64,000 bases of DNA from the NCBI RefSeq assembly GCF_029027585.1, contig NZ_CP093397.1, positions 620,001 through 684,000 on the forward strand. The letters are read 5' to 3'. The translations under genes and the position numbers were made by a program. Positions 1 through 64,000 of the stretch are shown here, one piece after another (position 1 is the stretch's first letter; every line of letters starts with the position of its first letter). The notes below the pieces were generated by a model that saw nothing but the letters and a program-made list of their open reading frames with translations, was not told the DNA's origin and did no database searches. Source of the DNA: Sulfurimonas sp. GTDB lineage: Bacteria > Campylobacterota > Campylobacteria > Campylobacterales > Sulfurimonadaceae.

Positions 1-290
1 CTAACTACTAAAAGTACAACAGAGGAGAAAAAAGCGATAAAAATAGATACAACAAGAGTAAACCAAACACTCTTTACTAAGCTAAACAAAGAAGTATTTT
101 GATGAAAAATAGTATCTGCTATAACATACTTTTTTATTATGTGCATCTCTAAGAGTGCCATAGTTAAAAGCGTACTAAAACCTAAAATGAAAAATATAAA
201 AACTAAACACGAGGCAGATTCACTGATAATTGTCCAAAGATATAAAAATAAAAATATTAAAAGACTTTTAAACATAACAAAGTTTAGCAT
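1..290 (-). CDS. Membrane protein of unknown function, C-terminus cut by window edge
   Basis: An open frame runs leftwards from an ATG at 288-290 to the window edge without a stop, giving 96 residues of an incomplete protein. It is strongly hydrophobic, with about three membrane-spanning stretches: near residues 7-22, 28-46 and one at the cut end. A short polar segment with HIIKK and a later HQN lies between the second and third. A second in-frame ATG lies at 273-275. Neither start has a clear Shine-Dalgarno site. The gene is divergent from the helicase at 352. I do not recognise the family. Confidence 0.5.
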   Translation of the reverse strand, partial: MLNFVMFKSLLIFLFLYLWTIISESASCLVFIFFILGFSTLLTMALLEMHIIKKYVIADTIFHQNTSLFSLVKSVWFTLVVSIFIAFFSSVVLLVV

Positions 291-351
291 AATTGGCTAA
301 AAATTAAGAGGATTATGCTAATATCCGAAATATATTTATATTAGGATTTTT

Positions 352-1623
352 ATGTCATTTACTTCACTTGGACTCTCAGCTCCATTACTCAAAGCTATCA
401 AAGAACAAGGTTACGATAAACCAACACCTATTCAAACTCAAGCAATACCAATCATTTTAAAAAAACAAGATATTTTAGCAGGAGCACAAACAGGGACAGG
501 TAAAACGGCAGGTTTTACTCTTCCTATGTTAGAGTTACTATCTCGTGCTAAACCCTCTAAAGGTAAAAAAGCTCATCATGTTAAAGTACTTATTTTAACT
601 CCTACACGAGAGTTAGCATCCCAAGTAGAAGAAAGTGTAAGAGTTTACGGAAAACATCTTCCATTTAAATCAACAGTAATATTTGGTGGAGTTAAAATAA
701 ACCCTCAAATCGTTGCTCTTCGTCGCGGAGTAGAAATAGTTGTAGCAACACCAGGACGCCTACTTGACCATATGTCTCAACAAACAATTAACCTATCAAA
801 AGTAGATTTTCTCATCCTTGATGAAGCAGATAGGATGCTAGATATGGGTTTTGTAAATGACATCAAAAAAGTTATAGCAGTTTTACCAAAAGAACGCCAA
901 ACTCTTCTTTTCTCAGCAACATACTCAGATGAGATAAAAAAACTTTCTCAAAAATTTTTACGCTCCCCAGCACTTATAGAAGTAGCAAGAAGAAACACTT
1001 CAAGTGAGATAGTAAAACAAGCTGTATATCCTGTAGATAAAGAACGCAAGCGTGAACTTTTAACTCATCTTATAAACAAAGAAAACTGGAAACAAGTTTT
1101 AGTTTTTACAAGAACTAAACATGGTGCAAATCGATTAAGTGGGCAACTTGAAAAAGATGAGATTAGCTCAGTTGCAATTCATGGAAATAAAAGCCAAAAT
1201 GCAAGAACAAAAGCTCTAGCAGACTTTAAAGCGGGAAAAATCAGAGTTCTTGTGGCAACAGATATCGCAGCACGAGGCATAGATATAGACCAACTTCCTC
1301 ATGTTGTAAACTATGAACTTCCAAATGTAAGTGAAGACTATGTACACCGTATAGGGCGTACTGGTCGTGCAGGTAATGAAGGTGAAGCAATCTCACTTGT
1401 TTGTGTAGATGAAAATGAATATTTAGTAAATATTGAAAAACTTATAAATAAAGATATTCCAAAAATTTGGGAAAAAGGCTTTAAACCAGACCCATCAATA
1501 AAAGCTGAACCTATAAATATGGGTGGTAATCGTGGAGCTAGAAATAAACCTCGTGGCGGGAATAGAAACGGTGGAAGAAACTCTAACTCTTCACGAAATT
1601 CAAGTCGCTCTAGAAGTAGATAA
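352..1623 (+). CDS. rhlE: DEAD-box ATP-dependent RNA helicase, RhlE-type
   Basis: A cytoplasmic ATP-dependent RNA unwinding enzyme, probably acting in ribosome assembly, RNA decay or cold adaptation. The 423-residue protein shows the whole family signature: Q motif GYDKPTPIQ at residues 20-28, Walker A AQTGTGKT at 45-52, PTRELA near 84-89, TPGR near 133-136, DEAD at 157-160, SAT at 188-190, and HRIGRTGR in the second RecA domain. The last 40 or so residues form a basic Gly/Arg/Asn/Ser tail typical of RhlE-like helicases and likely to bind RNA. A weak AGGA precedes the ATG by a few bases. It appears to be a single-gene unit. The family is certain; the RhlE assignment among DEAD-box paralogs is by overall length and tail. 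Confidence 0.93.
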
Positions 1624-1650
1624 TACTTTTAAATCATGTTTTTTATATAT

Positions 1651-1726
1651 TGGTCTCCCTACATGGACTCGAACCATGAGCTATCCCTTAGGAGGGGACT
1701 GCTTTATCCAGTTAAGCGATAAGGAG
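1651..1726 (-). tRNA. tRNA-Arg (anticodon CCT)
   Basis: Folding the minus strand by eye gives a complete 76-nt cloverleaf. The acceptor CTCCTTA pairs with TAGGGAG, including one G-U. The D stem is GCTT/AAGC, the anticodon stem GTCCC/GGGAT encloses loop CTCCTAA, and the T arm CATGG/CCATG carries loop TTCGAGT. The 3' CCA is encoded. Anticodon CCU reads the arginine codon AGG. It stands alone between the helicase gene and a small open frame. Confidence 0.95.
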
Positions 1727-1786
1727 TAATTTTGTAATTATACAACAATAAATTAATGCCGTGAGTGTCATTAATTTAACCTATTC

Positions 1787-1927
1787 TTAGTTTAAAGATA
1801 AGATCTTTTTTGCTATTTCTACATTTAGTCCTGCTTTACTACAAGCAATTTCAATATTTTCTTGATTGTCTAATAATCTTAAAAGTACTTTTACTTTTTC
1901 TGTCTGATTAATATTTTTTCTTGGCAT
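1787..1927 (-). CDS. Small protein of 46 residues, possible helix-turn-helix
   Basis: The minus strand carries ATG (1925-1927) to TAA (1787-1789), 46 residues starting MPRKNINQTEKVKVLLRLLD. A good Shine-Dalgarno site (AAGGAAA) lies 4-5 bases upstream of the ATG, which is the main reason to believe it is translated. The sequence is basic at the N-terminus and then predicted helical. The stretch IEIACSKAGLNVEIAKKIL resembles a helix-turn-helix, with a small-residue turn (KAGLN) between two helices. It sits in the only sizeable non-housekeeping gap in this part of the window, between two tRNA loci. It could be a remnant of a longer regulator or transposase. No family recognised. Confidence 0.4.
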   Translation of the reverse strand: MPRKNINQTEKVKVLLRLLDNQENIEIACSKAGLNVEIAKKILSLN

Positions 1928-2094
1928 TTATTTTCCTTTGTTTTTATTTTGTTTAAATCTTTTAACAATAGGGAGATAACAAATTGAGTGGTTCTAAAAG
2001 TGTTTAATATAGCTTATTGATACGAAGATATAAGTGTAGTTAAAAATGTTTAAAAAATTGTTGTTATAAAACCTATAAATAAAGGATTTAGTTT

Positions 2095-2171
<77 letters not shown>

Positions 2172-2189
2172 ACATTTGTAGTTATTTTA

Positions 2190-2266
2190 TGGTGCGCCCG
2201 ACAGGAGTCGAACCTGTGACCTTCGGTACCGCAAACCGATGCTCTATCCAGCTGAGCTACGAGCGC
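2190..2266 (-). tRNA. tRNA-Arg (anticodon GCG)
   Basis: A 77-nt cloverleaf on the minus strand. The acceptor GCGCTCG pairs with CGGGCGC (one U-G), the D arm is GCTCAGCTGGATAGAGC, and the anticodon stem TCGGT/ACCGA encloses loop TTGCGGT. The T arm ACAGG/CCTGT has loop TTCGACT, and CCA is encoded. The anticodon read directly is GCG, which decodes CGC and, by wobble, CGU. Most bacteria use an ACG (inosine-modified) tRNA for these codons. It is the first gene of a two-tRNA unit with fMet. Confidence 0.95.
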
Positions 2267-2304
2267 ACACCATCTCTTTTTAAGAGGCTGAAATTATATC
2301 ACTT

Positions 2305-2520
2305 TTAGCTTATAGTAGTATAAATCTTTTGTATTTCTTTTTCTTGCAGGTATAATTCATGTGTTTTTTTCACATAAGCATGAAGAACTTTTTTTAGGTC
2401 GTTATTTCCTTCTACATTAAAATCTTTTGCCATTTCTGCTTGTAAAAATGGTGCAAACTCATCTTCTACATCAACATCAAAACGGCGACCATTCACATGT
2501 AAACTTATCTTTTTACTCAT
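2305..2520 (-). CDS. Conserved-looking small protein of unknown function (71 aa)
   Basis: A 71-residue acidic protein starting MSKKISLHVNGRRFDVDVED. The first 20 residues read as a beta hairpin and the rest is probably helical, ending with LYLQEKEIQKIYTTIS. It lies 5 bases downstream of the coiled-coil gene at 2526-2753, so the two are almost certainly one transcript, followed by the tRNA pair. There is no signal peptide or membrane segment. I do not recognise a named family. The tight pairing with a coiled-coil protein suggests a small complex, but that is inference. Confidence 0.7.
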   Translation of the reverse strand: MSKKISLHVNGRRFDVDVEDEFAPFLQAEMAKDFNVEGNNDLKKVLHAYVKKTHELYLQEKEIQKIYTTIS

Positions 2521-2525
2521 AAGTT

Positions 2526-2753
2526 TTAGCCTAACATACTTTCGATTTTTTCAACTATTTCTTCGATTTCTAAGTCTTTCATTACTGTTTCATCTCTTAG
2601 TTTTTCTATCTCAGTATCTTTGATTTCACTCTCAGCTTTTAAAGTTAAAAGTTCCATTCTTATACTTTTATTTTCTTCTTTTAAAGAGTTGTAATTTTGT
2701 AAAATATCTGTTACTTTTTGGTTTAGTTTTTCTAAATTTGTTTGATTTTGCAT
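2526..2753 (-). CDS. Small coiled-coil protein of unknown function (75 aa)
   Basis: A 75-residue protein that is almost entirely coiled coil, with Leu/Ile/Met heptads broken by Glu/Lys from about residue 7 to the C-terminus (for example LEKLNQKVTDIL, then EIEKLRDETVMKDLEIEEI). This is the size and character of ZapB-like or other short scaffolding coiled coils, but no diagnostic residue ties it to a family. It precedes the 71-residue gene by 5 bases and lies beyond the end of the methylcitrate operon, separated from prpF by a possible terminator. Cytoplasmic; function unknown. Confidence 0.65.
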   Translation of the reverse strand: MQNQTNLEKLNQKVTDILQNYNSLKEENKSIRMELLTLKAESEIKDTEIEKLRDETVMKDLEIEEIVEKIESMLG

Positions 2754-2810
2754 AAAATTTCCTAGCTATTTATATAAATACAATTTTAGCACAAAAACTC
2801 TAAGAAAATC

Positions 2811-2830
2811 AAAAAAACTAAAGTTTAGTT
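2811..2830 (-). terminator. Possible weak intrinsic terminator after prpF
   Basis: On the minus strand the prpF stop codon is embedded in AACTAA-ACT-TTAGTT, a 6-bp AT-only stem with a 3-nt loop, followed by a run of T. The U-tract is good but the stem contains only one G-C pair, so termination efficiency is doubtful. It is at the right place for the end of the prp operon. Confidence 0.3.
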
Positions 2831-4006
2831 CATGGTATCGGCAGGAACATGAACATTTCCTTCCATGATAATCCTAGCACTTCTACTCATGCTTACTTTT
2901 TGTATATCATATGCATTATCTACTTTATTGATAACCGCACCAACTTTTAAAGTCCCAGAAGGGTGTCCAAAAGTTACACTATCTCTCTCACCATTACCAG
3001 CAGCGATGCTGACTAAAGTTCCAGGAACACAAGCAGCAACACCAATAGCCACAGATGCTGTTCCCATCATAGCGTGGTGAAGTAATCCCATAGACAAAGC
3101 CCGTACATTTAACTCTATCATACTAGCATCTATCTTTTTACCACTAGATGCTACATAGTTTTGAGGCTTTGAAACAAAAGCAATTTTTGGAGTATGTTGT
3201 CTAGTTTCGGCCTCTTTTATATCTGTAATAAGTCCCATTTTTATAGCACCATAGGCTCTAATAGTTTCAAATCTTTTAAGTGCTTCTTTATCAAAGTTTA
3301 TATCTCCTTGAAGTTCAGTACCTTTGTAGCCAATATCCTCAGCATTTAAAAAGATGGTAGGAATCCCTGCACTAATCATAGTAGCTTTAAATGTTCCGAT
3401 GCCAGGAACTTCAAGGTCATCTATGAGGTTTCCGGTAGGAAATAGTTTTTCTGTTGAATCAACTGGTTGTAAAAACTCTATCTTAACCTCAGCAGCTGGA
3501 AAAGAAACACCATCAAGTTCAAAATCACCCATCTCTTGGACTACAGAATTTTTCATAGGAACATAGGCGATAATAGTTTTTTTAATATTTACTTGCCAGA
3601 TGCGAATAACAGCTATACCATTTTCAACAAGTCTATCTTCATCTACAAGTCCACTTTTAATAGCAAAAGAGCCAACTGCACCTGAAAGGTTTCCACAGTT
3701 TCCACTCCAATCAACAAAAGGTCTATCAATTGCAACTTGACCAAAAGTATAATCTACATCGTGGTCTTGCTTTGTACTTTTTGCAACCAGAACAGTTTTA
3801 GAAGTACTTGAAGTCGCACCACCCATTCCATCTATTTGTTTGGCATAAGGATCAGGAGAACCAACAACCCTTAAAAGAAGTTTGTCTTTTGCTTCTTGGT
3901 TTTCTTGTGCTAGTTTTGGCAAGTCAGAAACTTTAAAAAATGTTCCCTTACTTGTACCACCACGCATATATGTGGCAGGTATTTTTATTTGTGGTGCATC
4001 ACTCAT
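2825..4006 (-). CDS. prpF: 2-methylaconitate cis-trans isomerase PrpF
   Basis: Cytoplasmic isomerase of the methylcitrate cycle. With AcnD it replaces PrpD: AcnD yields a 2-methylaconitate isomer that PrpF converts to the form that can be hydrated to 2-methylisocitrate. The 393-residue protein has the family N-terminus with MRGGTSKGTFF near residue 14, a Gly-rich DGMGGATSSTSK near 60, and the CGNLSGAVG and HHAMMGTASVAIGVAA segments expected of PrpF (diaminopimelate epimerase-like fold). It is the last gene of the operon, 9 bases after acnD. Length and order agree with the AcnD/PrpF type of cluster. Confidence 0.95.
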   Translation of the reverse strand: MSDAPQIKIPATYMRGGTSKGTFFKVSDLPKLAQENQEAKDKLLLRVVGSPDPYAKQIDGMGGATSSTSKTVLVAKSTKQDHDVDYTFGQVAIDRPFVDWSGNCGNLSGAVGSFAIKSGLVDEDRLVENGIAVIRIWQVNIKKTIIAYVPMKNSVVQEMGDFELDGVSFPAAEVKIEFLQPVDSTEKLFPTGNLIDDLEVPGIGTFKATMISAGIPTIFLNAEDIGYKGTELQGDINFDKEALKRFETIRAYGAIKMGLITDIKEAETRQHTPKIAFVSKPQNYVASSGKKIDASMIELNVRALSMGLLHHAMMGTASVAIGVAACVPGTLVSIAAGNGERDSVTFGHPSGTLKVGAVINKVDNAYDIQKVSMSRSARIIMEGNVHVPADTMN

Positions 4007-4015
4007 CTTTTTTCC

Positions 4016-6604
4016 TTATTTGTTTTTAACAAAATCTTTAGCAAATTTTTGAAGGATTCCGCCTGCGTTATATACTTCAACTTCAGCACTAGTATCTAGT
4101 CTACAAGTCACAGGAATATTTACTACTTCTCCATTTGCTCTTGTCATAATCACTTCTAATGTTGTTCGTGGACTTATATCACCTTGAACTTCATAAGTTT
4201 CAGTTCCATCTATATTATAAGTATGTCTAGTATCTCCATCTTTAAACTGCAGAGGTAACACACCCATACCAACAAGATTTGTTCTATGGATTCTCTCGAT
4301 ACTCTCAGCTACAAGAACTTCAACACCTGCAAGTCTTACACCTTTAGCAGCCCAATCTCTTGAACTTCCTTGACCGTAATTAATCCCTGCTATGATAATA
4401 AGAGGTTGTTTTCTGTCCATGTAAGTTTCTATCGCTTCCCACATTCTAGTTACTAAACCTTCAGGCATTATCTTAGCCAGTGAGCCTTGTATAACTTCAC
4501 CATTTTCATCTTTTACCATCTCATTAAAGAGTTTAGGGTTTGCTAATGTTGCTCTTTGTGCTGTATTATGATCCCCTCTATGAGTTGCATAAGAGTTAAA
4601 GTCTATTGCAGGAAGTCCCATTTTTGCACAGTATTCACCCGCTGCACTATTTGGTAAGATAGCATTTGAAGGAGATAAGTGGTCGGTTGTAATATTATCA
4701 GGAAAAACTCCTAAAGGACGCATATTTTTAAGCGCTGGTTTACCCATAAATTCTTCATCCCAATAAGGAGGTTTGTTTATATATGTACTTTTTTTATTCC
4801 AGTTATAAAAAGGATCTACTTTTACATCTTCCATTACATCTTTAGCAAACATTGGGTCATAAATCTCACTAAACATTTCTGGTCTTACAGATGCTTTTAC
4901 AACTTCATCAATCTCTTCATCACTTGGCCAAATATCATTTAGCGAAATATCGTTACCATTAGCATCTTTACCTAGTGAGTCTTTTTCTATATCAAATCTA
5001 ATAGACCCAGCAAGGGCGTAAGCGATAACTAGCGGAGGAGATGCTAAAAATGCTTCTTTCACATATGGGTGAATTCTTCCATCAAAGTTTCTATTTCCAG
5101 ATAAAACAGCTGTTGTATAAATATCATTATCAACTGCTTCTTTTTGGATTTTAGGATCAAGTGCACCTGACATTCCATTACAAGTTGTACATGCAAAACC
5201 AACTATACCAAAACCTAACTGCTCAAGTTCTCCTAAAAGATTTGAGTCTTTTAAGTAGGATTCAACCACTTTAGAACCCGGAGCTAAAGATGATTTAACC
5301 CATGGTTTTCTTGTAAGTCCTAGTTTGTTAGCATTTCTGGCTAATAGCCCCGCTGCAATAACATTTCTAGGATTGCTTGTGTTTGTACAAGATGTGATAG
5401 CCGCGATTAGTACCGCACCATCAGGCATCTCATCTTCAGTTATTTCAATTTTTTTTGTAATTCCTTCAGCTTCTAGAGTTGAAGTTGGTACAAGTTTATG
5501 TGGTTTTGAAGGTCCAGCTAAACTTCTTGAAACAGTTGATAAATCAAATTCTAATCTTCTTACATACTCGGCATTTACCAATGAGTCTGCCCAAAGTCCA
5601 TTTGCTTTAGCGTAGATTTCAACTAACTCAACTTGCTTAGCTTCTCGACCTGTAAGTTTTAAATAATCAAGAGTTTGATTATCAATAGCAAACATTGCCG
5701 CACTCGCTCCATACTCTGGTGTCATATTTGAGATAGTAGCACGATCACCTAAAGTTAAATAGCTTAAACCCTCTCCATAAAACTCTAAAAAAGAAGAGAT
5801 AACATCATTTTCTCTTAAGAAACAAGTCATAGCTAAAGCAATATCAGTTGCTGTAATACCCTCTGCTCTTTTTCCTACGATATTTACACCAACGATTTCA
5901 GGAACTCTCATAAATGATGGATTTCCAAGCATAACATTTTCAGCTTCAAGCCCACCAACACCGATTGCCATTACACCAAGTGCATCTACATGAGGAGTAT
6001 GACTATCTGTTCCAACAAGTGTATCTGGATATGCGATACCATCTATCGCGTGGATAACAGGTGACATTTTTTCTAGATTTATTTGATGCATGATTCCATT
6101 ACCTGGAGGGATAACATCTACATTATCAAATGCGATTTTTGTCCAGTTAATAAAGTGAAATCTATCTGCATTTCTTCTATCTTCAATTGCTCTATTTTTA
6201 TCAAATGCTTGGGGATCAAATCCACCACATTCAACTGCTAAAGAGTGATCAACAATAAGCTGAGTAGGAACAACAGGATTAACTAAAGTTGGATCCCCAC
6301 CCTCTTTTGCAATAGCTTCTCTAAGACCCGCTAAATCAACCAAAGCAGTAAGCCCTAAAATATCATGCGTTACAACACGACTTGGGTACCAAGGAAAATC
6401 TTTGTCAGTTCTTTTCTCAATAATTTGTATAAGTGAATCTTTTAAATCTTCACTTGGGCACTTTCTTAGTAGATTTTCAACTAGAACTCTCGAAGTGTAG
6501 TTTAGCTTCTCAAAAGAACCTGCTTGAATCTCTTCAACAGCTTCTTTGACATCATAATATTTTAAATCTGTACCATTTAATTTTTTTAGATAATTATTAC
6601 TCAT
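4016..6604 (-). CDS. acnD: Fe/S-dependent 2-methylcitrate dehydratase AcnD
   Basis: Aconitase-superfamily dehydratase of propionate catabolism, converting 2-methylcitrate to 2-methylaconitate in the cytoplasm with a [4Fe-4S] cluster. The 862-residue protein has the three cluster cysteines in the expected settings: SCTNTSNPRN, and FACTTCNGMSG with two. It also has the swivel-domain motif YGQGSSRDWAAKG near the C-terminus and the GTDSHTPHVDALGV substrate loop. I call AcnD rather than AcnA because it sits between prpC and prpF and its N-terminus is AcnD-like. It has short spacing to both neighbours (17 and 9 bases). An additional aconitase role cannot be excluded from sequence alone. Confidence 0.94.
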   Translation of the reverse strand: MSNNYLKKLNGTDLKYYDVKEAVEEIQAGSFEKLNYTSRVLVENLLRKCPSEDLKDSLIQIIEKRTDKDFPWYPSRVVTHDILGLTALVDLAGLREAIAKEGGDPTLVNPVVPTQLIVDHSLAVECGGFDPQAFDKNRAIEDRRNADRFHFINWTKIAFDNVDVIPPGNGIMHQINLEKMSPVIHAIDGIAYPDTLVGTDSHTPHVDALGVMAIGVGGLEAENVMLGNPSFMRVPEIVGVNIVGKRAEGITATDIALAMTCFLRENDVISSFLEFYGEGLSYLTLGDRATISNMTPEYGASAAMFAIDNQTLDYLKLTGREAKQVELVEIYAKANGLWADSLVNAEYVRRLEFDLSTVSRSLAGPSKPHKLVPTSTLEAEGITKKIEITEDEMPDGAVLIAAITSCTNTSNPRNVIAAGLLARNANKLGLTRKPWVKSSLAPGSKVVESYLKDSNLLGELEQLGFGIVGFACTTCNGMSGALDPKIQKEAVDNDIYTTAVLSGNRNFDGRIHPYVKEAFLASPPLVIAYALAGSIRFDIEKDSLGKDANGNDISLNDIWPSDEEIDEVVKASVRPEMFSEIYDPMFAKDVMEDVKVDPFYNWNKKSTYINKPPYWDEEFMGKPALKNMRPLGVFPDNITTDHLSPSNAILPNSAAGEYCAKMGLPAIDFNSYATHRGDHNTAQRATLANPKLFNEMVKDENGEVIQGSLAKIMPEGLVTRMWEAIETYMDRKQPLIIIAGINYGQGSSRDWAAKGVRLAGVEVLVAESIERIHRTNLVGMGVLPLQFKDGDTRHTYNIDGTETYEVQGDISPRTTLEVIMTRANGEVVNIPVTCRLDTSAEVEVYNAGGILQKFAKDFVKNK

Positions 6605-6621
6605 AATTTATAGTTTCCTTT

Positions 6622-7773
6622 TTATTTTCGCTCATCCAATGGAACATATTTCAAGTCCTCAAGACCTATATATTGTGCAGAAGGACGAATAATTTTTCCA
6701 TCTTCTCGTTGTTCAACAACATGTGCTCCCCATCCAGATGCACGAGCAATAACAAATATAGGAGTAAACATATCTGTTGGAATTCCCATTTGATTATATG
6801 AAACTGCTGAAAACCAGTCTAAGTTAGGGAACATTTTTTTCTCATTCCACATAACAGTTTCTATTCTCTCGGCTACCTCATACATTAGCATATCATTGTT
6901 TTCTTCTGAAAGTGTTTTTGCAACTTCTTTAATAACAACATTTCTTGGATCACTTGTTGTATATACAGGATGTCCAAACCCGATAACGATTTCTTTTCTT
7001 GCCATTCTCTCTTTTATATCTTTCTCTGCCGCATCTGCTGAAGCATATCGTTGTTGGATTCTAAAAGCTTCTTCATTCGCTCCACCATGTTTTGGTCCTC
7101 TAAGAGCACCAATAGCACCAGTTATTGCTGAATACATATCAGATGATGTTCCTGCTATAACACGCCCTGCAAAAGTAGATGCATTAAACTCATGTTCTGC
7201 ATAAAGGATAAGAGAGATATGCATAGCTTTTACCCATGATTCTTTAGGCACTTCTCCATGAAGTAGGTGTAAAAAATGAGCGGCGATAGTATCATCATCA
7301 GTTTCTAACTCAATTTTTTTGTTGTTATGGCTAAAGTGGTACCAATAAAGAAGCATTGAACCAAAAGATGCCATTAACTTATCCACTAAACCTTGGGCTT
7401 CTTCTTTGTTATGGTCTAAGGCTTCAGGTTCTATACAACCTAAAGCTGAACAACCTGTTCTCATTACATCCATAGGGTGTGTTGATTTTGGAAGTTGCTC
7501 TAAAATAACTTTTACTGCATCTGGAATATTACGAAGAGATTTTAGTTTTGTTTTATATGCTGCAAGTTCTGCAATATTTGGCAATTTTTCATGAACTATT
7601 AAGTATGCAATTTCTTCAAATTCAGCTTGTGTTGCGAATTCTAATATATCATATCCACGGTAATGTAAATCATTTCCTGTTATACCAACTGTACAGATTG
7701 CAGTATTACCTGCAGTTGTACCAGATAAGGCAACAGATTTTTTAGGTTTAAATCCTGTTGTAGTTGTACTCAT
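6622..7773 (-). CDS. prpC: 2-methylcitrate synthase
   Basis: Condenses propionyl-CoA with oxaloacetate to 2-methylcitrate, the entry step of the methylcitrate cycle. The 383-residue protein is a short-type (type II-like) citrate synthase-fold enzyme. It shows [14 protein letters not shown] with its active-site histidine, [14 protein letters not shown] with the second catalytic His, and [19 protein letters not shown] containing the conserved aspartate region. The N-terminus ([18 protein letters not shown]) is characteristic of PrpC rather than GltA. It lies between prpB and acnD in the operon. Confidence 0.95.
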
Positions 7774-7796
7774 AATTTATCCTTTATAGTTTATTC

Positions 7797-8669
7797 TTAT
7801 TTATTCTGTGAAAAAAGTGCGTCTAGTTTATCTTCATAAGCATGATAATCTAACATATCGTAAAGTTCTATCCTAGTTTGCATAATATCAACTACTGAAC
7901 TTTGAGTACCTTTGTTTAAGATAGCTTCAAAAACACTAAGAGCTGCTTTATTCATAGCACGAAATCCTGAAAGTGGGTAAAGAACCATGCTTATACCAAC
8001 ACTTGCCAACTCTTCAACTGTAAACATTGGAGTTGCACCAAATTCTGTAATATTTGCTAAAACTGGAACTTTAATAACATTTGTAAAATCTTCATACTCT
8101 TTAAGTGTATGGATTGCTTCAGCAAAAATCATATCTGCACCAGCTTCTACATAAGCTTTAGCTCTTTTTAGTGCTTCTTCTTGACCTTCACTAGCATGTG
8201 CATCTGTTCTAGCCATGATTACAAAATCAGGGTCAGTTTTTCCATCTACTGCCGCTCTAATACGATCACACATCTCATCAATGCTAACTAACTCTTTATT
8301 TGGTCTATGTCCACATCTTTTTTGAGCAACTTGGTCTTCTATATGACATCCTGCTGCACCTGCTTTTGTCATCTCTCTTACTGTTCTAGAAATGTTAAAA
8401 GCTCCACCCCAACCAGTATCTGCATCTACTAAAAGTGGCACATCACATCTACCTGTAATTCTTCTAATATCAATACATACATCTTCTAGCATTGTCATAC
8501 CAAGATCTGGTAAACCATAACTAGCATTTGCAACACCAGCACCTGAAAGATACATAGCTTTTGCTCCTGCACGCTCTGCTTGAATAGCACTATATGCATT
8601 TATAACACCTAATATTTGTAATGGACTTTGATCTTTTAACGCTTCTCTAAATTTTTTTCCTGCACTCAT
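7797..8669 (-). CDS. prpB: 2-methylisocitrate lyase
   Basis: Cleaves 2-methylisocitrate to pyruvate and succinate, the last step of the methylcitrate cycle. The 290-residue TIM-barrel protein carries the catalytic-loop motif KRCGH near residues 118-122, the metal-binding VDADTGWGG near 62-70, and a family-typical N-terminus with [21 protein letters not shown]. The start overlaps the stop of prpE by four bases (ATGA), indicating translational coupling. Isocitrate lyase would be much longer, so the assignment is firm. Confidence 0.96.
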
Positions 8670-10573
8670 GCTTCTTCCTTCTTTTTTGGGTATCCAAGAG
8701 CTTTTATAGCTTCTTGTATCTCTGGTAATACATCTTCATCTTCAATAGTTGAAGGCATATTCCACTCTTTTCCATCTGCCATACTTCGCATAGTTCCACG
8801 AAGAATTTTTCCACTTCTTGTTTTTGGTAGTCTTGAAACAATAGTTACAATTCTAAAACTAGCAACTGCTCCAATTTCATCACGAACAAGTTGAACAATT
8901 CCTTCGCATAAAGATTGATTATCTCTTTCTATACCTTCTTTTAAAACTGCAAAGCCCATAGGAACTTCACCTTTTAAGGCATCATCAACACCGATTACAG
9001 CACACTCTGCTACATCAGGATGTTTTGCTACTATCTCTTCCATTTCACCAGTTGAGAGTCTATGTCCAGCAACATTGATAACTCCGTCCATACGACCCAT
9101 AACCCAAACATATCCATCTTTATCGATATATCCAGAATCTCCAGTTAAATAATATCCTGGATAAAAGTCTAAGTATGAGCGTTTATATCTTGCGTCATCT
9201 TCCCAAACTCCCATAAGACAACTTGGTGGTAGTGGTAATTTAAGTACAAGATTTCCTAATACTCCTGGTTTGCATTGCTTACCATCAGCATCTAATGCTT
9301 GAAGATTAAATCCTGGCATTGGTTTTGTAGGACTTCCAGGTTTTACTTTCATAGGGTCTAAGCCCATTGGATTTGCAGCGATTGCCCAACCTGTTTCAGT
9401 TTGCCACCAGTGATCAGTCACTTCTTTACCTGTTACTTTTTTCATCCACTCTAAAGTTGGAGAATCACATCTTTCACCAGCTACAAAAAGACCTTTTACA
9501 CTGCTAAGGTCATATTTTTTAACCCATTCACCGTTTGGATCTTCTTTTCTAATTGCTCTAAAAGCAGTTGGTGCTGAAAAAAGTATATTTACTTTATGTT
9601 CTTCACAGACTCTCCAAAATGCTCCTGGATTTGGTGTTCTAACAGGTTTACCTTCATAAACAATAGTTGTACAACCATTCATTAATGGAGCGTAAACTAT
9701 ATATGAATGTCCAACAACCCAACCAACATCACTAGCTGCCCAAAAAACATCACCTGCTTTAGCATTGTAAACATTATCCATAGACCATTTCATAGCAACA
9801 GCATGTCCACCATTACTTCTAATAACACCTTTTGGTTTACCAGTAGTTCCTGATGTATAAAGAATATAAAGTGGGTCAATAGCATCTAATGGAACACAAT
9901 CAACTGCAGCAGTTTTTTCTTCTTCCTCAGCCCAATCCACATCTCTCCAAGGAAGCATATTCGCTATTTCTTGAGGTCTTTGATGGATAATACAACATGT
10001 TGGTTTGTGAGTTGATCTTTTGATTGCTTCATCTAAAAGAGGTTTATAGTGAATCACACGACTTACCTCAATACCACAACTAGCACTCATAATAACTTTA
10101 GGTTTTGCATCATCGATTCTAGTTGCAAGTTCATGTGCAGCAAAACCACCAAAAACAACAGAGTGAATAGCACCGATTCTAGCACATGCAAGCATCGCTA
10201 TAACAGCTTCTGGAATCATTGGCATATAGATAACAACTCTATCGCCTTTAACAACACCTTTATTTACAAGAATACCAGCAGTTTTTGCTACTCTATCACG
10301 AAGTTGTGCATATGTATAAGTTTTCTTAGTGTCCGTTACTGGAGAATCATATATAAGTGCTGCTTGGTCACCTCTTCCATTGTCAACATGTAAATCAAGT
10401 GCATTGTAACAAGTATTCATACAGCCACCAACAAACCATCTGTAATGTCCGTTTACTACATCTAGTACTTTATCCCACTGATGATACCAATGAACTTTTG
10501 TTGCTGCCTCTGCCCAAAACTTCTCAGGATCGCTCAGTGATTCTTTGTACATTTTGTCGTAAATTGCTCCCAT
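8666..10573 (-). CDS. prpE: Propionate-CoA ligase (propionyl-CoA synthetase)
   Basis: AMP-forming acyl-CoA synthetase that activates propionate to propionyl-CoA via propionyl-adenylate. The 635-residue protein has the adenylate-forming core motif [15 protein letters not shown], then [10 protein letters not shown], the hinge region [21 protein letters not shown], and the C-terminal catalytic-lysine motif [11 protein letters not shown]. The PrpE-like N-terminus ([20 protein letters not shown]) and first position in a prpEBCD-like operon argue for propionate over acetate as main substrate. A strong Shine-Dalgarno site (AAAAGGAGA) is present. Transcription probably starts at the -10 near 10600 next to the operator array. 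Confidence 0.94.
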
Positions 10574-10598
10574 AACTATCTCCTTTTAATTTAGAAAA

Positions 10599-10604
10599 AT
10601 TATA
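10599..10604 (-). promoter_or_regulatory. Putative -10 element of the prp operon
   Basis: A perfect TATAAT on the minus strand, 26 bases upstream of the prpE start codon. No good -35 hexamer is seen at 17 bp, which is usual for Campylobacterota housekeeping promoters. The first TTGTACAA palindrome lies 21 bp upstream of this -10, so a bound regulator would contact or overlap RNA polymerase. Confidence 0.45.
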
Positions 10605-10625
10605 CCTCTTATATATGATTTATGT

Positions 10626-10693
10626 TTGTACAAGATTTATGGACAAAATACAATTTTTGTACAATTTGCAATATTTGTACAAAAATTGTACAA
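10626..10693. promoter_or_regulatory. Operator array: four TTGTACAA palindromes
   Basis: Four perfect copies of the 8-bp palindrome TTGTACAA start at 10626, 10657, 10675 and 10686, all inside the 126-bp gap between prpE and the divergent regulator. Centre spacings are 31, 18 and 11 bp. The last two abut the regulator start at 10700 and the first lies near the -35 area of the prp promoter. This is the layout of a site cluster for a locally encoded regulator controlling both directions. That the regulator at 10700-11668 binds it is inference. Confidence 0.65.
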
Positions 10694-10699
10694 TATACT

Positions 10700-11668
10700 A
10701 TGAAAACAGTAGAAAAAATCATACAAATTTATAATCGCTCTCAACTTAGCATCTCAAAATTTGCTTCAATTATTAAAAAAGATAGAAGAACTGTAACCTC
10801 TTGGATAGATAAAATCTCACAAAAAGAGCCAAGTTCAGAAGTTTTAGACAACATATCTTCATTTTTCAGATATCCAGATAATATTTGGGAAGAAGAAACA
10901 CAAGAAGGTGATTTTTTAGATATGATTTCTAAGATTCCAAAAGAAGAATTAAAGATTATTGATGAGGGTTATTTGGGTGGATTGAAATATATCTTAGCAA
11001 GTGAAGATAAAGAAAGATTTGTCATTCACCCACAATTTCCTGGTCCAATGTATAGAGATACGACTATTACAAAAGTTTACAGAACGCAAAACAGTTTAGA
11101 AGTAGAAAACTTTAAAAAAGAGAGAATCACTAAAATGCTCGCTTATTCTTTTGAAACAACGGAGTGGTACTCCATAGAATCTCTTTTGAACTTTTGTTTT
11201 TCACAAATAGGTAATTTTTATACAAGAGAACAAAAAATACACATTTTAGACCTGATGCATGATAGTTTCAATGACAACTATAACAAGCACCTATACCTTT
11301 TTGATTCTTTTTCTAGAAAGATATATGGTTTTAATAGTATGTATATCTCTATTAATATTAAAAAGCAAGTGATGTTTTTCAAATCTCCACTTAACTCTGT
11401 TTTTATAGAAGTTAGCAATAAAAAACTAATAGAGAGAATTCACAAACATTTTACTTTTGGAAGCGAAGCACCGACTCATGTTAATCCAAACGATGTAACT
11501 AATATACTACGAATATTAAGAGATGCTATAAAGTCAAATCTATCACTTAGTCAAGCTTACGAAGAAATAAATAGACAAACTTTTTATGGTGGTCTTTTTA
11601 AAAATAATATGAGTTTATCTATGCAAGAAAAACTCTCTGACCCAAGAGAGGGACAAAGAGTAAGTTAA
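10700..11668 (+). CDS. Putative helix-turn-helix regulator of the prp operon
   Basis: A 322-residue protein. I start it at the ATG at 10700 because residues from there on form the fold and the in-frame upstream sequence consists of the TTGTACAA operator repeats. The N-terminal 50 or so residues read as a helix-turn-helix, with QLSISKFASIIKKDRRTVTSWIDKI matching the tetrahelical DNA-binding pattern. The rest (about 60-322) is a mixed alpha/beta domain with no motif I recognise. No sigma-54 domain is present, so it is not a PrpR-type activator. Divergent placement beside prpE and the operator array suggests an effector-responsive local regulator, perhaps sensing a cycle intermediate. It has no clear Shine-Dalgarno site. 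Confidence 0.65.
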   Translation: MKTVEKIIQIYNRSQLSISKFASIIKKDRRTVTSWIDKISQKEPSSEVLDNISSFFRYPDNIWEEETQEGDFLDMISKIPKEELKIIDEGYLGGLKYILASEDKERFVIHPQFPGPMYRDTTITKVYRTQNSLEVENFKKERITKMLAYSFETTEWYSIESLLNFCFSQIGNFYTREQKIHILDLMHDSFNDNYNKHLYLFDSFSRKIYGFNSMYISINIKKQVMFFKSPLNSVFIEVSNKKLIERIHKHFTFGSEAPTHVNPNDVTNILRILRDAIKSNLSLSQAYEEINRQTFYGGLFKNNMSLSMQEKLSDPREGQRVS

Positions 11669-11671
11669 GTT

Positions 11672-14600
11672 TTACATGCCTGTTGTTATAATCTCTTCAT
11701 CAATAGTAAGTTCTACACTGTATCCATCTGAATGAGAGTAACTATAAGTTGTATTATCTCCATTATCAACCATTGATGTTTGCGTCCAATCACCACTTTC
11801 ATTTAGGTTACTTGCATCAAAACTATCAGTATCATTACCTGTAATAATTAAACTATTTGAAGGTTCTGTCATGTCAAGAATATCTTCAAGTGAAAGATGG
11901 ATAATCTCTGCATTGCCATTCATTTGAATCTCTTCAATATTTTCAATTCTTTCTAAGTTATCATCTGAAAAATCAAGTTTAATCCCATCTTCTAAGATGA
12001 CGGTATCAAAATTATTTACTGTTTGAACTTCATTTAGATGCATTGGCGTACTAGTTTCTACATCTATTACAACATCAACAACATCTGATTCTAAACCTGA
12101 TTCATCCGTTACTTTATACTGATACTGAGCATCTGCCACTTCATTTACATCAATACTTGCTAAGAAATAGTCACTAGAATCTCCAACGCCATTTTGATTT
12201 ACATAAGGGTTTGCACTAAATTGTAACTGGTCAAAAGCTAAACCTTCTATATTAAAATAACCAGCTTGAGAAGTTCCGCTATTTCCAGAGCCAATATTTT
12301 GTGTACTTAAAACAAAATCAGGAGTAAAATTATTATCTCCTGCATTATTTGAAAATGTAAAAGAGCCAACTTTATTCCCATCAAGGTAAGCATCTACAAC
12401 ACCAACTTCTGATTCACTACCGTTATTATATAAATGTGTAATTCCTATTTTTGCACTTGTCACAGTAGATGCAAAATCAACTATCATTGTTTCTGTATTT
12501 TCACTTCTTGCATCATAACCTATCTGATTATTTGTTCCACCTGCTACACCTTGTACACCAACTCCATCTCTTGAATTATAGGTAACTACTGATTCTTCTC
12601 CATCTAATCCAATTGCTTTTAGACTAACACTTGACCAGCTATCAGTTACACTTTGTACGCTTCCAAAATCATCTGCCCCACCAAGAGATATAACATCTCC
12701 ATCTGTTGGAACCTGTTCATGTGTTGCAACCCAATATACATTATCTCCATTACCAAAAGTCATGGTTTGCATATTGGCATCTGTGATTTTTGTAAATGAA
12801 CCATTTGCTTCTAAGTAAAGGTCACCATAAGAATTCTCAGATGCTAGTTGAGTTATCTCATAACTTAAAGAACTCTCTAAACTTTGAGCATCTCCGCCAC
12901 CTAAATCAGCAGGGTCTGCTAAATCATTTTCAGCTCCACTACCATCTAAACCTCCACCAACATCAAACTTTTTGAAAAATGCTATATCATTTATATCTGG
13001 CGTATTAGTATCATTTGAAAAATCTCTTAAAGCTGTATCATCAGAGTTTAGATTTGAAGTTGTTGTGACCTCATCAGCAGTTGGAGGAGTTTGAACATCT
13101 AAGATAGTACCTGTTCCTACTGCTGTTTCACCGCCACTTAATGTCGCACTTAATGTAAAACTTTCACTATTTTCAATAAGACTATCGGTAACACTATCAA
13201 TCTTAACCATTACACCTTTAGTATCTGCGTTAACTGCTATCTCTCCATTTGCTGGTACATCATTCCAAGTTTGTCCATCAAAACTATATTTGTATGTTGA
13301 TTCATTATAATCAGCATCTATAGCAGATCCATCAGCCAAAGCAAGAGTAAGTATGCTTGAAGCCTCAACTCCACTAAGTCTAACACCAAAGATTAAATCT
13401 TCACCTTCATTTACAGTTACATTACTGCTATGAATATCTGAACTACATAAAGTTCCAACAAAAACAGTTGGTTCACCCATAGGTTTTACATCTAAATGAA
13501 CAGTTGCATTATCTGTTGCACCTAACTCATCAGTAATCGTATAATCAAATGTTGCTTTACCGTTGTAGTCTTCATCTGGAGTAAAGGTAACACTTAATCC
13601 ATCTGCACTTAAAACTACACTTCCATGAACTGCATTTTGTACTGAAGTTAAACTAAAAGAATGACCTTCTATGTCGGAATCATTTACAAGTAATGTCGCT
13701 ACATCGATAGTTATAGAACTATCTTCATTCATATCAAAATCACTCTGAATAAACTCTTTTCCATTTGCCGTAAATCTATGAGCAGAGATGCCATCTCCAT
13801 TTTGCCATGAGATAACATAACCACCATCTTCTAAAGTTGTAATACTTGGCTCAGACTGTCCGCTTACACTATCACTTATAAGTACAGCATCTGGCATTGT
13901 AGTTGTATTTTCATCAAATGTTTTAGAGTAAATTGCTCCATTATCTTCATAAACTACTATTACTGCATTTTGCAAAGCTGTGATAACAGGATTTATCCCA
14001 TTATCTGAGATAATAGTTTCATTTCCTACTTTACTTCCATCCGTATCTAAAATCTGAGCAACTATTCCTTGACCTTCTGACTCCCAAGTAATAACTGCTT
14101 TTCCATTATCTAAGGCTGTTACTTCTGGATCTGTTTGATTACCATTAGTTGTATGATTTACAGCTATTTCTTGCCCAACTAAAACTAAACCATCATTAGT
14201 AAGTTCTAGTCTTTGCGCATAAACACCATAACCATCTCCATCTGTACCTTCTGATTGCCAAGTCATGATTGCTGAAGTGTCTGAAAGCATCACTATGTCT
14301 GAATCTATTTGGTCATTTAATATTGTTTGATTTACAACAATACTATCTCCAACTTTATTACCTAGTGCATCAAAACGCTGTGCAACTACTGCAAAACCAC
14401 TTCCATCATGAGTATCACTAAAAATCGGATTATCAATACGACCATGGTCTGTATTATCTAGTCTTGCATCTGCTGAGTATGTAACTATAAACCCACCATC
14501 TGGTAAACCTATAATTGGGTCATACTCTGCTCGTGCTACTGTAAACTCTTCACAAATAGGGCTACCATTTACATCGTAGATTTGACCTTGTATATATCTT

Positions 14601-17600
14601 GAGCCATTGTCCCAATTATCTACATTTATATTATGGTCATCAGAAGTCCAAGTCACTAAATAACTTCCATTTTCAAGTCCAACTACATTTACATCATGCT
14701 GACTTCTACCACCCTCTTCATTTGTGTTTTCTACAAAAGTATTTACTCTAGTAGCGTCTCCTACTTTTTCTCCATCTGCATCATATCTTTGGATAAATAC
14801 ATCATGATTTACAGTTCCTCTTGTCCAAACTGTTTCACCACTGTCTTTAACATCACCATCATTGTTTAAGTCATTTGACTCAGCACCGTTATAAGTTGTT
14901 CCACTTACTTCGGTCCATGCTACAACGAAACCACCATCACTAAGTGCTGTAATATCTGGTTCTGATTGATCAGCATCTCCAAAAGAAGTCACTTCAAACT
15001 CACCTTGTTCTGAATTTTGAAAACCATAATTATCAACTGCAGTAGTTGTATTTAAATACTCTCCTGTATTTAAACTACATCCACCAATATCAAGAGATAC
15101 ATTCATCGTATTACTATGTTTATCTCCATCAAATACTACTATTTCAAACTCTCTTACTTCTCTATCTTCACTTGTAGTTCCAAAAGTAAGTGATTCTAGT
15201 GCCAACTCATAGTCTGATACACTAGCACTTCCACTAAGAGTTACAACTCCGCCAACTACCGTTGCAGTTATGCCACTTGGAAGATTGTCTGCATCTATCA
15301 CATCTCCAACTTTAAAGTTAGTAAGGGTCAATACAGCACTTTCTAAGTTAGCATCATCAACATCACTAAGAGATACATCTGTTAAGATTGTGTTTGCTGT
15401 ACTATAATCAGTTCCTACTAGCTCAATATTATCTATATATGCACCAAGAGAATCTTCATTCCCTGCTGCTTGAAAATTTAATTCTGCACTTGAAGTTTCA
15501 ATCCCACTAAAAGTAGCACTTATCTTAAACCATGATGAGCCATCAACTGGCGTAATCTTAACTTCAACACCACTTGGTGCTTCATAAGTTATGTTTCCCT
15601 GAGCATCTACATTTATAGCTACTTCTTTGCCGTCTAATGAAAACTTCATATCACTTGTATCAGCTTGTCCTGGTCTAGGCATAAAATTAAATGATAAAGT
15701 AAAAGTATCGTTGCCTTGTCCTAAATTAACATCTGTTGTAATTGAACTATTTGAATTTTGTGAATGTGTATCAAGTTCAACATAAGTGCCTGAACCATCT
15801 GCTGTATCTAAACCATGAATTCCATCATCTGTACGCATTTCTAATCCTGCGTCATTCATTCTCCACTCATGTCCACTATTACTAACTAAAACATTATCTC
15901 CATCTGTTCCATGCTCAACATACCAAGCTCTACCATTTGTATCACCAGCACCTTGATTTACCCCTTCAAAACCTTCACTAAATAGTGTAGTTTGAGTAGG
16001 ACTATGAAGTGTTGCACAAGGTTTAATAGTAAAAACAACATCATCATAATCTTGGTCAGTTCCACCTTGTGGTAAATCTTCCATACCGATAGTTAAACCA
16101 CCATCAGGATTTTTAGTAATAATCGCATGGTCGCGTCCATCTGTACTCATGTCATTATCTGTATAGTAAGCTTTGTTTAAACTAGCAGTATCTGTTGAAT
16201 CATTAGGATTTGTAAAAATAACTTGAAAGGTTGTTGGGTCTATAGAAACTTCAAATCCATTATCTATTGCATTTTTTATACTTGCATTTGAATATCCATT
16301 TGGAATGATAAAAAAACCAACTTCTCCACTTAGGTTATTTAAAGTACCAAGACTAAGAGAATCATTTCCTAAGAAAGCATCAAAATTACCACCTTGACCA
16401 TCATCATCTCCTTTATCAACATAAATAACTTTAACATCTACTATATTTCCATCTGCATCTTTTTCATAAAAACCTAAAATATTTTTATATCCAGCAGTTC
16501 CACCATGATAATCAACTGCTAAAGAAGAATCACCAGTTCCCATATCGATAGTTATGTTTCCATTACTCTCATTAAACAGAAGTCCTTTATCTCTTGATAC
16601 TAAATCCTCAGGAGAGATAACATCTGCTATGCCATCATCATTAATGTCTAAAAGTCCATCAACAATATGTAAGGGCTGATTGTTTGCACTAATAGAATTT
16701 ATAACAGGAGCATCATCCATCCCATCTATTTTAATCTCTATGTTAGCACTTATGTCAGGATTTTGTGCGTCACTAATCGTATAAACAAAACCATCTGTTA
16801 CATTATCCCCAATATTTAAAGCATCTACTGCTGAGTCACTGTCATCTACTACAAAGGTAAATACTCCATTGTTATTGATAGTTAATGTTCCATATTCACC
16901 ATCTATACTAATATCAGTTCCATCTGTTGGAATATCTACAACAACCCCACCAAAACTAATCTGCGTAATAGTTGTAGCATTATTGCTTGTGTCATTTGCT
17001 AGAACATTTCCAGATGCCTCTCTTGTATCATTGGCTTCATCTTCAGCATTAATAAATTCATGTCCAGTTTCTGCGGCACTAGCACTATCATTACTAGCTT
17101 GTATAGCCACATCATCATCAGTTATTGTAGTTATTACTTTGTCATTTCCAACAGTTAAGGAGTCATAGCCACCACCTGTTGCACTTATAATTGTAACACT
17201 ATAATCTTCATCACTCTCAGCTAAAAGGCTATCAAAATTATCTATCGTGAAAGTTCCACTTGTTGTATTGGCATCTATCTTAACAATAACCACTTCACTT
17301 ACAATATCATTACTATTTGTATCAATATGAGAAATTCTTACACTTACAAAAAGGTCAGTTAATGGAGCATCTGTAACATTTAAAGTATATGTAGCACTAT
17401 TACCTTCAGCAACTAAAGTTGTGCCCTCTATGCTTATCTCAGTATTTAAAGGTGGTTTTTGTTCATTACCATCTGGATTTTTCTCATTTGCATCAGCACC
17501 AAAAGAAGCATCACGAAGTCCTGAAGCTGCACGAGTTGAGTTGGCATCTCTATACTCAAAAACACTCTCTCCACCTTCATTTTGTTTGGCTTGTTCTTCT

Positions 17601-17962
17601 CCAGCAGCAGTTTCATCTAAAATACCTAAATCTTCTTCTTTTGTATCAGACTCTTCATCTTTTGCATAAAGTTCATCATCTAACTCTTTTAAACTTTTGT
17701 CTGCTAAACCACCTTCCATGCTAGGCTCATCTGTCATAGATTTATCAAATAGTTGTTCTTGAGCACCACTTAAAACAACATTTCCTGCACCATTATTCAT
17801 AGCTATTTCTATACTTGCACTTGAAGGATTACTTTTATCTCCATATACTATGGCATTTTCATCTATTGTATCGCCCTCTTTTAATTCTGTAATATTTCCT
17901 TGTGCATCTTTTGTAAAAAACTTACTTTGTGAACCGTTTATCATTAATATTTTTGCTGACAT
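11672..17962 (-). CDS. Giant type I-secreted adhesin, LapA-like N-terminus (2096 aa)
   Basis: A very large acidic surface or secreted protein, presumably exported by the adjacent type I system. Residues 1-75 resemble the retention module of LapA-type adhesins. The dialanine motif TAAG, the LapG protease target in LapA, is at residues 118-121. Beyond it come a Calx-beta-like domain (about 165-275), a VCBS-like domain (280-420), a DUF4114-like segment with QGGTDQDYDDVVF, a lectin/LamG-like stretch, about six diverged repeats of the type DGGFVVAWTE, a cadherin-like domain (NDSDIEGHSFSLTS onwards), a second Calx-beta-like domain, and a C-terminal segment ending in LSLEDILDM and LTIDEEI. No classical GGxGxDxxx RTX nonapeptides are obvious. 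A strong AGGAGA ribosome site precedes the ATG. No LapG or LapD gene is in the window. Confidence 0.85.
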   Translation of the reverse strand: MSAKILMINGSQSKFFTKDAQGNITELKEGDTIDENAIVYGDKSNPSSASIEIAMNNGAGNVVLSGAQEQLFDKSMTDEPSMEGGLADKSLKELDDELYAKDEESDTKEEDLGILDETAAGEEQAKQNEGGESVFEYRDANSTRAASGLRDASFGADANEKNPDGNEQKPPLNTEISIEGTTLVAEGNSATYTLNVTDAPLTDLFVSVRISHIDTNSNDIVSEVVIVKIDANTTSGTFTIDNFDSLLAESDEDYSVTIISATGGGYDSLTVGNDKVITTITDDDVAIQASNDSASAAETGHEFINAEDEANDTREASGNVLANDTSNNATTITQISFGGVVVDIPTDGTDISIDGEYGTLTINNNGVFTFVVDDSDSAVDALNIGDNVTDGFVYTISDAQNPDISANIEIKIDGMDDAPVINSISANNQPLHIVDGLLDINDDGIADVISPEDLVSRDKGLLFNESNGNITIDMGTGDSSLAVDYHGGTAGYKNILGFYEKDADGNIVDVKVIYVDKGDDDGQGGNFDAFLGNDSLSLGTLNNLSGEVGFFIIPNGYSNASIKNAIDNGFEVSIDPTTFQVIFTNPNDSTDTASLNKAYYTDNDMSTDGRDHAIITKNPDGGLTIGMEDLPQGGTDQDYDDVVFTIKPCATLHSPTQTTLFSEGFEGVNQGAGDTNGRAWYVEHGTDGDNVLVSNSGHEWRMNDAGLEMRTDDGIHGLDTADGSGTYVELDTHSQNSNSSITTDVNLGQGNDTFTLSFNFMPRPGQADTSDMKFSLDGKEVAINVDAQGNITYEAPSGVEVKITPVDGSSWFKISATFSGIETSSAELNFQAAGNEDSLGAYIDNIELVGTDYSTANTILTDVSLSDVDDANLESAVLTLTNFKVGDVIDADNLPSGITATVVGGVVTLSGSASVSDYELALESLTFGTTSEDREVREFEIVVFDGDKHSNTMNVSLDIGGCSLNTGEYLNTTTAVDNYGFQNSEQGEFEVTSFGDADQSEPDITALSDGGFVVAWTEVSGTTYNGAESNDLNNDGDVKDSGETVWTRGTVNHDVFIQRYDADGEKVGDATRVNTFVENTNEEGGRSQHDVNVVGLENGSYLVTWTSDDHNINVDNWDNGSRYIQGQIYDVNGSPICEEFTVARAEYDPIIGLPDGGFIVTYSADARLDNTDHGRIDNPIFSDTHDGSGFAVVAQRFDALGNKVGDSIVVNQTILNDQIDSDIVMLSDTSAIMTWQSEGTDGDGYGVYAQRLELTNDGLVLVGQEIAVNHTTNGNQTDPEVTALDNGKAVITWESEGQGIVAQILDTDGSKVGNETIISDNGINPVITALQNAVIVVYEDNGAIYSKTFDENTTTMPDAVLISDSVSGQSEPSITTLEDGGYVISWQNGDGISAHRFTANGKEFIQSDFDMNEDSSITIDVATLLVNDSDIEGHSFSLTSVQNAVHGSVVLSADGLSVTFTPDEDYNGKATFDYTITDELGATDNATVHLDVKPMGEPTVFVGTLCSSDIHSSNVTVNEGEDLIFGVRLSGVEASSILTLALADGSAIDADYNESTYKYSFDGQTWNDVPANGEIAVNADTKGVMVKIDSVTDSLIENSESFTLSATLSGGETAVGTGTILDVQTPPTADEVTTTSNLNSDDTALRDFSNDTNTPDINDIAFFKKFDVGGGLDGSGAENDLADPADLGGGDAQSLESSLSYEITQLASENSYGDLYLEANGSFTKITDANMQTMTFGNGDNVYWVATHEQVPTDGDVISLGGADDFGSVQSVTDSWSSVSLKAIGLDGEESVVTYNSRDGVGVQGVAGGTNNQIGYDARSENTETMIVDFASTVTSAKIGITHLYNNGSESEVGVVDAYLDGNKVGSFTFSNNAGDNNFTPDFVLSTQNIGSGNSGTSQAGYFNIEGLAFDQLQFSANPYVNQNGVGDSSDYFLASIDVNEVADAQYQYKVTDESGLESDVVDVVIDVETSTPMHLNEVQTVNNFDTVILEDGIKLDFSDDNLERIENIEEIQMNGNAEIIHLSLEDILDMTEPSNSLIITGNDTDSFDASNLNESGDWTQTSMVDNGDNTTYSYSHSDGYSVELTIDEEIITTGM

Positions 17963-18029
17963 AATAATTCTCCTAACTATAGATTATTACTTACTATAAC
18001 AAGTATATTACAAAAATATATATATTGAT

Positions 18030-18047
18030 ATTGTCCCTATGGACAAT
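18030..18047. promoter_or_regulatory. Dyad ATTGTCC-CTAT-GGACAAT upstream of the adhesin
   Basis: A perfect 7+7 bp inverted repeat with a 4-bp spacer, located 68-85 bases upstream of the adhesin start and 23 bases beyond the end of the LuxR-type regulator gene. Candidate -10 elements (TATACT at 18002-18007 or TATAGT at 17993-17998, minus strand) would put its centre about 44-53 bases upstream of transcription start. That is the position of a class II-like activator site. No U-tract follows, so it is unlikely to be a terminator. Confidence 0.5.
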
Positions 18048-18069
18048 AAAGAAAGCTTAGAGGTGTAGT

Positions 18070-18657
18070 TTATTTTAGAAGTAGAGCTAAAGCTAGTCTA
18101 TCTTTTACATAAAGTTTTTTATAGATGCTTTGAGCATGTGCTTTAACTGTTCTTGGAGTGATTTCTAATTTTTGAGCAACATTTTTGTATGTATCACCAT
18201 CTTTAAGAAGCAATGCTACTTCTTTTTCTCTCTCACTTAGTTTTACAAGTATAAAAGAAACATCTCTTGATTCTTGAACTGGTATTTGATTTATAAGTAG
18301 AGATGTAAACTCTGGATGCAACCAAATCATACCTTCTTTCATCGTTTGGATTGCAGAAAGTATAAAATGTTCTTGCATAAGTGCATTTCCATAAGCCTTT
18401 GCACCAAGAGCTAGAACCTCTCTTGCAACTTTAATATCTGGTACACGATGTAAAACTAAAACAAGATTATCATTTTTACTCAATTGTATAATCATCTCTT
18501 TTCCCTTAGAATTAAAAGCTGAATAGTTAACAATTACAATATTCCCAAAAGAGTTTTGCAACTCTGATAATTCATCAAAAACTACATAGTCTTTTTTTAT
18601 AGCTTTTTCCCAATACTCAAGTAAATTTATATCATCACTATAAAGTATAATATCCAT
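18070..18657 (-). CDS. LuxR-family transcription regulator with degenerate receiver
   Basis: A 195-residue regulator: N-terminal receiver-like domain (1-120) and C-terminal LuxR-type helix-turn-helix (about 133-195: LSEREKEVALLLKDGDTYKN, then ITPRTVKAHAQSIYKKL). The acidic pair D8/D9 is present, but the phospho-acceptor position after the third strand is Asn44 (IVIVNYSAF) instead of Asp, so normal phosphorylation is unlikely. This organisation recalls biofilm regulators such as CsgD or VpsT, whose receivers are also atypical, but I see no c-di-GMP motif to prove it. It lies between the secretion genes and the adhesin, next to a dyad, and probably controls the adhesin. Confidence 0.85.
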   Translation of the reverse strand: MDIILYSDDINLLEYWEKAIKKDYVVFDELSELQNSFGNIVIVNYSAFNSKGKEMIIQLSKNDNLVLVLHRVPDIKVAREVLALGAKAYGNALMQEHFILSAIQTMKEGMIWLHPEFTSLLINQIPVQESRDVSFILVKLSEREKEVALLLKDGDTYKNVAQKLEITPRTVKAHAQSIYKKLYVKDRLALALLLK

Positions 18658-18659
18658 GC

Positions 18660-20012
18660 TTATCTCTCCGTAAATGTGTATTGTTTTGTTTTTAAAATAG
18701 GTTTGAGTATATAATCAAGCACACTTTTTTGTCCTGTTATAATATCAACACTTACTGTCATTCCAGGGATTATTTTAAGCTGCTTAGATACATCACCAAT
18801 AAAATTTTTATCTGTTTTAATCCTAACTGTATAAAAAACATTATCTTTTTGGTCTGTTACAGTATCCGCACTAATTAAAACAACCTCTCCATCTAAACCA
18901 CCATAAATAGAAAAATCATAAGCAGAAAATTTAACTATTGCTTTTTGTCCAAAATATATAAAAGCTATATCTGAAGGTTTAATTTTCACCTCAACTAACA
19001 AGGCATCATCACTTGGAACTATTTCGATTATATCTGCCCCTGGTTTGATAACACCACCAATAGTATGAACAAATAATTCTTGAACTATTCCTTTCATAGG
19101 TGAGCGAACTATGGTACGACTTACTTGGTCTTTGAGCGCAGTCGAGTTCGCTCTTAAACCTCTTAACTCAGCAACTGCTTCATTTAGTTTTACTTTTGCT
19201 TCACTTTTATAAACTAACTTTGTTTCATTAATCCTACTTTTAACTTCTTTTATAGCTGATTTTAACCTTGGAATAGATTTTTTTGTTGCACTATATCTAG
19301 CTTCTATCTCATTAGCTTCTCTTTGTAGTTTTAAAAAATCTCTTTTTGAACTAACCCCTCGAGCAACCATAGGACTTGTCATTCTTACTTCTTTTGTAAC
19401 TAACTCTGTTGATGATTTAAGATGTTTTTCTTGAGTTTTTGCTTCTGAGAGTTCTTGTCTTTTTTGAACAAGTTGTTCTCTTAATGCATTTAGTTTTGAG
19501 TTTAGTTGTCTTTTGTTAATGTTGTATAAACTCTCTTCATTATTTACAAAAATAGGTATTCTTTCTTTTAACTCTTTATCTACTTTAAATTTTTCTCCAC
19601 TTGATTCTGCTGTTAATCTATGAATCCTAGCTTCAATAGCATCTGCTTTAATCGCGTTTGAGCTAAATGATGAACGAGATTTTTCATTGTTAATTTTTAA
19701 AAGGATTTGTCCTTTTTTTACATTTTGTCCTTTTCTCACTAAGATATCTTCAACTATTCCACCTTCAAGATTTTGAATCATTTGATTCTCTCCACTTGGA
19801 ATAATCTCACCATCTCCCCTAGCAATTTCATCAATAAGAGCAAAATTTGCCCAGGCTAAAAATATAGCAATAGCCACAATCCAAAAATATAATACAACTC
19901 TAAGAGTAGCAGGGGTAACTTGAATAACAGCAGCACTTAAAGAGTGCATAAACTCATAATCCTGAGCGGATAAGTTTTTTTCAACTTCATTTTTCTTAAA
20001 CATTTTTTCCAC
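18660..20012 (-). CDS. Type I secretion membrane fusion protein (HlyD/LapC family)
   Basis: Periplasmic adaptor linking the inner-membrane exporter to TolC. The 450-residue protein has a short cytoplasmic N-terminus, one membrane segment (about 43-62, FWIVAIAIFLAWANFALI), a split lipoyl motif (GGIVEDILVRKGQNVKKGQILLK), a long coiled-coil hairpin (about 120-290) and the second lipoyl half with the typical RSPMKGIVQELFVHTIGGVI. The C-terminal HlyD beta domain follows. It overlaps the ABC transporter gene by 17 bases. Family length and order match lapBC-type systems. Confidence 0.94.
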   Translation of the reverse strand: MEKMFKKNEVEKNLSAQDYEFMHSLSAAVIQVTPATLRVVLYFWIVAIAIFLAWANFALIDEIARGDGEIIPSGENQMIQNLEGGIVEDILVRKGQNVKKGQILLKINNEKSRSSFSSNAIKADAIEARIHRLTAESSGEKFKVDKELKERIPIFVNNEESLYNINKRQLNSKLNALREQLVQKRQELSEAKTQEKHLKSSTELVTKEVRMTSPMVARGVSSKRDFLKLQREANEIEARYSATKKSIPRLKSAIKEVKSRINETKLVYKSEAKVKLNEAVAELRGLRANSTALKDQVSRTIVRSPMKGIVQELFVHTIGGVIKPGADIIEIVPSDDALLVEVKIKPSDIAFIYFGQKAIVKFSAYDFSIYGGLDGEVVLISADTVTDQKDNVFYTVRIKTDKNFIGDVSKQLKIIPGMTVSVDIITGQKSVLDYILKPILKTKQYTFTER

Positions 20013-22158
20013 CCCCTAATTGCGCAGTAACTTCATCTTTTGGTCCATCTAAAAGAACCTTTGAATGATGCATCACTATAACTCTATCTACTAAAGCTAA
20101 AAGTCCTAATTTTTGAGTAACAAGAATTAAAGTTTCTTTTTTAAACTCAACATTAAACCTTTTCATTATGCCATTTTCAGTTGTTTGGTCCATAGAGTTT
20201 GTAGGTTCGTCCATAAGCATGATAGAACTGTTTTGCATTAAAGCTCGAGCAACACCTACACTTTGTCTTTGTCCACCTGAAAGACCTGCACCTCTTTCAC
20301 CTATTTGCATCTCATATCCTCTTGGATGTGTTCTAACAAAATCATCAACTCCACTTATTTGTGAAGCATAGATAACATCTCCTATATCAGGATGTAAATC
20401 AGAAGATACTATGTTATCTTTTATAGTACCTCTAAAAAGATTTACATCTTGAGGAACATAACCAATAAAACGGCGTAAATCTGCTGGGTCAATTTGAGAG
20501 ATATCAATATCATCAATAAGTATAGTTCCGCTATCTGGGTCATAAAGCTTAAGTATTAGTTTGGCAATTGTTGATTTTCCAGAACCTATGCGACCAATAA
20601 TTGCAACTTTTTCACCTGCATTTATTACAAAACTTACATTTTGTATTGCTGGCATCTCTGCATCTGGATATGTAAAAGTCACATCTTTAAATTCTATTTT
20701 TCCACTAAAACTCGGTCGTTCAACAAACTCTTCGCCCTCTTCTCTCTCCATATCTTGAGAGATTATATTATTTAAAGTATCATAAGAACTTCTAGCATCT
20801 GAGTAGTTTGAAATCAAACCAGCAGCTTGACCCATAGGAGCAACTGTTCTTGAAGTTAAAATCACAACTGCAATAAGTCCACCCATAGTTAGCTCAAACT
20901 CTTGAATAAGATATACTCCAAAAACAACTACGAAAACAGTATTTAGCTGAATAAACAAGTTTGTGACATTTGGAATAGAAGAAGATAATATACGAGATTT
21001 AAGATTTTTTTCTGCTATCTCCCCTGTTGTTTCTTCCCATTCCCACTGCTGTTTACCTGTCATACTCATAGACTTTACAGTTTCTATATTTTGAAGAGTT
21101 TCAATCAAGATACCATTTTTCTTTGCACTTGCTTCATGTGAACTTTCTATTGACTCTCTTAATGGTTTTCTAATAAGAAGAGCGTAAGCTAAGATAAGAA
21201 ACATAGTAGTCATTGGAACAAAAACCAGAAAACCACCTATATAGTAAATAACCATTAAAAAGATTATCGCAAAAGGCAGGTCAATTATAGCCGTCATAGT
21301 AGCAGTTGTAAAAAATGAACGAACTGACTCAAAATCTTTCATATTATTTGCAAAAGAGCCAACTGACTGAGGGTGAACTGCCATTTTTAAATTTAGAACT
21401 TTCTCAAAAATTATACTTGACATAATGATGTCACTCTTTTTTCCAGCCAACTCAAGCATATATCCACGAGTGATTTTTAAGAAAAAATCTAAAACATAAA
21501 CAAAAACTATGCCTATAGTAAAGACCATCAAAGTTTCTTGAGCATTGTTTGGGATAACTCTATCATAAACATTCATGGTAAAAAGTGGAGTTGCTAAAAC
21601 AAAAACATTTATAAGAAGTGACGCCCATAAAACATCTCTGTATATAGTACGAGAAAGATTAAGCGTACTCCAAAACCAGTGTTTAGATTTTACATTTAAA
21701 GTGCGAGATTTTTTAGAATCATACTCAAACCTTTTTTTAAGTAAAAATCCATAACCCAAATACTCTTTTTCTAATTCTGATACTTTTACCCACTCTTGTG
21801 AGCCTTCTCCATCTGGATATATAATTTTAACTTCGCTTCTATCTTCAGAAAACTTCTCTAATATACAAGAATTATCATTGCTTAAGAGAATAATCATCGG
21901 TAGATGGAGTTGAAGCATTGCAGGGATTTCTCTTTTTATAAGAGTTGATTTTAAACCTGCCCTTGTAGCAACTCTTGAAAAAAGTGATTTTGATTTTGTT
22001 CCGATTGAAAAAAGTTTTGAGTTTCCATCTTTTGCATAAACAGGAAGCCCCGCGAGTAAAGCTTCTGCGCTAAAAGGCTTATGAAAGAGTTTTGTATATA
22101 AAACAAGAGAGTCAAGTAATGAATCTTCTTTAACTGATATTCCAACTCTTTCATTCAT
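19996..22158 (-). CDS. Type I secretion ABC transporter (LapB/HlyB-like)
   Basis: Inner-membrane ATP-driven exporter for the adhesin. The 720-residue protein has an N-terminal C39-peptidase-like domain (1-135). It has no recognisable catalytic Cys in the expected N-terminal position, so it should dock the substrate rather than cleave it. A six-helix ABC exporter membrane domain (about 165-440) follows, then a nucleotide-binding domain with Walker A IIGRIGSGKST, signature LSGGQRQSVGVARAL and Walker B IMLMDEPT. An SD-preceded ATG starts the gene 21 bases after the OmpA gene. The substrate is inferred from synteny with the adhesin. Confidence 0.94.
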   Translation of the reverse strand: MNERVGISVKEDSLLDSLVLYTKLFHKPFSAEALLAGLPVYAKDGNSKLFSIGTKSKSLFSRVATRAGLKSTLIKREIPAMLQLHLPMIILLSNDNSCILEKFSEDRSEVKIIYPDGEGSQEWVKVSELEKEYLGYGFLLKKRFEYDSKKSRTLNVKSKHWFWSTLNLSRTIYRDVLWASLLINVFVLATPLFTMNVYDRVIPNNAQETLMVFTIGIVFVYVLDFFLKITRGYMLELAGKKSDIIMSSIIFEKVLNLKMAVHPQSVGSFANNMKDFESVRSFFTTATMTAIIDLPFAIIFLMVIYYIGGFLVFVPMTTMFLILAYALLIRKPLRESIESSHEASAKKNGILIETLQNIETVKSMSMTGKQQWEWEETTGEIAEKNLKSRILSSSIPNVTNLFIQLNTVFVVVFGVYLIQEFELTMGGLIAVVILTSRTVAPMGQAAGLISNYSDARSSYDTLNNIISQDMEREEGEEFVERPSFSGKIEFKDVTFTYPDAEMPAIQNVSFVINAGEKVAIIGRIGSGKSTIAKLILKLYDPDSGTILIDDIDISQIDPADLRRFIGYVPQDVNLFRGTIKDNIVSSDLHPDIGDVIYASQISGVDDFVRTHPRGYEMQIGERGAGLSGGQRQSVGVARALMQNSSIMLMDEPTNSMDQTTENGIMKRFNVEFKKETLILVTQKLGLLALVDRVIVMHHSKVLLDGPKDEVTAQLGGGKNV

Positions 22159-22179
22159 TACTCTACCTTCGTTTTTTTA

Positions 22180-23331
22180 TTATTGTGCGCTATAAGAAAG
22201 CTTAACCTCTATACGACGATTAATTGCTCTACCCTCTTTTGTTCTATTGCTTTGAACTGGATCCAGCTCACCTCTACCTTTAGAAGTAAGTCTAGATGCT
22301 TCAACACCCTCATATATTAGTGCAGATTTTGCTGCAGCTGCTCTTCTTTGAGATAACCTCATATTGAGTTCTGCTTTACCAGTACTATCTGTATGACCAA
22401 TGATTTTGGCATTAAACACAGGATTTTGTTTTAAGAAAACAGCAAAGGCAACTACCTTCTCATAAGAAGATTTTAGTATCTTATCTGAATTTGGTTTAAA
22501 TGTTATTGCTAACTCTTTACTTAGAGCACATCCTGTTGGATCAACACTAACGCCTTTTGGTGTATCTGGACATCTGTCTTTATAATCAACAACCCCATCG
22601 CCATCACTATCTAACGGGCATCCTTTTTTATCTACTTCCACACCAATAGGTGTTTTAGGACATTCATCCTTATAATCAATAACCCCATCTTTATCACTAT
22701 CAACAGGGCAACCATAACTATCTACAGTTGCTCCCCTTGGCGTCGCTGGGCATCTATCCACACTATCAAAAACACCATCTTTATCACTATCAATATCTTC
22801 AGGGAACATTACATATAAAGTAACCATTACGCGATTTGAAAGCTCTTTTCCTTGTGTCAATGCATCACTAAAAGCCATATCTTTACCACCACGATAAGAT
22901 AAAATCATAAGTTCTTCATTGATTTCATTTTTCACTAAAGCATCTTGAATAAATTTAGCATTTTTTCTACTAAGATCCATTGTTTGTTTAGTGTCAACTT
23001 CTACTCTCTCATAACTTGAAATGATAGTTTGTGCTTCTGGAGTATGTCCTATAATGCTAATACGAACACTCTCCCCACTTACAATATACTTTTTAAGAGT
23101 ATTTGTTATATCTTGAAGTTGTGTAGTATTTGTATCTTCATTCATCTCATCTTCTAAATCATCTTCATCAAAAATTAAAGGCTCAAATCTGATAATTTCT
23201 TTAAAATCACCATACATTAAAGCATCTAGTTTCATTTTAGAAACATTAGACTCTTGCTCTATTTTATAGTCATAATCATAAGTTCCCCCGAACAAAGAGT
23301 ATGCAAAGATTAATATTAGTAAGTATTTCAT
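22180..23331 (-). CDS. OmpA-family protein with thrombospondin type 3 repeats
   Basis: A 383-residue exported protein. It has a signal peptide (1-15, LLILIFAYSLFG), an N-terminal domain of about 160 residues (with the OmpA-like IRISIIGHTPEA), three to four calcium-type TSP3 repeats of the form DSDKDGVIDYKDECPKTP (about 180-265), and a C-terminal OmpA peptidoglycan-binding domain (IIGHTDSTGKAELNMRLSQR, then INRRIEV). It is translationally coupled to the TolC-OmpA fusion: the A of its ATG is the last base of the preceding stop. Its C-terminal half is paralogous to that of the fusion. It probably anchors or opens the secretion channel at the cell wall. Confidence 0.9.
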   Translation of the reverse strand: MKYLLILIFAYSLFGGTYDYDYKIEQESNVSKMKLDALMYGDFKEIIRFEPLIFDEDDLEDEMNEDTNTTQLQDITNTLKKYIVSGESVRISIIGHTPEAQTIISSYERVEVDTKQTMDLSRKNAKFIQDALVKNEINEELMILSYRGGKDMAFSDALTQGKELSNRVMVTLYVMFPEDIDSDKDGVFDSVDRCPATPRGATVDSYGCPVDSDKDGVIDYKDECPKTPIGVEVDKKGCPLDSDGDGVVDYKDRCPDTPKGVSVDPTGCALSKELAITFKPNSDKILKSSYEKVVAFAVFLKQNPVFNAKIIGHTDSTGKAELNMRLSQRRAAAAKSALIYEGVEASRLTSKGRGELDPVQSNRTKEGRAINRRIEVKLSYSAQ

Positions 23332-25349
23332 TATATCTCCTCACTTGTTTTGCTTAACTCAATGTCAACACGACGATTTAAGTTTAAGCCTTCGGCTGTT
23401 TCATTACTTGCTATTGGTTCTTCTTCTCCACGACCTTCACTACTGAGTCTTTGTGTATTAACACCTTGATTTTGTAAAGCTTTTTTTATAGCTTTAGATC
23501 TACTATCTGAAAGTTTAAGATTTGCGCTAGCATCACCTATGTTGTTTGTATGCCCTATTATATGTACATTATAATCTAAATTTGCTTTTAAAAATCCCGC
23601 CAATACATCTATTTCTGTTTTTGAATCACTTGGAATATTAGAACTACTTGCTGAAAAATTAACTCTTAAACTCAATGATATTGTGCATCCTTTTTCATCA
23701 ACCGTATATCCAATTGGTGTTTTAGGACATTTGTCCGCATAATCTTTTACACCATCAAAGTCACTGTCAAGTGCACAACCATCTGGAGAAACTTTCGCAT
23801 TTATTGGAGTAAGAGGACAAGAATCTTTGGCATCTATAACACCATCAGAATCACTATCTCTCATCATTTTTTTACAACCATAAGGCATAATATTGTTAGC
23901 TTTTAAAGAGTTGTCACAAAGATCTATATTATCAGGAATCTCATCATTGTCTGAATCTAGTTTTACAGGAAGAGTATCTAAGATTTCTAAGGCTTCAGAA
24001 CCACTATAAAGGTTTACTTTTGCAGCATGTTTATTAACATCGCCAGTTACTGCAGTTACTAAAAGTCCCATAGCGTCTAAGATACGATACTTTGCAAAAA
24101 GTTGGTCATACTCAGCTTTAATGATTTGACTTCTAGAGTTTATCACATCGTTTTGAGATGCTAAAAGGTCAAGTAAAGAACGACGACCTAAATCATATTC
24201 TTCTTCATATAGGCTAAGCGTACTCTCTGAGAATGAACTATAATCTCTTAAATCTTTTAGCTGTTCACCAATCATCTGATAAGCATTCCAAGAAAGATTT
24301 AAACCTTCTATCACTTGTCTTTTTAAATCTCTTTTTATCTCTATCTCTTGGTTTATTTTACTTAGATGCTTTTGGATATTTGCTTTATCTGCTCCACCAC
24401 GAAAAATATTATAGTTAAGCACTAAACGAGCACGAAATCTATCATCTGGGGAATCAAATGCATTTCTTTTTTCAACATCATTATAAAACTGGCTCATTTC
24501 AAAATCAATTTTTGGATAGTAATCTTTTTTGTGTTGTTTGTATAATTCCTGAGCACCTTTGATATTATATCTACTAACTAAAAGTGAAGGGTTATGTTCA
24601 ACAGAATACATCGCAGCTCTTTGGATACTCTCTGGCATCCCAACATTAAACTCTGGTCTTTGCATCTCGTGAACTAAAGGCATACGACCTAAAACTCTTC
24701 TAAAAGAGTACTCTGCATCTCTTGCGTTGTTTTTTTGTACTGTCAGGTTTGAACGAGCTAGTGAAAGTGAAGATTGGATTTTTTTAACTTCAGAATCAGT
24801 TGTCAATCCTGACTCAAACAAATCTTTAACTTTTTTATAAATATTTTCATTTATCTGTACATTTTCTCTAGCTGTTTGAGTAAGTTCATGTGAACGCATA
24901 ACATTTACATAAGCATCTATCATTTTAAAAGCTATATCATTTGATTTTTCTATGTAGTTATACGCAGATGCTAAGATTCTAGCTTCTTCATAATTTACTT
25001 TATGAGTAGTACCAAAACCATCAAAAAGATTTTGAGTAAAAGTCAAAGATGTTTCATAATTTCCATAATCTTGCTCAACTATATTATGACTATAATCTGA
25101 ATTATCTCCATTTTTTAATGCTCCCGCTTTGTTAAATCCAACAACTGCTCTAAAATCAAGCTGTGGATAATACTCAGAATTTGCTATATTTAAATCTTGT
25201 TGCGTAGCCCTAAAGTTTTTCAATCTCTCTTGAATAACTGGATTTGTATTTAAAACCTCAACAACACTTTCTTTAAGACTTAAGCCAAAAAGTGATGATG
25301 AAAATATAAAACTTGCTACACTAAAGATGATAAAAGATTTTTTTAACAT
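23331..25349 (-). CDS. TolC-family outer membrane channel fused to TSP3 repeats and OmpA domain
   Basis: The outer-membrane channel of the type I system with an unusual tail. The protein is 672 residues. It has a signal peptide (1-22), two TolC/OEP halves (about 25-440; coiled-coil helices and motifs such as FTQNLFDGFGTTHKVNYEEA and YNIFRGGADKANI), TSP3 repeats from about residue 465 (DSDNDEIPDN, DSDSDGVIDAKDSCPLTP, DSDFDGVKDYADKCPKTP), and an OmpA peptidoglycan-binding domain (about 565-668; IIGHTNNIGDASANLKLSDS, LNRRVDIEL). Ordinary TolC or LapE ends near 440-480 residues. The frame is continuous through the junction, so this is a genuine fusion. AAGGGG precedes the ATG. Confidence 0.92.
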   Translation of the reverse strand: MLKKSFIIFSVASFIFSSSLFGLSLKESVVEVLNTNPVIQERLKNFRATQQDLNIANSEYYPQLDFRAVVGFNKAGALKNGDNSDYSHNIVEQDYGNYETSLTFTQNLFDGFGTTHKVNYEEARILASAYNYIEKSNDIAFKMIDAYVNVMRSHELTQTARENVQINENIYKKVKDLFESGLTTDSEVKKIQSSLSLARSNLTVQKNNARDAEYSFRRVLGRMPLVHEMQRPEFNVGMPESIQRAAMYSVEHNPSLLVSRYNIKGAQELYKQHKKDYYPKIDFEMSQFYNDVEKRNAFDSPDDRFRARLVLNYNIFRGGADKANIQKHLSKINQEIEIKRDLKRQVIEGLNLSWNAYQMIGEQLKDLRDYSSFSESTLSLYEEEYDLGRRSLLDLLASQNDVINSRSQIIKAEYDQLFAKYRILDAMGLLVTAVTGDVNKHAAKVNLYSGSEALEILDTLPVKLDSDNDEIPDNIDLCDNSLKANNIMPYGCKKMMRDSDSDGVIDAKDSCPLTPINAKVSPDGCALDSDFDGVKDYADKCPKTPIGYTVDEKGCTISLSLRVNFSASSSNIPSDSKTEIDVLAGFLKANLDYNVHIIGHTNNIGDASANLKLSDSRSKAIKKALQNQGVNTQRLSSEGRGEEEPIASNETAEGLNLNRRVDIELSKTSEEI

Positions 25350-25441
25350 TCTAGATTCCCCTTATTATTTGCTATATCAGCGGTATTCTAACTAACAAAA
25401 GTGAGGAAGTAGTGAGTTTGTGGCTAGTTTGATGTTTTTTA

Positions 25442-26134
25442 TTAAATTTCTATGGTATAACCTACTCCAAACACATTTTTTATAGTTTCTTTTGGTAACT
25501 TTTTTCTTAGATTCTTTATAATTGTCTTTAGTGCAGCAACTCTATCATCATCATAACTATCCCAAACATTTCCTATGATATCATCATAACTATAAGTAAT
25601 ATTTATGTTTGAGAAAAGCAAAGATAAGATTTGTCTTTCTTTATCTGTTAAGAGTATCGTTTCATTTGTGCGTAGTTCTTCTTTTTCAAAGTCCCATCTA
25701 TATCCATCTTTTAATATTAAAACTTTTTTTGAAAATATGCTATATTTGGTTAACTCTTCTATGACAAAACTTAGTGCGTCTTTTAACTCTTTTCTAGTAA
25801 CAGGCTTTACGAGGTACTTTGTCAAACCAAGCCCAGTAGCATCTAGAAGATAGTTTAACTCTGTATGTGCACTCAAAATTATTGCCTTTGTGGTGTAGTC
25901 ATTTTCTCGTATCTTTTTAAGAAGGTCTATCCCATTTAGCTTAGGTATATTTATATCTATTATCATTATTTGAGGTTTTTTACTCTTGTATATTTCATAA
26001 GCCTCTTCTCCATCTCCAGCCTCATAAACATTTATAAAATGATTTTTCAAATACCTTACATAATTTTCCCGAATCTCTTTTTCATCTTCAATATATAAAA
26101 TCGAGTAATTCTCTTTTGTATTATTCAACTCCAA
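25442..26134 (-). CDS. OmpR/PhoB-family response regulator
   Basis: A 230-residue two-component regulator. The receiver domain (1-125) has the acidic pair E16/D17, phospho-acceptor Asp60 (MIIDINIP), a Ser/Ala switch near LSAHTEL and Lys in KYLVKPV. The C-terminal winged helix (about 140-230) contains LTDKERQILSLLF and the recognition region DRVAALKTIIKNLRKKL, ending GVGYTIEI. It overlaps the histidine kinase by 14 bases and so is its cognate partner. It lies 92 bases upstream of the TolC-OmpA fusion, making the secretion genes its likely target. Confidence 0.93.
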   Translation of the reverse strand: MELNNTKENYSILYIEDEKEIRENYVRYLKNHFINVYEAGDGEEAYEIYKSKKPQIMIIDINIPKLNGIDLLKKIRENDYTTKAIILSAHTELNYLLDATGLGLTKYLVKPVTRKELKDALSFVIEELTKYSIFSKKVLILKDGYRWDFEKEELRTNETILLTDKERQILSLLFSNINITYSYDDIIGNVWDSYDDDRVAALKTIIKNLRKKLPKETIKNVFGVGYTIEI

Positions 26135-28482
26135 CCTTTATTTTTATCTCAAAACATGTTCCAAATTCTCTGTTACTCACACTCAATTCTCCACCTAAAC
26201 TCTCCCCAATTATCTTTTTTGCCATATATAGTCCTAGTCCCGTTCCTTGAGATTTATGTTTTGTAGTAAAGTATGGTTCAAATATTTTATCTCTTATCTC
26301 TTTTGAAATTCCACCAGCATTATCACAAAGCTCAATTATATAAAACTCTCCTTCAATTCTAACTGTTACAGAGATTAGAGCTTGATAACTATTTCTATTT
26401 ACAAGGGCATCTTTGGCATTATTTAAAATTACCACTAAAACTTGTTGCAATTCATTTTCATAACTATGGCACATAAAATCGTTGTGAACATCTACTTCTA
26501 TCTCTATCTCATGTTTTGTAAATCCACCTTTAACTATATAAACAGACTTCTCTATCATACTTTTAAGAGAAAAGGTTTTCTTATCTTTATCATCACTAAA
26601 AAAGTCTTTAAAATCATCTATTGTATTTGACAAGTATTTAGTTAAAGACTCTATCTCAAGAAGTCTTTCTTCCACCTCTGGGTTTTAAACCGTTTTTTTC
26701 ACTCAAAGCAGTATCAATCAATAGTACAGAAGAGTTTATTTGAGAGAGTGGTTGCCTCCACTGATGAGCAATATTTTCTAGCATCTCACCCATAGATGCT
26801 AGTTTATTTTGATGAAAGAGCATTTTATCTTTATCTCTTGATTTTTGTAGTTCCTCTTCTACTCTTTTTGTCAACTCTGTATTTAACTTTTTTATATTAT
26901 AACTTCTAAACATAAGAACAACAAAAATGACAAAAAACACTACCATTAGCTTATAAAAAAGAGCGTAATCAAACTCTTTTTCATTCTCAAATAAAAACCA
27001 TTTTTTCATAATACTTTCTTTTTGTTCATTTGTTATTTTTACTATGATTTTTTGTAAAATTGTATGTAAGATTATATCTTCTTTACTTGTAGCAAAACTA
27101 AGCAAAAGCTTCTCATCAAAATATGTATTTATTTTTAGTTCTTCATCATCATTATCTTTAAAATAATACTGCATTGTTAAAGAATTGCCTCCAAACGCAA
27201 AAACCTCATTATTTTTAACTTTTTCTAAGCCCTCTTTCATACTACTCACTTCAATATGTTCTAAATTTGGATAAGCATTTTTTATAATATCCCCAATCGC
27301 ATAATCTTTAATAATTGCTATTTTTTGCTTTTTTATAAAACTAATATCGATAATACTCTGCGTGCTTTTTTTTGTTACTATGACCAAAGGAACTTGAAGA
27401 TATGAAGATGTAAAATTTAAGTTTTTTAACTTTGTATTTAGTGAAGATGCCAAAGGTAAAACATCACACTTCCTCTCTTGCATCATCTTTATAGACTCAC
27501 TCCATGTCTGTGTTTTTACAACTCTTATATCTATATCAAGCTCTTTTTTAAAGTATCTTATAAAATCAGCACCGATACCAACATATTTATTATTTATAAT
27601 TGCTTCTATTGGCATCCAGTTCGGATCAACACAAATATTAAGATTTACTTTATCTTTTAGATATTTTTGTTCAGCTTTTGATAATTCTTTTTCTTTTTTA
27701 TCATTTCTATCAAAAAACCATCTATTTTTTATTTCTAATAATTTATGTTCTCCTATAACCTTTAAAGATTTATTTATAATCATTATAGCCTCTGGCCAAT
27801 CTTTTCTAACACCAAAAGATAGTTTCAGGCTTTCATTTAAGGTCCCTTCTCTTTTTAAATACGGTAAACCCATTTTATTTGCTAAGTAAAAGGTTGAGCC
27901 ATCTCCAAACATGACATCTGCCTTAGCAGTAACAACACTACTTATCACATCTTCAAGTTCCTCGAAGCTTAAAACTTGAGAGTTTTTAAACTTACGACTT
28001 ATTTTTTCATCTACTAAATTACTTTTATGTATAGCAATAATTTTATCTTCAAGGTCATCTACGGTGTGAATATTGTTGGGGTTTGCCGAAGATACTATAA
28101 GCATCTTTTGCATCTTGATATAAATATCTGAAAAATTCAGATACCTATTTCGCTCTTTATGGATGCCTCCCGTACTTAAGCCATCTATTTCTTTGTTTTT
28201 CGCCATTTGTTGCATCTGTGCCCAATCTCCAATGATAAGAGAAAAGTTTGCTCCACTTACTTCATTGATAAGATTTAACACATCAACATCATAACCACTG
28301 ATAACGCCGTTTTTATCGACTATGACATAAGGTTCCCACCTTTTATCAGTTCCAAGCGTTATCTTTGGATGTTTTTTTATAAATGCTTTTTCTTTTTGAG
28401 TTAGGTTTAATAATTTAGTAGTAGTTGCATCTGCATAAAGAAAGATTGAGAGAAAAAATAAAATTAACTTTAGTTTATTCAT
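26121..28482 (-). pseudogene. Sensor histidine kinase with two periplasmic SBP domains, one frameshift
   Basis: Membrane sensor kinase paired with the response regulator. From the ATG at 28482 it reads: signal peptide, two bacterial solute-binding (SBP_bac_3-like) domains (about 30-250 and 265-490), one membrane segment (about 508-528), coiled coil, then the HisKA box with MGEMLENIAHQWRQPL. The frame ends at 26656, but the ATPase part (NNAKDAL, DNAGGI, GTGLGLYMAK) continues in another frame to 26121. Removing one base from the 4-T run at 26683-26686 joins them as SEKNGLNPEVEERLLEIES, giving about 786 residues. The break is therefore a single homopolymer indel, either a consensus error or a recent mutation. 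The SBP pair suggests sensing of an amino acid or other small ligand. Confidence 0.85.
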
Positions 28483-28572
28483 AAGTTAATTATATCTTTT
28501 AAAACTTTGCTTTAGATATATATAAGCAATTTTGATTTATAATACTAGCAGATAAAAGTCAGGAGTGATGTT

Positions 28573-29028
28573 ATGTTTGTATCTTCGTACAGCACATATA
28601 TTAGTACAAATAACATACAAAAAACTTCTACTGATAAAAGTGAGAGTCAAAATACTCCTAAAATCTCTTTTGAATCTAAACTTCTTCAAAATACAGTTTT
28701 AGAATCTTCAAACACTAAAAAATTTCCGATAAATTACATCTCAAACTATAAAACTTTTAGCAATAAACAAAAATTAGAAGATTCTTTTGAAAATAAAATA
28801 AAAGATAAATATAACAAAAACAAAGCTGTAAAAAATGCACAAGATGCTTATGCAGATAACTCAAAGATATTTTCATTTTTACTTGAACCAAAAATGACGC
28901 AAAACCAAACACCTATGCTAAATACAACTCTTCCAAATAATATTCAGATGCTACAAGAACAAAAGATGCGTCATAAAATGGTAAACACCTACATATCAAA
29001 CGATAAATACTACCAAATTACTGCCTAA
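28573..29028 (+). CDS. Protein of unknown function (151 aa)
   Basis: A 151-residue, Asn/Lys/Ser-rich protein without signal peptide or membrane segment, starting MFVSSYSTYISTNNIQKTST. The ribosome site is excellent (AGGAGTGATGTT before the ATG), which makes translation likely. The sequence looks low-complexity and partly disordered, with a more ordered segment around residues 75-110 (KIKDKYNKNKAVKNAQDAYA). It is divergent from the histidine kinase and convergent with ymdB. No family recognised. The composition resembles some small flagellar or surface accessory proteins, but nothing diagnostic supports that. Confidence 0.7.
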   Translation: MFVSSYSTYISTNNIQKTSTDKSESQNTPKISFESKLLQNTVLESSNTKKFPINYISNYKTFSNKQKLEDSFENKIKDKYNKNKAVKNAQDAYADNSKIFSFLLEPKMTQNQTPMLNTTLPNNIQMLQEQKMRHKMVNTYISNDKYYQITA

Positions 29029-29029
29029 T

Positions 29030-29140
29030 TTAACTCCGCCCTTGACAACAATCTCCAAAATCACAATCGAGGTCTTTAAACACATCTTTAGCTGCTGCAT
29101 TTGAGCGAGAATAATCAGACACATTCACTAAGATAAACAT
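29030..29140 (-). CDS. Possible small Cys-rich peptide (36 aa), doubtful
   Basis: An open frame of 36 residues downstream of ymdB on the same strand. The C-terminus is unusual (CDFGDCCQGRS), preceded by SNAAAKDVFKDLD. The same frame is open and hydrophobic for nine codons upstream of the ATG (KIVLIVIS), which would make a signal peptide if translation began at a non-ATG codon. No Shine-Dalgarno site is seen. It may be a small exported protein with a mis-set start, or chance. Confidence 0.25.
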   Translation of the reverse strand: MFILVNVSDYSRSNAAAKDVFKDLDCDFGDCCQGRS

Positions 29141-29190
29141 ACTTATCACTATTAGAACTATTTTTTATACTATTTGTGTTTAGTCTAAAA

Positions 29191-30000
29191 TTATTCTTCT
29201 ATCCAAGCTTGCGTTTTTATAACTCTACCATCACAAAAATATTTTAATTTAAAAGCATTAGAACATTTGCCATTACTAAAATCCATAATAGCTATTTGAA
29301 GTATTTTTTTACATTTTTTTGGCACATCAAAATGTCCTCTCAAGCCGGTTAAGAACTGCTTTAGTGGAACTTTGGAATCCATTCCTATAACATTATCTCT
29401 ACAACCAGTTAAACCAATATCACTTAAATAAGCTGTTCCATTAGCTATTTGAAAATCATCTGTACTTACATGAGTATGAGTACCGATGATACCACTCACT
29501 TTACCTTGAAGTAAAATCATCATTGCTCGTTTCTCACTTGTCGCTTCTGCATGAAAATCTACAAAGATATTTTCAACACCCTGCTCTTTTAATTCTTTTA
29601 CACTCTGTTTAGCCTTTCTAAAAGCATTATCAACAAGTGGCATTGAGTAGTGTCCCATTAAATTTAAAACACCTAGCTTTTCTCCCGCAATTTCATAAAC
29701 TTTACAGCCAGTTCCGCCAACTTCATCAGGATAGTTATGCGGTCTTAGTATTTCATGTGTATCAAAAAGTACCTCTACATCTTTTTTATCCCAAGAGTGA
29801 TTACCTCCTGTCATACAGTCAACTCCATAAGAAAGAAGTTCATTAGCATTTTTAGAAGTCACTCCAAAACCATGAGATGCATTTTCATAGTTTGCTATTA
29901 CAAAATCAACTTTATATTCTTCTCTTATTTTCTTCAGATGCTCTTTTAGCATATCTCTTCCAGGGCGACCAACTATATCGCCTATAAACACAACTCTCAT
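29191..30000 (-). CDS. YmdB-family metallophosphoesterase
   Basis: A 269-residue member of the TIGR00282/YmdB calcineurin-like phosphoesterase family. Some members hydrolyse cyclic nucleotides such as 2',3'-cAMP. Metal-binding motifs are visible: GDIVGRPGRD at residues 7-16, NYENASHG near 37-44, GGNHSWDKK near 66-74, VDFHAEATSEK near 148-158, and GTHTHVSTDD near 173-182. No signal peptide, so cytoplasmic. Downstream of mfd on the same strand with an 89-bp gap that contains a short repeat. Its physiological role in this phylum is not established. Confidence 0.9.
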   Translation of the reverse strand: MRVVFIGDIVGRPGRDMLKEHLKKIREEYKVDFVIANYENASHGFGVTSKNANELLSYGVDCMTGGNHSWDKKDVEVLFDTHEILRPHNYPDEVGGTGCKVYEIAGEKLGVLNLMGHYSMPLVDNAFRKAKQSVKELKEQGVENIFVDFHAEATSEKRAMMILLQGKVSGIIGTHTHVSTDDFQIANGTAYLSDIGLTGCRDNVIGMDSKVPLKQFLTGLRGHFDVPKKCKKILQIAIMDFSNGKCSNAFKLKYFCDGRVIKTQAWIEE

Positions 30001-30020
30001 CTATCTATCTCCTTTGTTTG

Positions 30021-30072
30021 CGAACAAGTCCACAAACAAATTCCTATCACTAAAGCTTTGCCTTTGGCAAGA
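30021..30072 (-). repeat. Short operon-internal repeat, copy 1 (hairpin plus 20-nt core)
   Basis: Read on the minus strand this segment has a hairpin TTGCC-AAA-GGCAA followed by the 20-nt core AGCTTTAGTGATAGGAATTT (30038-30057). The core is repeated exactly at 55360-55379 on the other strand. Flanks are also alignable (GTGGACTTGTTCGC against GTGACTTTGTTGC). It lies between mfd and ymdB in the direction of transcription. An open frame of 30 codons (29997-30089) spans it, starting directly after the mfd stop and ending in an ATGA overlap with ymdB. Translation is possible but unproven. Confidence 0.5.
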
Positions 30073-30089
30073 GAAACATTTTGTTTCAT

Positions 30090-33080
30090 TTATAACACCT
30101 TTGGTTTATTGTTTCTAAGATAAAAAAGCACTGCTTTTATGATGTCATCATCATCTTTAGAATTTGATTTTATGCTCTCTTTTGAGTTATTTGTATATGA
30201 AATAGTAATATTTTGTCCATAGTTCATAATGCTTTTTATCTTTTTCTCTAAACTTAAAAGTTTTATAACCATTAGTTCAAAAAATTGTTTTGTTGGATTG
30301 TCTAACTCTCCAAATCTATCTATTATTTCTTCTTCTATCTCATAAATTTCAACAGATTCTTCACACTGAGAGAGTCTTCTATATATATCTAAACGAAGTC
30401 TATCTTCTTTTACTACTTCATCAGAGATATATGCAGAAATACTAAGTTTTATATCAACCTTTGCTCTCTCGCTCTCCATCGTATTACTAAGTAGTTTTAT
30501 AGCATCTTCTAACATTCTAAGATAAAGAGAATACCCTATATTTTTTATGTGTCCACTTTGAGCATCTCCTACTAAGTTTCCACCACCGCGAATCTCTAAA
30601 TCGTGATATGCTAAAACTGAACCACTCCCCAAAAATGAGTTTGACTCCAAGGCTAAAAGTCTTTTTTTTGCTTCATCTGTAATGTTTTGTTTATCTTGGA
30701 CTATAAAATAGGCAAAGCCTTCAACATGACCACGCCCTACTCGACCACGAAGCTGATGAAGGTCGGCAATCCCAAATCTATCTGCACCATCTATAATCAT
30801 AGTATTTACTTTTGGCATATGAATACCTGATTCTATAATGGAAGTGGCAATCATCAAGTCATACTCCCCAGCTTCAAACTTTAAAAGCTCTTTTTCGGTT
30901 TGAATGGCAGAGATTTTTGAGTGCAACATTACGATTCTCAAATCTGGTAAAATTGCCTTAAGTTCACCAAGTTTTATAGGCATATGGTCTATAGAGTTAT
31001 GAACATAAAAAATCTGTCCACCGCGTCTTAACTCTCTGAGTATAACTTCTTTTATAAGTTTTTCATTATACTCTTTTACAAAAGTTCGCACACCTTGTCG
31101 CTCACTTGGTGGAGTTAAAAGCTGACTCATCGTTTTAATAGAGCTTAGTGCTTGATTTAATGAGCGAGGTATTGGTGTCGCACTCATAGATAATAGATGC
31201 ACATTATGATAAATCTCTTTGATTTTTTCTTTTTGTTTAACTCCAAACTTATGCTCTTCATCTATAATCACTACACCCAAATTTTTAAAAGTTAAACCAA
31301 ACAGCGAGTGTGTCCCAACTACAACATCAATCTCCCCAGATGCCAGACCTTTAATAACATTCTTTTTATCTTTTGTACTTACAAATCTATCTAGTTTTGC
31401 ATAGCGAAGTCCCAAATCAGCGAAACGCTCATCTAAAGAGCGATAATGTTGAGCTGAAAGAAGAGTTGTTGGAACTATTAAAGCTGATTGAAAACCTGAT
31501 TTAAAAGCTGTAAATATCACATTTAATGCAACTTCGGTTTTACCAAAACCAACATCACCACTTAAAAGTCTATCCATTATATGACCACTAGACATCTGAG
31601 ATATTATCTCCTCAACCGATTTACTCTGATCATCCGTATAAACAAAACCTGCAAGTTTTTGAAAATCTTTCAGGTGAGATTTTGCAATACTCATTTTTGG
31701 TGCTTTTATAAGTTCTCTTGCTGCTGCTGTATTTACAATCTGACCAGCTATCTCCATAAGTCGTTTTTTGACTTTTTCTTTTAACTTACCAAAGCTTCCT
31801 TTACCAAGTCTATCAAGCATAGGTGTAGAACCGCCAGATGCAATGTAGCGGTCTATAAAGTCTAAGTTCTCAACAGGTAAAAGTATTTTATCATCACCAA
31901 CATACTTGATAACTATAAAATCTTTTATCCCACCTAAAATTTCTGTTTGCTCTATCTTTTCAAATATTCCAACACCATAATCTTCATGCACAACATAATC
32001 ACCAGTTTTTAAATCATCAAGCATTATGGAACTTTTTCTTCTTCGCCTTATTTTATCTGCTTTATTTAAAGAGATTATTAGTTCATCTTTAGTAAGAATG
32101 TTTAAAATATATGGTGCATATATCTCTTTTATATTATTTAAATTAAAAAGCCCAACTTGTTTCATAAGAGCTTCATTTGCCGCGATAATTGTTATCTTTT
32201 TATCTTTATGAACTTTGATAAGAGTAAGGACATTTGTAACAATCAATTCTTTATAATTATCGCTACTTGTCAAAATTTCTACATTAAAACTATCCCTTGG
32301 AACAATAGGATTATTTAATGCATATGCATCTACAAGTAAAGTATCTAAGTTTCTGATTAGTTTTACTTTTTTGTTATGTACAAAATTTGAAGCCTTATCC
32401 TCTAAATACCAAAAACCCAAAGATGCAACATCTTTTACTAAAGAGTCAAACTCACTTTCTTTTACTTTTTCATCTATTGCATTAAATTCATCTTCATTTA
32501 AAGAATAAAAAGCTGGAGCAATAACGAGAGTATCTAGTTCTTCTTTTAGCGTTCTTTGTGATTCTAATTCAAACTGTTTTATCTGTTCTATCTCTTCATC
32601 AAAAAGAGATATTCGTATAGGCATTTTTGAATTTGGAGTGTATATATCTATAATATCTCCACGAAAAGATATTTCCCCTTCAACTTGAACCATATCAACA
32701 AAACTATAACCCCAAAACAGCATCTGTTCTTTAAATGATTTTAGATTAATACTTGAGCCAAATTCTATTGTTATTTGTTGAAGTAAAGATTCATGTGGAA
32801 GATTAAACAGTAATGTTTTTAACGGAGAAATGATTAAGGGCTTTTTTTTATATGTGTTATATAATTTTAATGCTGAGAAAAGTTGATGAAGTTCTTGTGT
32901 GTAAACACGCAAATCATCTCCATAACTCGGTCTAAAATCTGGAAAAACAACAACTTCTTTGTTAAAAAAATTTGCTACGCTTTGTAAGTTTTGAGCCTCT
33001 TTAAAATCTTCACATATTAAAACTTCTATATCATCGTTCTTATTTTCTTTAAAATATTCAAATAGTATGTTTTGTGACAT
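30090..33080 (-). CDS. mfd: Transcription-repair coupling factor Mfd
   Basis: Removes RNA polymerase stalled at DNA lesions and recruits the UvrA excision machinery. The 996-residue cytoplasmic protein has a UvrB-homology region, an RNA polymerase-interacting (CarD-like) domain around GDYVVHEDYGVGIFEKIEQT, a RecG-like helicase core with Walker A LLSGDVGFGKTEVAL and DEEHKFGVKQKE, then HLLSMSATPIPRSLNQAL, LRGRVGRGHVEGFAY, and the C-terminal TRCF domain (IRGGGNLVGDAQSGHI). It is somewhat shorter than the E. coli protein, as usual in Campylobacterota. It lies downstream of the bactofilin gene in the conserved cluster. Confidence 0.96.
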   Translation of the reverse strand: MSQNILFEYFKENKNDDIEVLICEDFKEAQNLQSVANFFNKEVVVFPDFRPSYGDDLRVYTQELHQLFSALKLYNTYKKKPLIISPLKTLLFNLPHESLLQQITIEFGSSINLKSFKEQMLFWGYSFVDMVQVEGEISFRGDIIDIYTPNSKMPIRISLFDEEIEQIKQFELESQRTLKEELDTLVIAPAFYSLNEDEFNAIDEKVKESEFDSLVKDVASLGFWYLEDKASNFVHNKKVKLIRNLDTLLVDAYALNNPIVPRDSFNVEILTSSDNYKELIVTNVLTLIKVHKDKKITIIAANEALMKQVGLFNLNNIKEIYAPYILNILTKDELIISLNKADKIRRRRKSSIMLDDLKTGDYVVHEDYGVGIFEKIEQTEILGGIKDFIVIKYVGDDKILLPVENLDFIDRYIASGGSTPMLDRLGKGSFGKLKEKVKKRLMEIAGQIVNTAAARELIKAPKMSIAKSHLKDFQKLAGFVYTDDQSKSVEEIISQMSSGHIMDRLLSGDVGFGKTEVALNVIFTAFKSGFQSALIVPTTLLSAQHYRSLDERFADLGLRYAKLDRFVSTKDKKNVIKGLASGEIDVVVGTHSLFGLTFKNLGVVIIDEEHKFGVKQKEKIKEIYHNVHLLSMSATPIPRSLNQALSSIKTMSQLLTPPSERQGVRTFVKEYNEKLIKEVILRELRRGGQIFYVHNSIDHMPIKLGELKAILPDLRIVMLHSKISAIQTEKELLKFEAGEYDLMIATSIIESGIHMPKVNTMIIDGADRFGIADLHQLRGRVGRGHVEGFAYFIVQDKQNITDEAKKRLLALESNSFLGSGSVLAYHDLEIRGGGNLVGDAQSGHIKNIGYSLYLRMLEDAIKLLSNTMESERAKVDIKLSISAYISDEVVKEDRLRLDIYRRLSQCEESVEIYEIEEEIIDRFGELDNPTKQFFELMVIKLLSLEKKIKSIMNYGQNITISYTNNSKESIKSNSKDDDDIIKAVLFYLRNNKPKVL

Positions 33081-33107
33081 TTTTTTCCTAGAGGGTTTAT
33101 GAATTGA

Positions 33108-33128
33108 TTCCTATGCAAAGCATAGGAA
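33108..33128 (-). repeat. Perfect hairpin between bactofilin and mfd
   Basis: A 9-bp perfect stem TTCCTATGC/GCATAGGAA with loop AAA in the short gap between the bactofilin stop and the mfd start. No U-tract follows in the direction of transcription. On the minus strand the 3' arm reads GCATAGGAATC, reminiscent of the GATAGGAATTT that follows the hairpin in the repeats at 30021 and 55343. It may be a distant third copy. Confidence 0.35.
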
Positions 33129-33133
33129 GAAGT

Positions 33134-33568
33134 TTATTTTGCTGAAGTTTGTTTTAGAGTTGGTTCTTGTGTAACTTGTAATGCTTCTGGTGTTGGAACA
33201 GGAGATGCACCTTTAACAACACTATTTCCTTCAAAAATACCTTTTGCCTCAATGACAAGTTCAGAAGACTCTATCGTTCCATTAACTCGTCCAGCAGCTT
33301 TAATCTCTACTCTACCAGCATTAACGCTACCTTCTATATAGCCTTGAACTACAAGTCTTTTTGTTGTTACATCACCTTTTATGTGACCATTTTTTCCGAT
33401 ATTCACCTCTTTTTTAGAGTGAATTATACCTTCAAATTCGCCATCTACATATAAATTACAAGAGAGATTCATCTCCCCTTTAATTGTAGAGCCAGCTGTG
33501 ATAATGGTAGTGTTTGTGTCGGGTTTGGTACCTTGATGTGTGCTGTCGCCGTTATTAAAGATTGCCAT
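33134..33568 (-). CDS. ccmA: Bactofilin (CcmA-like cytoskeletal protein)
   Basis: A polymer-forming bactofilin, 144 residues. In helical or curved Campylobacterota the homolog CcmA positions cell-wall hydrolases to set cell curvature. The central beta-helix domain (about 20-115) shows regular short repeats with Gly turns (GSTIKGEMNLSCNLYVDGEFEGII, here split by VNIGKNGHIKGDV). The tails are low complexity. The start is supported by AAAAGGAG before ATG. It overlaps the M23 peptidase gene by 100 bases in another frame, an arrangement like csd1-ccmA in Helicobacter but unusually long here. Confidence 0.92.
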   Translation of the reverse strand: MAIFNNGDSTHQGTKPDTNTTIITAGSTIKGEMNLSCNLYVDGEFEGIIHSKKEVNIGKNGHIKGDVTTKRLVVQGYIEGSVNAGRVEIKAAGRVNGTIESSELVIEAKGIFEGNSVVKGASPVPTPEALQVTQEPTLKQTSAK

Positions 33569-34425
33569 GGTATTTTTTTCTCCTTTTCAAATATCTCTTT
33601 ATAGTTTTTTACATTCCATTTTACAAAATAAAAAGGATTTACTGCGCGTTGAATAAATCTTAGTTCATAATGTAAATGCGGTCCGCTACTCATGCCTGAA
33701 TTACCTGTATATGCGATTAAATCGCCTTTTTTTACAAATTTACCTGATTTTATCACAATCTTGTTTAAATGACCAAAGTATGCTCTAAAACCATAATTGT
33801 GCTGTAAGATAACTAGCTTACCAAAACCACTTCTTTTATGAGTTCCTGCCCATTCTACTATACCATCTGCTGTTGCATAAACGGGTGTGTTCATCTTCGC
33901 TCTCATATCTAAACCACGATGAAACTCTTTTCTATTTAAAGTAGGATGTGTTCTATAACCAAACTTGCTAGTTACCCCTCTATAGTTAATTGGCGAACCA
34001 CTTGGTATGAACTGCATCAAAGTAGCCATCTGTTGAGAGTTTACTTTTGTTAAGTTTACTCTTTGCTGAAGTGACATATCTGCAACTGGAGAAAGACCAA
34101 TCAAAATTTCAATCTCCGACAAAGAGTCAGAAACCGCACTCAATTCTCGTTTTTTTGCGATTAAGGCTAGCTGTGTATCTTTAATACTTTTATCAAGTTT
34201 ATCATTTTTAATTTTTAATCTATCATAAGCATTTTGTGTATTTTGGCGTTTTATTTCTATCTCATCTACTGAGTAGTTTAAATATAAAATAGTTCCTACT
34301 GCAATCAAGCCTATAAAACCCAAAAAAGAAACGGCATAAAGAATTGCTTTTTTTACTATATGATGCAAGTTATACTGTTTTACACCATTGTCATCGTTTA
34401 TGGTAATAGTAAAATGATCATTCAT
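33469..34425 (-). CDS. M23-family murein endopeptidase (Csd1-like)
   Basis: A membrane-anchored, periplasmic zinc peptidase that cuts peptidoglycan cross-links. The 318-residue protein has one N-terminal membrane segment (about 29-49), a coiled coil (50-110), and a C-terminal LytM domain with the first metal ligands in FHRGLDMRA, the GYRTHP and TPVYATADGIV segments, and the HLHYELR motif. Pairing with bactofilin matches the Csd1/CcmA cell-shape module. The last 33 residues read through the bactofilin start. Removing one A from the 7-A run just upstream of the bactofilin ATG would give a stop within five codons, so the C-terminus may be artificial. Confidence 0.9.
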   Translation of the reverse strand: MNDHFTITINDDNGVKQYNLHHIVKKAILYAVSFLGFIGLIAVGTILYLNYSVDEIEIKRQNTQNAYDRLKIKNDKLDKSIKDTQLALIAKKRELSAVSDSLSEIEILIGLSPVADMSLQQRVNLTKVNSQQMATLMQFIPSGSPINYRGVTSKFGYRTHPTLNRKEFHRGLDMRAKMNTPVYATADGIVEWAGTHKRSGFGKLVILQHNYGFRAYFGHLNKIVIKSGKFVKKGDLIAYTGNSGMSSGPHLHYELRFIQRAVNPFYFVKWNVKNYKEIFEKEKKIPWQSLITATAHIKVPNPTQTLPLSQLALQLKGR

Positions 34426-34432
34426 ATATTAG

Positions 34433-35584
34433 CTACGCTCTCTTGTTTATATTCATAAATGCTTCTACAACACTAAAAGAACCAAATACTAAATACTTTT
34501 CATCTTGTGTTATTTCTTCAAATGAACAATATTGTATCTCTAAATCTTTTAAAGTTTTTTTAAGTTGCTCATTTGATGCCACTCTTTGCTCATTTATAGC
34601 AATAATTTGCACACTTTTGATGATTGGTTTTAAAATTTGGAGTATTTTCTTATAATCTTTATCTTTGTAGCTATTATATACCAAAATAAATTTATCTGGT
34701 ATTAATGCATCTTTTATGGCTTTTGCAGCTAAAGGGTTGTGTCCAACATCAACAATCACATTCTCTTTAACATAGGTAAATCGTCCAAAAAGTTTAGAAT
34801 TTAAAAAATTACTTTCTCTGTATTTTATGTTTAAAAAATTCAAAGCACTAATACAAAGTGATAAATTTTCTATCAAGTAGTTTTCAAGTTTTAATGATTT
34901 TGCAATCTTGTTTATTTTTTCTTTATCATTATCATAGAGTAGTTCATTATAATTTTTAATATTAAGATTTTTCTCTTTTGCTATAAGCGTTGCAACTTCA
35001 TAAACTTCTTCTTCTATTTGTTTTGCCAAAATTGCATTGTTTTGTATGGAATTTAATTTTGTTGATGCTATCTCTTTTATGCTTGAGCCTAAAAAAGCTT
35101 CATGGTCAAAAGAGATAGGTGTAACAAGTGTTAAAATCTTATCAAAAACTGCAGTTGCATCGTATTCTCCACCTAAACCAGCTTCCATAACAAGATATTC
35201 ACACTCTTGATAAGCTACTAAACAAAGTAGCGTTGTATATTCAAAGTACGAAAGTTCATTTGACTCAGATGGGGTTAAAATATTTTGTAAGTTTAAATGT
35301 GCATCTTGGAGTAGTTTATCATCAGCATCTCTTCCATTTATCCAAATCCTTTCATTAAACTTTAAAATATGAGGAGAGGTATAATGCATAGTTTTAAAGC
35401 CCAATGCATATAAAGCAGTAGCTAAAAACCGCCCTGTTGTTCCCTTACCGTTTGTTCCAACAAGATGTATGATTTTTGGAATATTTAAAAATGTTTTAAC
35501 TCTACTATAAACTCTAGGCATTCGAGTATAATCTATTCTTTCATAGTAAAGAGGCTTAGTGAATAAAAAATCTTCTAGTAACAT
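34433..35584 (-). CDS. folC: Folylpolyglutamate synthase / dihydrofolate synthase
   Basis: Mur-ligase-family enzyme that adds glutamate to dihydropteroate and/or folates in the cytoplasm. The 383-residue protein has the ATP-binding loop HLVGTNGKGTTGRFLATAL near residue 41, the folate-site YTSPHILKFNERIWING, the metal-site EAGLGGEYDATAVF, DHEAFLG with the second loop His, and the C-terminal domain with VDVGHNPLAAKAI. It is slightly shorter than E. coli FolC, as in relatives. It is spaced 2 bases after the diguanylate cyclase and 7 before the peptidase. Gene position matches the conserved Campylobacterota order. Confidence 0.94.
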   Translation of the reverse strand: MLLEDFLFTKPLYYERIDYTRMPRVYSRVKTFLNIPKIIHLVGTNGKGTTGRFLATALYALGFKTMHYTSPHILKFNERIWINGRDADDKLLQDAHLNLQNILTPSESNELSYFEYTTLLCLVAYQECEYLVMEAGLGGEYDATAVFDKILTLVTPISFDHEAFLGSSIKEIASTKLNSIQNNAILAKQIEEEVYEVATLIAKEKNLNIKNYNELLYDNDKEKINKIAKSLKLENYLIENLSLCISALNFLNIKYRESNFLNSKLFGRFTYVKENVIVDVGHNPLAAKAIKDALIPDKFILVYNSYKDKDYKKILQILKPIIKSVQIIAINEQRVASNEQLKKTLKDLEIQYCSFEEITQDEKYLVFGSFSVVEAFMNINKRA

Positions 35585-35586
35585 GC

Positions 35587-36816
35587 TTACTTATATGCCA
35601 CCTGATTACGACCAGCTTTTTTTGCTTTAAATAAGTTTTTATCTGCTGCAGTTATAACATTTTGTAGTGAAGCAGTTCGTTTTCTCTCACTAACTCCACA
35701 ACTAACCGTTACTCTAATTCTCGTGCCCTTGTACATAAAACGAGCTTTTTCTACATGTTTTCTTACTTTCTCAGCAAAGATAACGCCACCATTTGTCCCA
35801 GTTTCACTAAGAAGTGCCATAAATTCTTCTCCACCAAATCTACCTACAATATCTACACTTCTTGCTTCTTTTTTAAGTATCTTTGCAAAAGCAGAAAGAA
35901 CAGCATCCCCTGCTTCATGTCCATAGTTATCATTTACATCTTTAAACTTATCTAAGTCAAACATTACTACACTAAAATTATGTGCATATCTTGTAAACTC
36001 TGCTTCCTTAACATTCATAAACTCATCTAAGGCTCTTTTGTTGTAAAGTTTTGTTAAAAAATCTTCTTTTGAAGCTTGTTTAGCACTTTCAAGTTCTTGT
36101 TCAAGTTTTTTCACTTTTACACTTAGTGCATTTACTTCAGTGCTATGATTTTTCAAATCTTTACTCAAGGTTTGAGTAGTTTCTTCTAAGGCAGTTGCTA
36201 TTCCTAAAAGTTTTTTATGTGAGAGTTTAAAATTCTTACTGCTATCATCATTATAATTTTCTAAATCAAATTTAATCTTTTGAATTTCTATGGTTGAATC
36301 ATCAGAACGCTCTATCATCTCTATTAGCCTTAGAGATAATTTATCTAAAACCCCATCGATAGACTCTACCATCTCTTTTACACTCTCTTTGTCAAGAGCT
36401 ATTCTAAGAGATATAATCATTCTAACCTCTTCTTCTATACTTACACTATCTAAAAGAGTTGGGTTTGATTTTATTTTTTGACTAAGCATTGCTATTTTAT
36501 CATTTACACTTGAAGCTATTGAAGGCACAAAAGAAGAAACTAAAAGAGAAGCAATTCTTACAAGTTCATTACTATTTTCACTTTCATTTGAAGTTGAAAT
36601 ATTTGTATTTAAATTTTCAATAGTCTTTTTTAAATTTGAACTATCAATTTTTCCAAAACCGCTCAGTTTATTTAAAAAATTATCATCATATGTTGTTATA
36701 AAATTAACCCAATGTTGTCTGAATTGTTCAAGCTCTATTGTTGTAGGGTTTGAGCTAATAAGTTTAATACTCTGTTTTGCCAATTCACTTGCTTGTTCAT
36801 TATGTAAAACTTCCAC
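35587..36816 (-). CDS. Diguanylate cyclase (GGDEF domain) with helical N-terminus
   Basis: Makes the second messenger c-di-GMP from two GTP. The 409-residue soluble protein has an all-helical N-terminal region (1-200) of unknown fold, a coiled coil (about 210-250), and a GGDEF domain (about 255-405) with the active motif GGEEF at 328-332. An intact inhibitory I-site RSVD lies five residues upstream (319-322), so it should be catalytically active and product-inhibited. The start is GTG without a good ribosome site. The frame stays open upstream but has no ATG, GTG or TTG, so the N-terminus is uncertain. It could feed a c-di-GMP-controlled adhesin, but no direct link is visible. Confidence 0.9.
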   Translation of the reverse strand: MEVLHNEQASELAKQSIKLISSNPTTIELEQFRQHWVNFITTYDDNFLNKLSGFGKIDSSNLKKTIENLNTNISTSNESENSNELVRIASLLVSSFVPSIASSVNDKIAMLSQKIKSNPTLLDSVSIEEEVRMIISLRIALDKESVKEMVESIDGVLDKLSLRLIEMIERSDDSTIEIQKIKFDLENYNDDSSKNFKLSHKKLLGIATALEETTQTLSKDLKNHSTEVNALSVKVKKLEQELESAKQASKEDFLTKLYNKRALDEFMNVKEAEFTRYAHNFSVVMFDLDKFKDVNDNYGHEAGDAVLSAFAKILKKEARSVDIVGRFGGEEFMALLSETGTNGGVIFAEKVRKHVEKARFMYKGTRIRVTVSCGVSERKRTASLQNVITAADKNLFKAKKAGRNQVAYK

Positions 36817-36902
36817 AACTTGCAGTATTCTTTTTGTTAAAATAATTTGAGATTCTAATAACTCTGAGCATATTGTAGGATTTGTTCTATTTAGTTTGGA
36901 AA

Positions 36903-37133
36903 TTAAAAACGAGATAATTCACCCATTGTTTGTATGCGATAATTTTTTAACTCTTTTTGAATATCTTTATTTAAGGTTTTAGATAATTTTTCTATATGAT
37001 TACAATCTTCACTTTGCATTCCAGCTTTTTTTGCTTCTTTACAAAATGCCTCAGCATAAAAATCTGGCGTTAGTAACTTACTCTCTAACTCAAGTCTTTT
37101 TACAGCCTTTTTTATAATACTTTGAATTGTCAT
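36903..37133 (-). CDS. Protein of unknown function (76 aa)
   Basis: A 76-residue, mainly helical soluble protein starting MTIQSIIKKAVKRLELESKL, with two Cys (in EAFCKEAKKAG and SEDCNHIEKL). It lies 15 bases after lptE and 86 before the diguanylate cyclase on the same strand. A short unnamed gene at about this position, between lptE and folC, is also part of the order I recall from Campylobacter. No motif gives a function. Confidence 0.75.
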   Translation of the reverse strand: MTIQSIIKKAVKRLELESKLLTPDFYAEAFCKEAKKAGMQSEDCNHIEKLSKTLNKDIQKELKNYRIQTMGELSRF

Positions 37134-37148
37134 AACTAACCCCTTATT

Positions 37149-37652
37149 TTACTTTTTTGCTCTTGCACCTTCTGCCGAAACTTGAGCAACAAATGAACGA
37201 ATCGCTTTTGCGGCACTAAACCTAATTGCATCAAATCTTTGCTGATCTGTTACAACCGCATTTTTTTCTACTGAAAAATCATATGTTCCAGAAGCAGTAT
37301 ATTTTTTATTTAGACCACTATGATACCTAATTATACTCAAACTTACACTCATTCTATAACCAATAACAAAACCATCTGTATCATAAACAATAGGCGTGTA
37401 TGATGGAGAAGCTATACTTAAATCTAAGTGAGTATCAGAGTTTGACTTTTTACGCAAAGAGGCATGAAATACTTTTATAACTGCTTCATCTACTGCATCT
37501 TTAATTATTACAGTATTTTCAGGATCCTGAGCAGAAATAATAATACTTGTACTTATCTTTTCTCCCATTACCTCGCGAGAGAGTTTTGAGCTTGGTTTAT
37601 ACCCACAAGATGCAAAGGATATAAGTATCAAAAGAGTCAATAAAAATTTCAT
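37149..37652 (-). CDS. lptE: LPS-assembly lipoprotein LptE-like
   Basis: An outer-membrane lipoprotein expected to plug the LptD channel for lipopolysaccharide insertion. The 167-residue precursor has a signal peptide with lipobox and Cys16 (ISFASCGYKP), and the SCGYKP start is typical of LptE. The body is alternating beta/alpha with SASGTYDF-like strands and a C-terminal helix (FDAIRFSAAKAIRSFVAQVS). The position two bases after leuS matches the leuS-lptE order common in Proteobacteria and Campylobacterota. Sequence similarity within LptE is low, so context carries much of the call. Confidence 0.85.
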   Translation of the reverse strand: MKFLLTLLILISFASCGYKPSSKLSREVMGEKISTSIIISAQDPENTVIIKDAVDEAVIKVFHASLRKKSNSDTHLDLSIASPSYTPIVYDTDGFVIGYRMSVSLSIIRYHSGLNKKYTASGTYDFSVEKNAVVTDQQRFDAIRFSAAKAIRSFVAQVSAEGARAKK

Positions 37653-37654
37653 AT

Positions 37655-40123
37655 TTAACCTTTAACAACCAAGTTTACAAGCTTTTTAGGGACAAAAATT
37701 TCTTTAATTATCTCTTTTCCTTCTAGCCATTTCCCGGCTTTTTCTTTAGCAAGTGATATGATATTTTCTTTTGACTCATCAACCGCTACCTCTATTTCAC
37801 ATCTTCTTTTTCCGTTTATTGAAACACCTAAAGTAATCGAGTCTTCAACAAAAACTTCATCTAAAACTTTTTGAGAGCTTAAATTATTTAAAGAAAAATT
37901 TTCACTGCTTATCTCCCAACAAACATGTGGAATAATAGGCTCTAAAATCGAGCTTAAAATCCAAAAACCTTCACTCCATACATCTGAATTATTTTGAGAG
38001 TTAAGTGCGTTCATCGCTTCCATAGACCCAGCTATTAAAGTATTAAAAGTATATTTTTCATTATACACTTCATTTGCTCTTACTAAGGCTTCATAAACTT
38101 TTTTTCTAGCATATTTTTCATCTTTACTAAGCGTAGTATGTTCGATTAAAGGTATTGTGTCTGTTTTAACAATATTTGAACTTCTATCGTTAAATCGTTT
38201 TATAAATTTGTAAGCACCCTCAACAGCATTATCATTCCACTCTAACTCTTGCGTTGGAGGAGCAGCAAAAAGTATAAAAAGTCTTGCAGTATCAGCCCCA
38301 TATTTTTGTATGATAGCATCTGGGTCAACTGTATTTCCTTTTGACTTACTCATCTTAGCACCATCTTTTAAAACCATACCTTGAGTTAATAAGTTGTCAA
38401 ACGGCTCATCAAAATCAATATAACCTAAATCACGAAAAACTTTAGTAAAAAATCTAGCATAGAGTAGATGCAAGATAGCATGTTCAATGCCACCAATATA
38501 CTGGTCAACACCCATCCAATACTTTATCTGCTCTTTTGAAAATGCCTCTTTTTCCCAATTTACCTCTGACGCACAAAAACGCAAAAAGTACCAAGAAGAC
38601 TCAACAAAAGTATCCATCGTATCTGTTTCTCTTATAGCATCTATACCACATTTTGGACATTTACAATATTTCCAAGTTGGATGCTTATCAAGAGGATTTC
38701 CTTCTCCTGTTATCTCAACATGTGCTGGAAGTGCAATAGGAAGATTTTCTTTTTTCTCCATCACTAAACCACAAGAATCACAATGAACAAAAGGAATAGG
38801 AGCACCCCAATATCTCTGACGAGAAACACCCCAATCTTTTAGTTTATAATTTGTAGTTTTTTGACCTATTTTATTTTCTTCAAAATACTTTATGATGTTG
38901 TATTGAGATTTTTTAGAATTAAGTCCATCAAATTCAGCTGAGTTAAAAAGTACTCCAGCATCTGTAAACGCAGATGTTGTAAAATCATGTTCACCCTCTT
39001 TAGGATTGATAACGGCATTTATCTCTAAGTTATATTTTTTTGCAAAATCAAAATCTCTATCATCATGGGCAGGAACAGCCATAACAGCTCCTGAACCATA
39101 ATCCATAAGAACAAAGTTAGCTATCCAAACTGGTACTTTTTTACCTGTAAGGGGATGAATAACATCAAGTCCAAGAGGAACGCCCACTTTCACTTTTTGT
39201 CGATCAATAGAAGATGTATCTTTCATTTTTCTAATTTGAAAAATTCTATCAAGCCCTTTTCCATCATGATTTAAAAGATTGTTATCAATCATATAATTAA
39301 CTATTGGATGTTCAGGTGCAAGTGCAGTATATGAAACACCATAAATAGTATCAGGACGAGTTGTAAATACATCAAAGCTTTTAAATTCATTATCCAAAAT
39401 AGATAGTGAATTCTCATCAAAGAATAGGTCAAATTCTAAACCATTTGATTTTCCTATCCAGTTTTCTTGCATAGTTAAAACTTGTTTTGGCCAACCACCA
39501 TCTAGCTTTTTTAACGAGTCAAGAAGTTCATCTGCATACTTTGTTATTTTAAAATAGTACTGATTCATATCTTTTTTGACTATTGGTGTATCGCATCTCC
39601 AGCAACATCCATCTACAACTTGTTCATTTGCTAAAACAGTTTTATCATGTGGACACCAATTTAGTAAACCTTTCTCACGATATAAAAGTCCATTCTCAAA
39701 CATATCGATAATAAAACCTTGCTCAAACTTAGTATAAAGCTCATCACTAGTTGCAAGTTCTCTTGTTTTTGAAAAAGAAAAACCTAGTGATTTAAACTCA
39801 CCTTTCATATAGTCAATATTGTCATAAGTCCAAGTTTTTGGATTTGCATTATTTTTAATAGCAGCATTTTCAGCTGGCATACCAAAACTATCAAAGCCTA
39901 TAGGGTGAAGTACATTTTTCCCAAGTTGACGATGAAAACGCGCAAAAGCATCACTTATAGAATAGTTTCTAACATGTCCCATATGGAGTCTTCCACTTGG
40001 GAAGGGAAACATACTTAGTATATATTTTTTCTCTTTTGTAAAGTCTTCACTAGGCTCAAAACTTTTATGTTCTGCCCAATAATTTTGCCATTTTTTTTCT
40101 ATAAGTTGTGAGTTATATTCCAA
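37655..40123 (-). CDS. leuS: Leucyl-tRNA synthetase
   Basis: Class I aminoacyl-tRNA synthetase that charges tRNA-Leu. The 822-residue protein shows the HIGH signature as HMGH in [17 protein letters not shown] (near residue 46), the KMSKS loop as [12 protein letters not shown], an inserted CP1 editing domain with the T-rich [13 protein letters not shown] and the [13 protein letters not shown] motif, and zinc-like Cys clusters (CWRCD; CDSCG; CKCPKCG). The C-terminal anticodon-binding and leucine-specific domains are complete. It lies 8 bases downstream of the small membrane protein gene and probably heads the lptE-folC unit. Confidence 0.97.
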
Positions 40124-40131
40124 CTTTACTC

Positions 40132-40470
40132 CTAATACTCATCGTGAATTTTTGAACTCTCGATATAAATAAGTCCTACTGAAAATAGGTTAGCTATTAA
40201 AGCCCCTATCGTTAAAGCAATTGCCCACTCTAAGTTTCCAATAACTTCCAAATATATAAATGCTGGAATTAAGTGTAAATCTGCAACTAAAGATGATGCT
40301 AAAAGTTCAGCTGAGAGTAAATTTCTTACACCTATTTTTAAAACCGTTGAAACTAAGTTTAAACTACCTGCTACAAAAAGTGCAACTGCACTATGCTCAT
40401 ATAAAAATCCCGCGATTGATGTTAAACTCATTAAAGAGAAAAACACATAAATAACTTTGCCCCAATCCAT
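40132..40470 (-). CDS. Small integral membrane protein (DUF6394-like)
   Basis: A 112-residue protein with about four membrane segments (roughly 4-22, 28-44, 55-75, 83-105) and a short charged C-terminus. It sits at the place, between secF and leuS, where related genomes carry a similar small membrane protein, which I associate with DUF6394 (moderate recall). An in-frame GTG lies three bases upstream; I prefer the ATG at 40468-40470 because its distance from the AAGGAA ribosome site is better. The IS element now separates it from secF, but it retains its own promoter at 40497-40530. Function unknown. Confidence 0.75.
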
Positions 40471-40496
40471 CACAATTCCTTAATTTTATTGAAGTA

Positions 40497-40530
40497 ATTA
40501 TACAAAAAGTATCTTAAGGGGTGACTGAAA
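40497..40530 (-). promoter_or_regulatory. Promoter of the leuS cluster with shared 16-bp upstream motif
   Basis: On the minus strand a 16-bp box TTTCAGTCACCCCTTA (40515-40530) is followed, after 12 bases, by the extended -10 TGTATAAT (TATAAT at 40497-40502). The start codon is 27 bases further on. The same 16 bp with the same 12-base spacing to TGTATAAT occurs in front of yajC (45193-45226). The box covers the -35 region but does not resemble TTGACA. Confidence 0.6.
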
Positions 40531-40570
40531 GGAAAATTATGTGGATAGAAAATCTAGTTCCATCTCGGGA

Positions 40571-42342
40571 GAGACTGTGAAATAACAACAGTTTATTTTA
40601 CGGTCTCCAATGGGATGATTTTTTATCTTAAAATTATAGCTTTTCTACTTTTAAATTTAAGCATAAAGTAAATTCTAAAAAAACAAACTACATATAATAA
40701 AGAGTTAGCTATATATTGAGCTATTTCTTCTTTTATGGAACTTATATCTCTATCTTTTAAAGCTATCATCAGTTTTTGAAATAGATTTATACCTATCAAA
40801 TTTAAAAGTCTTTTAAAGTTATAGCTAAACATGATAAGTGCATTTTCACCTGATACTTTTTCTTTGCCACGAACAAGATAATGATCCCAACCTAAAGTTC
40901 TTTTAATTGTTCCAAATGGATGTTCAACTATTGAACCTCTTTTTTTGACTATTACTTTAGATTCTTCAGTTTGCATCTTTTTATTATGTGCTTCTGTTAT
41001 ATACTCATGTTCCCATCTATATATTTGTTTATATGGTGCTTTTGTAGGTATACATTTATCTTTGAGAGGACAAGCTTTACATATTGCACTTGTACCTGTA
41101 TAAATGAAATTAACTTTATCATTCTTTATTTGTGGTGCAATTCTTTTTTTTAGTTGATAATTATTAGGACATATATAGCAATCATTGTTATCATTGTAAA
41201 TAAATTCATCTCTTGTAAATTTACCTTTGTCTTTTTGAACTTGTCTCATATTTGCTAAAGGAACAATAGCATTAATATTATCTTCACTACATTTTTTAAA
41301 TTCTTTAGCACTATAATATCCTGTATCAGCTACTATCTTTAGTTTATCTACTCCTAAATTTTCTTTAGTCTCTTTTGCCATCTTATGCAGTTGTGCTCTA
41401 TCGCTACCTACTGTTGAAATATCAGTAGCTACTATGAATTTAAATGAATCATCTACAACTATCTGTGAATTATATGCCATAAGGTTATGTGCAGGTTTTT
41501 TCATAAGAGAAGCATCTGAATCTGTTTTATTATATTGAGTTTTACCCATCTCTTCTAAAAGTTTTAAGTTTTTAGATAACTCTTCTTGTTGATATTTTAG
41601 TTTTCTTAAATCTTTTGGTAGTTTATTAATGATACTTGATGGTTGTTTCTCTTTATCTGCATACTCTAGTGATTTGAGATACTCTTCTATTTCAGTTTCA
41701 ATTTTAGTTAAATCTTTATCCAGTGTCTTTTTCAATATTAGTTGATTTTTAGAGGCATTCGCTCTTAAAAATGCTCCATCAACAGCTTTTAATCCATCCC
41801 CTATTAAATCTATATTTTTACATAAAACTACAAACTCTTTAAATACTTGTTTTAGTGCTTTTGGATTCCTTGCTCTAAACTCTGATATAGTCCTATATGT
41901 TGGTTTTAAGTCTTGTGCTAGCCATATTAGTTCTAGGTTTCTTTTACACTCTTTTTCTAATGCTCTTGAACTTCTTATCTTATTGAGGTAGCCATAGATA
42001 TATATTTTTAGAAGCATTTTAGGACTATATGCTTTCTGTCCATCTGCTCTATCACTTTTTCTTGTATTTGAAAACTGCAGTTTAGTTAAGTCTAATAATT
42101 CTACATAAGAATCTATTGCTCTTACATTGTTATCTTCATCTACATAATCATCAATACTTGGTGGAAATAATAATTGCTGATTTCTATTTAAACCTTGTTT
42201 ATATAGTTCACTCATTAGTTGCCTTAAAAGCCTAAATACAGGGCTTTGTTTGGTGTTATTATACTGAAAAATTGATTTTAAATTGCTTGATTGGATGTGT
42301 TTATATGAATGAGACTGGAAATAGTAGTTATTTCACAGTCTC
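40571..42342 (-). mobile_element. Insertion sequence of the IS1182 type
   Basis: A complete element of about 1.77 kb. The terminal inverted repeats match over about 19 bases with one difference (left GAGACTGTGAAATAACAAC, right complement GAGACTGTGAAATAACTAC). Each end is also palindromic by itself: at the left, GAGACTGTGAAATAA pairs imperfectly with TTATTTTACGGTCTC, forming a 15-bp hairpin. A single intact transposase fills it. No target duplication is seen. The flanks form their own inverted repeat (AGTTCC...GGAACT plus TCTC/GAGA), so it apparently inserted into a hairpin between secF and the DUF6394-like gene. Confidence 0.88.
40623..42215 (-). CDS. IS1182-family transposase
   Basis: A full-length DDE transposase of 530 residues. 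The N-terminal DUF772-type domain (about 15-110) contains SPKMLLKIYIYGYLNKIRSS. It is followed by the catalytic core with VDGAFLRANASKN (first Asp), the VADTGYYSAKEF segment (second Asp), a four-Cys metal-binding-like insertion (CYICPNN and CKACPLKDKC), and the C-terminal GSIVEHPFGTIKRTLGW motif with the Glu. There is no frameshift, so it may be active. The ATG is preceded by AAAAGGCA. The last 30 residues are basic and hydrophobic. Confidence 0.93.
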   Translation of the reverse strand: MSELYKQGLNRNQQLLFPPSIDDYVDEDNNVRAIDSYVELLDLTKLQFSNTRKSDRADGQKAYSPKMLLKIYIYGYLNKIRSSRALEKECKRNLELIWLAQDLKPTYRTISEFRARNPKALKQVFKEFVVLCKNIDLIGDGLKAVDGAFLRANASKNQLILKKTLDKDLTKIETEIEEYLKSLEYADKEKQPSSIINKLPKDLRKLKYQQEELSKNLKLLEEMGKTQYNKTDSDASLMKKPAHNLMAYNSQIVVDDSFKFIVATDISTVGSDRAQLHKMAKETKENLGVDKLKIVADTGYYSAKEFKKCSEDNINAIVPLANMRQVQKDKGKFTRDEFIYNDNNDCYICPNNYQLKKRIAPQIKNDKVNFIYTGTSAICKACPLKDKCIPTKAPYKQIYRWEHEYITEAHNKKMQTEESKVIVKKRGSIVEHPFGTIKRTLGWDHYLVRGKEKVSGENALIMFSYNFKRLLNLIGINLFQKLMIALKDRDISSIKEEIAQYIANSLLYVVCFFRIYFMLKFKSRKAIILR

Positions 42343-42364
42343 CCAAGAGAGGGAACTAAAAAAC

Positions 42365-43336
42365 TTACATTACTCCAGATTCGTACTGGTCACGCATGCG
42401 TTGTTTTTCTACTTCTCTTTTTGCTTTGGATGCCAGTTTAATATGGTAACCTTTAACATCAAAACCAAACCAAAGAAGTATAGGAGATGCTACAAAAACA
42501 GATGAGTATGTACCAACTATAATACCCACAAGAAGTGTAAATGCAAAGGCATGGATAATCTCACCACCAAACATAAATAGCGTAAATACAACAAAGAAAG
42601 TTGTAAGTGAAGTTAGCGTTGTTCTTGCCAAGGTTCTTGTAACTGATTCATTAATAATCTCAGTCAAGTCTGTATTTTTTGAACTTGTAACACCTTCACG
42701 AATACGGTCAAAGACAATAATAGTATCGTTAAGTGAATAACCCAAAATCGTAAGAAGTGCGGCTAAAACATCAAGGTTTACATCTAACCCAACAAGTGTT
42801 ATAGCACCTAAAGCTAAAGAAATATCATGTATTAGCGCGAAGATAGATGCAACAGCAAAACGCCACTCAAATCTAAATGCTACATAAACCAAGATGCCAA
42901 ACATTGCTAATACTAAAGACATCATTCCTTTTTCTTTTAACTCTGCTCCAACTGTGGGACCTACAATATCTACACGGCGAATTTCAAAATTTCCACTACC
43001 TTTTAGTGCTTCTCTTGTCATATCACCAATATCTACCGTAACACTTCCGCTTGTACTCTTCATACGGATAACAACTTCATCTGGAGAGCCAAATTCTGTA
43101 ATAGATGCTCCCCTAAAGATTTCATTACCCTTTAATTTCTCTCGCATCTCTTTAATTGGAGCGACTGTATCATACTTAACTTGAACGATAGTTCCACCAG
43201 CGAAATCAACACCGTAGTTTAGACCTTTTGTTGCCAAAAGTGCGTAAGAAGCTAAAACTAAAATCACTGAAAGAATCATCGCAATTTTAGACTTACCCAT
43301 AAAATTAAAGGTTCTTGTATATCTAAAAAATTCCAT
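42365..43336 (-). CDS. secF: Protein translocase subunit SecF
   Basis: Membrane partner of SecD that uses the proton gradient to help release proteins from the SecYEG channel. The 323-residue protein has six predicted membrane segments, a first periplasmic domain after the N-terminal helix (GLNYGVDFAGGTIVQVKYD), and the conserved GYSLNDTIIVFDRIRE and MFGGEIIHAFAFTLLVGIIVGTYSS motifs. It lies 2 bases downstream of secD. The IS element begins 22 bases after its stop and probably disrupts the original terminator hairpin or intergenic region rather than the gene. Confidence 0.96.
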   Translation of the reverse strand: MEFFRYTRTFNFMGKSKIAMILSVILVLASYALLATKGLNYGVDFAGGTIVQVKYDTVAPIKEMREKLKGNEIFRGASITEFGSPDEVVIRMKSTSGSVTVDIGDMTREALKGSGNFEIRRVDIVGPTVGAELKEKGMMSLVLAMFGILVYVAFRFEWRFAVASIFALIHDISLALGAITLVGLDVNLDVLAALLTILGYSLNDTIIVFDRIREGVTSSKNTDLTEIINESVTRTLARTTLTSLTTFFVVFTLFMFGGEIIHAFAFTLLVGIIVGTYSSVFVASPILLWFGFDVKGYHIKLASKAKREVEKQRMRDQYESGVM

Positions 43337-43338
43337 AA

Positions 43339-44928
43339 TTAACCCTTAATTCCAAACCAAAAACGGTTATTTTTTGATTTTTGTATTTTACTCTCAAGCA
43401 TTTCATAGATGCCATGAGTTCCTAATATCGCAGTAAGCATAGACGCTAAAATACCGATACTAATAGTTATAGCAAAACCTTTAATAGCACCCGTTCCATA
43501 AGCATACAGAACAACTGCTGCTATAAGAGTTGTTATATTTGCATCTAAGATAGCTCTCATTGCATTTGCATAACCTTCTTCTATAGCTTTATGAATTGAC
43601 TTACCTTGATAAATAAGTTCCCTTATCCTCTCAGAAATAATAACATTGGAATCTACTGCCATACCAACAGTCAGAACGATACCTGCCATACCAGGAAGAG
43701 TTAAAGTTGCGCCAAAAAGACTCATAACAGCTAAAATTATAAACAAGTTTGCAATTAATGCAATATTTGCTATAACGCCTGCCATGCGATAGTAAGCCAT
43801 CATAAAAATGATTACTAAAACAAAACCACCAATCAAAGCAATCATACTAGCCTTAATACTATCTGCACCCAAACTTGGACCAACAGAGCGTTTTTCCATA
43901 AGATAAATAGGAGCTAATAGAGCACCAGAGCGAAGAGCAATAGCTAAATCTTTTGCTTCCATAACTGTGTAGTTTCCAGAAATTTGACCACTTCCTCCAC
44001 CAATTCGTTCGTTAATATTTGGAGCAGAATAAACTTTGCCATCTAGCACAACTGCTAATCTTTTTCCAACACTTCTACCTGTAAAATCACCAAATATTTC
44101 AGCACCTTCTGCATTTAACTTAAAGTTAATAAGAGGTCTGTTACTTTGATCAAATCCCATAGATGCATCTGTAAGCATACTTCCATCTAAGATAGGAATT
44201 TCACGAACTAAATACTTTCTATTTGGGTCTTTAACATCTGATAAAATAATATCGCCATACTCAGCAGCATCTGAATCACTCATAACACCAACTCGCGCAT
44301 TCCTATCTTCATCAACTGCCATAAGCTCTAACTTTGCAGCGCGGGAGATAAGCTCTCTTGCTCGTTGTTCTTCTTCTTGAGTTTTAATACCTGCTAACTG
44401 AACTAAAATTTTCTCTTCACCTTGTCTTGCTACAACAGGTTCAGCTAAACCAAATTGGTCAAGTCTATTTCTTATCGTTTCTATCGCTTGATCTATTGCT
44501 AGTTTTTCAGTTCTTACAATTTCTTCAGGCGTTAAACTTAGAGAAAATGCCTCAGCACTAACAGAAATATTTGAGCCATCTATTTCACTTAAAAATTCTT
44601 GCATCTGCTTTACATCATCACTATCTAGAAGTGAAAACGATATAGAAGATTCATCAAATTTTAACTCATCTACTAAAATATCATTTCTATCACTAAAGTG
44701 TTTTATACTTGCTGCGATTGATTTTATACGAGATTTTGTAGCCTCCTCAGTTTTTACACCAAGAAGCATATGCAAACCACCTTGTAAATCAAGTCCTAAA
44801 GTGACTTTTTTGCCATCTTGGAGTTGAAGTAGAGATGGTGCTGAGAAAAACAGACCAAAAATTATTGCTAAAGCGAAAACGACTATACGGTAATTAAGCT
44901 TCATCCTCGTACTTTTTAGAGATTGCAT
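43339..44928 (-). CDS. secD: Protein translocase subunit SecD
   Basis: Inner-membrane RND-like Sec accessory subunit, 529 residues. It has a membrane helix near the N-terminus, LGLDLQGGLHMLLGVKTEE, a large periplasmic domain (about 60-340) with the AIETIRNRLDQFGLAEPVV motif, and five more membrane helices with LTLPGMAGIVLTVGMAVDSNVIISERIREL. The ORF start overlaps yajC by 35 bases. A likelier start is the internal ATG nine codons on (MKLNYRIVVF at 44904), which reduces the overlap to 11 bases. Second gene of yajC-secD-secF. Confidence 0.96.
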   Translation of the reverse strand: MQSLKSTRMKLNYRIVVFALAIIFGLFFSAPSLLQLQDGKKVTLGLDLQGGLHMLLGVKTEEATKSRIKSIAASIKHFSDRNDILVDELKFDESSISFSLLDSDDVKQMQEFLSEIDGSNISVSAEAFSLSLTPEEIVRTEKLAIDQAIETIRNRLDQFGLAEPVVARQGEEKILVQLAGIKTQEEEQRARELISRAAKLELMAVDEDRNARVGVMSDSDAAEYGDIILSDVKDPNRKYLVREIPILDGSMLTDASMGFDQSNRPLINFKLNAEGAEIFGDFTGRSVGKRLAVVLDGKVYSAPNINERIGGGSGQISGNYTVMEAKDLAIALRSGALLAPIYLMEKRSVGPSLGADSIKASMIALIGGFVLVIIFMMAYYRMAGVIANIALIANLFIILAVMSLFGATLTLPGMAGIVLTVGMAVDSNVIISERIRELIYQGKSIHKAIEEGYANAMRAILDANITTLIAAVVLYAYGTGAIKGFAITISIGILASMLTAILGTHGIYEMLESKIQKSKNNRFWFGIKG

Positions 44929-45166
44929 CTTTTGACATTTTAACGATTACATCGTCATTCATTTTAACGCTTATAATATCTTCATCAATTTTATGAATCA
45001 CTACAATAAAGCCACCATTTGTGTAAACTTTATCCCCTTTTGCTAAAGCGGCTAACATCGCTTTTCTTTTTTTTGCCTCTTTTTGTTGTGGGCGAATAAT
45101 CACGAAATACATGATTGCTATTAAAAATATGAACGGTGCTAATTGAGTTATTATATCCATTGGCAT
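44894..45166 (-). CDS. yajC: Preprotein translocase accessory subunit YajC
   Basis: A 90-residue single-span membrane protein that associates with SecDF. It has an N-terminal membrane segment (about 8-25; PFIFLIAIMYFVIIRPQ), the family motif RPQQKEAKKRKAMLAALAKGD, then a small soluble domain (VYTNGGFIVVIHKID). The AAAGGA ribosome site fits. It heads the sec operon behind a promoter with the 16-bp shared motif, divergent from lnt. Confidence 0.95.
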   Translation of the reverse strand: MPMDIITQLAPFIFLIAIMYFVIIRPQQKEAKKRKAMLAALAKGDKVYTNGGFIVVIHKIDEDIISVKMNDDVIVKMSKDAISKKYEDEA

Positions 45167-45192
45167 GGAAATCCTTTAATTAAATTTGGGCG

Positions 45193-45226
45193 ATTATACA
45201 TAAAATATTATAAGGGGTGACTGAAA
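45193..45226 (-). promoter_or_regulatory. Promoter of yajC-secDF with shared 16-bp upstream motif
   Basis: On the minus strand TTTCAGTCACCCCTTA (45211-45226), 12 bases, then extended -10 TGTATAAT (TATAAT at 45193-45198), 26 bases before the yajC start. Both box and spacing are identical to the promoter at 40497-40530. The divergent lnt gene starts 17 bases beyond the box, so a protein bound here could also affect lnt. Confidence 0.6.
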
Positions 45227-45243
45227 ATTGACTATAATTAGAC

Positions 45244-46476
45244 ATGCTAAAAAAAATTAAAAATTTACAAAAAAATAATAATCTATTTTATGAACTTATT
45301 TTAGGAGTATTAACAGCATCTTTATTTAGTGCTTTTATATATTTAGAACATTTCGGTTTTACTATTAAAATCTTAAATACCTTCTTTGGTCTTAGTGCTT
45401 TGACCCTCTTTTTGTACATTCCAAAAAAATCAATTTTTGTCGCAGGATTTGCTATTGGGCTTCTTTGGTTTTACTGGATAGGTTATAGTTTTGAGTATCA
45501 AGGTGTTGCATATATGACACCAATCATTACCTTTGCTTTTGGTATAATTTATATGCTATTTTTTGGTGTTTTAGCACTTACAAATAAAGTTTATATTAGA
45601 GCAATATTACTATTTGCACTTTGTTTTTTTGAGCCTTTTGATTGGAACTGGCTACAAATAGAGTTAATTTTTGTAGATAGTTATATTGGCATCTATAAGT
45701 ACCAATTAGCATCTATACTATTAGCACTATCACTTATATATTACATCAAAAAGCCTTACAAATATGCCTCTTTTGTTTTACTACTCTTAGCAATAAACTT
45801 TAATCCAGCAAATCAAAAACTCACAGAACTTAAAATAAAACTTGTTACAACAGATATAAAACAAGAAAAAAGTGGTTACGAGAAAGTTAAAACCTACTGT
45901 TTTACTCATCTATAAAGAGATTCAAACTGCGATAAATGAAGGTTATGAAGTTATAGTTTTTCCAGAATCTGTATTTCCTTTGTATATGAATAAAAATCCA
46001 AAACTAATCAACCAACTTTTAATTCTTTCAAAAGATATAAGCATTGTTGCTGGTGCACTTTATAAGGAAAATTCTAAAAGTTATAATGTTACTTACCTAT
46101 TTGAAAACGAAAAGTATTCAATGGCTAAAAAACTTGTATTAGTTCCATTTGGCGAATATATACCACTCCCAAAATTTGCAAAAAAAATCATAAATGATAC
46201 TTTTTTCTCTGGTGCATCTGACTTTGTGAGAGCTACTTCACCAACAGACTTTAAAATCAAAGGAGTAAAGTTTAGAAATGCTATTTGCTACGAAGCTACA
46301 TGCCAAGAAATTTACGAAGGAGAAGTTGATTTTGTCATAGCAACAAGTAATAATGCTTGGTTTTCTCCATCAATAGAACCTACTTTGCAAAACTTCTTAT
46401 GCGATACTATGCAAGAAAAAATGATGTCACTATCTACCATTCAGCCAACTACAAAGGTACTGGAATTATTAGATAA
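45244..46476 (+). pseudogene. lnt: Apolipoprotein N-acyltransferase, interrupted by two frameshifts
   Basis: Adds the third acyl chain to lipoproteins in the inner membrane. The N-terminal part (45244-45915) has several membrane helices (FAIGLLWFYWIGYSFEYQG). The nitrilase-like catalytic part follows in another frame, with the Glu region VIVFPESVFPL, Lys in LVLVPFGEYIPLP and the catalytic Cys in AICYEATC. Dropping one A from the 6-A run at 45866-45871 joins the two parts. Adding one A to the 4-A run at 46389-46392 restores the normal end (LLMRYYARKNDVTIYHSANY) with a stop at 46474-46476. Two compensable homopolymer indels in a normally important gene suggest consensus errors. A TATAAT lies only 5 bases before the ATG. 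Confidence 0.9.
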
Positions 46477-46521
46477 TCATATCTTAGATATAATAATAAA
46501 AAAAAATTTACAGGTTATCTT

Positions 46522-48623
46522 ATGATAAATTTAAAAAATCCAGACCTTTATAATAACCGCGAACTTTCATGGTTACAGTTTAATACAAGAGTTTTAAAAC
46601 AAGCCCAAGATGAATCACTTCCACTTTTAGAACGATTAAAATTTTTAGCAATTTATGGAACAAACTTAGATGAATTTTATATGATTCGCATAGCAGGTCT
46701 AAAAAAAACTATTTGCCGCTGGAATTATAGTTTCTGGAGCAGATAAACTAACTCCCTTGCAACAACTTCGTGAAATAAGAAAATACCTTCATCAAGAACA
46801 ACAAGTTTTAGAGCATTGTCTTGTTGGCATTTTAAAAAAACTTGAAGATGAAGGAATAAGTGTAAAATCATACGCTGATGTAAATCAACGCGAAAAGCAT
46901 ACTTTAGATAGATATTTTAAAGAAAATATTTACCCTGTTATAGTTCCTATTGCCATAGATGCCACACACCCTTTTCCAAATTTAAATAACCTTAGTTTTG
47001 GACTTATTGTAAAACTGAGTGATATTGATGACAACTCTATTGAAAGATTTGGAATCGTTAGAGTTCCAAGAGTTTTAAGTAGATTTGTTGAACTTAATCA
47101 TGATACTTATGTTCCTATTGAATCTTTAATCGCACAACATGTAGATGATCTTTTTCCTGGTTATACTCTTTTAAAATATGCATCTTTTAGAGTTACAAGA
47201 AATGCAGACATGGAGATAGAAGAAGAGGAAGCCGATGACTTTATGGAGATTTTAGAAGAGGGTTTAAAGCTTCGCCGTAAAGGAGAGATGGTAAGACTTG
47301 AAGTTGGGAGTGATACCGATGAAGAGATTATTAACTTCTTTAATCGTCATGCAAATGTTTACAAAAATGATATTTATAAATTTCATACCTTTTTAAACCT
47401 CTCTAGTCTTTGGCAGATAGTTGGAAATATATCTTTTGCTCATCTATTATTACCTCCTTTTAAGCCAAAAAATATACCACCAATGGATATTACAGAAAAC
47501 ATTTTCTTAACTTTAGAAAAACAAGATGTTACTTTGTATCATCCATATCATAGTTTTGAGCCTGTGATAAGACTGATTCAAACTGCTTCAAAAGACCCTG
47601 ATGTTGTTTCTATTAAAATGACTCTATATCGTTCAGGTACAAACTCACCAATAGTCCAAGCACTCATAAGTGCAGCAGAGAGTGGAAAACAAGTTACAGT
47701 TATGGTTGAGCTTAAAGCTAGGTTTGATGAAGAAACAAATCTTGTTTGGGCAAAGGCACTTGAAAAAGCTGGAGCGCATGTTATCTACGGAATCCGTGGA
47801 TTTAAAGTTCACGCAAAAGCAGCACTTGTTACAAGAAGAAAAAATGGCAAATTAAAACAATACGCTCATTTAGGAACAGGGAACTATAACCCTTCAACTG
47901 CAAAAATCTACACAGATATAAGCTATATGACCTCAAAAGATGAAATCACAAATGACTTAACAAGATTTTTCCATTTTTTTAACAGGTTTTAGTAAAAAAG
48001 GTAAACTTGATGAGCTTTATATGTCACCTGCACAAATAAAACCAAAAATACTTTCACTAATTCATAACGAAACAAGAAAAGGCATAGATGGACAAATCAT
48101 TGCAAAAGTAAACTCTTTAGTTGATGAAGATGTTATCAGAGCGTTGTATAAAGCAAGTCAAGCAGGAGTAAAAATCGACTTAATTGTTCGTGGCATCTGC
48201 TGTTTAAAAACAGGTATCGAAGGTGTGAGTGAAAATATTAGAGTTATTTCTATCTTAGGAAAATATTTAGAACACCCTCGAGTTTTTTACTTTAAAAATG
48301 ATAGTGCTAAGATTTATATCTCTTCTGCTGACTGGATGCCAAGAAATCTAGTTAGACGCATAGAGCTTTTAACTGCCATAAAAGATGAAGAATCTCAAAA
48401 CCAAATCATTCAAATACTAAAACTTCAATGCTCAGACAATGTTTTAGCGCACGAACTTCAAAGTGATGGCTCATACATAAAAGTCAAAGCTCACGAAGAT
48501 GAAAAAATAATAAATAATCATAAACTTTTAGAAGAGTATGTAAACAAAATTTCAAAAGCAAGCAAAAAAGAAACTCAAAGAAGTGTTTCACAAATCACAT
48601 CAAAACTATTTATGGAGAGTTGA
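46522..48623 (+). pseudogene. ppk1: Polyphosphate kinase 1, interrupted by two frameshifts
   Basis: Reversibly makes polyphosphate from ATP. The pieces 46522-46746, about 46757-47992 and 48021-48623 cover a whole PPK1. They include the N domain ([20 protein letters not shown]), middle domain (DATHPFPNLNNLSFGL), and the phospholipase D-like core with the phospho-accepting His in GFKVHAKAALVTRR and LGTGNYNPSTAKIYTD. The third piece has SADWMPRNLVRRIELL. Removing one A from the 8-A run at 46701-46708 and one T from the 7-T run at 47974-47980 gives a continuous protein of about 699 residues, the usual length. I therefore treat the gene as probably functional in the organism. Confidence 0.92.
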
Positions 48624-48625
48624 AA

Positions 48626-49153
48626 ATGATACTAAATTACAAAAATACAAGTCCTAAACTAGGGGAAAAAACATGGATTGCACCGTCTGCAGATGTCATC
48701 GGAGATGTAACTTGTGGAAGTGATTGTTCTATCTGGTTTGGATGCGTAGTAAGAGGCGATGTACATTATATAAAAATCGGTGACAGAGTAAGTATCCAAG
48801 ACCTTAGTATGGTGCATGTAACTCACTACAAAAAAGAAGATAGAAGCGATGGAAATCCAACTATAATCGGAAATGATGTAACAGTTGGGCATAGGGTTAT
48901 GCTTCACGGATGTACCATTGAGGACGCTTGCCTTATAGGTATGAGCGCCACTATACTTGATGGTGCTGTCATTGGTAAAGAGAGTATTGTTGGAGCTAGT
49001 TCTCTTGTAACTAAAAATAAAGTTTTTCCACCTCGTTCTCTTATCATGGGAAGTCCTGCTAAACTTGTAAGAGAATTAACTGATGAAGAAGTTAAAGAAC
49101 TTTATGCTTCAGCTTCAAGATATGTGGAATTTAAAAATGGGTATATTGAGTAA
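48626..49153 (+). CDS. Gamma-carbonic anhydrase-family hexapeptide protein
   Basis: A 175-residue left-handed beta-helix protein of the gamma-carbonic anhydrase / YrdA type. Hexapeptide turns run through the sequence (IGDVTCGSDCSIWFGCVVRGD), and the zinc-ligand histidines are recognisable in MVHVTHY and in GHRVMLHGC. I start at the ATG at 48626, which has GGAGAG at proper distance, rather than at the TTG two codons earlier. It follows ppk immediately. Many YrdA-like members bind metal without proven carbonic anhydrase activity, so the reaction is uncertain. Confidence 0.88.
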   Translation: MILNYKNTSPKLGEKTWIAPSADVIGDVTCGSDCSIWFGCVVRGDVHYIKIGDRVSIQDLSMVHVTHYKKEDRSDGNPTIIGNDVTVGHRVMLHGCTIEDACLIGMSATILDGAVIGKESIVGASSLVTKNKVFPPRSLIMGSPAKLVRELTDEEVKELYASASRYVEFKNGYIE

Positions 49154-49163
49154 GATTTTATAG

Positions 49164-49775
49164 ATGCCTGATTTTTTTATATTTGCAGATATTATTGGAA
49201 TAATCGCCTTTGCAACAAGTGGTTTTTTAATTGGTGTTAAAAATAAGTTAGATATTTTAGGTATCTTTATAGCTGCTGCTCTTACAGCTCTTGGTGGTGG
49301 AATCATTAGAGATTCTATTTTAAGCTCAACTCCTTTTGCTTTTACTTCCATCTATCCTGCCATAACACTCACCTCAACAATTTTTATTGCCTACATATTT
49401 AAGATATATAAGAAACCATCATTAGATCAAAAGTGGATATTTGTTGTAAGTGATACTATCGGTCTTGTTGCATTTAGTATCACAGGTGCTCTTTTAGCCA
49501 TAAATGCAGACTACAACTTCTTTGGCATCATAGTTTTAAGTTTTATTACTGCAGTCGGTGGGGGTGTTACAAGAGATATAATGATAAATCAAGTTCCAAC
49601 AGTTCTTATAAGTGACTTTTACGGTTCAATCGCAGTTATAGTTGCTTTCACCTTAGCTACTTTAGAAATAGTTGGTTACCTAAATGAAATGACTATCTTA
49701 GTCGTAGCCATTTTTTCTATACTCTTAAGACTACTTGCATTTAAAAGACACTGGCAACTTCCAAAACTTAGTTAA
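49164..49775 (+). CDS. TRIC / UPF0126-family membrane channel protein
   Basis: A 203-residue membrane protein with about seven membrane helices made of two homologous halves. Each half carries the family Gly-rich motif: ALTALGGGIIRDSIL in the first and ITAVGGGVTRDIMINQ in the second. Prokaryotic TRIC homologs form trimeric cation (mainly potassium) channels. It lies 10 bases after the carbonic anhydrase-like gene and is convergent with argJ. Family certain; ion specificity inferred from characterised homologs. Confidence 0.92.
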   Translation: MPDFFIFADIIGIIAFATSGFLIGVKNKLDILGIFIAAALTALGGGIIRDSILSSTPFAFTSIYPAITLTSTIFIAYIFKIYKKPSLDQKWIFVVSDTIGLVAFSITGALLAINADYNFFGIIVLSFITAVGGGVTRDIMINQVPTVLISDFYGSIAVIVAFTLATLEIVGYLNEMTILVVAIFSILLRLLAFKRHWQLPKLS

Positions 49776-49791
49776 AGAAGTTTACTAAGTT
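49765..49791. terminator. Possible bidirectional hairpin between convergent TRIC and argJ genes
   Basis: AACTTAGT and ACTAAGTT form an 8-bp perfect stem around an 11-base loop, overlapping the stop codons of both convergent genes. The U-tracts are poor on both sides, so it may be a weak terminator or a transcript-end stabiliser. Confidence 0.3.
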
Positions 49792-50960
49792 CTATAATCC
49801 GCATTTATTTTTACATATTCATGACCTAAGTCACAACCATAAGTTTTAAAACTTCCTTCACCTACACCTAAGTCACAAGAGATTGTAAATTTTTTATGCC
49901 CCATAACTATGGCACATTTTTTCTCCATCTCTTCATCAAAATAAAGTTGTCCTTTGTCATAAACACAATGATTATCAAAAGAAATTTTTAGTTTTTCTTC
50001 ATAAGCTTCAACTCCACTTGCTCCGACAGTAGATGCTATTCTTCCCCAGTTTGGGTCTTCACCATAAAGAGCAGTTTTTACAAGCAGTGAATCTGAAAGT
50101 GTCTTAGCTACTATCTCCGCCTCTTTATCATCTTTTGCACCGCTTACCTTGTATGTAACAAGTTTAGTCGCACCTTCGCCATCTCGAACCATTTCAAGAG
50201 CTAAAAAATGCATCACTTTAAAGAGTGCTTCTTTAAATGCGTCTGCGTCAAAAGCTGTACTCTTTGCATTACTTAAAAGTAAAACTGTATCATTAGTGGA
50301 AGTATCTCCATCTACACTTATCGCATTAAAAGTTGTTTTTGTAACTTCATCTAATATCTCTTGCATCTGTATTTTTGGGATATTAGCATCTGTGGTTATA
50401 AAACATAACATAGTCGCCATTGCTGGGTTAATCATACCAGCACCTTTTGCAATCGCTCCAATAGAAAAAGAACTACCGTCATCAAGCTCAACTTTTAAAG
50501 CTATCTCTTTTGCAAATGCGTCTGTTGTCATTATGGCTCTAGATGCTTTGCTTGATTCTTTTTTTGTGTAATCAAAAAGTTTCATTCCATCAGTGATTTT
50601 TTGCTTTGGAAGTCTAACCCCTATTACACCAGTTGAACTCATGATAGGATTAGTCATATCACAACAATGGCTCAGTATCTCATCAATATCATCAAACCCA
50701 GCTTGTCCTGTCATCGCATTCGCATTTTTAGAGTTAATAAGTACAAAATTTGTTTTAAAATCTTTTTTTGCTCTAAAGTGTTTTATCGGAGCAGCATACA
50801 TTTTGTTTGTAGTAAATACAGATGCTACTTCACATTCTTTATCACTATATATAAATGCCATATCAAGTGCATTTTCTGGTTTTAATCCTGCACTTACCCC
50901 ATCTGCAAAAAAGCCATCTGGAGCACAAACTCCAGCATTTGTTTGAACAATTTTATACAA
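49785..50960 (-). CDS. argJ: Bifunctional ornithine acetyltransferase / N-acetylglutamate synthase
   Basis: Transfers acetyl from N-acetylornithine to glutamate in arginine biosynthesis, and in bifunctional forms can also use acetyl-CoA. The 391-residue precursor has the self-cleavage region KGAGMINPAMATML, whose Thr becomes the nucleophile of the beta chain, and VDGDTSTNDTVLLL and GEDPNWGRIASTVGASGV further on. The start codon is TTG with AAGGAG eight bases upstream, and the gene overlaps the potassium channel gene by 8 bases. Bifunctionality is the common annotation but cannot be proved here. Confidence 0.95.
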   Translation of the reverse strand: MYKIVQTNAGVCAPDGFFADGVSAGLKPENALDMAFIYSDKECEVASVFTTNKMYAAPIKHFRAKKDFKTNFVLINSKNANAMTGQAGFDDIDEILSHCCDMTNPIMSSTGVIGVRLPKQKITDGMKLFDYTKKESSKASRAIMTTDAFAKEIALKVELDDGSSFSIGAIAKGAGMINPAMATMLCFITTDANIPKIQMQEILDEVTKTTFNAISVDGDTSTNDTVLLLSNAKSTAFDADAFKEALFKVMHFLALEMVRDGEGATKLVTYKVSGAKDDKEAEIVAKTLSDSLLVKTALYGEDPNWGRIASTVGASGVEAYEEKLKISFDNHCVYDKGQLYFDEEMEKKCAIVMGHKKFTISCDLGVGEGSFKTYGCDLGHEYVKINADYRT

Positions 50961-52083
50961 ATCTTAGCTCCTTAGGCTTCTCTCTTCTTCTTAATAACTC
51001 TTTAGTTGTATTTATATCACTTTGTGTCCCAATGATTAGCAACTTACACTCACTTGTTATAAGAACATCGCCTTTTGGCATAGTTAAAAACTTTCCATCT
51101 TTTTTTGTTATGCCAATCACAGAAGTATTTGTAATCTGACGAATATGCGTTTCTTTTAATTTTTTAAGCACTGCCCAACTATACTTTGGAACTTCTATCT
51201 CTTCCATATCAAGAGGGTTATCACTTTTATATAAAAACTCTTCTAAAAGATTTTGCATATCTGGTCTTGCTGCAACTGCACTTACTCTTTGAGCAGTAAG
51301 TTTTGTTGGAGAAACAACAGTATCAGCTCCTAGTTTTTTAAGTTTTTCAACATCACTCATAGACTCTGCTGCTGAAATCACATAATACGGTCTTGGTAAA
51401 AAATGCTCTTTTTCAAAAAGTCTTACTGATGCTATTAGAGCAATATTATCTGCTATTGAATCTGAAAGAGTTATAAGACCTTTTGCAGATGCTAAGTGAG
51501 CTTTTAACATTGAGAGTTCAGCATGTGGTTCTGCTTTTAAGTATTGAGGATAATTATGCTCAATCGCCCACTCATGAATCTCAGGTCTTGGATCAACAAC
51601 AACAAAAGGAATATGATTAGCTTTTAACTGTTTTGTAACTTCAAGAGTATAAGCATTATGATAACAGACAACAAAATGCTGTTTCAACCTTGCTATTTCA
51701 TATAACATTCTTCGCTCCTTTAAAATGGCAACTATTGTTCCTCTATTTAACTCCGCTACCAAAATACCAATAGCACTAGAAAATATTGCAAACCCCGAAA
51801 TAACTAAAGTAATTGTAAAAATTCTACCTATATTTGAAATCGGAGCAATCTCTCCAAATCCAACAGTAGTAAAGGTAATACCAGTTTGGTAGATAGCATC
51901 CATAAGAGTAAAACCATCTATAATTACATAGCCGATTGTTCCAGCTAACATGATTAGTACTGTTAAAATTAGGGGTAGACGAAATGCTTTGAGGTGAGAG
52001 TAAATTTCTGGAAGGAGATTTACATCAGGTTTGGGAGCGGACTCCCAATGTAGGAAGGTACGAATCCTTTGTAAAAGATTCAA
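50953..52083 (-). CDS. Potassium channel with RCK/TrkA domains
   Basis: A 376-residue K+ channel: two membrane helices (about 34-56 and 88-112) flank a pore loop with the selectivity filter TTVGFGEI near residues 71-78. A cytoplasmic TrkA-N (RCK) domain follows (about 125-260; HFVVCYHNAYTLEV, then VVDPRPE), and a TrkA-C-like domain (about 285-370). It resembles MthK-type ligand-gated channels. The RCK nucleotide-binding glycine motif is degenerate (CYHNAYT instead of GxGxxG), so ligand control may differ. It lies between rpmB and argJ on the same strand. Confidence 0.92.
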   Translation of the reverse strand: MNLLQRIRTFLHWESAPKPDVNLLPEIYSHLKAFRLPLILTVLIMLAGTIGYVIIDGFTLMDAIYQTGITFTTVGFGEIAPISNIGRIFTITLVISGFAIFSSAIGILVAELNRGTIVAILKERRMLYEIARLKQHFVVCYHNAYTLEVTKQLKANHIPFVVVDPRPEIHEWAIEHNYPQYLKAEPHAELSMLKAHLASAKGLITLSDSIADNIALIASVRLFEKEHFLPRPYYVISAAESMSDVEKLKKLGADTVVSPTKLTAQRVSAVAARPDMQNLLEEFLYKSDNPLDMEEIEVPKYSWAVLKKLKETHIRQITNTSVIGITKKDGKFLTMPKGDVLITSECKLLIIGTQSDINTTKELLRRREKPKELRFV

Positions 52084-52101
52084 CTTAATTTCCTATTCTC
52101 T

Positions 52102-52290
52102 TTACGAGTTCTTCTTAAGTGTGCGTAACTCTCTTGCAGAGATTTTAATTTTTTTCGTAGTACCATCTTCTAATGTGATACGCACTGTTCTTAGGTTTAA
52201 TAAAAAACGACGCTTTGTTCTGTTTTTTGCATGAGAAACATTGTTTCCGCTCATAGGGCCTTTGCCACTAATAGCACATCTTCTTGCCAT
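52102..52290 (-). CDS. rpmB: 50S ribosomal protein L28
   Basis: A 62-residue basic ribosomal protein. The N-terminus [20 protein letters not shown] and the following [16 protein letters not shown] are diagnostic of bacterial L28. The two Cys typical of zinc-binding L28 are not both present. Ribosome site AAGGAAG; the promoter -10 TATAAT is at 52326-52331. It is divergent from the HDOD gene. Confidence 0.97.
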
Positions 52291-52325
52291 AATTAGCTTC
52301 CTTGTGTATATATTTAAAGTTGCGA

Positions 52326-52331
52326 ATTATA
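52326..52331 (-). promoter_or_regulatory. Putative -10 of rpmB
   Basis: TATAAT in the context TTGGTATAATTCGC, 36 bases before the rpmB start codon on the minus strand. T-rich upstream sequence and no clear -35 hexamer. Confidence 0.45.
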
Positions 52332-52440
52332 CCAAACGCAAGCAAAACTTCAGCTTAAAGATATTTTTGCAATTTATATATTTATGACATATAACTTATG
52401 TTTAATTGTTATTTTATTATTTTCAAGATAAAATGTACAT

Positions 52441-53238
52441 ATGATAACAAAAGATAAAATCGATTCTTACATAGACAAGATTCCACCAAGACCTAAGGCA
52501 TTAAAAGACACACTAACTTTTTTAAATAATGGCGAATTATCTAAAGCTGCCATCGTTGCCAAAAGCGATCCTGCTCTTTCAACTTATCTAAAAGATTTAG
52601 TAAACAAACCAATCTATGGCTTTGCAAATGAAGTAAGTGACACTTCTCAAATCTTTGGGATACTAGGTGTTTCAGGTTCCCAACAAAGTGTTTACAACTA
52701 TATGACCACACTTCTTAGTCCTGCAAAATGGGTACTTTTTAAACTAAATGCCAGAGTCTTTCATGAACTTCAAGCAAGATTGTCTAAAAATTGGGAAATT
52801 ATTTTAGAGCATCTAAATATCAAAGATAAAGATATTAGTGCTTCCATTACCTTACTTCCAGCGAGTGTCATTATTACAGAGGCTCTATTTTGTGAAAAGA
52901 TTCAAGATGTAACTCTCCTACGAAGTGCCAAAGAACTCGACTATAACACTATATTGACTCGTTTAAGTGGCGTTGGAATTTTTGATATTTGTGAACAAAT
53001 TGCTGAGAAATGGGAGATGCCACAAAATATTGCACAAATCATTCAAGCATCTTCTGGGATAAAAGCAGCCGAAGACGAACAGATAAATACGCTAGGCAAA
53101 TGGATGCATTTACTACTTTTTTATGAGTTATCTAAACCTATATTTATAGAAGCTGGGTTAAATGACTTTATAGAATTTCAAGTTGATTATGTTGGTGATA
53201 TATACGAAGATTTTGCTGCGTTAATGGAAGTATCATGA
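52441..53238 (+). CDS. HDOD-domain signalling protein
   Basis: A 265-residue cytoplasmic protein covering a single HDOD domain, a catalytically dead HD-related fold used in signalling. The start DKIDSYIDKIPPRPKALKDTLTFLNNGE and IVAKSDPALSTYLKDLVNKP are characteristic. The segments EHLNIKD and EKWEMPQNIAQIIQASSGI correspond to the later helices of the fold. Its stop overlaps the next gene by four bases (ATGA), so it is coupled to the STAS/CheX protein. Role unknown; such pairs often act in motility, chemotaxis or c-di-GMP signalling. Confidence 0.87.
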   Translation: MITKDKIDSYIDKIPPRPKALKDTLTFLNNGELSKAAIVAKSDPALSTYLKDLVNKPIYGFANEVSDTSQIFGILGVSGSQQSVYNYMTTLLSPAKWVLFKLNARVFHELQARLSKNWEIILEHLNIKDKDISASITLLPASVIITEALFCEKIQDVTLLRSAKELDYNTILTRLSGVGIFDICEQIAEKWEMPQNIAQIIQASSGIKAAEDEQINTLGKWMHLLLFYELSKPIFIEAGLNDFIEFQVDYVGDIYEDFAALMEVS

Positions 53239-54630
53239 GAGCGATTATAAAAGAAGGTATTGGCTTATTTACGCCTCAAGGCTTTTTAGATGGTGGTAGC
53301 GGAGAATCATTTTTAAGTTTAGATGATATACAAGCAACGGCTGATTTAAAAGTTGATATGATTTTGGTTTCTTTAAAAAAGGTTGTCTTTTTTAACAAAA
53401 ATGGTCTTGATGTTTTTATGAAAGTTTTTTCAAAAGTTCGTCAATCTAATCATGCAACAGTTGGTTTTTGTGATTATGATGAAAAAAAATACAATGCTAT
53501 AAAAGTGTTTTATAAAGATAAAATCAACTTTTCTTTATTTAAATCTAGAGAAATTGCTATGTTATTTTCTTCAAGTTTTAAAAATCTGAATAAAAATGTT
53601 TTACTTTTTAGTGATGATAAATCACAACGCTCAGCAATGGCGATAGAGTTACATGACAACGGGCACAATCCCGTTATAGCTCAAAGTGAAAAAGAGTTTA
53701 GAGAAAAATCAGAAAAAAAAGAAACTTATGATTTTATTATTGACAATACTTTTTTAGGGCAAATGGGACAAAAAATTGCAACAAGAGTAACAGGCAATGC
53801 AATAATTTATACAATTTCATCTTTTTTAGATGCTGAGATAGGGGATAAAATTTAATATTGAATACCATAACAACTCTTTAAATGTCGGATTTAGACTATT
53901 TATATTCGACGCTTATAAAGTTATAAGTATGAATGTTCACGCAATGAACTTCTTTTCAAGACTAGCTAGTTCTGCTGCTGAATATAATGCTTCCATCTGT
54001 TTTGTTGGACTCTCTTTTGAAAAGACTCAAGATGCTTTTAAAGAAAATCTTGAAGATTCTGGGATTCTTTTTTATGCACATATGGATGATATTTTACAAA
54101 ATAAAGAACTTTTAAAAGAGTTAGGCGCAAGTAGTGCTGCAAATATTAAAAACAAAAGAGTAATAAACAAACAAATAGTTACAGAATTACCAAAATTTAT
54201 AGATGCCACGGTTATGACCATTGAGATGATGACAAATTCTAAAGCAGTAAAACAATCTGCTGAAATACACAATATTGAGATAAATGATAAAGAAAATAAA
54301 ATTGCAAGTTCTATCGGTTATTATGGAGATATAGATGGCATGGTTATTTTAATCTTTCCAAAAGAGATTGCTAAAAAAGCTTGTGAACTTCTTATTGGTG
54401 AAAAAACAGATGATATTGAGCTCATTCTTGACACACTTGCAGAACTTGTAAATATTATAGGTGGTAAGATTAAAACTATGCTTGCTGATGTACATATCAG
54501 CGTTGATATTACACTGCCTAGAACTTACCATGATGTTGATAGTCTTCTTGAAGTTATTGAGGGAAGAAAAGGCGTACAAGTAGATTTAGCCTTTGATAAT
54601 GATAAATTTTTATTTTTCTTAACTAGATAA
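53235..54630 (+). pseudogene. STAS-like / CheX-domain protein, one frameshift
   Basis: Two adjacent open frames (53235-53855 and the one holding 53929-54630) are one gene. Removing one A from the 4-A run at 53847-53850 fuses them through GDKFNIEYHNNSLNVGFRLF, giving about 464 residues. The predicted order is a STAS-like domain (about 1-110), a receiver-like but degenerate segment (about 120-205), a second STAS-like domain (about 205-300) and a CheX-like phosphatase fold (about 310-464) with LAELVNIIGGKIKTML. CheX-family proteins dephosphorylate CheY-like regulators. It is coupled to the HDOD gene. The family calls are by pattern and moderately sure; the joining is firm. Confidence 0.75.
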
Positions 54631-54681
54631 AAGTCTAATTTGATACAATTTCATAATTGAAAATAAAGAGGTATTTAGAAA

Positions 54682-55326
54682 ATGATGAAAGTAGCTCCTA
54701 GTGTTTTATCGGCAGACTTTGGTAATCTTCAAAGAGATGTTGAAGAAATCTGTAATTCAGGTTGTGATTTAGTTCATGTTGATGTAATGGACGGGCATTT
54801 TGTTCCAAACTTAACTATTGGTCCTGTTGTAGTTTCCTCAATTGCTAAATGTGCTACTAAACCTCTTGATATTCACCTTATGGTTCAAAATAACACTTTT
54901 TTTGTTGAACTTTTTGCTCCGTTAAAACCCGAATATATCTCTTTTCATATAGAAGAAGAAAAACATCCTCATAGACTTATACAAAAAATTCGCTCACTTG
55001 GAATAAAACCAGCCATTGTTTTAAATCCTCACACACCACCTGAGTCAGTTGAGTATTTACTCCAAGACCTAGATATGGTTTTGCTTATGAGTGTTAATCC
55101 AGGATTTGGTGGACAGAGTTTTATAAATAGCGTAATACCAAAAGCTGCGAAACTAAATGAGATGAGAAATAAGATAAATCCAAACTGTCTTATTGAAGTT
55201 GATGGTGGAGTAAATGATAAAAATATTCAACAACTTAAAGATGTTGGTGTTGATATTGTTGTAACTGGAAACTATGTCTTTAAACACTCTTCTAAGAAAG
55301 AAGCTATAAAGAGTTTACAAATTTAA
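54682..55326 (+). CDS. rpe: Ribulose-phosphate 3-epimerase
   Basis: Interconverts ribulose-5-phosphate and xylulose-5-phosphate in the pentose phosphate pathway and Calvin cycle. The 214-residue TIM barrel has the catalytic VHVDVMDGHFVPNLTIG near residues 33-49, DIHLMV near 67, SVNPGFGGQSF near 140 and IEVDGGVND near 175, all complete. A second ATG directly follows the first; AGAGG lies upstream. Cytoplasmic. Confidence 0.96.
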   Translation: MMKVAPSVLSADFGNLQRDVEEICNSGCDLVHVDVMDGHFVPNLTIGPVVVSSIAKCATKPLDIHLMVQNNTFFVELFAPLKPEYISFHIEEEKHPHRLIQKIRSLGIKPAIVLNPHTPPESVEYLLQDLDMVLLMSVNPGFGGQSFINSVIPKAAKLNEMRNKINPNCLIEVDGGVNDKNIQQLKDVGVDIVVTGNYVFKHSSKKEAIKSLQI

Positions 55327-55342
55327 TATGACATATAATAAC

Positions 55343-55400
55343 CTCTCGGCGATAGCCGTAGCTTTAGTGATAGGAATTTTCTAGTGACTTTGTTGCTAAA
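55343..55400 (+). repeat. Short operon-internal repeat, copy 2 (hairpin plus 20-nt core)
   Basis: A hairpin CGGC-GATA-GCCG followed by the 20-nt core AGCTTTAGTGATAGGAATTT (55360-55379), identical to 30038-30057 on the opposite strand. It lies between rpe and trpF, oriented with their transcription. Compared with copy 1 the stem bases differ but pairing is preserved, and the downstream flank is alignable. Confidence 0.5.
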
Positions 55401-55415
55401 AAAGAAGACGCAATC

Positions 55416-56000
55416 ATGAAGGTTAAAATCTGTGGAATTACCTCTTATGGAGATGCTATAGATGCTATAAATGCTGGAGCAGATGCCCTCGGTTTTGTTT
55501 TTTATGGAAAATCACCTAGATATATTTCACCCCTAGATGCGAAAAAAATCATATCGAAACTTCCTCCCTTTGTTGAGAAAGTTGGACTTTTTGTAAATGT
55601 AGATGCTCAAATCATCAACTCATATATGCAAGAGTCAGGCTGTACCTTGGCGCAACTTCATTTTGATGTACCAACTTCTGTATATGAGCAACTTTTTGTG
55701 CCATTTATCAAAGTAATCAGAGCAAAAAACACACAAGATATTTTGAAATACTCAAATGAATATAGACTCGTAGATGCTTACTGTGAATCTTACGGCGGAG
55801 AAGGAAAAAAACTAAATATAGAGTGGTTCAAGAATATTGATTGTTCTAAAATTATTCTTGCTGGTGGTCTAGATGCTTCCAATGTAGCATCTGTTAAAAA
55901 GTATGGTTTTTATGGTGTTGATGTAAGTAGTGGTGTTGAGTTATCTAAGGGCATTAAAGACAAACAAAAAGTAAAAGACTTTATACTAAATGCTAAGTAA
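55416..56000 (+). CDS. trpF: Phosphoribosylanthranilate isomerase
   Basis: Third step of tryptophan biosynthesis from anthranilate (Amadori rearrangement). The 194-residue TIM barrel begins MKVKICGITSYGDAI with the catalytic Cys7, and has ADALGFVFYGKSPRYIS, QLHFD and the phosphate-binding ILAGGLDASNV and GVDVSSGVE motifs with the catalytic Asp region near residue 125 (RLVDAY). No other trp gene is in the window. It overlaps the exonuclease gene by 11 bases. Confidence 0.96.
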   Translation: MKVKICGITSYGDAIDAINAGADALGFVFYGKSPRYISPLDAKKIISKLPPFVEKVGLFVNVDAQIINSYMQESGCTLAQLHFDVPTSVYEQLFVPFIKVIRAKNTQDILKYSNEYRLVDAYCESYGGEGKKLNIEWFKNIDCSKIILAGGLDASNVASVKKYGFYGVDVSSGVELSKGIKDKQKVKDFILNAK

Positions 56001-56793
56001 TGATTTGCATCTAGATGCAAAAAGCATTCACAAACTTTCTTCAAAAGGCTTAGCCCTAGATATTTTAAAAAAACAGCTTAATGAAAACATAGACTTATCT
56101 CTTGAACTTTGGCATGCTCAAGGCTTAGAGATAGTTAAAGAGCTTGGTTGTTTTTACTTTGCGACAAAGTTTATAACTCTTAAAAAAGCTGAATTTTGCA
56201 TAGTTGATATAGAAACTAATGGTTCAAAAATAGACAAACATCAAATCATAGAAATAGCAGCAATAAAAGTAAAGAATGGTGCAATAACTCAAAGATTTGA
56301 ATCACTTGTAAAATGTAAAGAGATAAATGAACATATAACTAAAATAACAGGAATCTCAGTAAAAGATACAAAAAATGCTCCAACTTTAAAAAAGTTCTAA
56401 ATGATTTTAAAGTTTTTTTGGGTGATAGTATTTTTTGTAGCACATGATGTTAAATTTGACTATAAATTCATATCTTTGAGTTTGCAAAAAATCGGTCAAG
56501 AACCTCTCTTAAATCGTTCCCTTTGCTCTCTAGCTTTAGCTGAAAGAACTATTGAGTCATACCGATATGCTCTGTCATACTTAAACGAATCATTAAACTT
56601 ACATCCAGATGCCACACATCATAGAGCTATGAGTGATGTTTTAACAACATATGAACTTTTTATCTTGTCATTAAAAAATATTGGTAAAAGTGTAAGGTTT
56701 GTAGAAGATTTGATAAGGTACTCTAAAGAGGCTAAAAGGCTTAAAAGACCAAAATTTGATCCTTTAAAAATTGAAGAAAAAGACTTACTCTGA
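55990..56793 (+). pseudogene. DnaQ-like 3'-5' exonuclease, interrupted by two frameshifts
   Basis: Three exonuclease motifs are spread over two frames. Exo I (FCIVDIETNGSKID) lies in the first part (55990-56400). Exo II (VAHDVKFDYKF) and Exo III (HHRAMSDV) lie in the second (56401-56793). Adding one A to the 6-A run at 56388-56393 and removing one T from the 6-T run at 56431-56436 restores VLNDFKVFLGDSIFVAHDVK. The resulting protein of about 267 residues is a DEDDh exonuclease with an extra N-terminal 60 residues. It may be a DNA polymerase III epsilon subunit or a stand-alone exonuclease. The indels look like consensus errors. Confidence 0.85.
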
Positions 56794-57720
56794 GTAAGCC
56801 CCTACTTTTATTAATTTGTTATATCTAGTTTCTAGTCTTTGTTCATCCGACATATCTCTCAAAGATTTTAAACTTTGTAAAAAATAATCAGATATTGCTT
56901 CAGCAGCTTTTTGCTTATCTCTGTGTGCACCAATTAATGGTTCATCAATAATATCATCAATAAGATTTAACTCTTTTAAATCTTCACTTGTGATTTTCAT
57001 AGCATTTGTAGCAGCTTCAACTTTCTTAGGGTCATTCCATAAAATTGCTGAACAACCTTCTGGTGAGATAACACTAAATACAGAATAACGCATCATTGAA
57101 AATTTATCGGCAACGCTTATAGCTAAAGCTCCACCACTACCACCTTCGCCAATTACTATAGCTACTGTTTGTGTATTTAACTGAGAAAATTCTAAAAGAT
57201 TTCTAGCAATAGCTTCACTTTGATTTCTTTCTTCTGCACCAAGACCTGGATATGCACCTGGTGTGTCAACTAGCATCAAAACAGGTATGTTAAACTTTTC
57301 TGCCATTTTTGCAGCACGAAGAGCTTTTCTATAGCCTTCAGGGTGTGGCATACCAAAATTTCTTCTTATTTTATTTTTAGTACCACGACCTTTTTGCTCA
57401 CCAATAACCATAACTTTTTCATTACCAATATAACCAAGATAACAAAGGATAGCAGCATCATCACGAAAGTGTCTATCCCCATGAATCTCATACTTATCTC
57501 GCATTATTAAGTTTATATAGTCTAATGCGTAAGGTCTATCTACATGTCGAGCAAGTTGAAGTTTTTGAAATGGAGATAAAGTAGTAAATATCTTTGATAC
57601 TGCTTTATCTAAATCCGCTTCAAGAGTTTTTACTGCACTTTCATCATGTCTAACACGAGCAGAAATTATATCTTCTTGAATTACTTTTATTTTTTTCTCA
57701 AAATCTAAAAATGTTGCCAA
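56785..57720 (-). CDS. accA: Acetyl-CoA carboxylase carboxyltransferase subunit alpha
   Basis: Transfers carboxyl from biotin to acetyl-CoA, the first committed step of fatty acid synthesis. The 311-residue protein has the AccA pattern: N-terminal helices ([15 protein letters not shown]), [24 protein letters not shown], oxyanion loop [11 protein letters not shown] and [14 protein letters not shown]. It lies one base after fabF and its stop overlaps the convergent exonuclease gene by 9 bases. Cytoplasmic, part of the AccABCD complex. Confidence 0.97.
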
Positions 57721-57721
57721 A

Positions 57722-58939
57722 TTAAATCCTTTTAAAAATTAAAACACCGTTAGTTCCACCGAAACCAAAAGAGTTACTCATTACTACATTTAATTCTGCT
57801 TTTCGTGAAACATTAGGAACAACATCTAAGTCACAATTTTCATCAGGTGTATTGTAATTAATCGTAGGAGGGATAATTGAATCTCTCATTGCCATTAAAC
57901 ATGTTACGGCTTCTATACCACCAGCGGCTCCAAGACAATGTCCTATTTGACCTTTTATAGAACTCATTGGAGGACAGTTTTCTTTCCCACCAAGCAAGTC
58001 TTTAACTGCGGCAGTTTCATTTTTATCATTTATTGCTGTACTTGTTCCGTGAGCATTTACATAGTCGATTTTTGGCTCACCTGCCATTTTATATGCTGCT
58101 TTCATAGCACGAGCAGGACCATCTAGACTTGGAGTAGTTATGTGATTAGCATCTCCACTTTCACCAAAACCAATTATCTCACCATATATGTTTGCTCCTC
58201 GAGCAAGTGCGTCTTCATAATCTTCTAAGATTAAAGAAGCTGCACCTTCACCCATAACAAAACCATCTCGTTCTTTATCGAATGGACGAGATGCATTTTT
58301 AGGATTTTCATTGTTTGTTGATAATGCTTTCATCGCTGCAAAACCACCGATACCTACACCAGTTATTGCACATTCTGCTGCAACAACAAGCATCTTATCA
58401 GCACCACCACAAATAATTGTTTTACACGCTTCACTTATTGCGTGAGTTCCTGCTGCACAAGCCGTAACGCTTGATAAATTTGGACCTTTTGTCCCATGTT
58501 CAATAGAAACAAATCCACCAAGCATATTTACTAACGCTCCAGGAATAAAAAATGGGCTTATTCTACGAGGTCCACGATTTTCTAAAATAATAGAATTTCT
58601 TTCAATTGAAGGAAGACCACCAATACCAGAACCCGCACTAATTCCAAATCTCTCCATATCAGTATCATCAGGTAAATTAGCATCTAACATAGCTTCTTGA
58701 GCTGCTTTTAAACCAAGATGAATAAATCTATCAGCTTTTTTAACTTCTTTTGGTGCCATAACAGTTGCAGGATCAAAGTTTTTTACTTCACCTGCAATTT
58801 TAGCACTGTACTTTTCAGTATCAAATGCTGTGATTATATCTATCCCACATTCGCCTTCACAGATAGCTTTAAATGAACTTTCTTTATCATTTCCAACCGC
58901 ATTTATCATGCCCATACCAGTTACAACTATTCTTCTCAT
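57722..58939 (-). CDS. fabF: 3-oxoacyl-ACP synthase II
   Basis: Condensing enzyme that elongates acyl-ACP with malonyl-ACP. The 405-residue thiolase-fold protein shows the catalytic Cys in [10 protein letters not shown], the His residues in [13 protein letters not shown] and GHCLGAAGG, and the Gly-rich end [10 protein letters not shown]. The AGGTTT-type upstream region contains AGGAGG-like GGAGG before the ATG. It lies downstream of acpP with a hairpin in the 93-bp gap. Confidence 0.97.
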
Positions 58940-58981
58940 TTAAAAAACCTCCATGATAAATTATAAAATACTTTATAAAAC

Positions 58982-59008
58982 TCAGCAAAGCACAAAGGCT
59001 AATGCTGA
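58982..59008 (-). terminator. Hairpin between acpP and fabF, possible attenuating terminator
   Basis: TCAGCA and TGCTGA form a 6-bp stem around a 15-base loop, followed on the minus strand by GTTTTAT. A partial terminator here would let acpP be made in excess of fabF, which fits the known need for abundant ACP. The U-tract is short. Confidence 0.35.
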
Positions 59009-59032
59009 ATTTGAAAAATATTCTATTGTTGA

Positions 59033-59260
59033 TTATTTATTTTCTATATACTCAACAACATCTTTAACAGTTTGAATTTTTTCTGCTTCATCATCAGGAA
59101 TTTCAATGTCAAATTTCTCTTCAAGAGCCATTACCAATTCAACTACATCAAGGCTATCAGCACCTAAATCTTCAACAAACTTAGCATCTTCTTTTACTTC
59201 ATCTGGGTTAACGCTTAATTGCTCAACTACTACTTCTTTAATATCTTCTAAAAGTGCCAT
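59033..59260 (-). CDS. acpP: Acyl carrier protein
   Basis: A 75-residue acidic carrier of growing acyl chains. The phosphopantetheine attachment Ser36 lies in the invariant [19 protein letters not shown] context. The remaining helices ([19 protein letters not shown]) are standard. Ribosome site AGGAG; a TATAAT -10 lies at 59294-59299. It sits between fabG and fabF, the usual order. Confidence 0.98.
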
Positions 59261-59293
59261 TATAGCTCCTATTTTTTAGTATAAAATCGCGAA

Positions 59294-59299
59294 ATTATA
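59294..59299 (-). promoter_or_regulatory. Putative -10 of acpP
   Basis: TATAAT in the context GTTATAATTTCGCG on the minus strand, about 34 bases before the acpP start, in the gap after fabG. It would allow acpP to be expressed separately from fabG. Confidence 0.45.
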
Positions 59300-59331
59300 A
59301 CATATATACCTTAATATTTACATATCAAAGT

Positions 59332-60078
59332 TTATGCCATATTTAATCCACCATTTACTTTTAATGTTTCACCTGTTATATAACTTGCATGGTCTGAGAG
59401 TAAAAAAGCTGTTGCCTCTGCTACTTCACTTGCGTTTCCGAAGCGTTTCATTGGAATGTTTGAAGTAAAATTTTCTTTAATCTCATCACTTAAAGCATCT
59501 GTCATCTCTGTCGCTATAAAACCTGGAGTTACTGTATTGTAACGGATACCACTTGTCCCTGCTTCTTTTGCAAAACTTTTAGTCATGGCTATTACTCCAC
59601 CCTTAGATGCTGCATAATTTGTTTGTCCCGCGTTACCTGTTTCACCAACTATGGAAGCTATGTTTACAACTGCTCCAAATTTTTTCTTTCTCATCGCCTT
59701 CATAGATTCTCTACAACCTATAAAACAAGAAGTGAGATTTGCATTTATAACACTCATGAAGTCTGCTTCTTTCATTCTAAGAGCTAGTTTATCGTTTGTA
59801 ATTCCAGCATTATTTACAAGGTAAGAGAGTTCTCCGTCACTTGATACTATTGTCTTTATAGCATCTGTAAAAGCGCTTTCATCGCTTACATCAAAACCAA
59901 TAACAGCAGCCCTTCCACCCTCTTTTTCTATCGCTTCTTTTACTGCATCTGCTTGAACTGCACCACTTCTATAATTTATCCAAACTTTTAAACCAAAAGA
60001 AGCTAAAGTTTTTGCAATCTCTGCACCAATACCACGACTCGAACCTGTAACTAAAACATTTTTTCCACTAAATTTCAT
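59332..60078 (-). CDS. fabG: 3-oxoacyl-ACP reductase
   Basis: NADPH-dependent reductase of the fatty acid elongation cycle. The 248-residue SDR protein has the cofactor motif TGSSRGIGAEIA at about 11-22, NNAG near 89, catalytic Ser in NIASIVGETG, YAASKGG with Tyr and Lys (about 156-160), and the PGFIATEMTD loop. It starts 22 bases downstream of gpmI on the same strand. Confidence 0.96.
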   Translation of the reverse strand: MKFSGKNVLVTGSSRGIGAEIAKTLASFGLKVWINYRSGAVQADAVKEAIEKEGGRAAVIGFDVSDESAFTDAIKTIVSSDGELSYLVNNAGITNDKLALRMKEADFMSVINANLTSCFIGCRESMKAMRKKKFGAVVNIASIVGETGNAGQTNYAASKGGVIAMTKSFAKEAGTSGIRYNTVTPGFIATEMTDALSDEIKENFTSNIPMKRFGNASEVAEATAFLLSDHASYITGETLKVNGGLNMA

Positions 60079-60100
60079 ATTCTAAATTCCTTAATTTTAT

Positions 60101-61576
60101 TTATATTAAACTTGAATCCATTTCAGATGGTATTTTTATATCCATCAGTTTTAAAACTGTTGGTGCGATATTATTTAAAGCGCCTTCTTTTACCTTTGTT
60201 ACTCCATCTGCTATTACAAAACACCAAACTTTTCCAACTGTATGATTTGTTAAAACATTACCATCATCATCTTTCATCTCTTCACAATTTCCATGATCAG
60301 AGGTAATTACAACAGCATAATCATTTTCTTTTGCTTTTTGGATGATTTTTCCAAGTTCTGTATCCACAGTATTAACAGCTACTTTTGCCGCTTCTTCATC
60401 ACCTGTATGACCTACCATATCTCCATTTGCAAAATTCACAACTACAAAGTCATAAGCTTCATTCATTGCATCTAAAACAGCTTCCCCCACTTCTTGTGCA
60501 CTCATTTGTGGTTTTTCATCATAAGTCTTTACATCAGGAGAAGGTATTAAAACTCTAGTTTCATTTGCATACGGTTCATCAATCCCACCATTTAAAAAGA
60601 AAGTTACATGAGCATATTTTTCTGTTTCTGCTGTGTGAAGTTGCTTTAGTCCATTTGCTGAGATAACTTCAGCTAAGGTATTTTTAGGAGCAATTTTTAA
60701 AAATAAAACAGGATATGAAAAACTTTTATCATACTCTGTCATTGTTGCTAGATTTATATTTAGTATTTTTCTTGTAAAATGTGAAAAACTAGCACTTCCT
60801 AAAGCTGTAACTAACTCTCTCATTCTATCACTTCTAAAGTTAATAGTTAAAACGCTGTCCCCTTCTTTAAGTCCGTCATACCCTTCAAAAGCAGTTGGTT
60901 CTACAAACTCATCAGTTTCACCAAGAGCATATGATGAACCTATATAACCAGCTGGCTCAAAGTCTGTTTTAGGAGTTGCTTCTACAATGGCTTCATACGC
61001 TCTTTGAAGTCTTGTCCAACGATTATCTCTATCCATCGCATAAAAACGACCAGACATAGTTGCTATTTGAATATTTTCACTTAAATGTTTCTCAACGATT
61101 CGTAAGTATTTTTGAGCAGAAGTTGGAGAAACATCTCGTCCATCTGTGATTAGATGCAAAAAAACTTTTTTTCCATTTTTCTCAGCAATCTTGGCGATTT
61201 CCATAAAATGGTCTATGTGAGAGTGAACTCCACCATCGCTCATAAGACCTATAAGATGTAGTGTTTGTGAAGAGTTTAAAAGATTTTTAAGTATTTCATT
61301 TTTTTCAAGTGTATTCTCACTAATAGCCAATGAAATTTTTACTAAATCTTGGTATAAAACACGCCCACTTCCTATGCTCATATGTCCAACTTCAGAGTTG
61401 CCCATTTGACCTTCTGGTAAGCCAACACTTAAACCAGAAGTATCAACAAGAGAATGAGGTGTTTCATCAAATAATTTATCGTATGTAGGTTTAGTTGCAT
61501 TATAAAAAGCATTATGCTTTGTTTTAGAACTAAAACCTATCCCATCTGTTATAACTAAAATGGCTTTTTTACTCAA
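60101..61576 (-). CDS. gpmI: 2,3-bisphosphoglycerate-independent phosphoglycerate mutase
   Basis: Interconverts 3- and 2-phosphoglycerate, Mn-dependent. The 491-residue alkaline phosphatase-superfamily protein has the metal motif VITDGIG near 8-14, the phospho-Ser loop QMGNSEVGHMSIGSG (Ser near 61), ITDGRDVSP, FRSDRMRE, and the C-terminal metal-binding NFANGDMVGHTGD and TSDHGNCEEM. The start is TTG with AGGAAC upstream. The -10 is at 61608-61613. Confidence 0.96.
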   Translation of the reverse strand: MSKKAILVITDGIGFSSKTKHNAFYNATKPTYDKLFDETPHSLVDTSGLSVGLPEGQMGNSEVGHMSIGSGRVLYQDLVKISLAISENTLEKNEILKNLLNSSQTLHLIGLMSDGGVHSHIDHFMEIAKIAEKNGKKVFLHLITDGRDVSPTSAQKYLRIVEKHLSENIQIATMSGRFYAMDRDNRWTRLQRAYEAIVEATPKTDFEPAGYIGSSYALGETDEFVEPTAFEGYDGLKEGDSVLTINFRSDRMRELVTALGSASFSHFTRKILNINLATMTEYDKSFSYPVLFLKIAPKNTLAEVISANGLKQLHTAETEKYAHVTFFLNGGIDEPYANETRVLIPSPDVKTYDEKPQMSAQEVGEAVLDAMNEAYDFVVVNFANGDMVGHTGDEEAAKVAVNTVDTELGKIIQKAKENDYAVVITSDHGNCEEMKDDDGNVLTNHTVGKVWCFVIADGVTKVKEGALNNIAPTVLKLMDIKIPSEMDSSLI

Positions 61577-61607
61577 TATAGTTCCTTTACAAAAGAAAGT
61601 TTTTGAG

Positions 61608-61613
61608 ATTATA
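61608..61613 (-). promoter_or_regulatory. Putative -10 of gpmI
   Basis: TATAAT in TTGTATAATCTC on the minus strand, 32 bases before the TTG start of gpmI, in the 51-bp gap after the cytochrome gene. An upstream T-rich tract and the TG two bases before the hexamer make it a reasonable extended -10. Confidence 0.4.
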
Positions 61614-61627
61614 CAATTATTTTAGAT

Positions 61628-62041
61628 TTATTTCCAAACTCTCTTTCTAATGCGACTATGACAAGATGTACATTGAGTAAGTATTTGAGCATAATCTTCT
61701 ATTGCTTCATCATAATCACCATCTTGTGTTGATTCAACTAAATCATTTGCATACATTTTAATCATTTTTGCTCTTTTTTTAGCAAATTTACCAGCATCTG
61801 CCACAGCATCTGGAAGATATGCACTTGCATCTGATGTTATCAAAGAATCCAAATTATCAATCAGTTTTTTTGCAGATTCTCTAACACCTTTTTTGTTATT
61901 ATAAAAACCTGCCCTTTGTAAATCTTCCATTGCACTCAGCATAGTTCTCATATCCGATTTCAATTGTGCTTGTTCAAGTTTTGAACCGAATAAAGATGTT
62001 GCCACCAAAGCCCAAATCAATAAAAATTTAACTATCTTCAT
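61628..62041 (-). CDS. Periplasmic cytochrome c'-like protein with C-terminal heme site
   Basis: A 137-residue exported mono-heme cytochrome. It has a signal peptide (about 1-19), then a helical bundle, and a single CTSCH heme-binding motif at residues 124-128 close to the C-terminus. That is the layout of cytochrome c'/c556-type four-helix cytochromes, not of class I cytochromes, whose motif is N-terminal. AAGGGG precedes the ATG. It lies 8 bases downstream of the Rieske gene, so it is the probable electron acceptor in the three-gene unit with the FccB-like flavoprotein. Confidence 0.88.
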   Translation of the reverse strand: MKIVKFLLIWALVATSLFGSKLEQAQLKSDMRTMLSAMEDLQRAGFYNNKKGVRESAKKLIDNLDSLITSDASAYLPDAVADAGKFAKKRAKMIKMYANDLVESTQDGDYDEAIEDYAQILTQCTSCHSRIRKRVWK

Positions 62042-62049
62042 ATTACCCC

Positions 62050-62778
62050 TTAATATTGAACTATCTCTTTTGTGTAATCTGATAAGGCTAAAAGAGTTGC
62101 TGAATTTTTAACTTTTTTCTTACCTTTTCTTTTTCCACCATAGAATTTTTTTAGTTCTGGCTTGTAAGCCTTAAAATATTCATGAAACTTATCTGGTCCT
62201 AAAACCGCAGATGCCCAAAGAGTATCATCTTCATCTATCTCTATAATTACACTAGCTAACGGTTGTTCAGCAGGTCCTGAAAGATTTTTACAGCCACTTT
62301 TCACATCAAATGCCGAAAGATGAGAAGAACAAACCATTACTCCTCCTTCTTTATAAGCCATTGTTTTTTTATCTTTTTGACAATACTGCAAGAAACTATC
62401 TTCTGGTGTTGGGTGAGCTAATTGATGAGAGCATATTGCCACAAAAGCAACGATAGTATTTTTTGAACCAACTCCACCCTTCCAAATATACTCTTCTCCA
62501 TCTTCACTTTTTAACTTTACATCTTTTTTTGTTGTTTCATCAAGATTTAATAAAATTACAGGAGTTGAAACATAAGGATAATTAAAAACATAATTCGTTT
62601 CTTTTTTAAGTGAACTAGCTTTAATTGGTTTGCCATGGGCATCTAAGAGCTGTATTTTTTCATAAGTGATAAAAAGTGAACCATCGCTAGCATATAGCGT
62701 AGAGTTAATACTTGAAGGAGATACTGCTATAAGTACCCCTGTGGTACCTACTATTTTTAAAAAATTTCTTCTATCCAC
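62050..62778 (-). CDS. Tat-exported Rieske [2Fe-2S] protein
   Basis: A 242-residue exported iron-sulfur protein. The N-terminus DRRNFLK followed by a hydrophobic stretch is a twin-arginine signal and possible anchor. The Rieske ligands are Cys116-Ser-His118 (ICSHQLAHPTP) and Cys150-Ser-Ser-His153 (VMVCSSHLSAFD), followed by GPAEQPLASV, the usual GPAP-like loop. The basic C-terminal tail contains GGKRKGKKK. The start is GTG with AAAGGA upstream. It does not resemble the Rieske subunit of a bc1 complex in context, since no cytochrome b gene is adjacent. It sits between an FccB-like flavoprotein and a cytochrome c, which suggests a small periplasmic electron transfer chain. Confidence 0.88.
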   Translation of the reverse strand: MDRRNFLKIVGTTGVLIAVSPSSINSTLYASDGSLFITYEKIQLLDAHGKPIKASSLKKETNYVFNYPYVSTPVILLNLDETTKKDVKLKSEDGEEYIWKGGVGSKNTIVAFVAICSHQLAHPTPEDSFLQYCQKDKKTMAYKEGGVMVCSSHLSAFDVKSGCKNLSGPAEQPLASVIIEIDEDDTLWASAVLGPDKFHEYFKAYKPELKKFYGGKRKGKKKVKNSATLLALSDYTKEIVQY

Positions 62779-62826
62779 AAAAATCCTTTATTTGAAAACA
62801 GAAGAGTTTAGAACTCTTCTATTTGA

Positions 62827-64000
62827 TTAACTAAATAAATCTCTCATAACTCCATTGTACCAATCATGAGTAGCTTTAGCAGTTCCTGTTGAACGGAATT
62901 TTCCACTTGGAGCTTTAGGTACATGACCTTTACCTTTAATGATTTTTCCTGTCCATGAGAAATCATGTGTAACCATAATAGCTTCCTCTGGATTATCACT
63001 TACCATTGAGTAACAAACATTACCAGCAGTAACTGATTTAGATTTAACAGCTAAAGTAAATGATTTTTTCTGAATTCTATGAACGATTTCATCTGCACAC
63101 TGTTTACCTGCCCATACAGCAGTTTGACCACTTGGTGGAATACCATGACCTACAACATCACCAACAGCATAAATATTTTCATCTGATTTTGTTCTAAAAG
63201 AACAACCATTCATAAGAACTTTACCAAATGAATCTTGTGTAGTTGCCACACCTGACATAGCTACAACAGCATTTGACTTGTTGTTAGGGATAAGGTTAAG
63301 AACTTCATACTTTTCAGATTTTTTAATAGCTTTAGTGATTGCTAGTCCATCTTCATCTTTTTTACCAGTTGCAACTTGTTGCGTGAAAGAGATAGTTTTA
63401 CCATCAACATCAACATCATCAATTTTACAATTATCCATATGCACTATTCTATCACCATATAAGTCATTCCATGCTTCTTTAAATGCAGCACCTTTTGCTA
63501 TTTTAGCACTAGGGTTAAGAATAATTACTTTACCTTGAATGTCTTCTTTTTTCATATAAGTAGCTATCATACAAGCTCTCTCAAAAGGAGCAGGAGGACA
63601 ACGGAATTTTCCTGATGGAACTGTGATAATGACATTACCATCTTCCATATCAGATAAACTTCTTTTTAAAATAACATGTTCACTACCTGGAATCAAAGCA
63701 CCTGGCGCAGTTCTTTGGATTTGAGCGATTTTATCTTTTGAGAATGTTGGAAATTGTTGTTCATAATTGTAATCAATACCAGGAGAAAGAACTAAGATAT
63801 CATACCCAACTGTACCATGTGCAGTTGTAACTTCTTTTGCTTTAGCATCTATACTAACAACTTCAGAACGCAACATACTATAACCATACTTTTGAACTGG
63901 CTGAGCATAATCATGTATAAAAGTACCTAAGTTAATATCTTTTAATTCACCTAAATATGTATTTGAAAATGGACAAGACATAAATGTGTCATTTTTTTCT
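62827..64000 (-). CDS. FccB-like sulfide dehydrogenase flavoprotein, N-terminus beyond window
   Basis: FAD-dependent oxidoreductase of the flavocytochrome c sulfide dehydrogenase / SoxF group. The frame is open to the window edge upstream of the first ATG (at 63981) and the preceding residues (EKNDTF) continue the family sequence, so the true start lies outside. Visible features are the redox-active Cys in SGKFRCPPAPFERA and its partner in AGNVCYSMVSDN near the C-terminus, the FAD-binding ENIYAVGDVVGHGIPPSGQTA, and the MSCPFSN segment near the N-terminal side. It probably oxidises sulfide or a related sulfur compound in the periplasm and passes electrons to the downstream Rieske and cytochrome proteins. 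Confidence 0.9.
   Translation of the reverse strand, partial: EKNDTFMSCPFSNTYLGELKDINLGTFIHDYAQPVQKYGYSMLRSEVVSIDAKAKEVTTAHGTVGYDILVLSPGIDYNYEQQFPTFSKDKIAQIQRTAPGALIPGSEHVILKRSLSDMEDGNVIITVPSGKFRCPPAPFERACMIATYMKKEDIQGKVIILNPSAKIAKGAAFKEAWNDLYGDRIVHMDNCKIDDVDVDGKTISFTQQVATGKKDEDGLAITKAIKKSEKYEVLNLIPNNKSNAVVAMSGVATTQDSFGKVLMNGCSFRTKSDENIYAVGDVVGHGIPPSGQTAVWAGKQCADEIVHRIQKKSFTLAVKSKSVTAGNVCYSMVSDNPEEAIMVTHDFSWTGKIIKGKGHVPKAPSGKFRSTGTAKATHDWYNGVMRDLFS

Follow-up and report, generated by a model that had tools for sequence, protein, structure and literature searches.

The palindrome TTGTACAA occurs as an array of four copies between a methylcitrate (prp) operon and a divergent regulator gene in the 64,000-nucleotide stretch of Sulfurimonas DNA analyzed here (the window). 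The array and the gene pair that flanks it are very probably the propionate switch of these Campylobacterota, run by a protein family that is absent from the databases searched. In the model we favor, which the sequence comparisons make likely, the 322-aa product of the divergent gene would bind three operator elements (A, B and C), activate prp locally, repress its own gene and be set by a ligand. The four palindromes would be the strong halves of these three 19-bp elements, bound by the product of 10700-11668, and the target would be the divergent prpE-prpB-prpC-acnD-prpF operon. At the level of sequence, comparison between loci establishes the pairing of the regulator with prp, the tandem N3 layout of the operator, its placement with respect to the two predicted promoters, and its absence where the regulator is missing; on this evidence the conserved operator array is real and the regulator family undescribed. 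Circuits in which a divergent regulator acts at operators within a shared promoter region are well known. The regulator's architecture and its phylum-wide pairing with prp are new. Propionate is a common fermentation acid of guts and sediments, and these results offer a candidate regulator, its candidate operator and a model that can be tested in a phylum with gut and animal-associated species. Passages found in the open literature name methylcitrate genes for Arcobacter butzleri, Helicobacter bizzozeronii and Sulfurospirillum, and these passages give no regulator for them.

Copies of TTGTACAA are located at window positions 10626-10633, 10657-10664, 10675-10682 and 10686-10693, with start-to-start distances of 31, 18 and 11 bp. 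The sequence-only reading had placed four identical palindromes here, with these spacings, between prpE and a divergent helix-turn-helix gene, and both the sequence and the coordinates agree; the array is flanked by the start codon of prpE (10573, minus strand) and by the 322-aa ORF that begins at 10700 on the plus strand. An upstream ATG at 10622 (348-aa ORF) was rejected as the start of the regulator, because similarity to homologues starts at residue 3 of the 322-aa protein and the extra residues correspond to the operator region. Single copies of TTGTACAA number six in the window against 2.6 expected from the window's own shuffles, and the 89 copies in the 2.607-Mb, AT-rich genome are at about chance level. 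The array at 10626-10693 is the sole cluster of more than two copies in the genome, the rest of which holds just three isolated pairs less than 500 bp apart. Four-site clusters are expected about 1e-7 times per genome (Poisson, genome mean rate), or 1e-3 times if the same estimate is made with a tenfold local rate. The exact tandem TTGTACAA-N3-TTGTACAA occurs only once in the genome, at 10675-10693. Recurrence of the sites throughout the genome, an objection the earlier reading had raised against itself, is thus not seen for the array. A wider regulon search for the tandem with up to three mismatches returned 60 matches, compared to 47 in the reversed control, with no clear further targets; the two best other near-matches lie within coding sequence. 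An abutting pair of TTGTACAA (TTGTACAATTGTACAA) was observed at G000:C1:336607-336622 (L174), in a region that lacks long ORFs and may be near ribosomal RNA genes.

Table 1. Genes, predicted promoters and proposed operator elements of the prp-regulator region (window positions).
Feature	Position	Strand	Basis or description
prpF, 2-methylaconitate isomerase; last gene of operon	2825..4006	-	NCBIfam TIGR02334, 669.5 bits, above cut-off
acnD, Fe/S-dependent 2-methylisocitrate dehydratase	4016..6604	-	NCBIfam TIGR02333, 1549.7 bits, above cut-off
prpC, 2-methylcitrate synthase	6622..7773	-	NCBIfam NF009006, 681.5 bits, above cut-off
prpB, methylisocitrate lyase	7797..8669	-	NCBIfam TIGR02317/NF008455, above cut-off
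prpE-like propionate/acetate--CoA ligase; first gene of operon	8666..10573	-	NCBIfam
Predicted prp -10	10599..10604	-	Sequence; TATAAT on minus strand, ATTATA in register in relatives
Operator element A	10626..10644	.	Perfect TTGTACAA (10626-10633) + N3 + degenerate half TTATGGAC
Operator element B	10646..10664	.	Degenerate half AAATACAA + N3 + perfect TTGTACAA (10657-10664)
Predicted regulator promoter	10666..10694	+	-35 TTGCAA (10666-10671), 17 bp, -10 TACAAT (10689-10694)
Operator element C	10675..10693	.	TTGTACAA-AAA-TTGTACAA; overlaps regulator promoter
Regulator gene, 322 aa	10700..11668	+	HTH about 1-70, phospholipase-D-like domain about 79-270, helical tail

The operon in the window encodes the AcnD/PrpF form of the methylcitrate pathway (Table 1). 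The best NCBIfam matches of the prpE-like ligase, NF007815 and TIGR02316 (propionate--CoA ligase), both fall below cut-off, and the protein exceeds the cut-off of NF001208 (acetate--CoA ligase subfamily). Because the propionate--CoA ligase model scores below cut-off, the substrate of the ligase was taken from its context. On the other side of the regulator gene, 11672-17962 and 18070-22158 (both minus strand) hold a 2096-aa cadherin-like repeat protein adjoining a LuxR-type regulator gene, beside which lie a probable HlyD-like membrane-fusion protein and a gene for an ABC transporter; the gene group at 11672-22158 is probably a type I secreted adhesin cluster.

The conserved unit of the array is a 19-bp tandem, TTGNNCAA-N3-TTGNNCAA (11-bp phase), and not the lone 8-mer. 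Three such elements are present in the window, and only in element C are both halves perfect. The uneven spacings of 31 and 18 bp arise because A and B each carry one degenerate half. The four sites that had been proposed are real and form the most strongly conserved portion of the array, but they are not four independent 8-mers; they belong to tandems of two 8-bp palindromes. A dimer of N-terminal HTH domains, or a dimer of dimers, could occupy the two palindromes of an element, which are one helical turn apart.

The promoter search found no consensus -35 for the prp promoter on the minus strand. Element A overlies the -35 region of this promoter, with its palindrome starting 27 bp from the predicted -10. 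If the prp start is taken about 7 bp past the -10 (near 10592), element A extends from about -34 to -52, which is the place of a -35 or of a class II activator. On the regulator side, element C fills the stretch from the -35 to the -10, and its right half coincides with the -10 hexamer, so that the conservation of element C has a second possible cause. The predicted -10 ends 5 bp before the ATG at 10700, and this ATG is the expected transcription start. The regulator mRNA may be leaderless in the window and in the closest relatives, with a leader present in others.

Conservation of the array at orthologous prp loci, on which the sequence-only reading depended, was borne out by aligned regulator-prp intergenic regions from several clades, with the exact TTGTACAA drifting in Helicobacter and Campylobacter. 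In an alignment of 14 close regions, ATTATA (the prp -10), GTACAA, ACAATTTTTGTACA and TTGTATTTTTTGTACAAAAATTGTACAAT are kept in register; ACAATTTTTGTACA is the conservation evidence for element B, and TTGTATTTTTTGTACAAAAATTGTACAAT joins the regulator's -35, element C and the regulator's -10. The regulator promoter of relatives retains TTGTAT/TTGTTT and TACAAT. Sixteen close loci contain 26 copies of TTGTACAA as compared to 0.4 in dinucleotide-preserving shuffles, and the tandem TGTACA-N5-TGTACA is present in 14 of them (0 in shuffles). When spacers of 0-12 bp were compared, N3 of TTGNNCAA-N3-TTGNNCAA had the top mean score in all five clades, with z-scores (26.9, 11.5, 9.5, 13.1 and 10.3) that overstate independence since sequences within a clade are related. 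N3 ranked first by z in four clades; in Arcobacter a spacer of 11 receives a higher z of 14.8, one locus (L054) being counted in two groups of this test, which should have a small effect among the 38 Arcobacter loci. The central bases drift to TTGAACAA/TTGTGCAA in Helicobacter and to TTGCACAA/TTATACAA in Campylobacter; in the more distant groups GTAC is gone and the N3 spacing stays. Arcobacter loci display a weak tandem, and their strong TGTACAA lies upstream of the -35 of the regulator gene; autorepression in this group would therefore require a different geometry.

The distance from the element A palindrome to the prp -10 is 27 bp in 11 of the 16 close loci and in seven of nine Helicobacter loci, and 28 bp in all six loci of a second Sulfurospirillum group. 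It is mixed in Arcobacter (about 26-27 bp where the site is recognizable), and the Campylobacter loci show no register to the prp -10. Campylobacter regulator-prpE intergenic regions (L080, L085, L086, L088 and L018) carry an extra GTTAC...GTAAC-like inverted repeat near the regulator start, which is perhaps a second operator or a site for another regulator. One 403-bp intergenic region (L022, 7598-8000) carries a long insertion that separates element C from the start of the regulator gene.

The position of element A, in place of the missing -35, suggests that prp is activated through contact with RNA polymerase, and autorepression is suggested by the way element C spans the regulator promoter from -35 to -10. 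Autoregulation would fit this anatomy; that the control of prp is activation is what we infer from it. Promoters of epsilonproteobacteria often lack a -35, and for this reason the absent prp -35 argues only weakly for activation. Alternatively, this protein and these operators could serve to repress prp, element A blocking the -35 region until a ligand releases it, an arrangement that we consider rather unlikely. Repressors also bind where element A lies, and repression of the regulator through element C is expected under both readings. An activator agrees better with two features, neither of them decisive: the constant 27-28 bp register in several families and the lack of a -35.

Orthologues of the regulator (42-91% identity) were found in eight more genomes among 118 relatives, in every case divergent from prp genes. 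An alignment-based scan of 84,980 species, represented by one genome each, recovered 74 loci, almost all under the labels Sulfurospirillum, Arcobacter and its kin, Helicobacter, Campylobacter or further Campylobacterota. A single-sequence scan of genome contigs found no relative, whereas the alignment-based scan did detect them, and no relatives were found in plasmids. A divergent prpE or prpB lies within 700 bp of the regulator at 74 of the 81 loci examined, a set that includes a few duplicates under two collections. The remaining seven comprise two loci cut by a contig end, two without prp genes nearby and three with a CoA-transferase-like gene. In the latter, which are Helicobacter-type (L075 6376-7719, L078 6385-7731 and L087 6374-7735), a butyryl-CoA:acetate CoA-transferase-like gene replaces prpE between the regulator and prpB (assignment above cut-off; two of the three loci scored). 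The regulator therefore stays with the acyl-CoA-forming step despite the exchange of enzyme. Across 399 genomes of the order, 70 have both the regulator and PrpB, one the regulator alone (a weak partial match), ten PrpB alone and 318 neither. PrpB is thus present in 70 of 71 regulator genomes, and the regulator is missing from 10 of 80 PrpB genomes (Fisher p 7e-66, which overstates independence because the genomes are related). A dedicated local regulator is expected to keep a divergent linkage to prp genes and to co-occur with them, and both are seen here.

The palindromes might instead be sites for a different, global regulator, with no connection to the gene next to them. Several families, GntR-type regulators among them, typically use short TTGT..ACAA palindromes, but the tandem tracks the 322-aa protein across families, an array unique in the genome is ill-suited to a global factor, and the array is missing from nine prp loci that lack the protein, making such a factor improbable. 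These nine loci have no TTGTACAA in the 300 bp upstream; they are phylogenetically apart, so the control is supportive and not independent. It is very improbable that the repeats lack an operator role and arise simply from the AT-richness of a promoter region with two TACAAT/TATAAT -10 boxes and T-runs: the region is AT-rich and the regulator's -10 lies within the right half of element C, but dinucleotide-preserving shuffles do not give the counts, and in-register conservation extends outside the -10 boxes to elements A and B and to the left half of C.

The earlier suggestion of an uncharacterized regulator class held up, since the 322-aa protein has no family in Pfam or NCBIfam; the best match was MarR (E 0.04, far below cut-off). 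PHROGs gave only weak HTH matches, HTH_3 matches of the family in Pfam were weak, and sequence searches of the PDB returned nothing useful and no match to MtPrpR. AlphaFold models were obtained for the full-length protein (58 family members in the alignment; pLDDT 87) and for residues 75-322 alone (52 members; pLDDT 89, pTM 0.87). Structure comparison aligns modeled residues 1-70 with SinR, DdrO, CapH and P22 c2 at Z of about 7-8 (Xre/lambda-repressor HTH), and 58 family members share an identical recognition-helix segment, KDRRT.

In the case of the effector domain, all 50 fold matches listed are PLD-superfamily or PLD-fold chains, including restriction nuclease SauUSI, NucT, TrmBL2, TrmB, FAM83, PLD3/4 and polyphosphate kinase; the best among the matches listed has Z 9.2 (149 residues, 4.3 A). 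Foldseek alone was not significant (best E 3e-3), and for this reason the phospholipase-D fold is considered probable and not proven. The HKD catalytic motif of active phospholipase D/Nuc enzymes (HxKx4D) is found in none of 58 members, and N193-x-N195-K196-x5-D202 is invariant in the family. The natural reading of the model is a non-catalytic sensor like that of TrmB. The ligand of this C-terminal domain would be an intermediate of the pathway, with propionyl-CoA or 2-methylcitrate the most likely, and its binding would set the switch. Whether the whole is a hitherto undescribed Campylobacterota family of one-component regulators that joins an Xre-type HTH to a dead phospholipase-D-like sensor of a CoA thioester or 2-methylcitrate, and controls prp through tandem palindromes, we regard as evenly balanced. 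If so, it would be a further independent coupling of propionyl-CoA level to prp, beside sigma-54 PrpR, GntR-type PrpR and ScfR, and the effector domain would put the phospholipase-D fold to a new sensory use.

PrpR of Salmonella and E. coli is a sigma-54 activator, divergent from and local to the prp operon. The regulator described here resembles it as a divergent local gene, with an activator role proposed. As the sequence-only reading had noted, it lacks the sigma-54 activator domains; PrpR_N and sigma-54 AAA+ domains had no Pfam or NCBIfam match in the 322-aa protein and none in Pfam for its relatives. In other proteobacteria, GntR-type PrpR is the local prp regulator; the GT/AC palindrome is shared, but the tandem operator differs, and the GntR winged-helix domain had no Pfam match in the regulator or its relatives. 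GT/AC half-sites are reported for GntR-type regulators, with GntR-type PrpR listed (PMC4494728).

The ScfR-type regulators MtPrpR/RamB (Mycobacterium) and PccR (Rhodobacter) are alike in being local regulators of propionyl-CoA metabolism with an N-terminal HTH, which for the present family is the Xre-type fold modeled for residues 1-70, and in having an operator of two adjacent 8-bp palindromes. The MtPrpR operator consists of TTTGCAAA and TTTGCgAA one bp apart (PMC6765138). Compared to paired TTTGCAAA, the layout is similar, but the motif here is TTGTACAA-N3-TTGTACAA with another spacing. The regulator has 322 aa versus 486 aa in the ScfR comparison, and its effector domain looks phospholipase-D-like, not GAF/IrrE-like. 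A CX2CX4C Fe-S cluster motif, reported as conserved in MtPrpR homologues (PMC6765138), is present in none of 58 family members; IrrE/DUF955 and ScfR domains had no Pfam match in nine members (E up to 1). MtPrpR was not among the fold matches listed for the model, which does not speak clearly for or against these domains. By the features compared, the regulator appears to work like ScfR regulators but is not a member of that group.

The archaeal sugar regulator TrmB and the chromatin protein TrmBL2 probably share with the regulator the order of a DNA-binding domain followed by a non-catalytic phospholipase-D-like domain, Z being 8.8 (134 residues, 5.1 A) for TrmBL2 and 7.7 (129 residues, 4.2 A) for TrmB. 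TrmB had no Pfam match and no detected similarity by sequence. It acts in another pathway, and the N-terminal domain here is lambda-repressor/Xre-like, not a TrmB-type winged helix. A distant homologue of the regulator (L172, 6294-7319; 341 aa) matches from residue 42 on; it lacks neighboring prp genes and may respond to a different signal.
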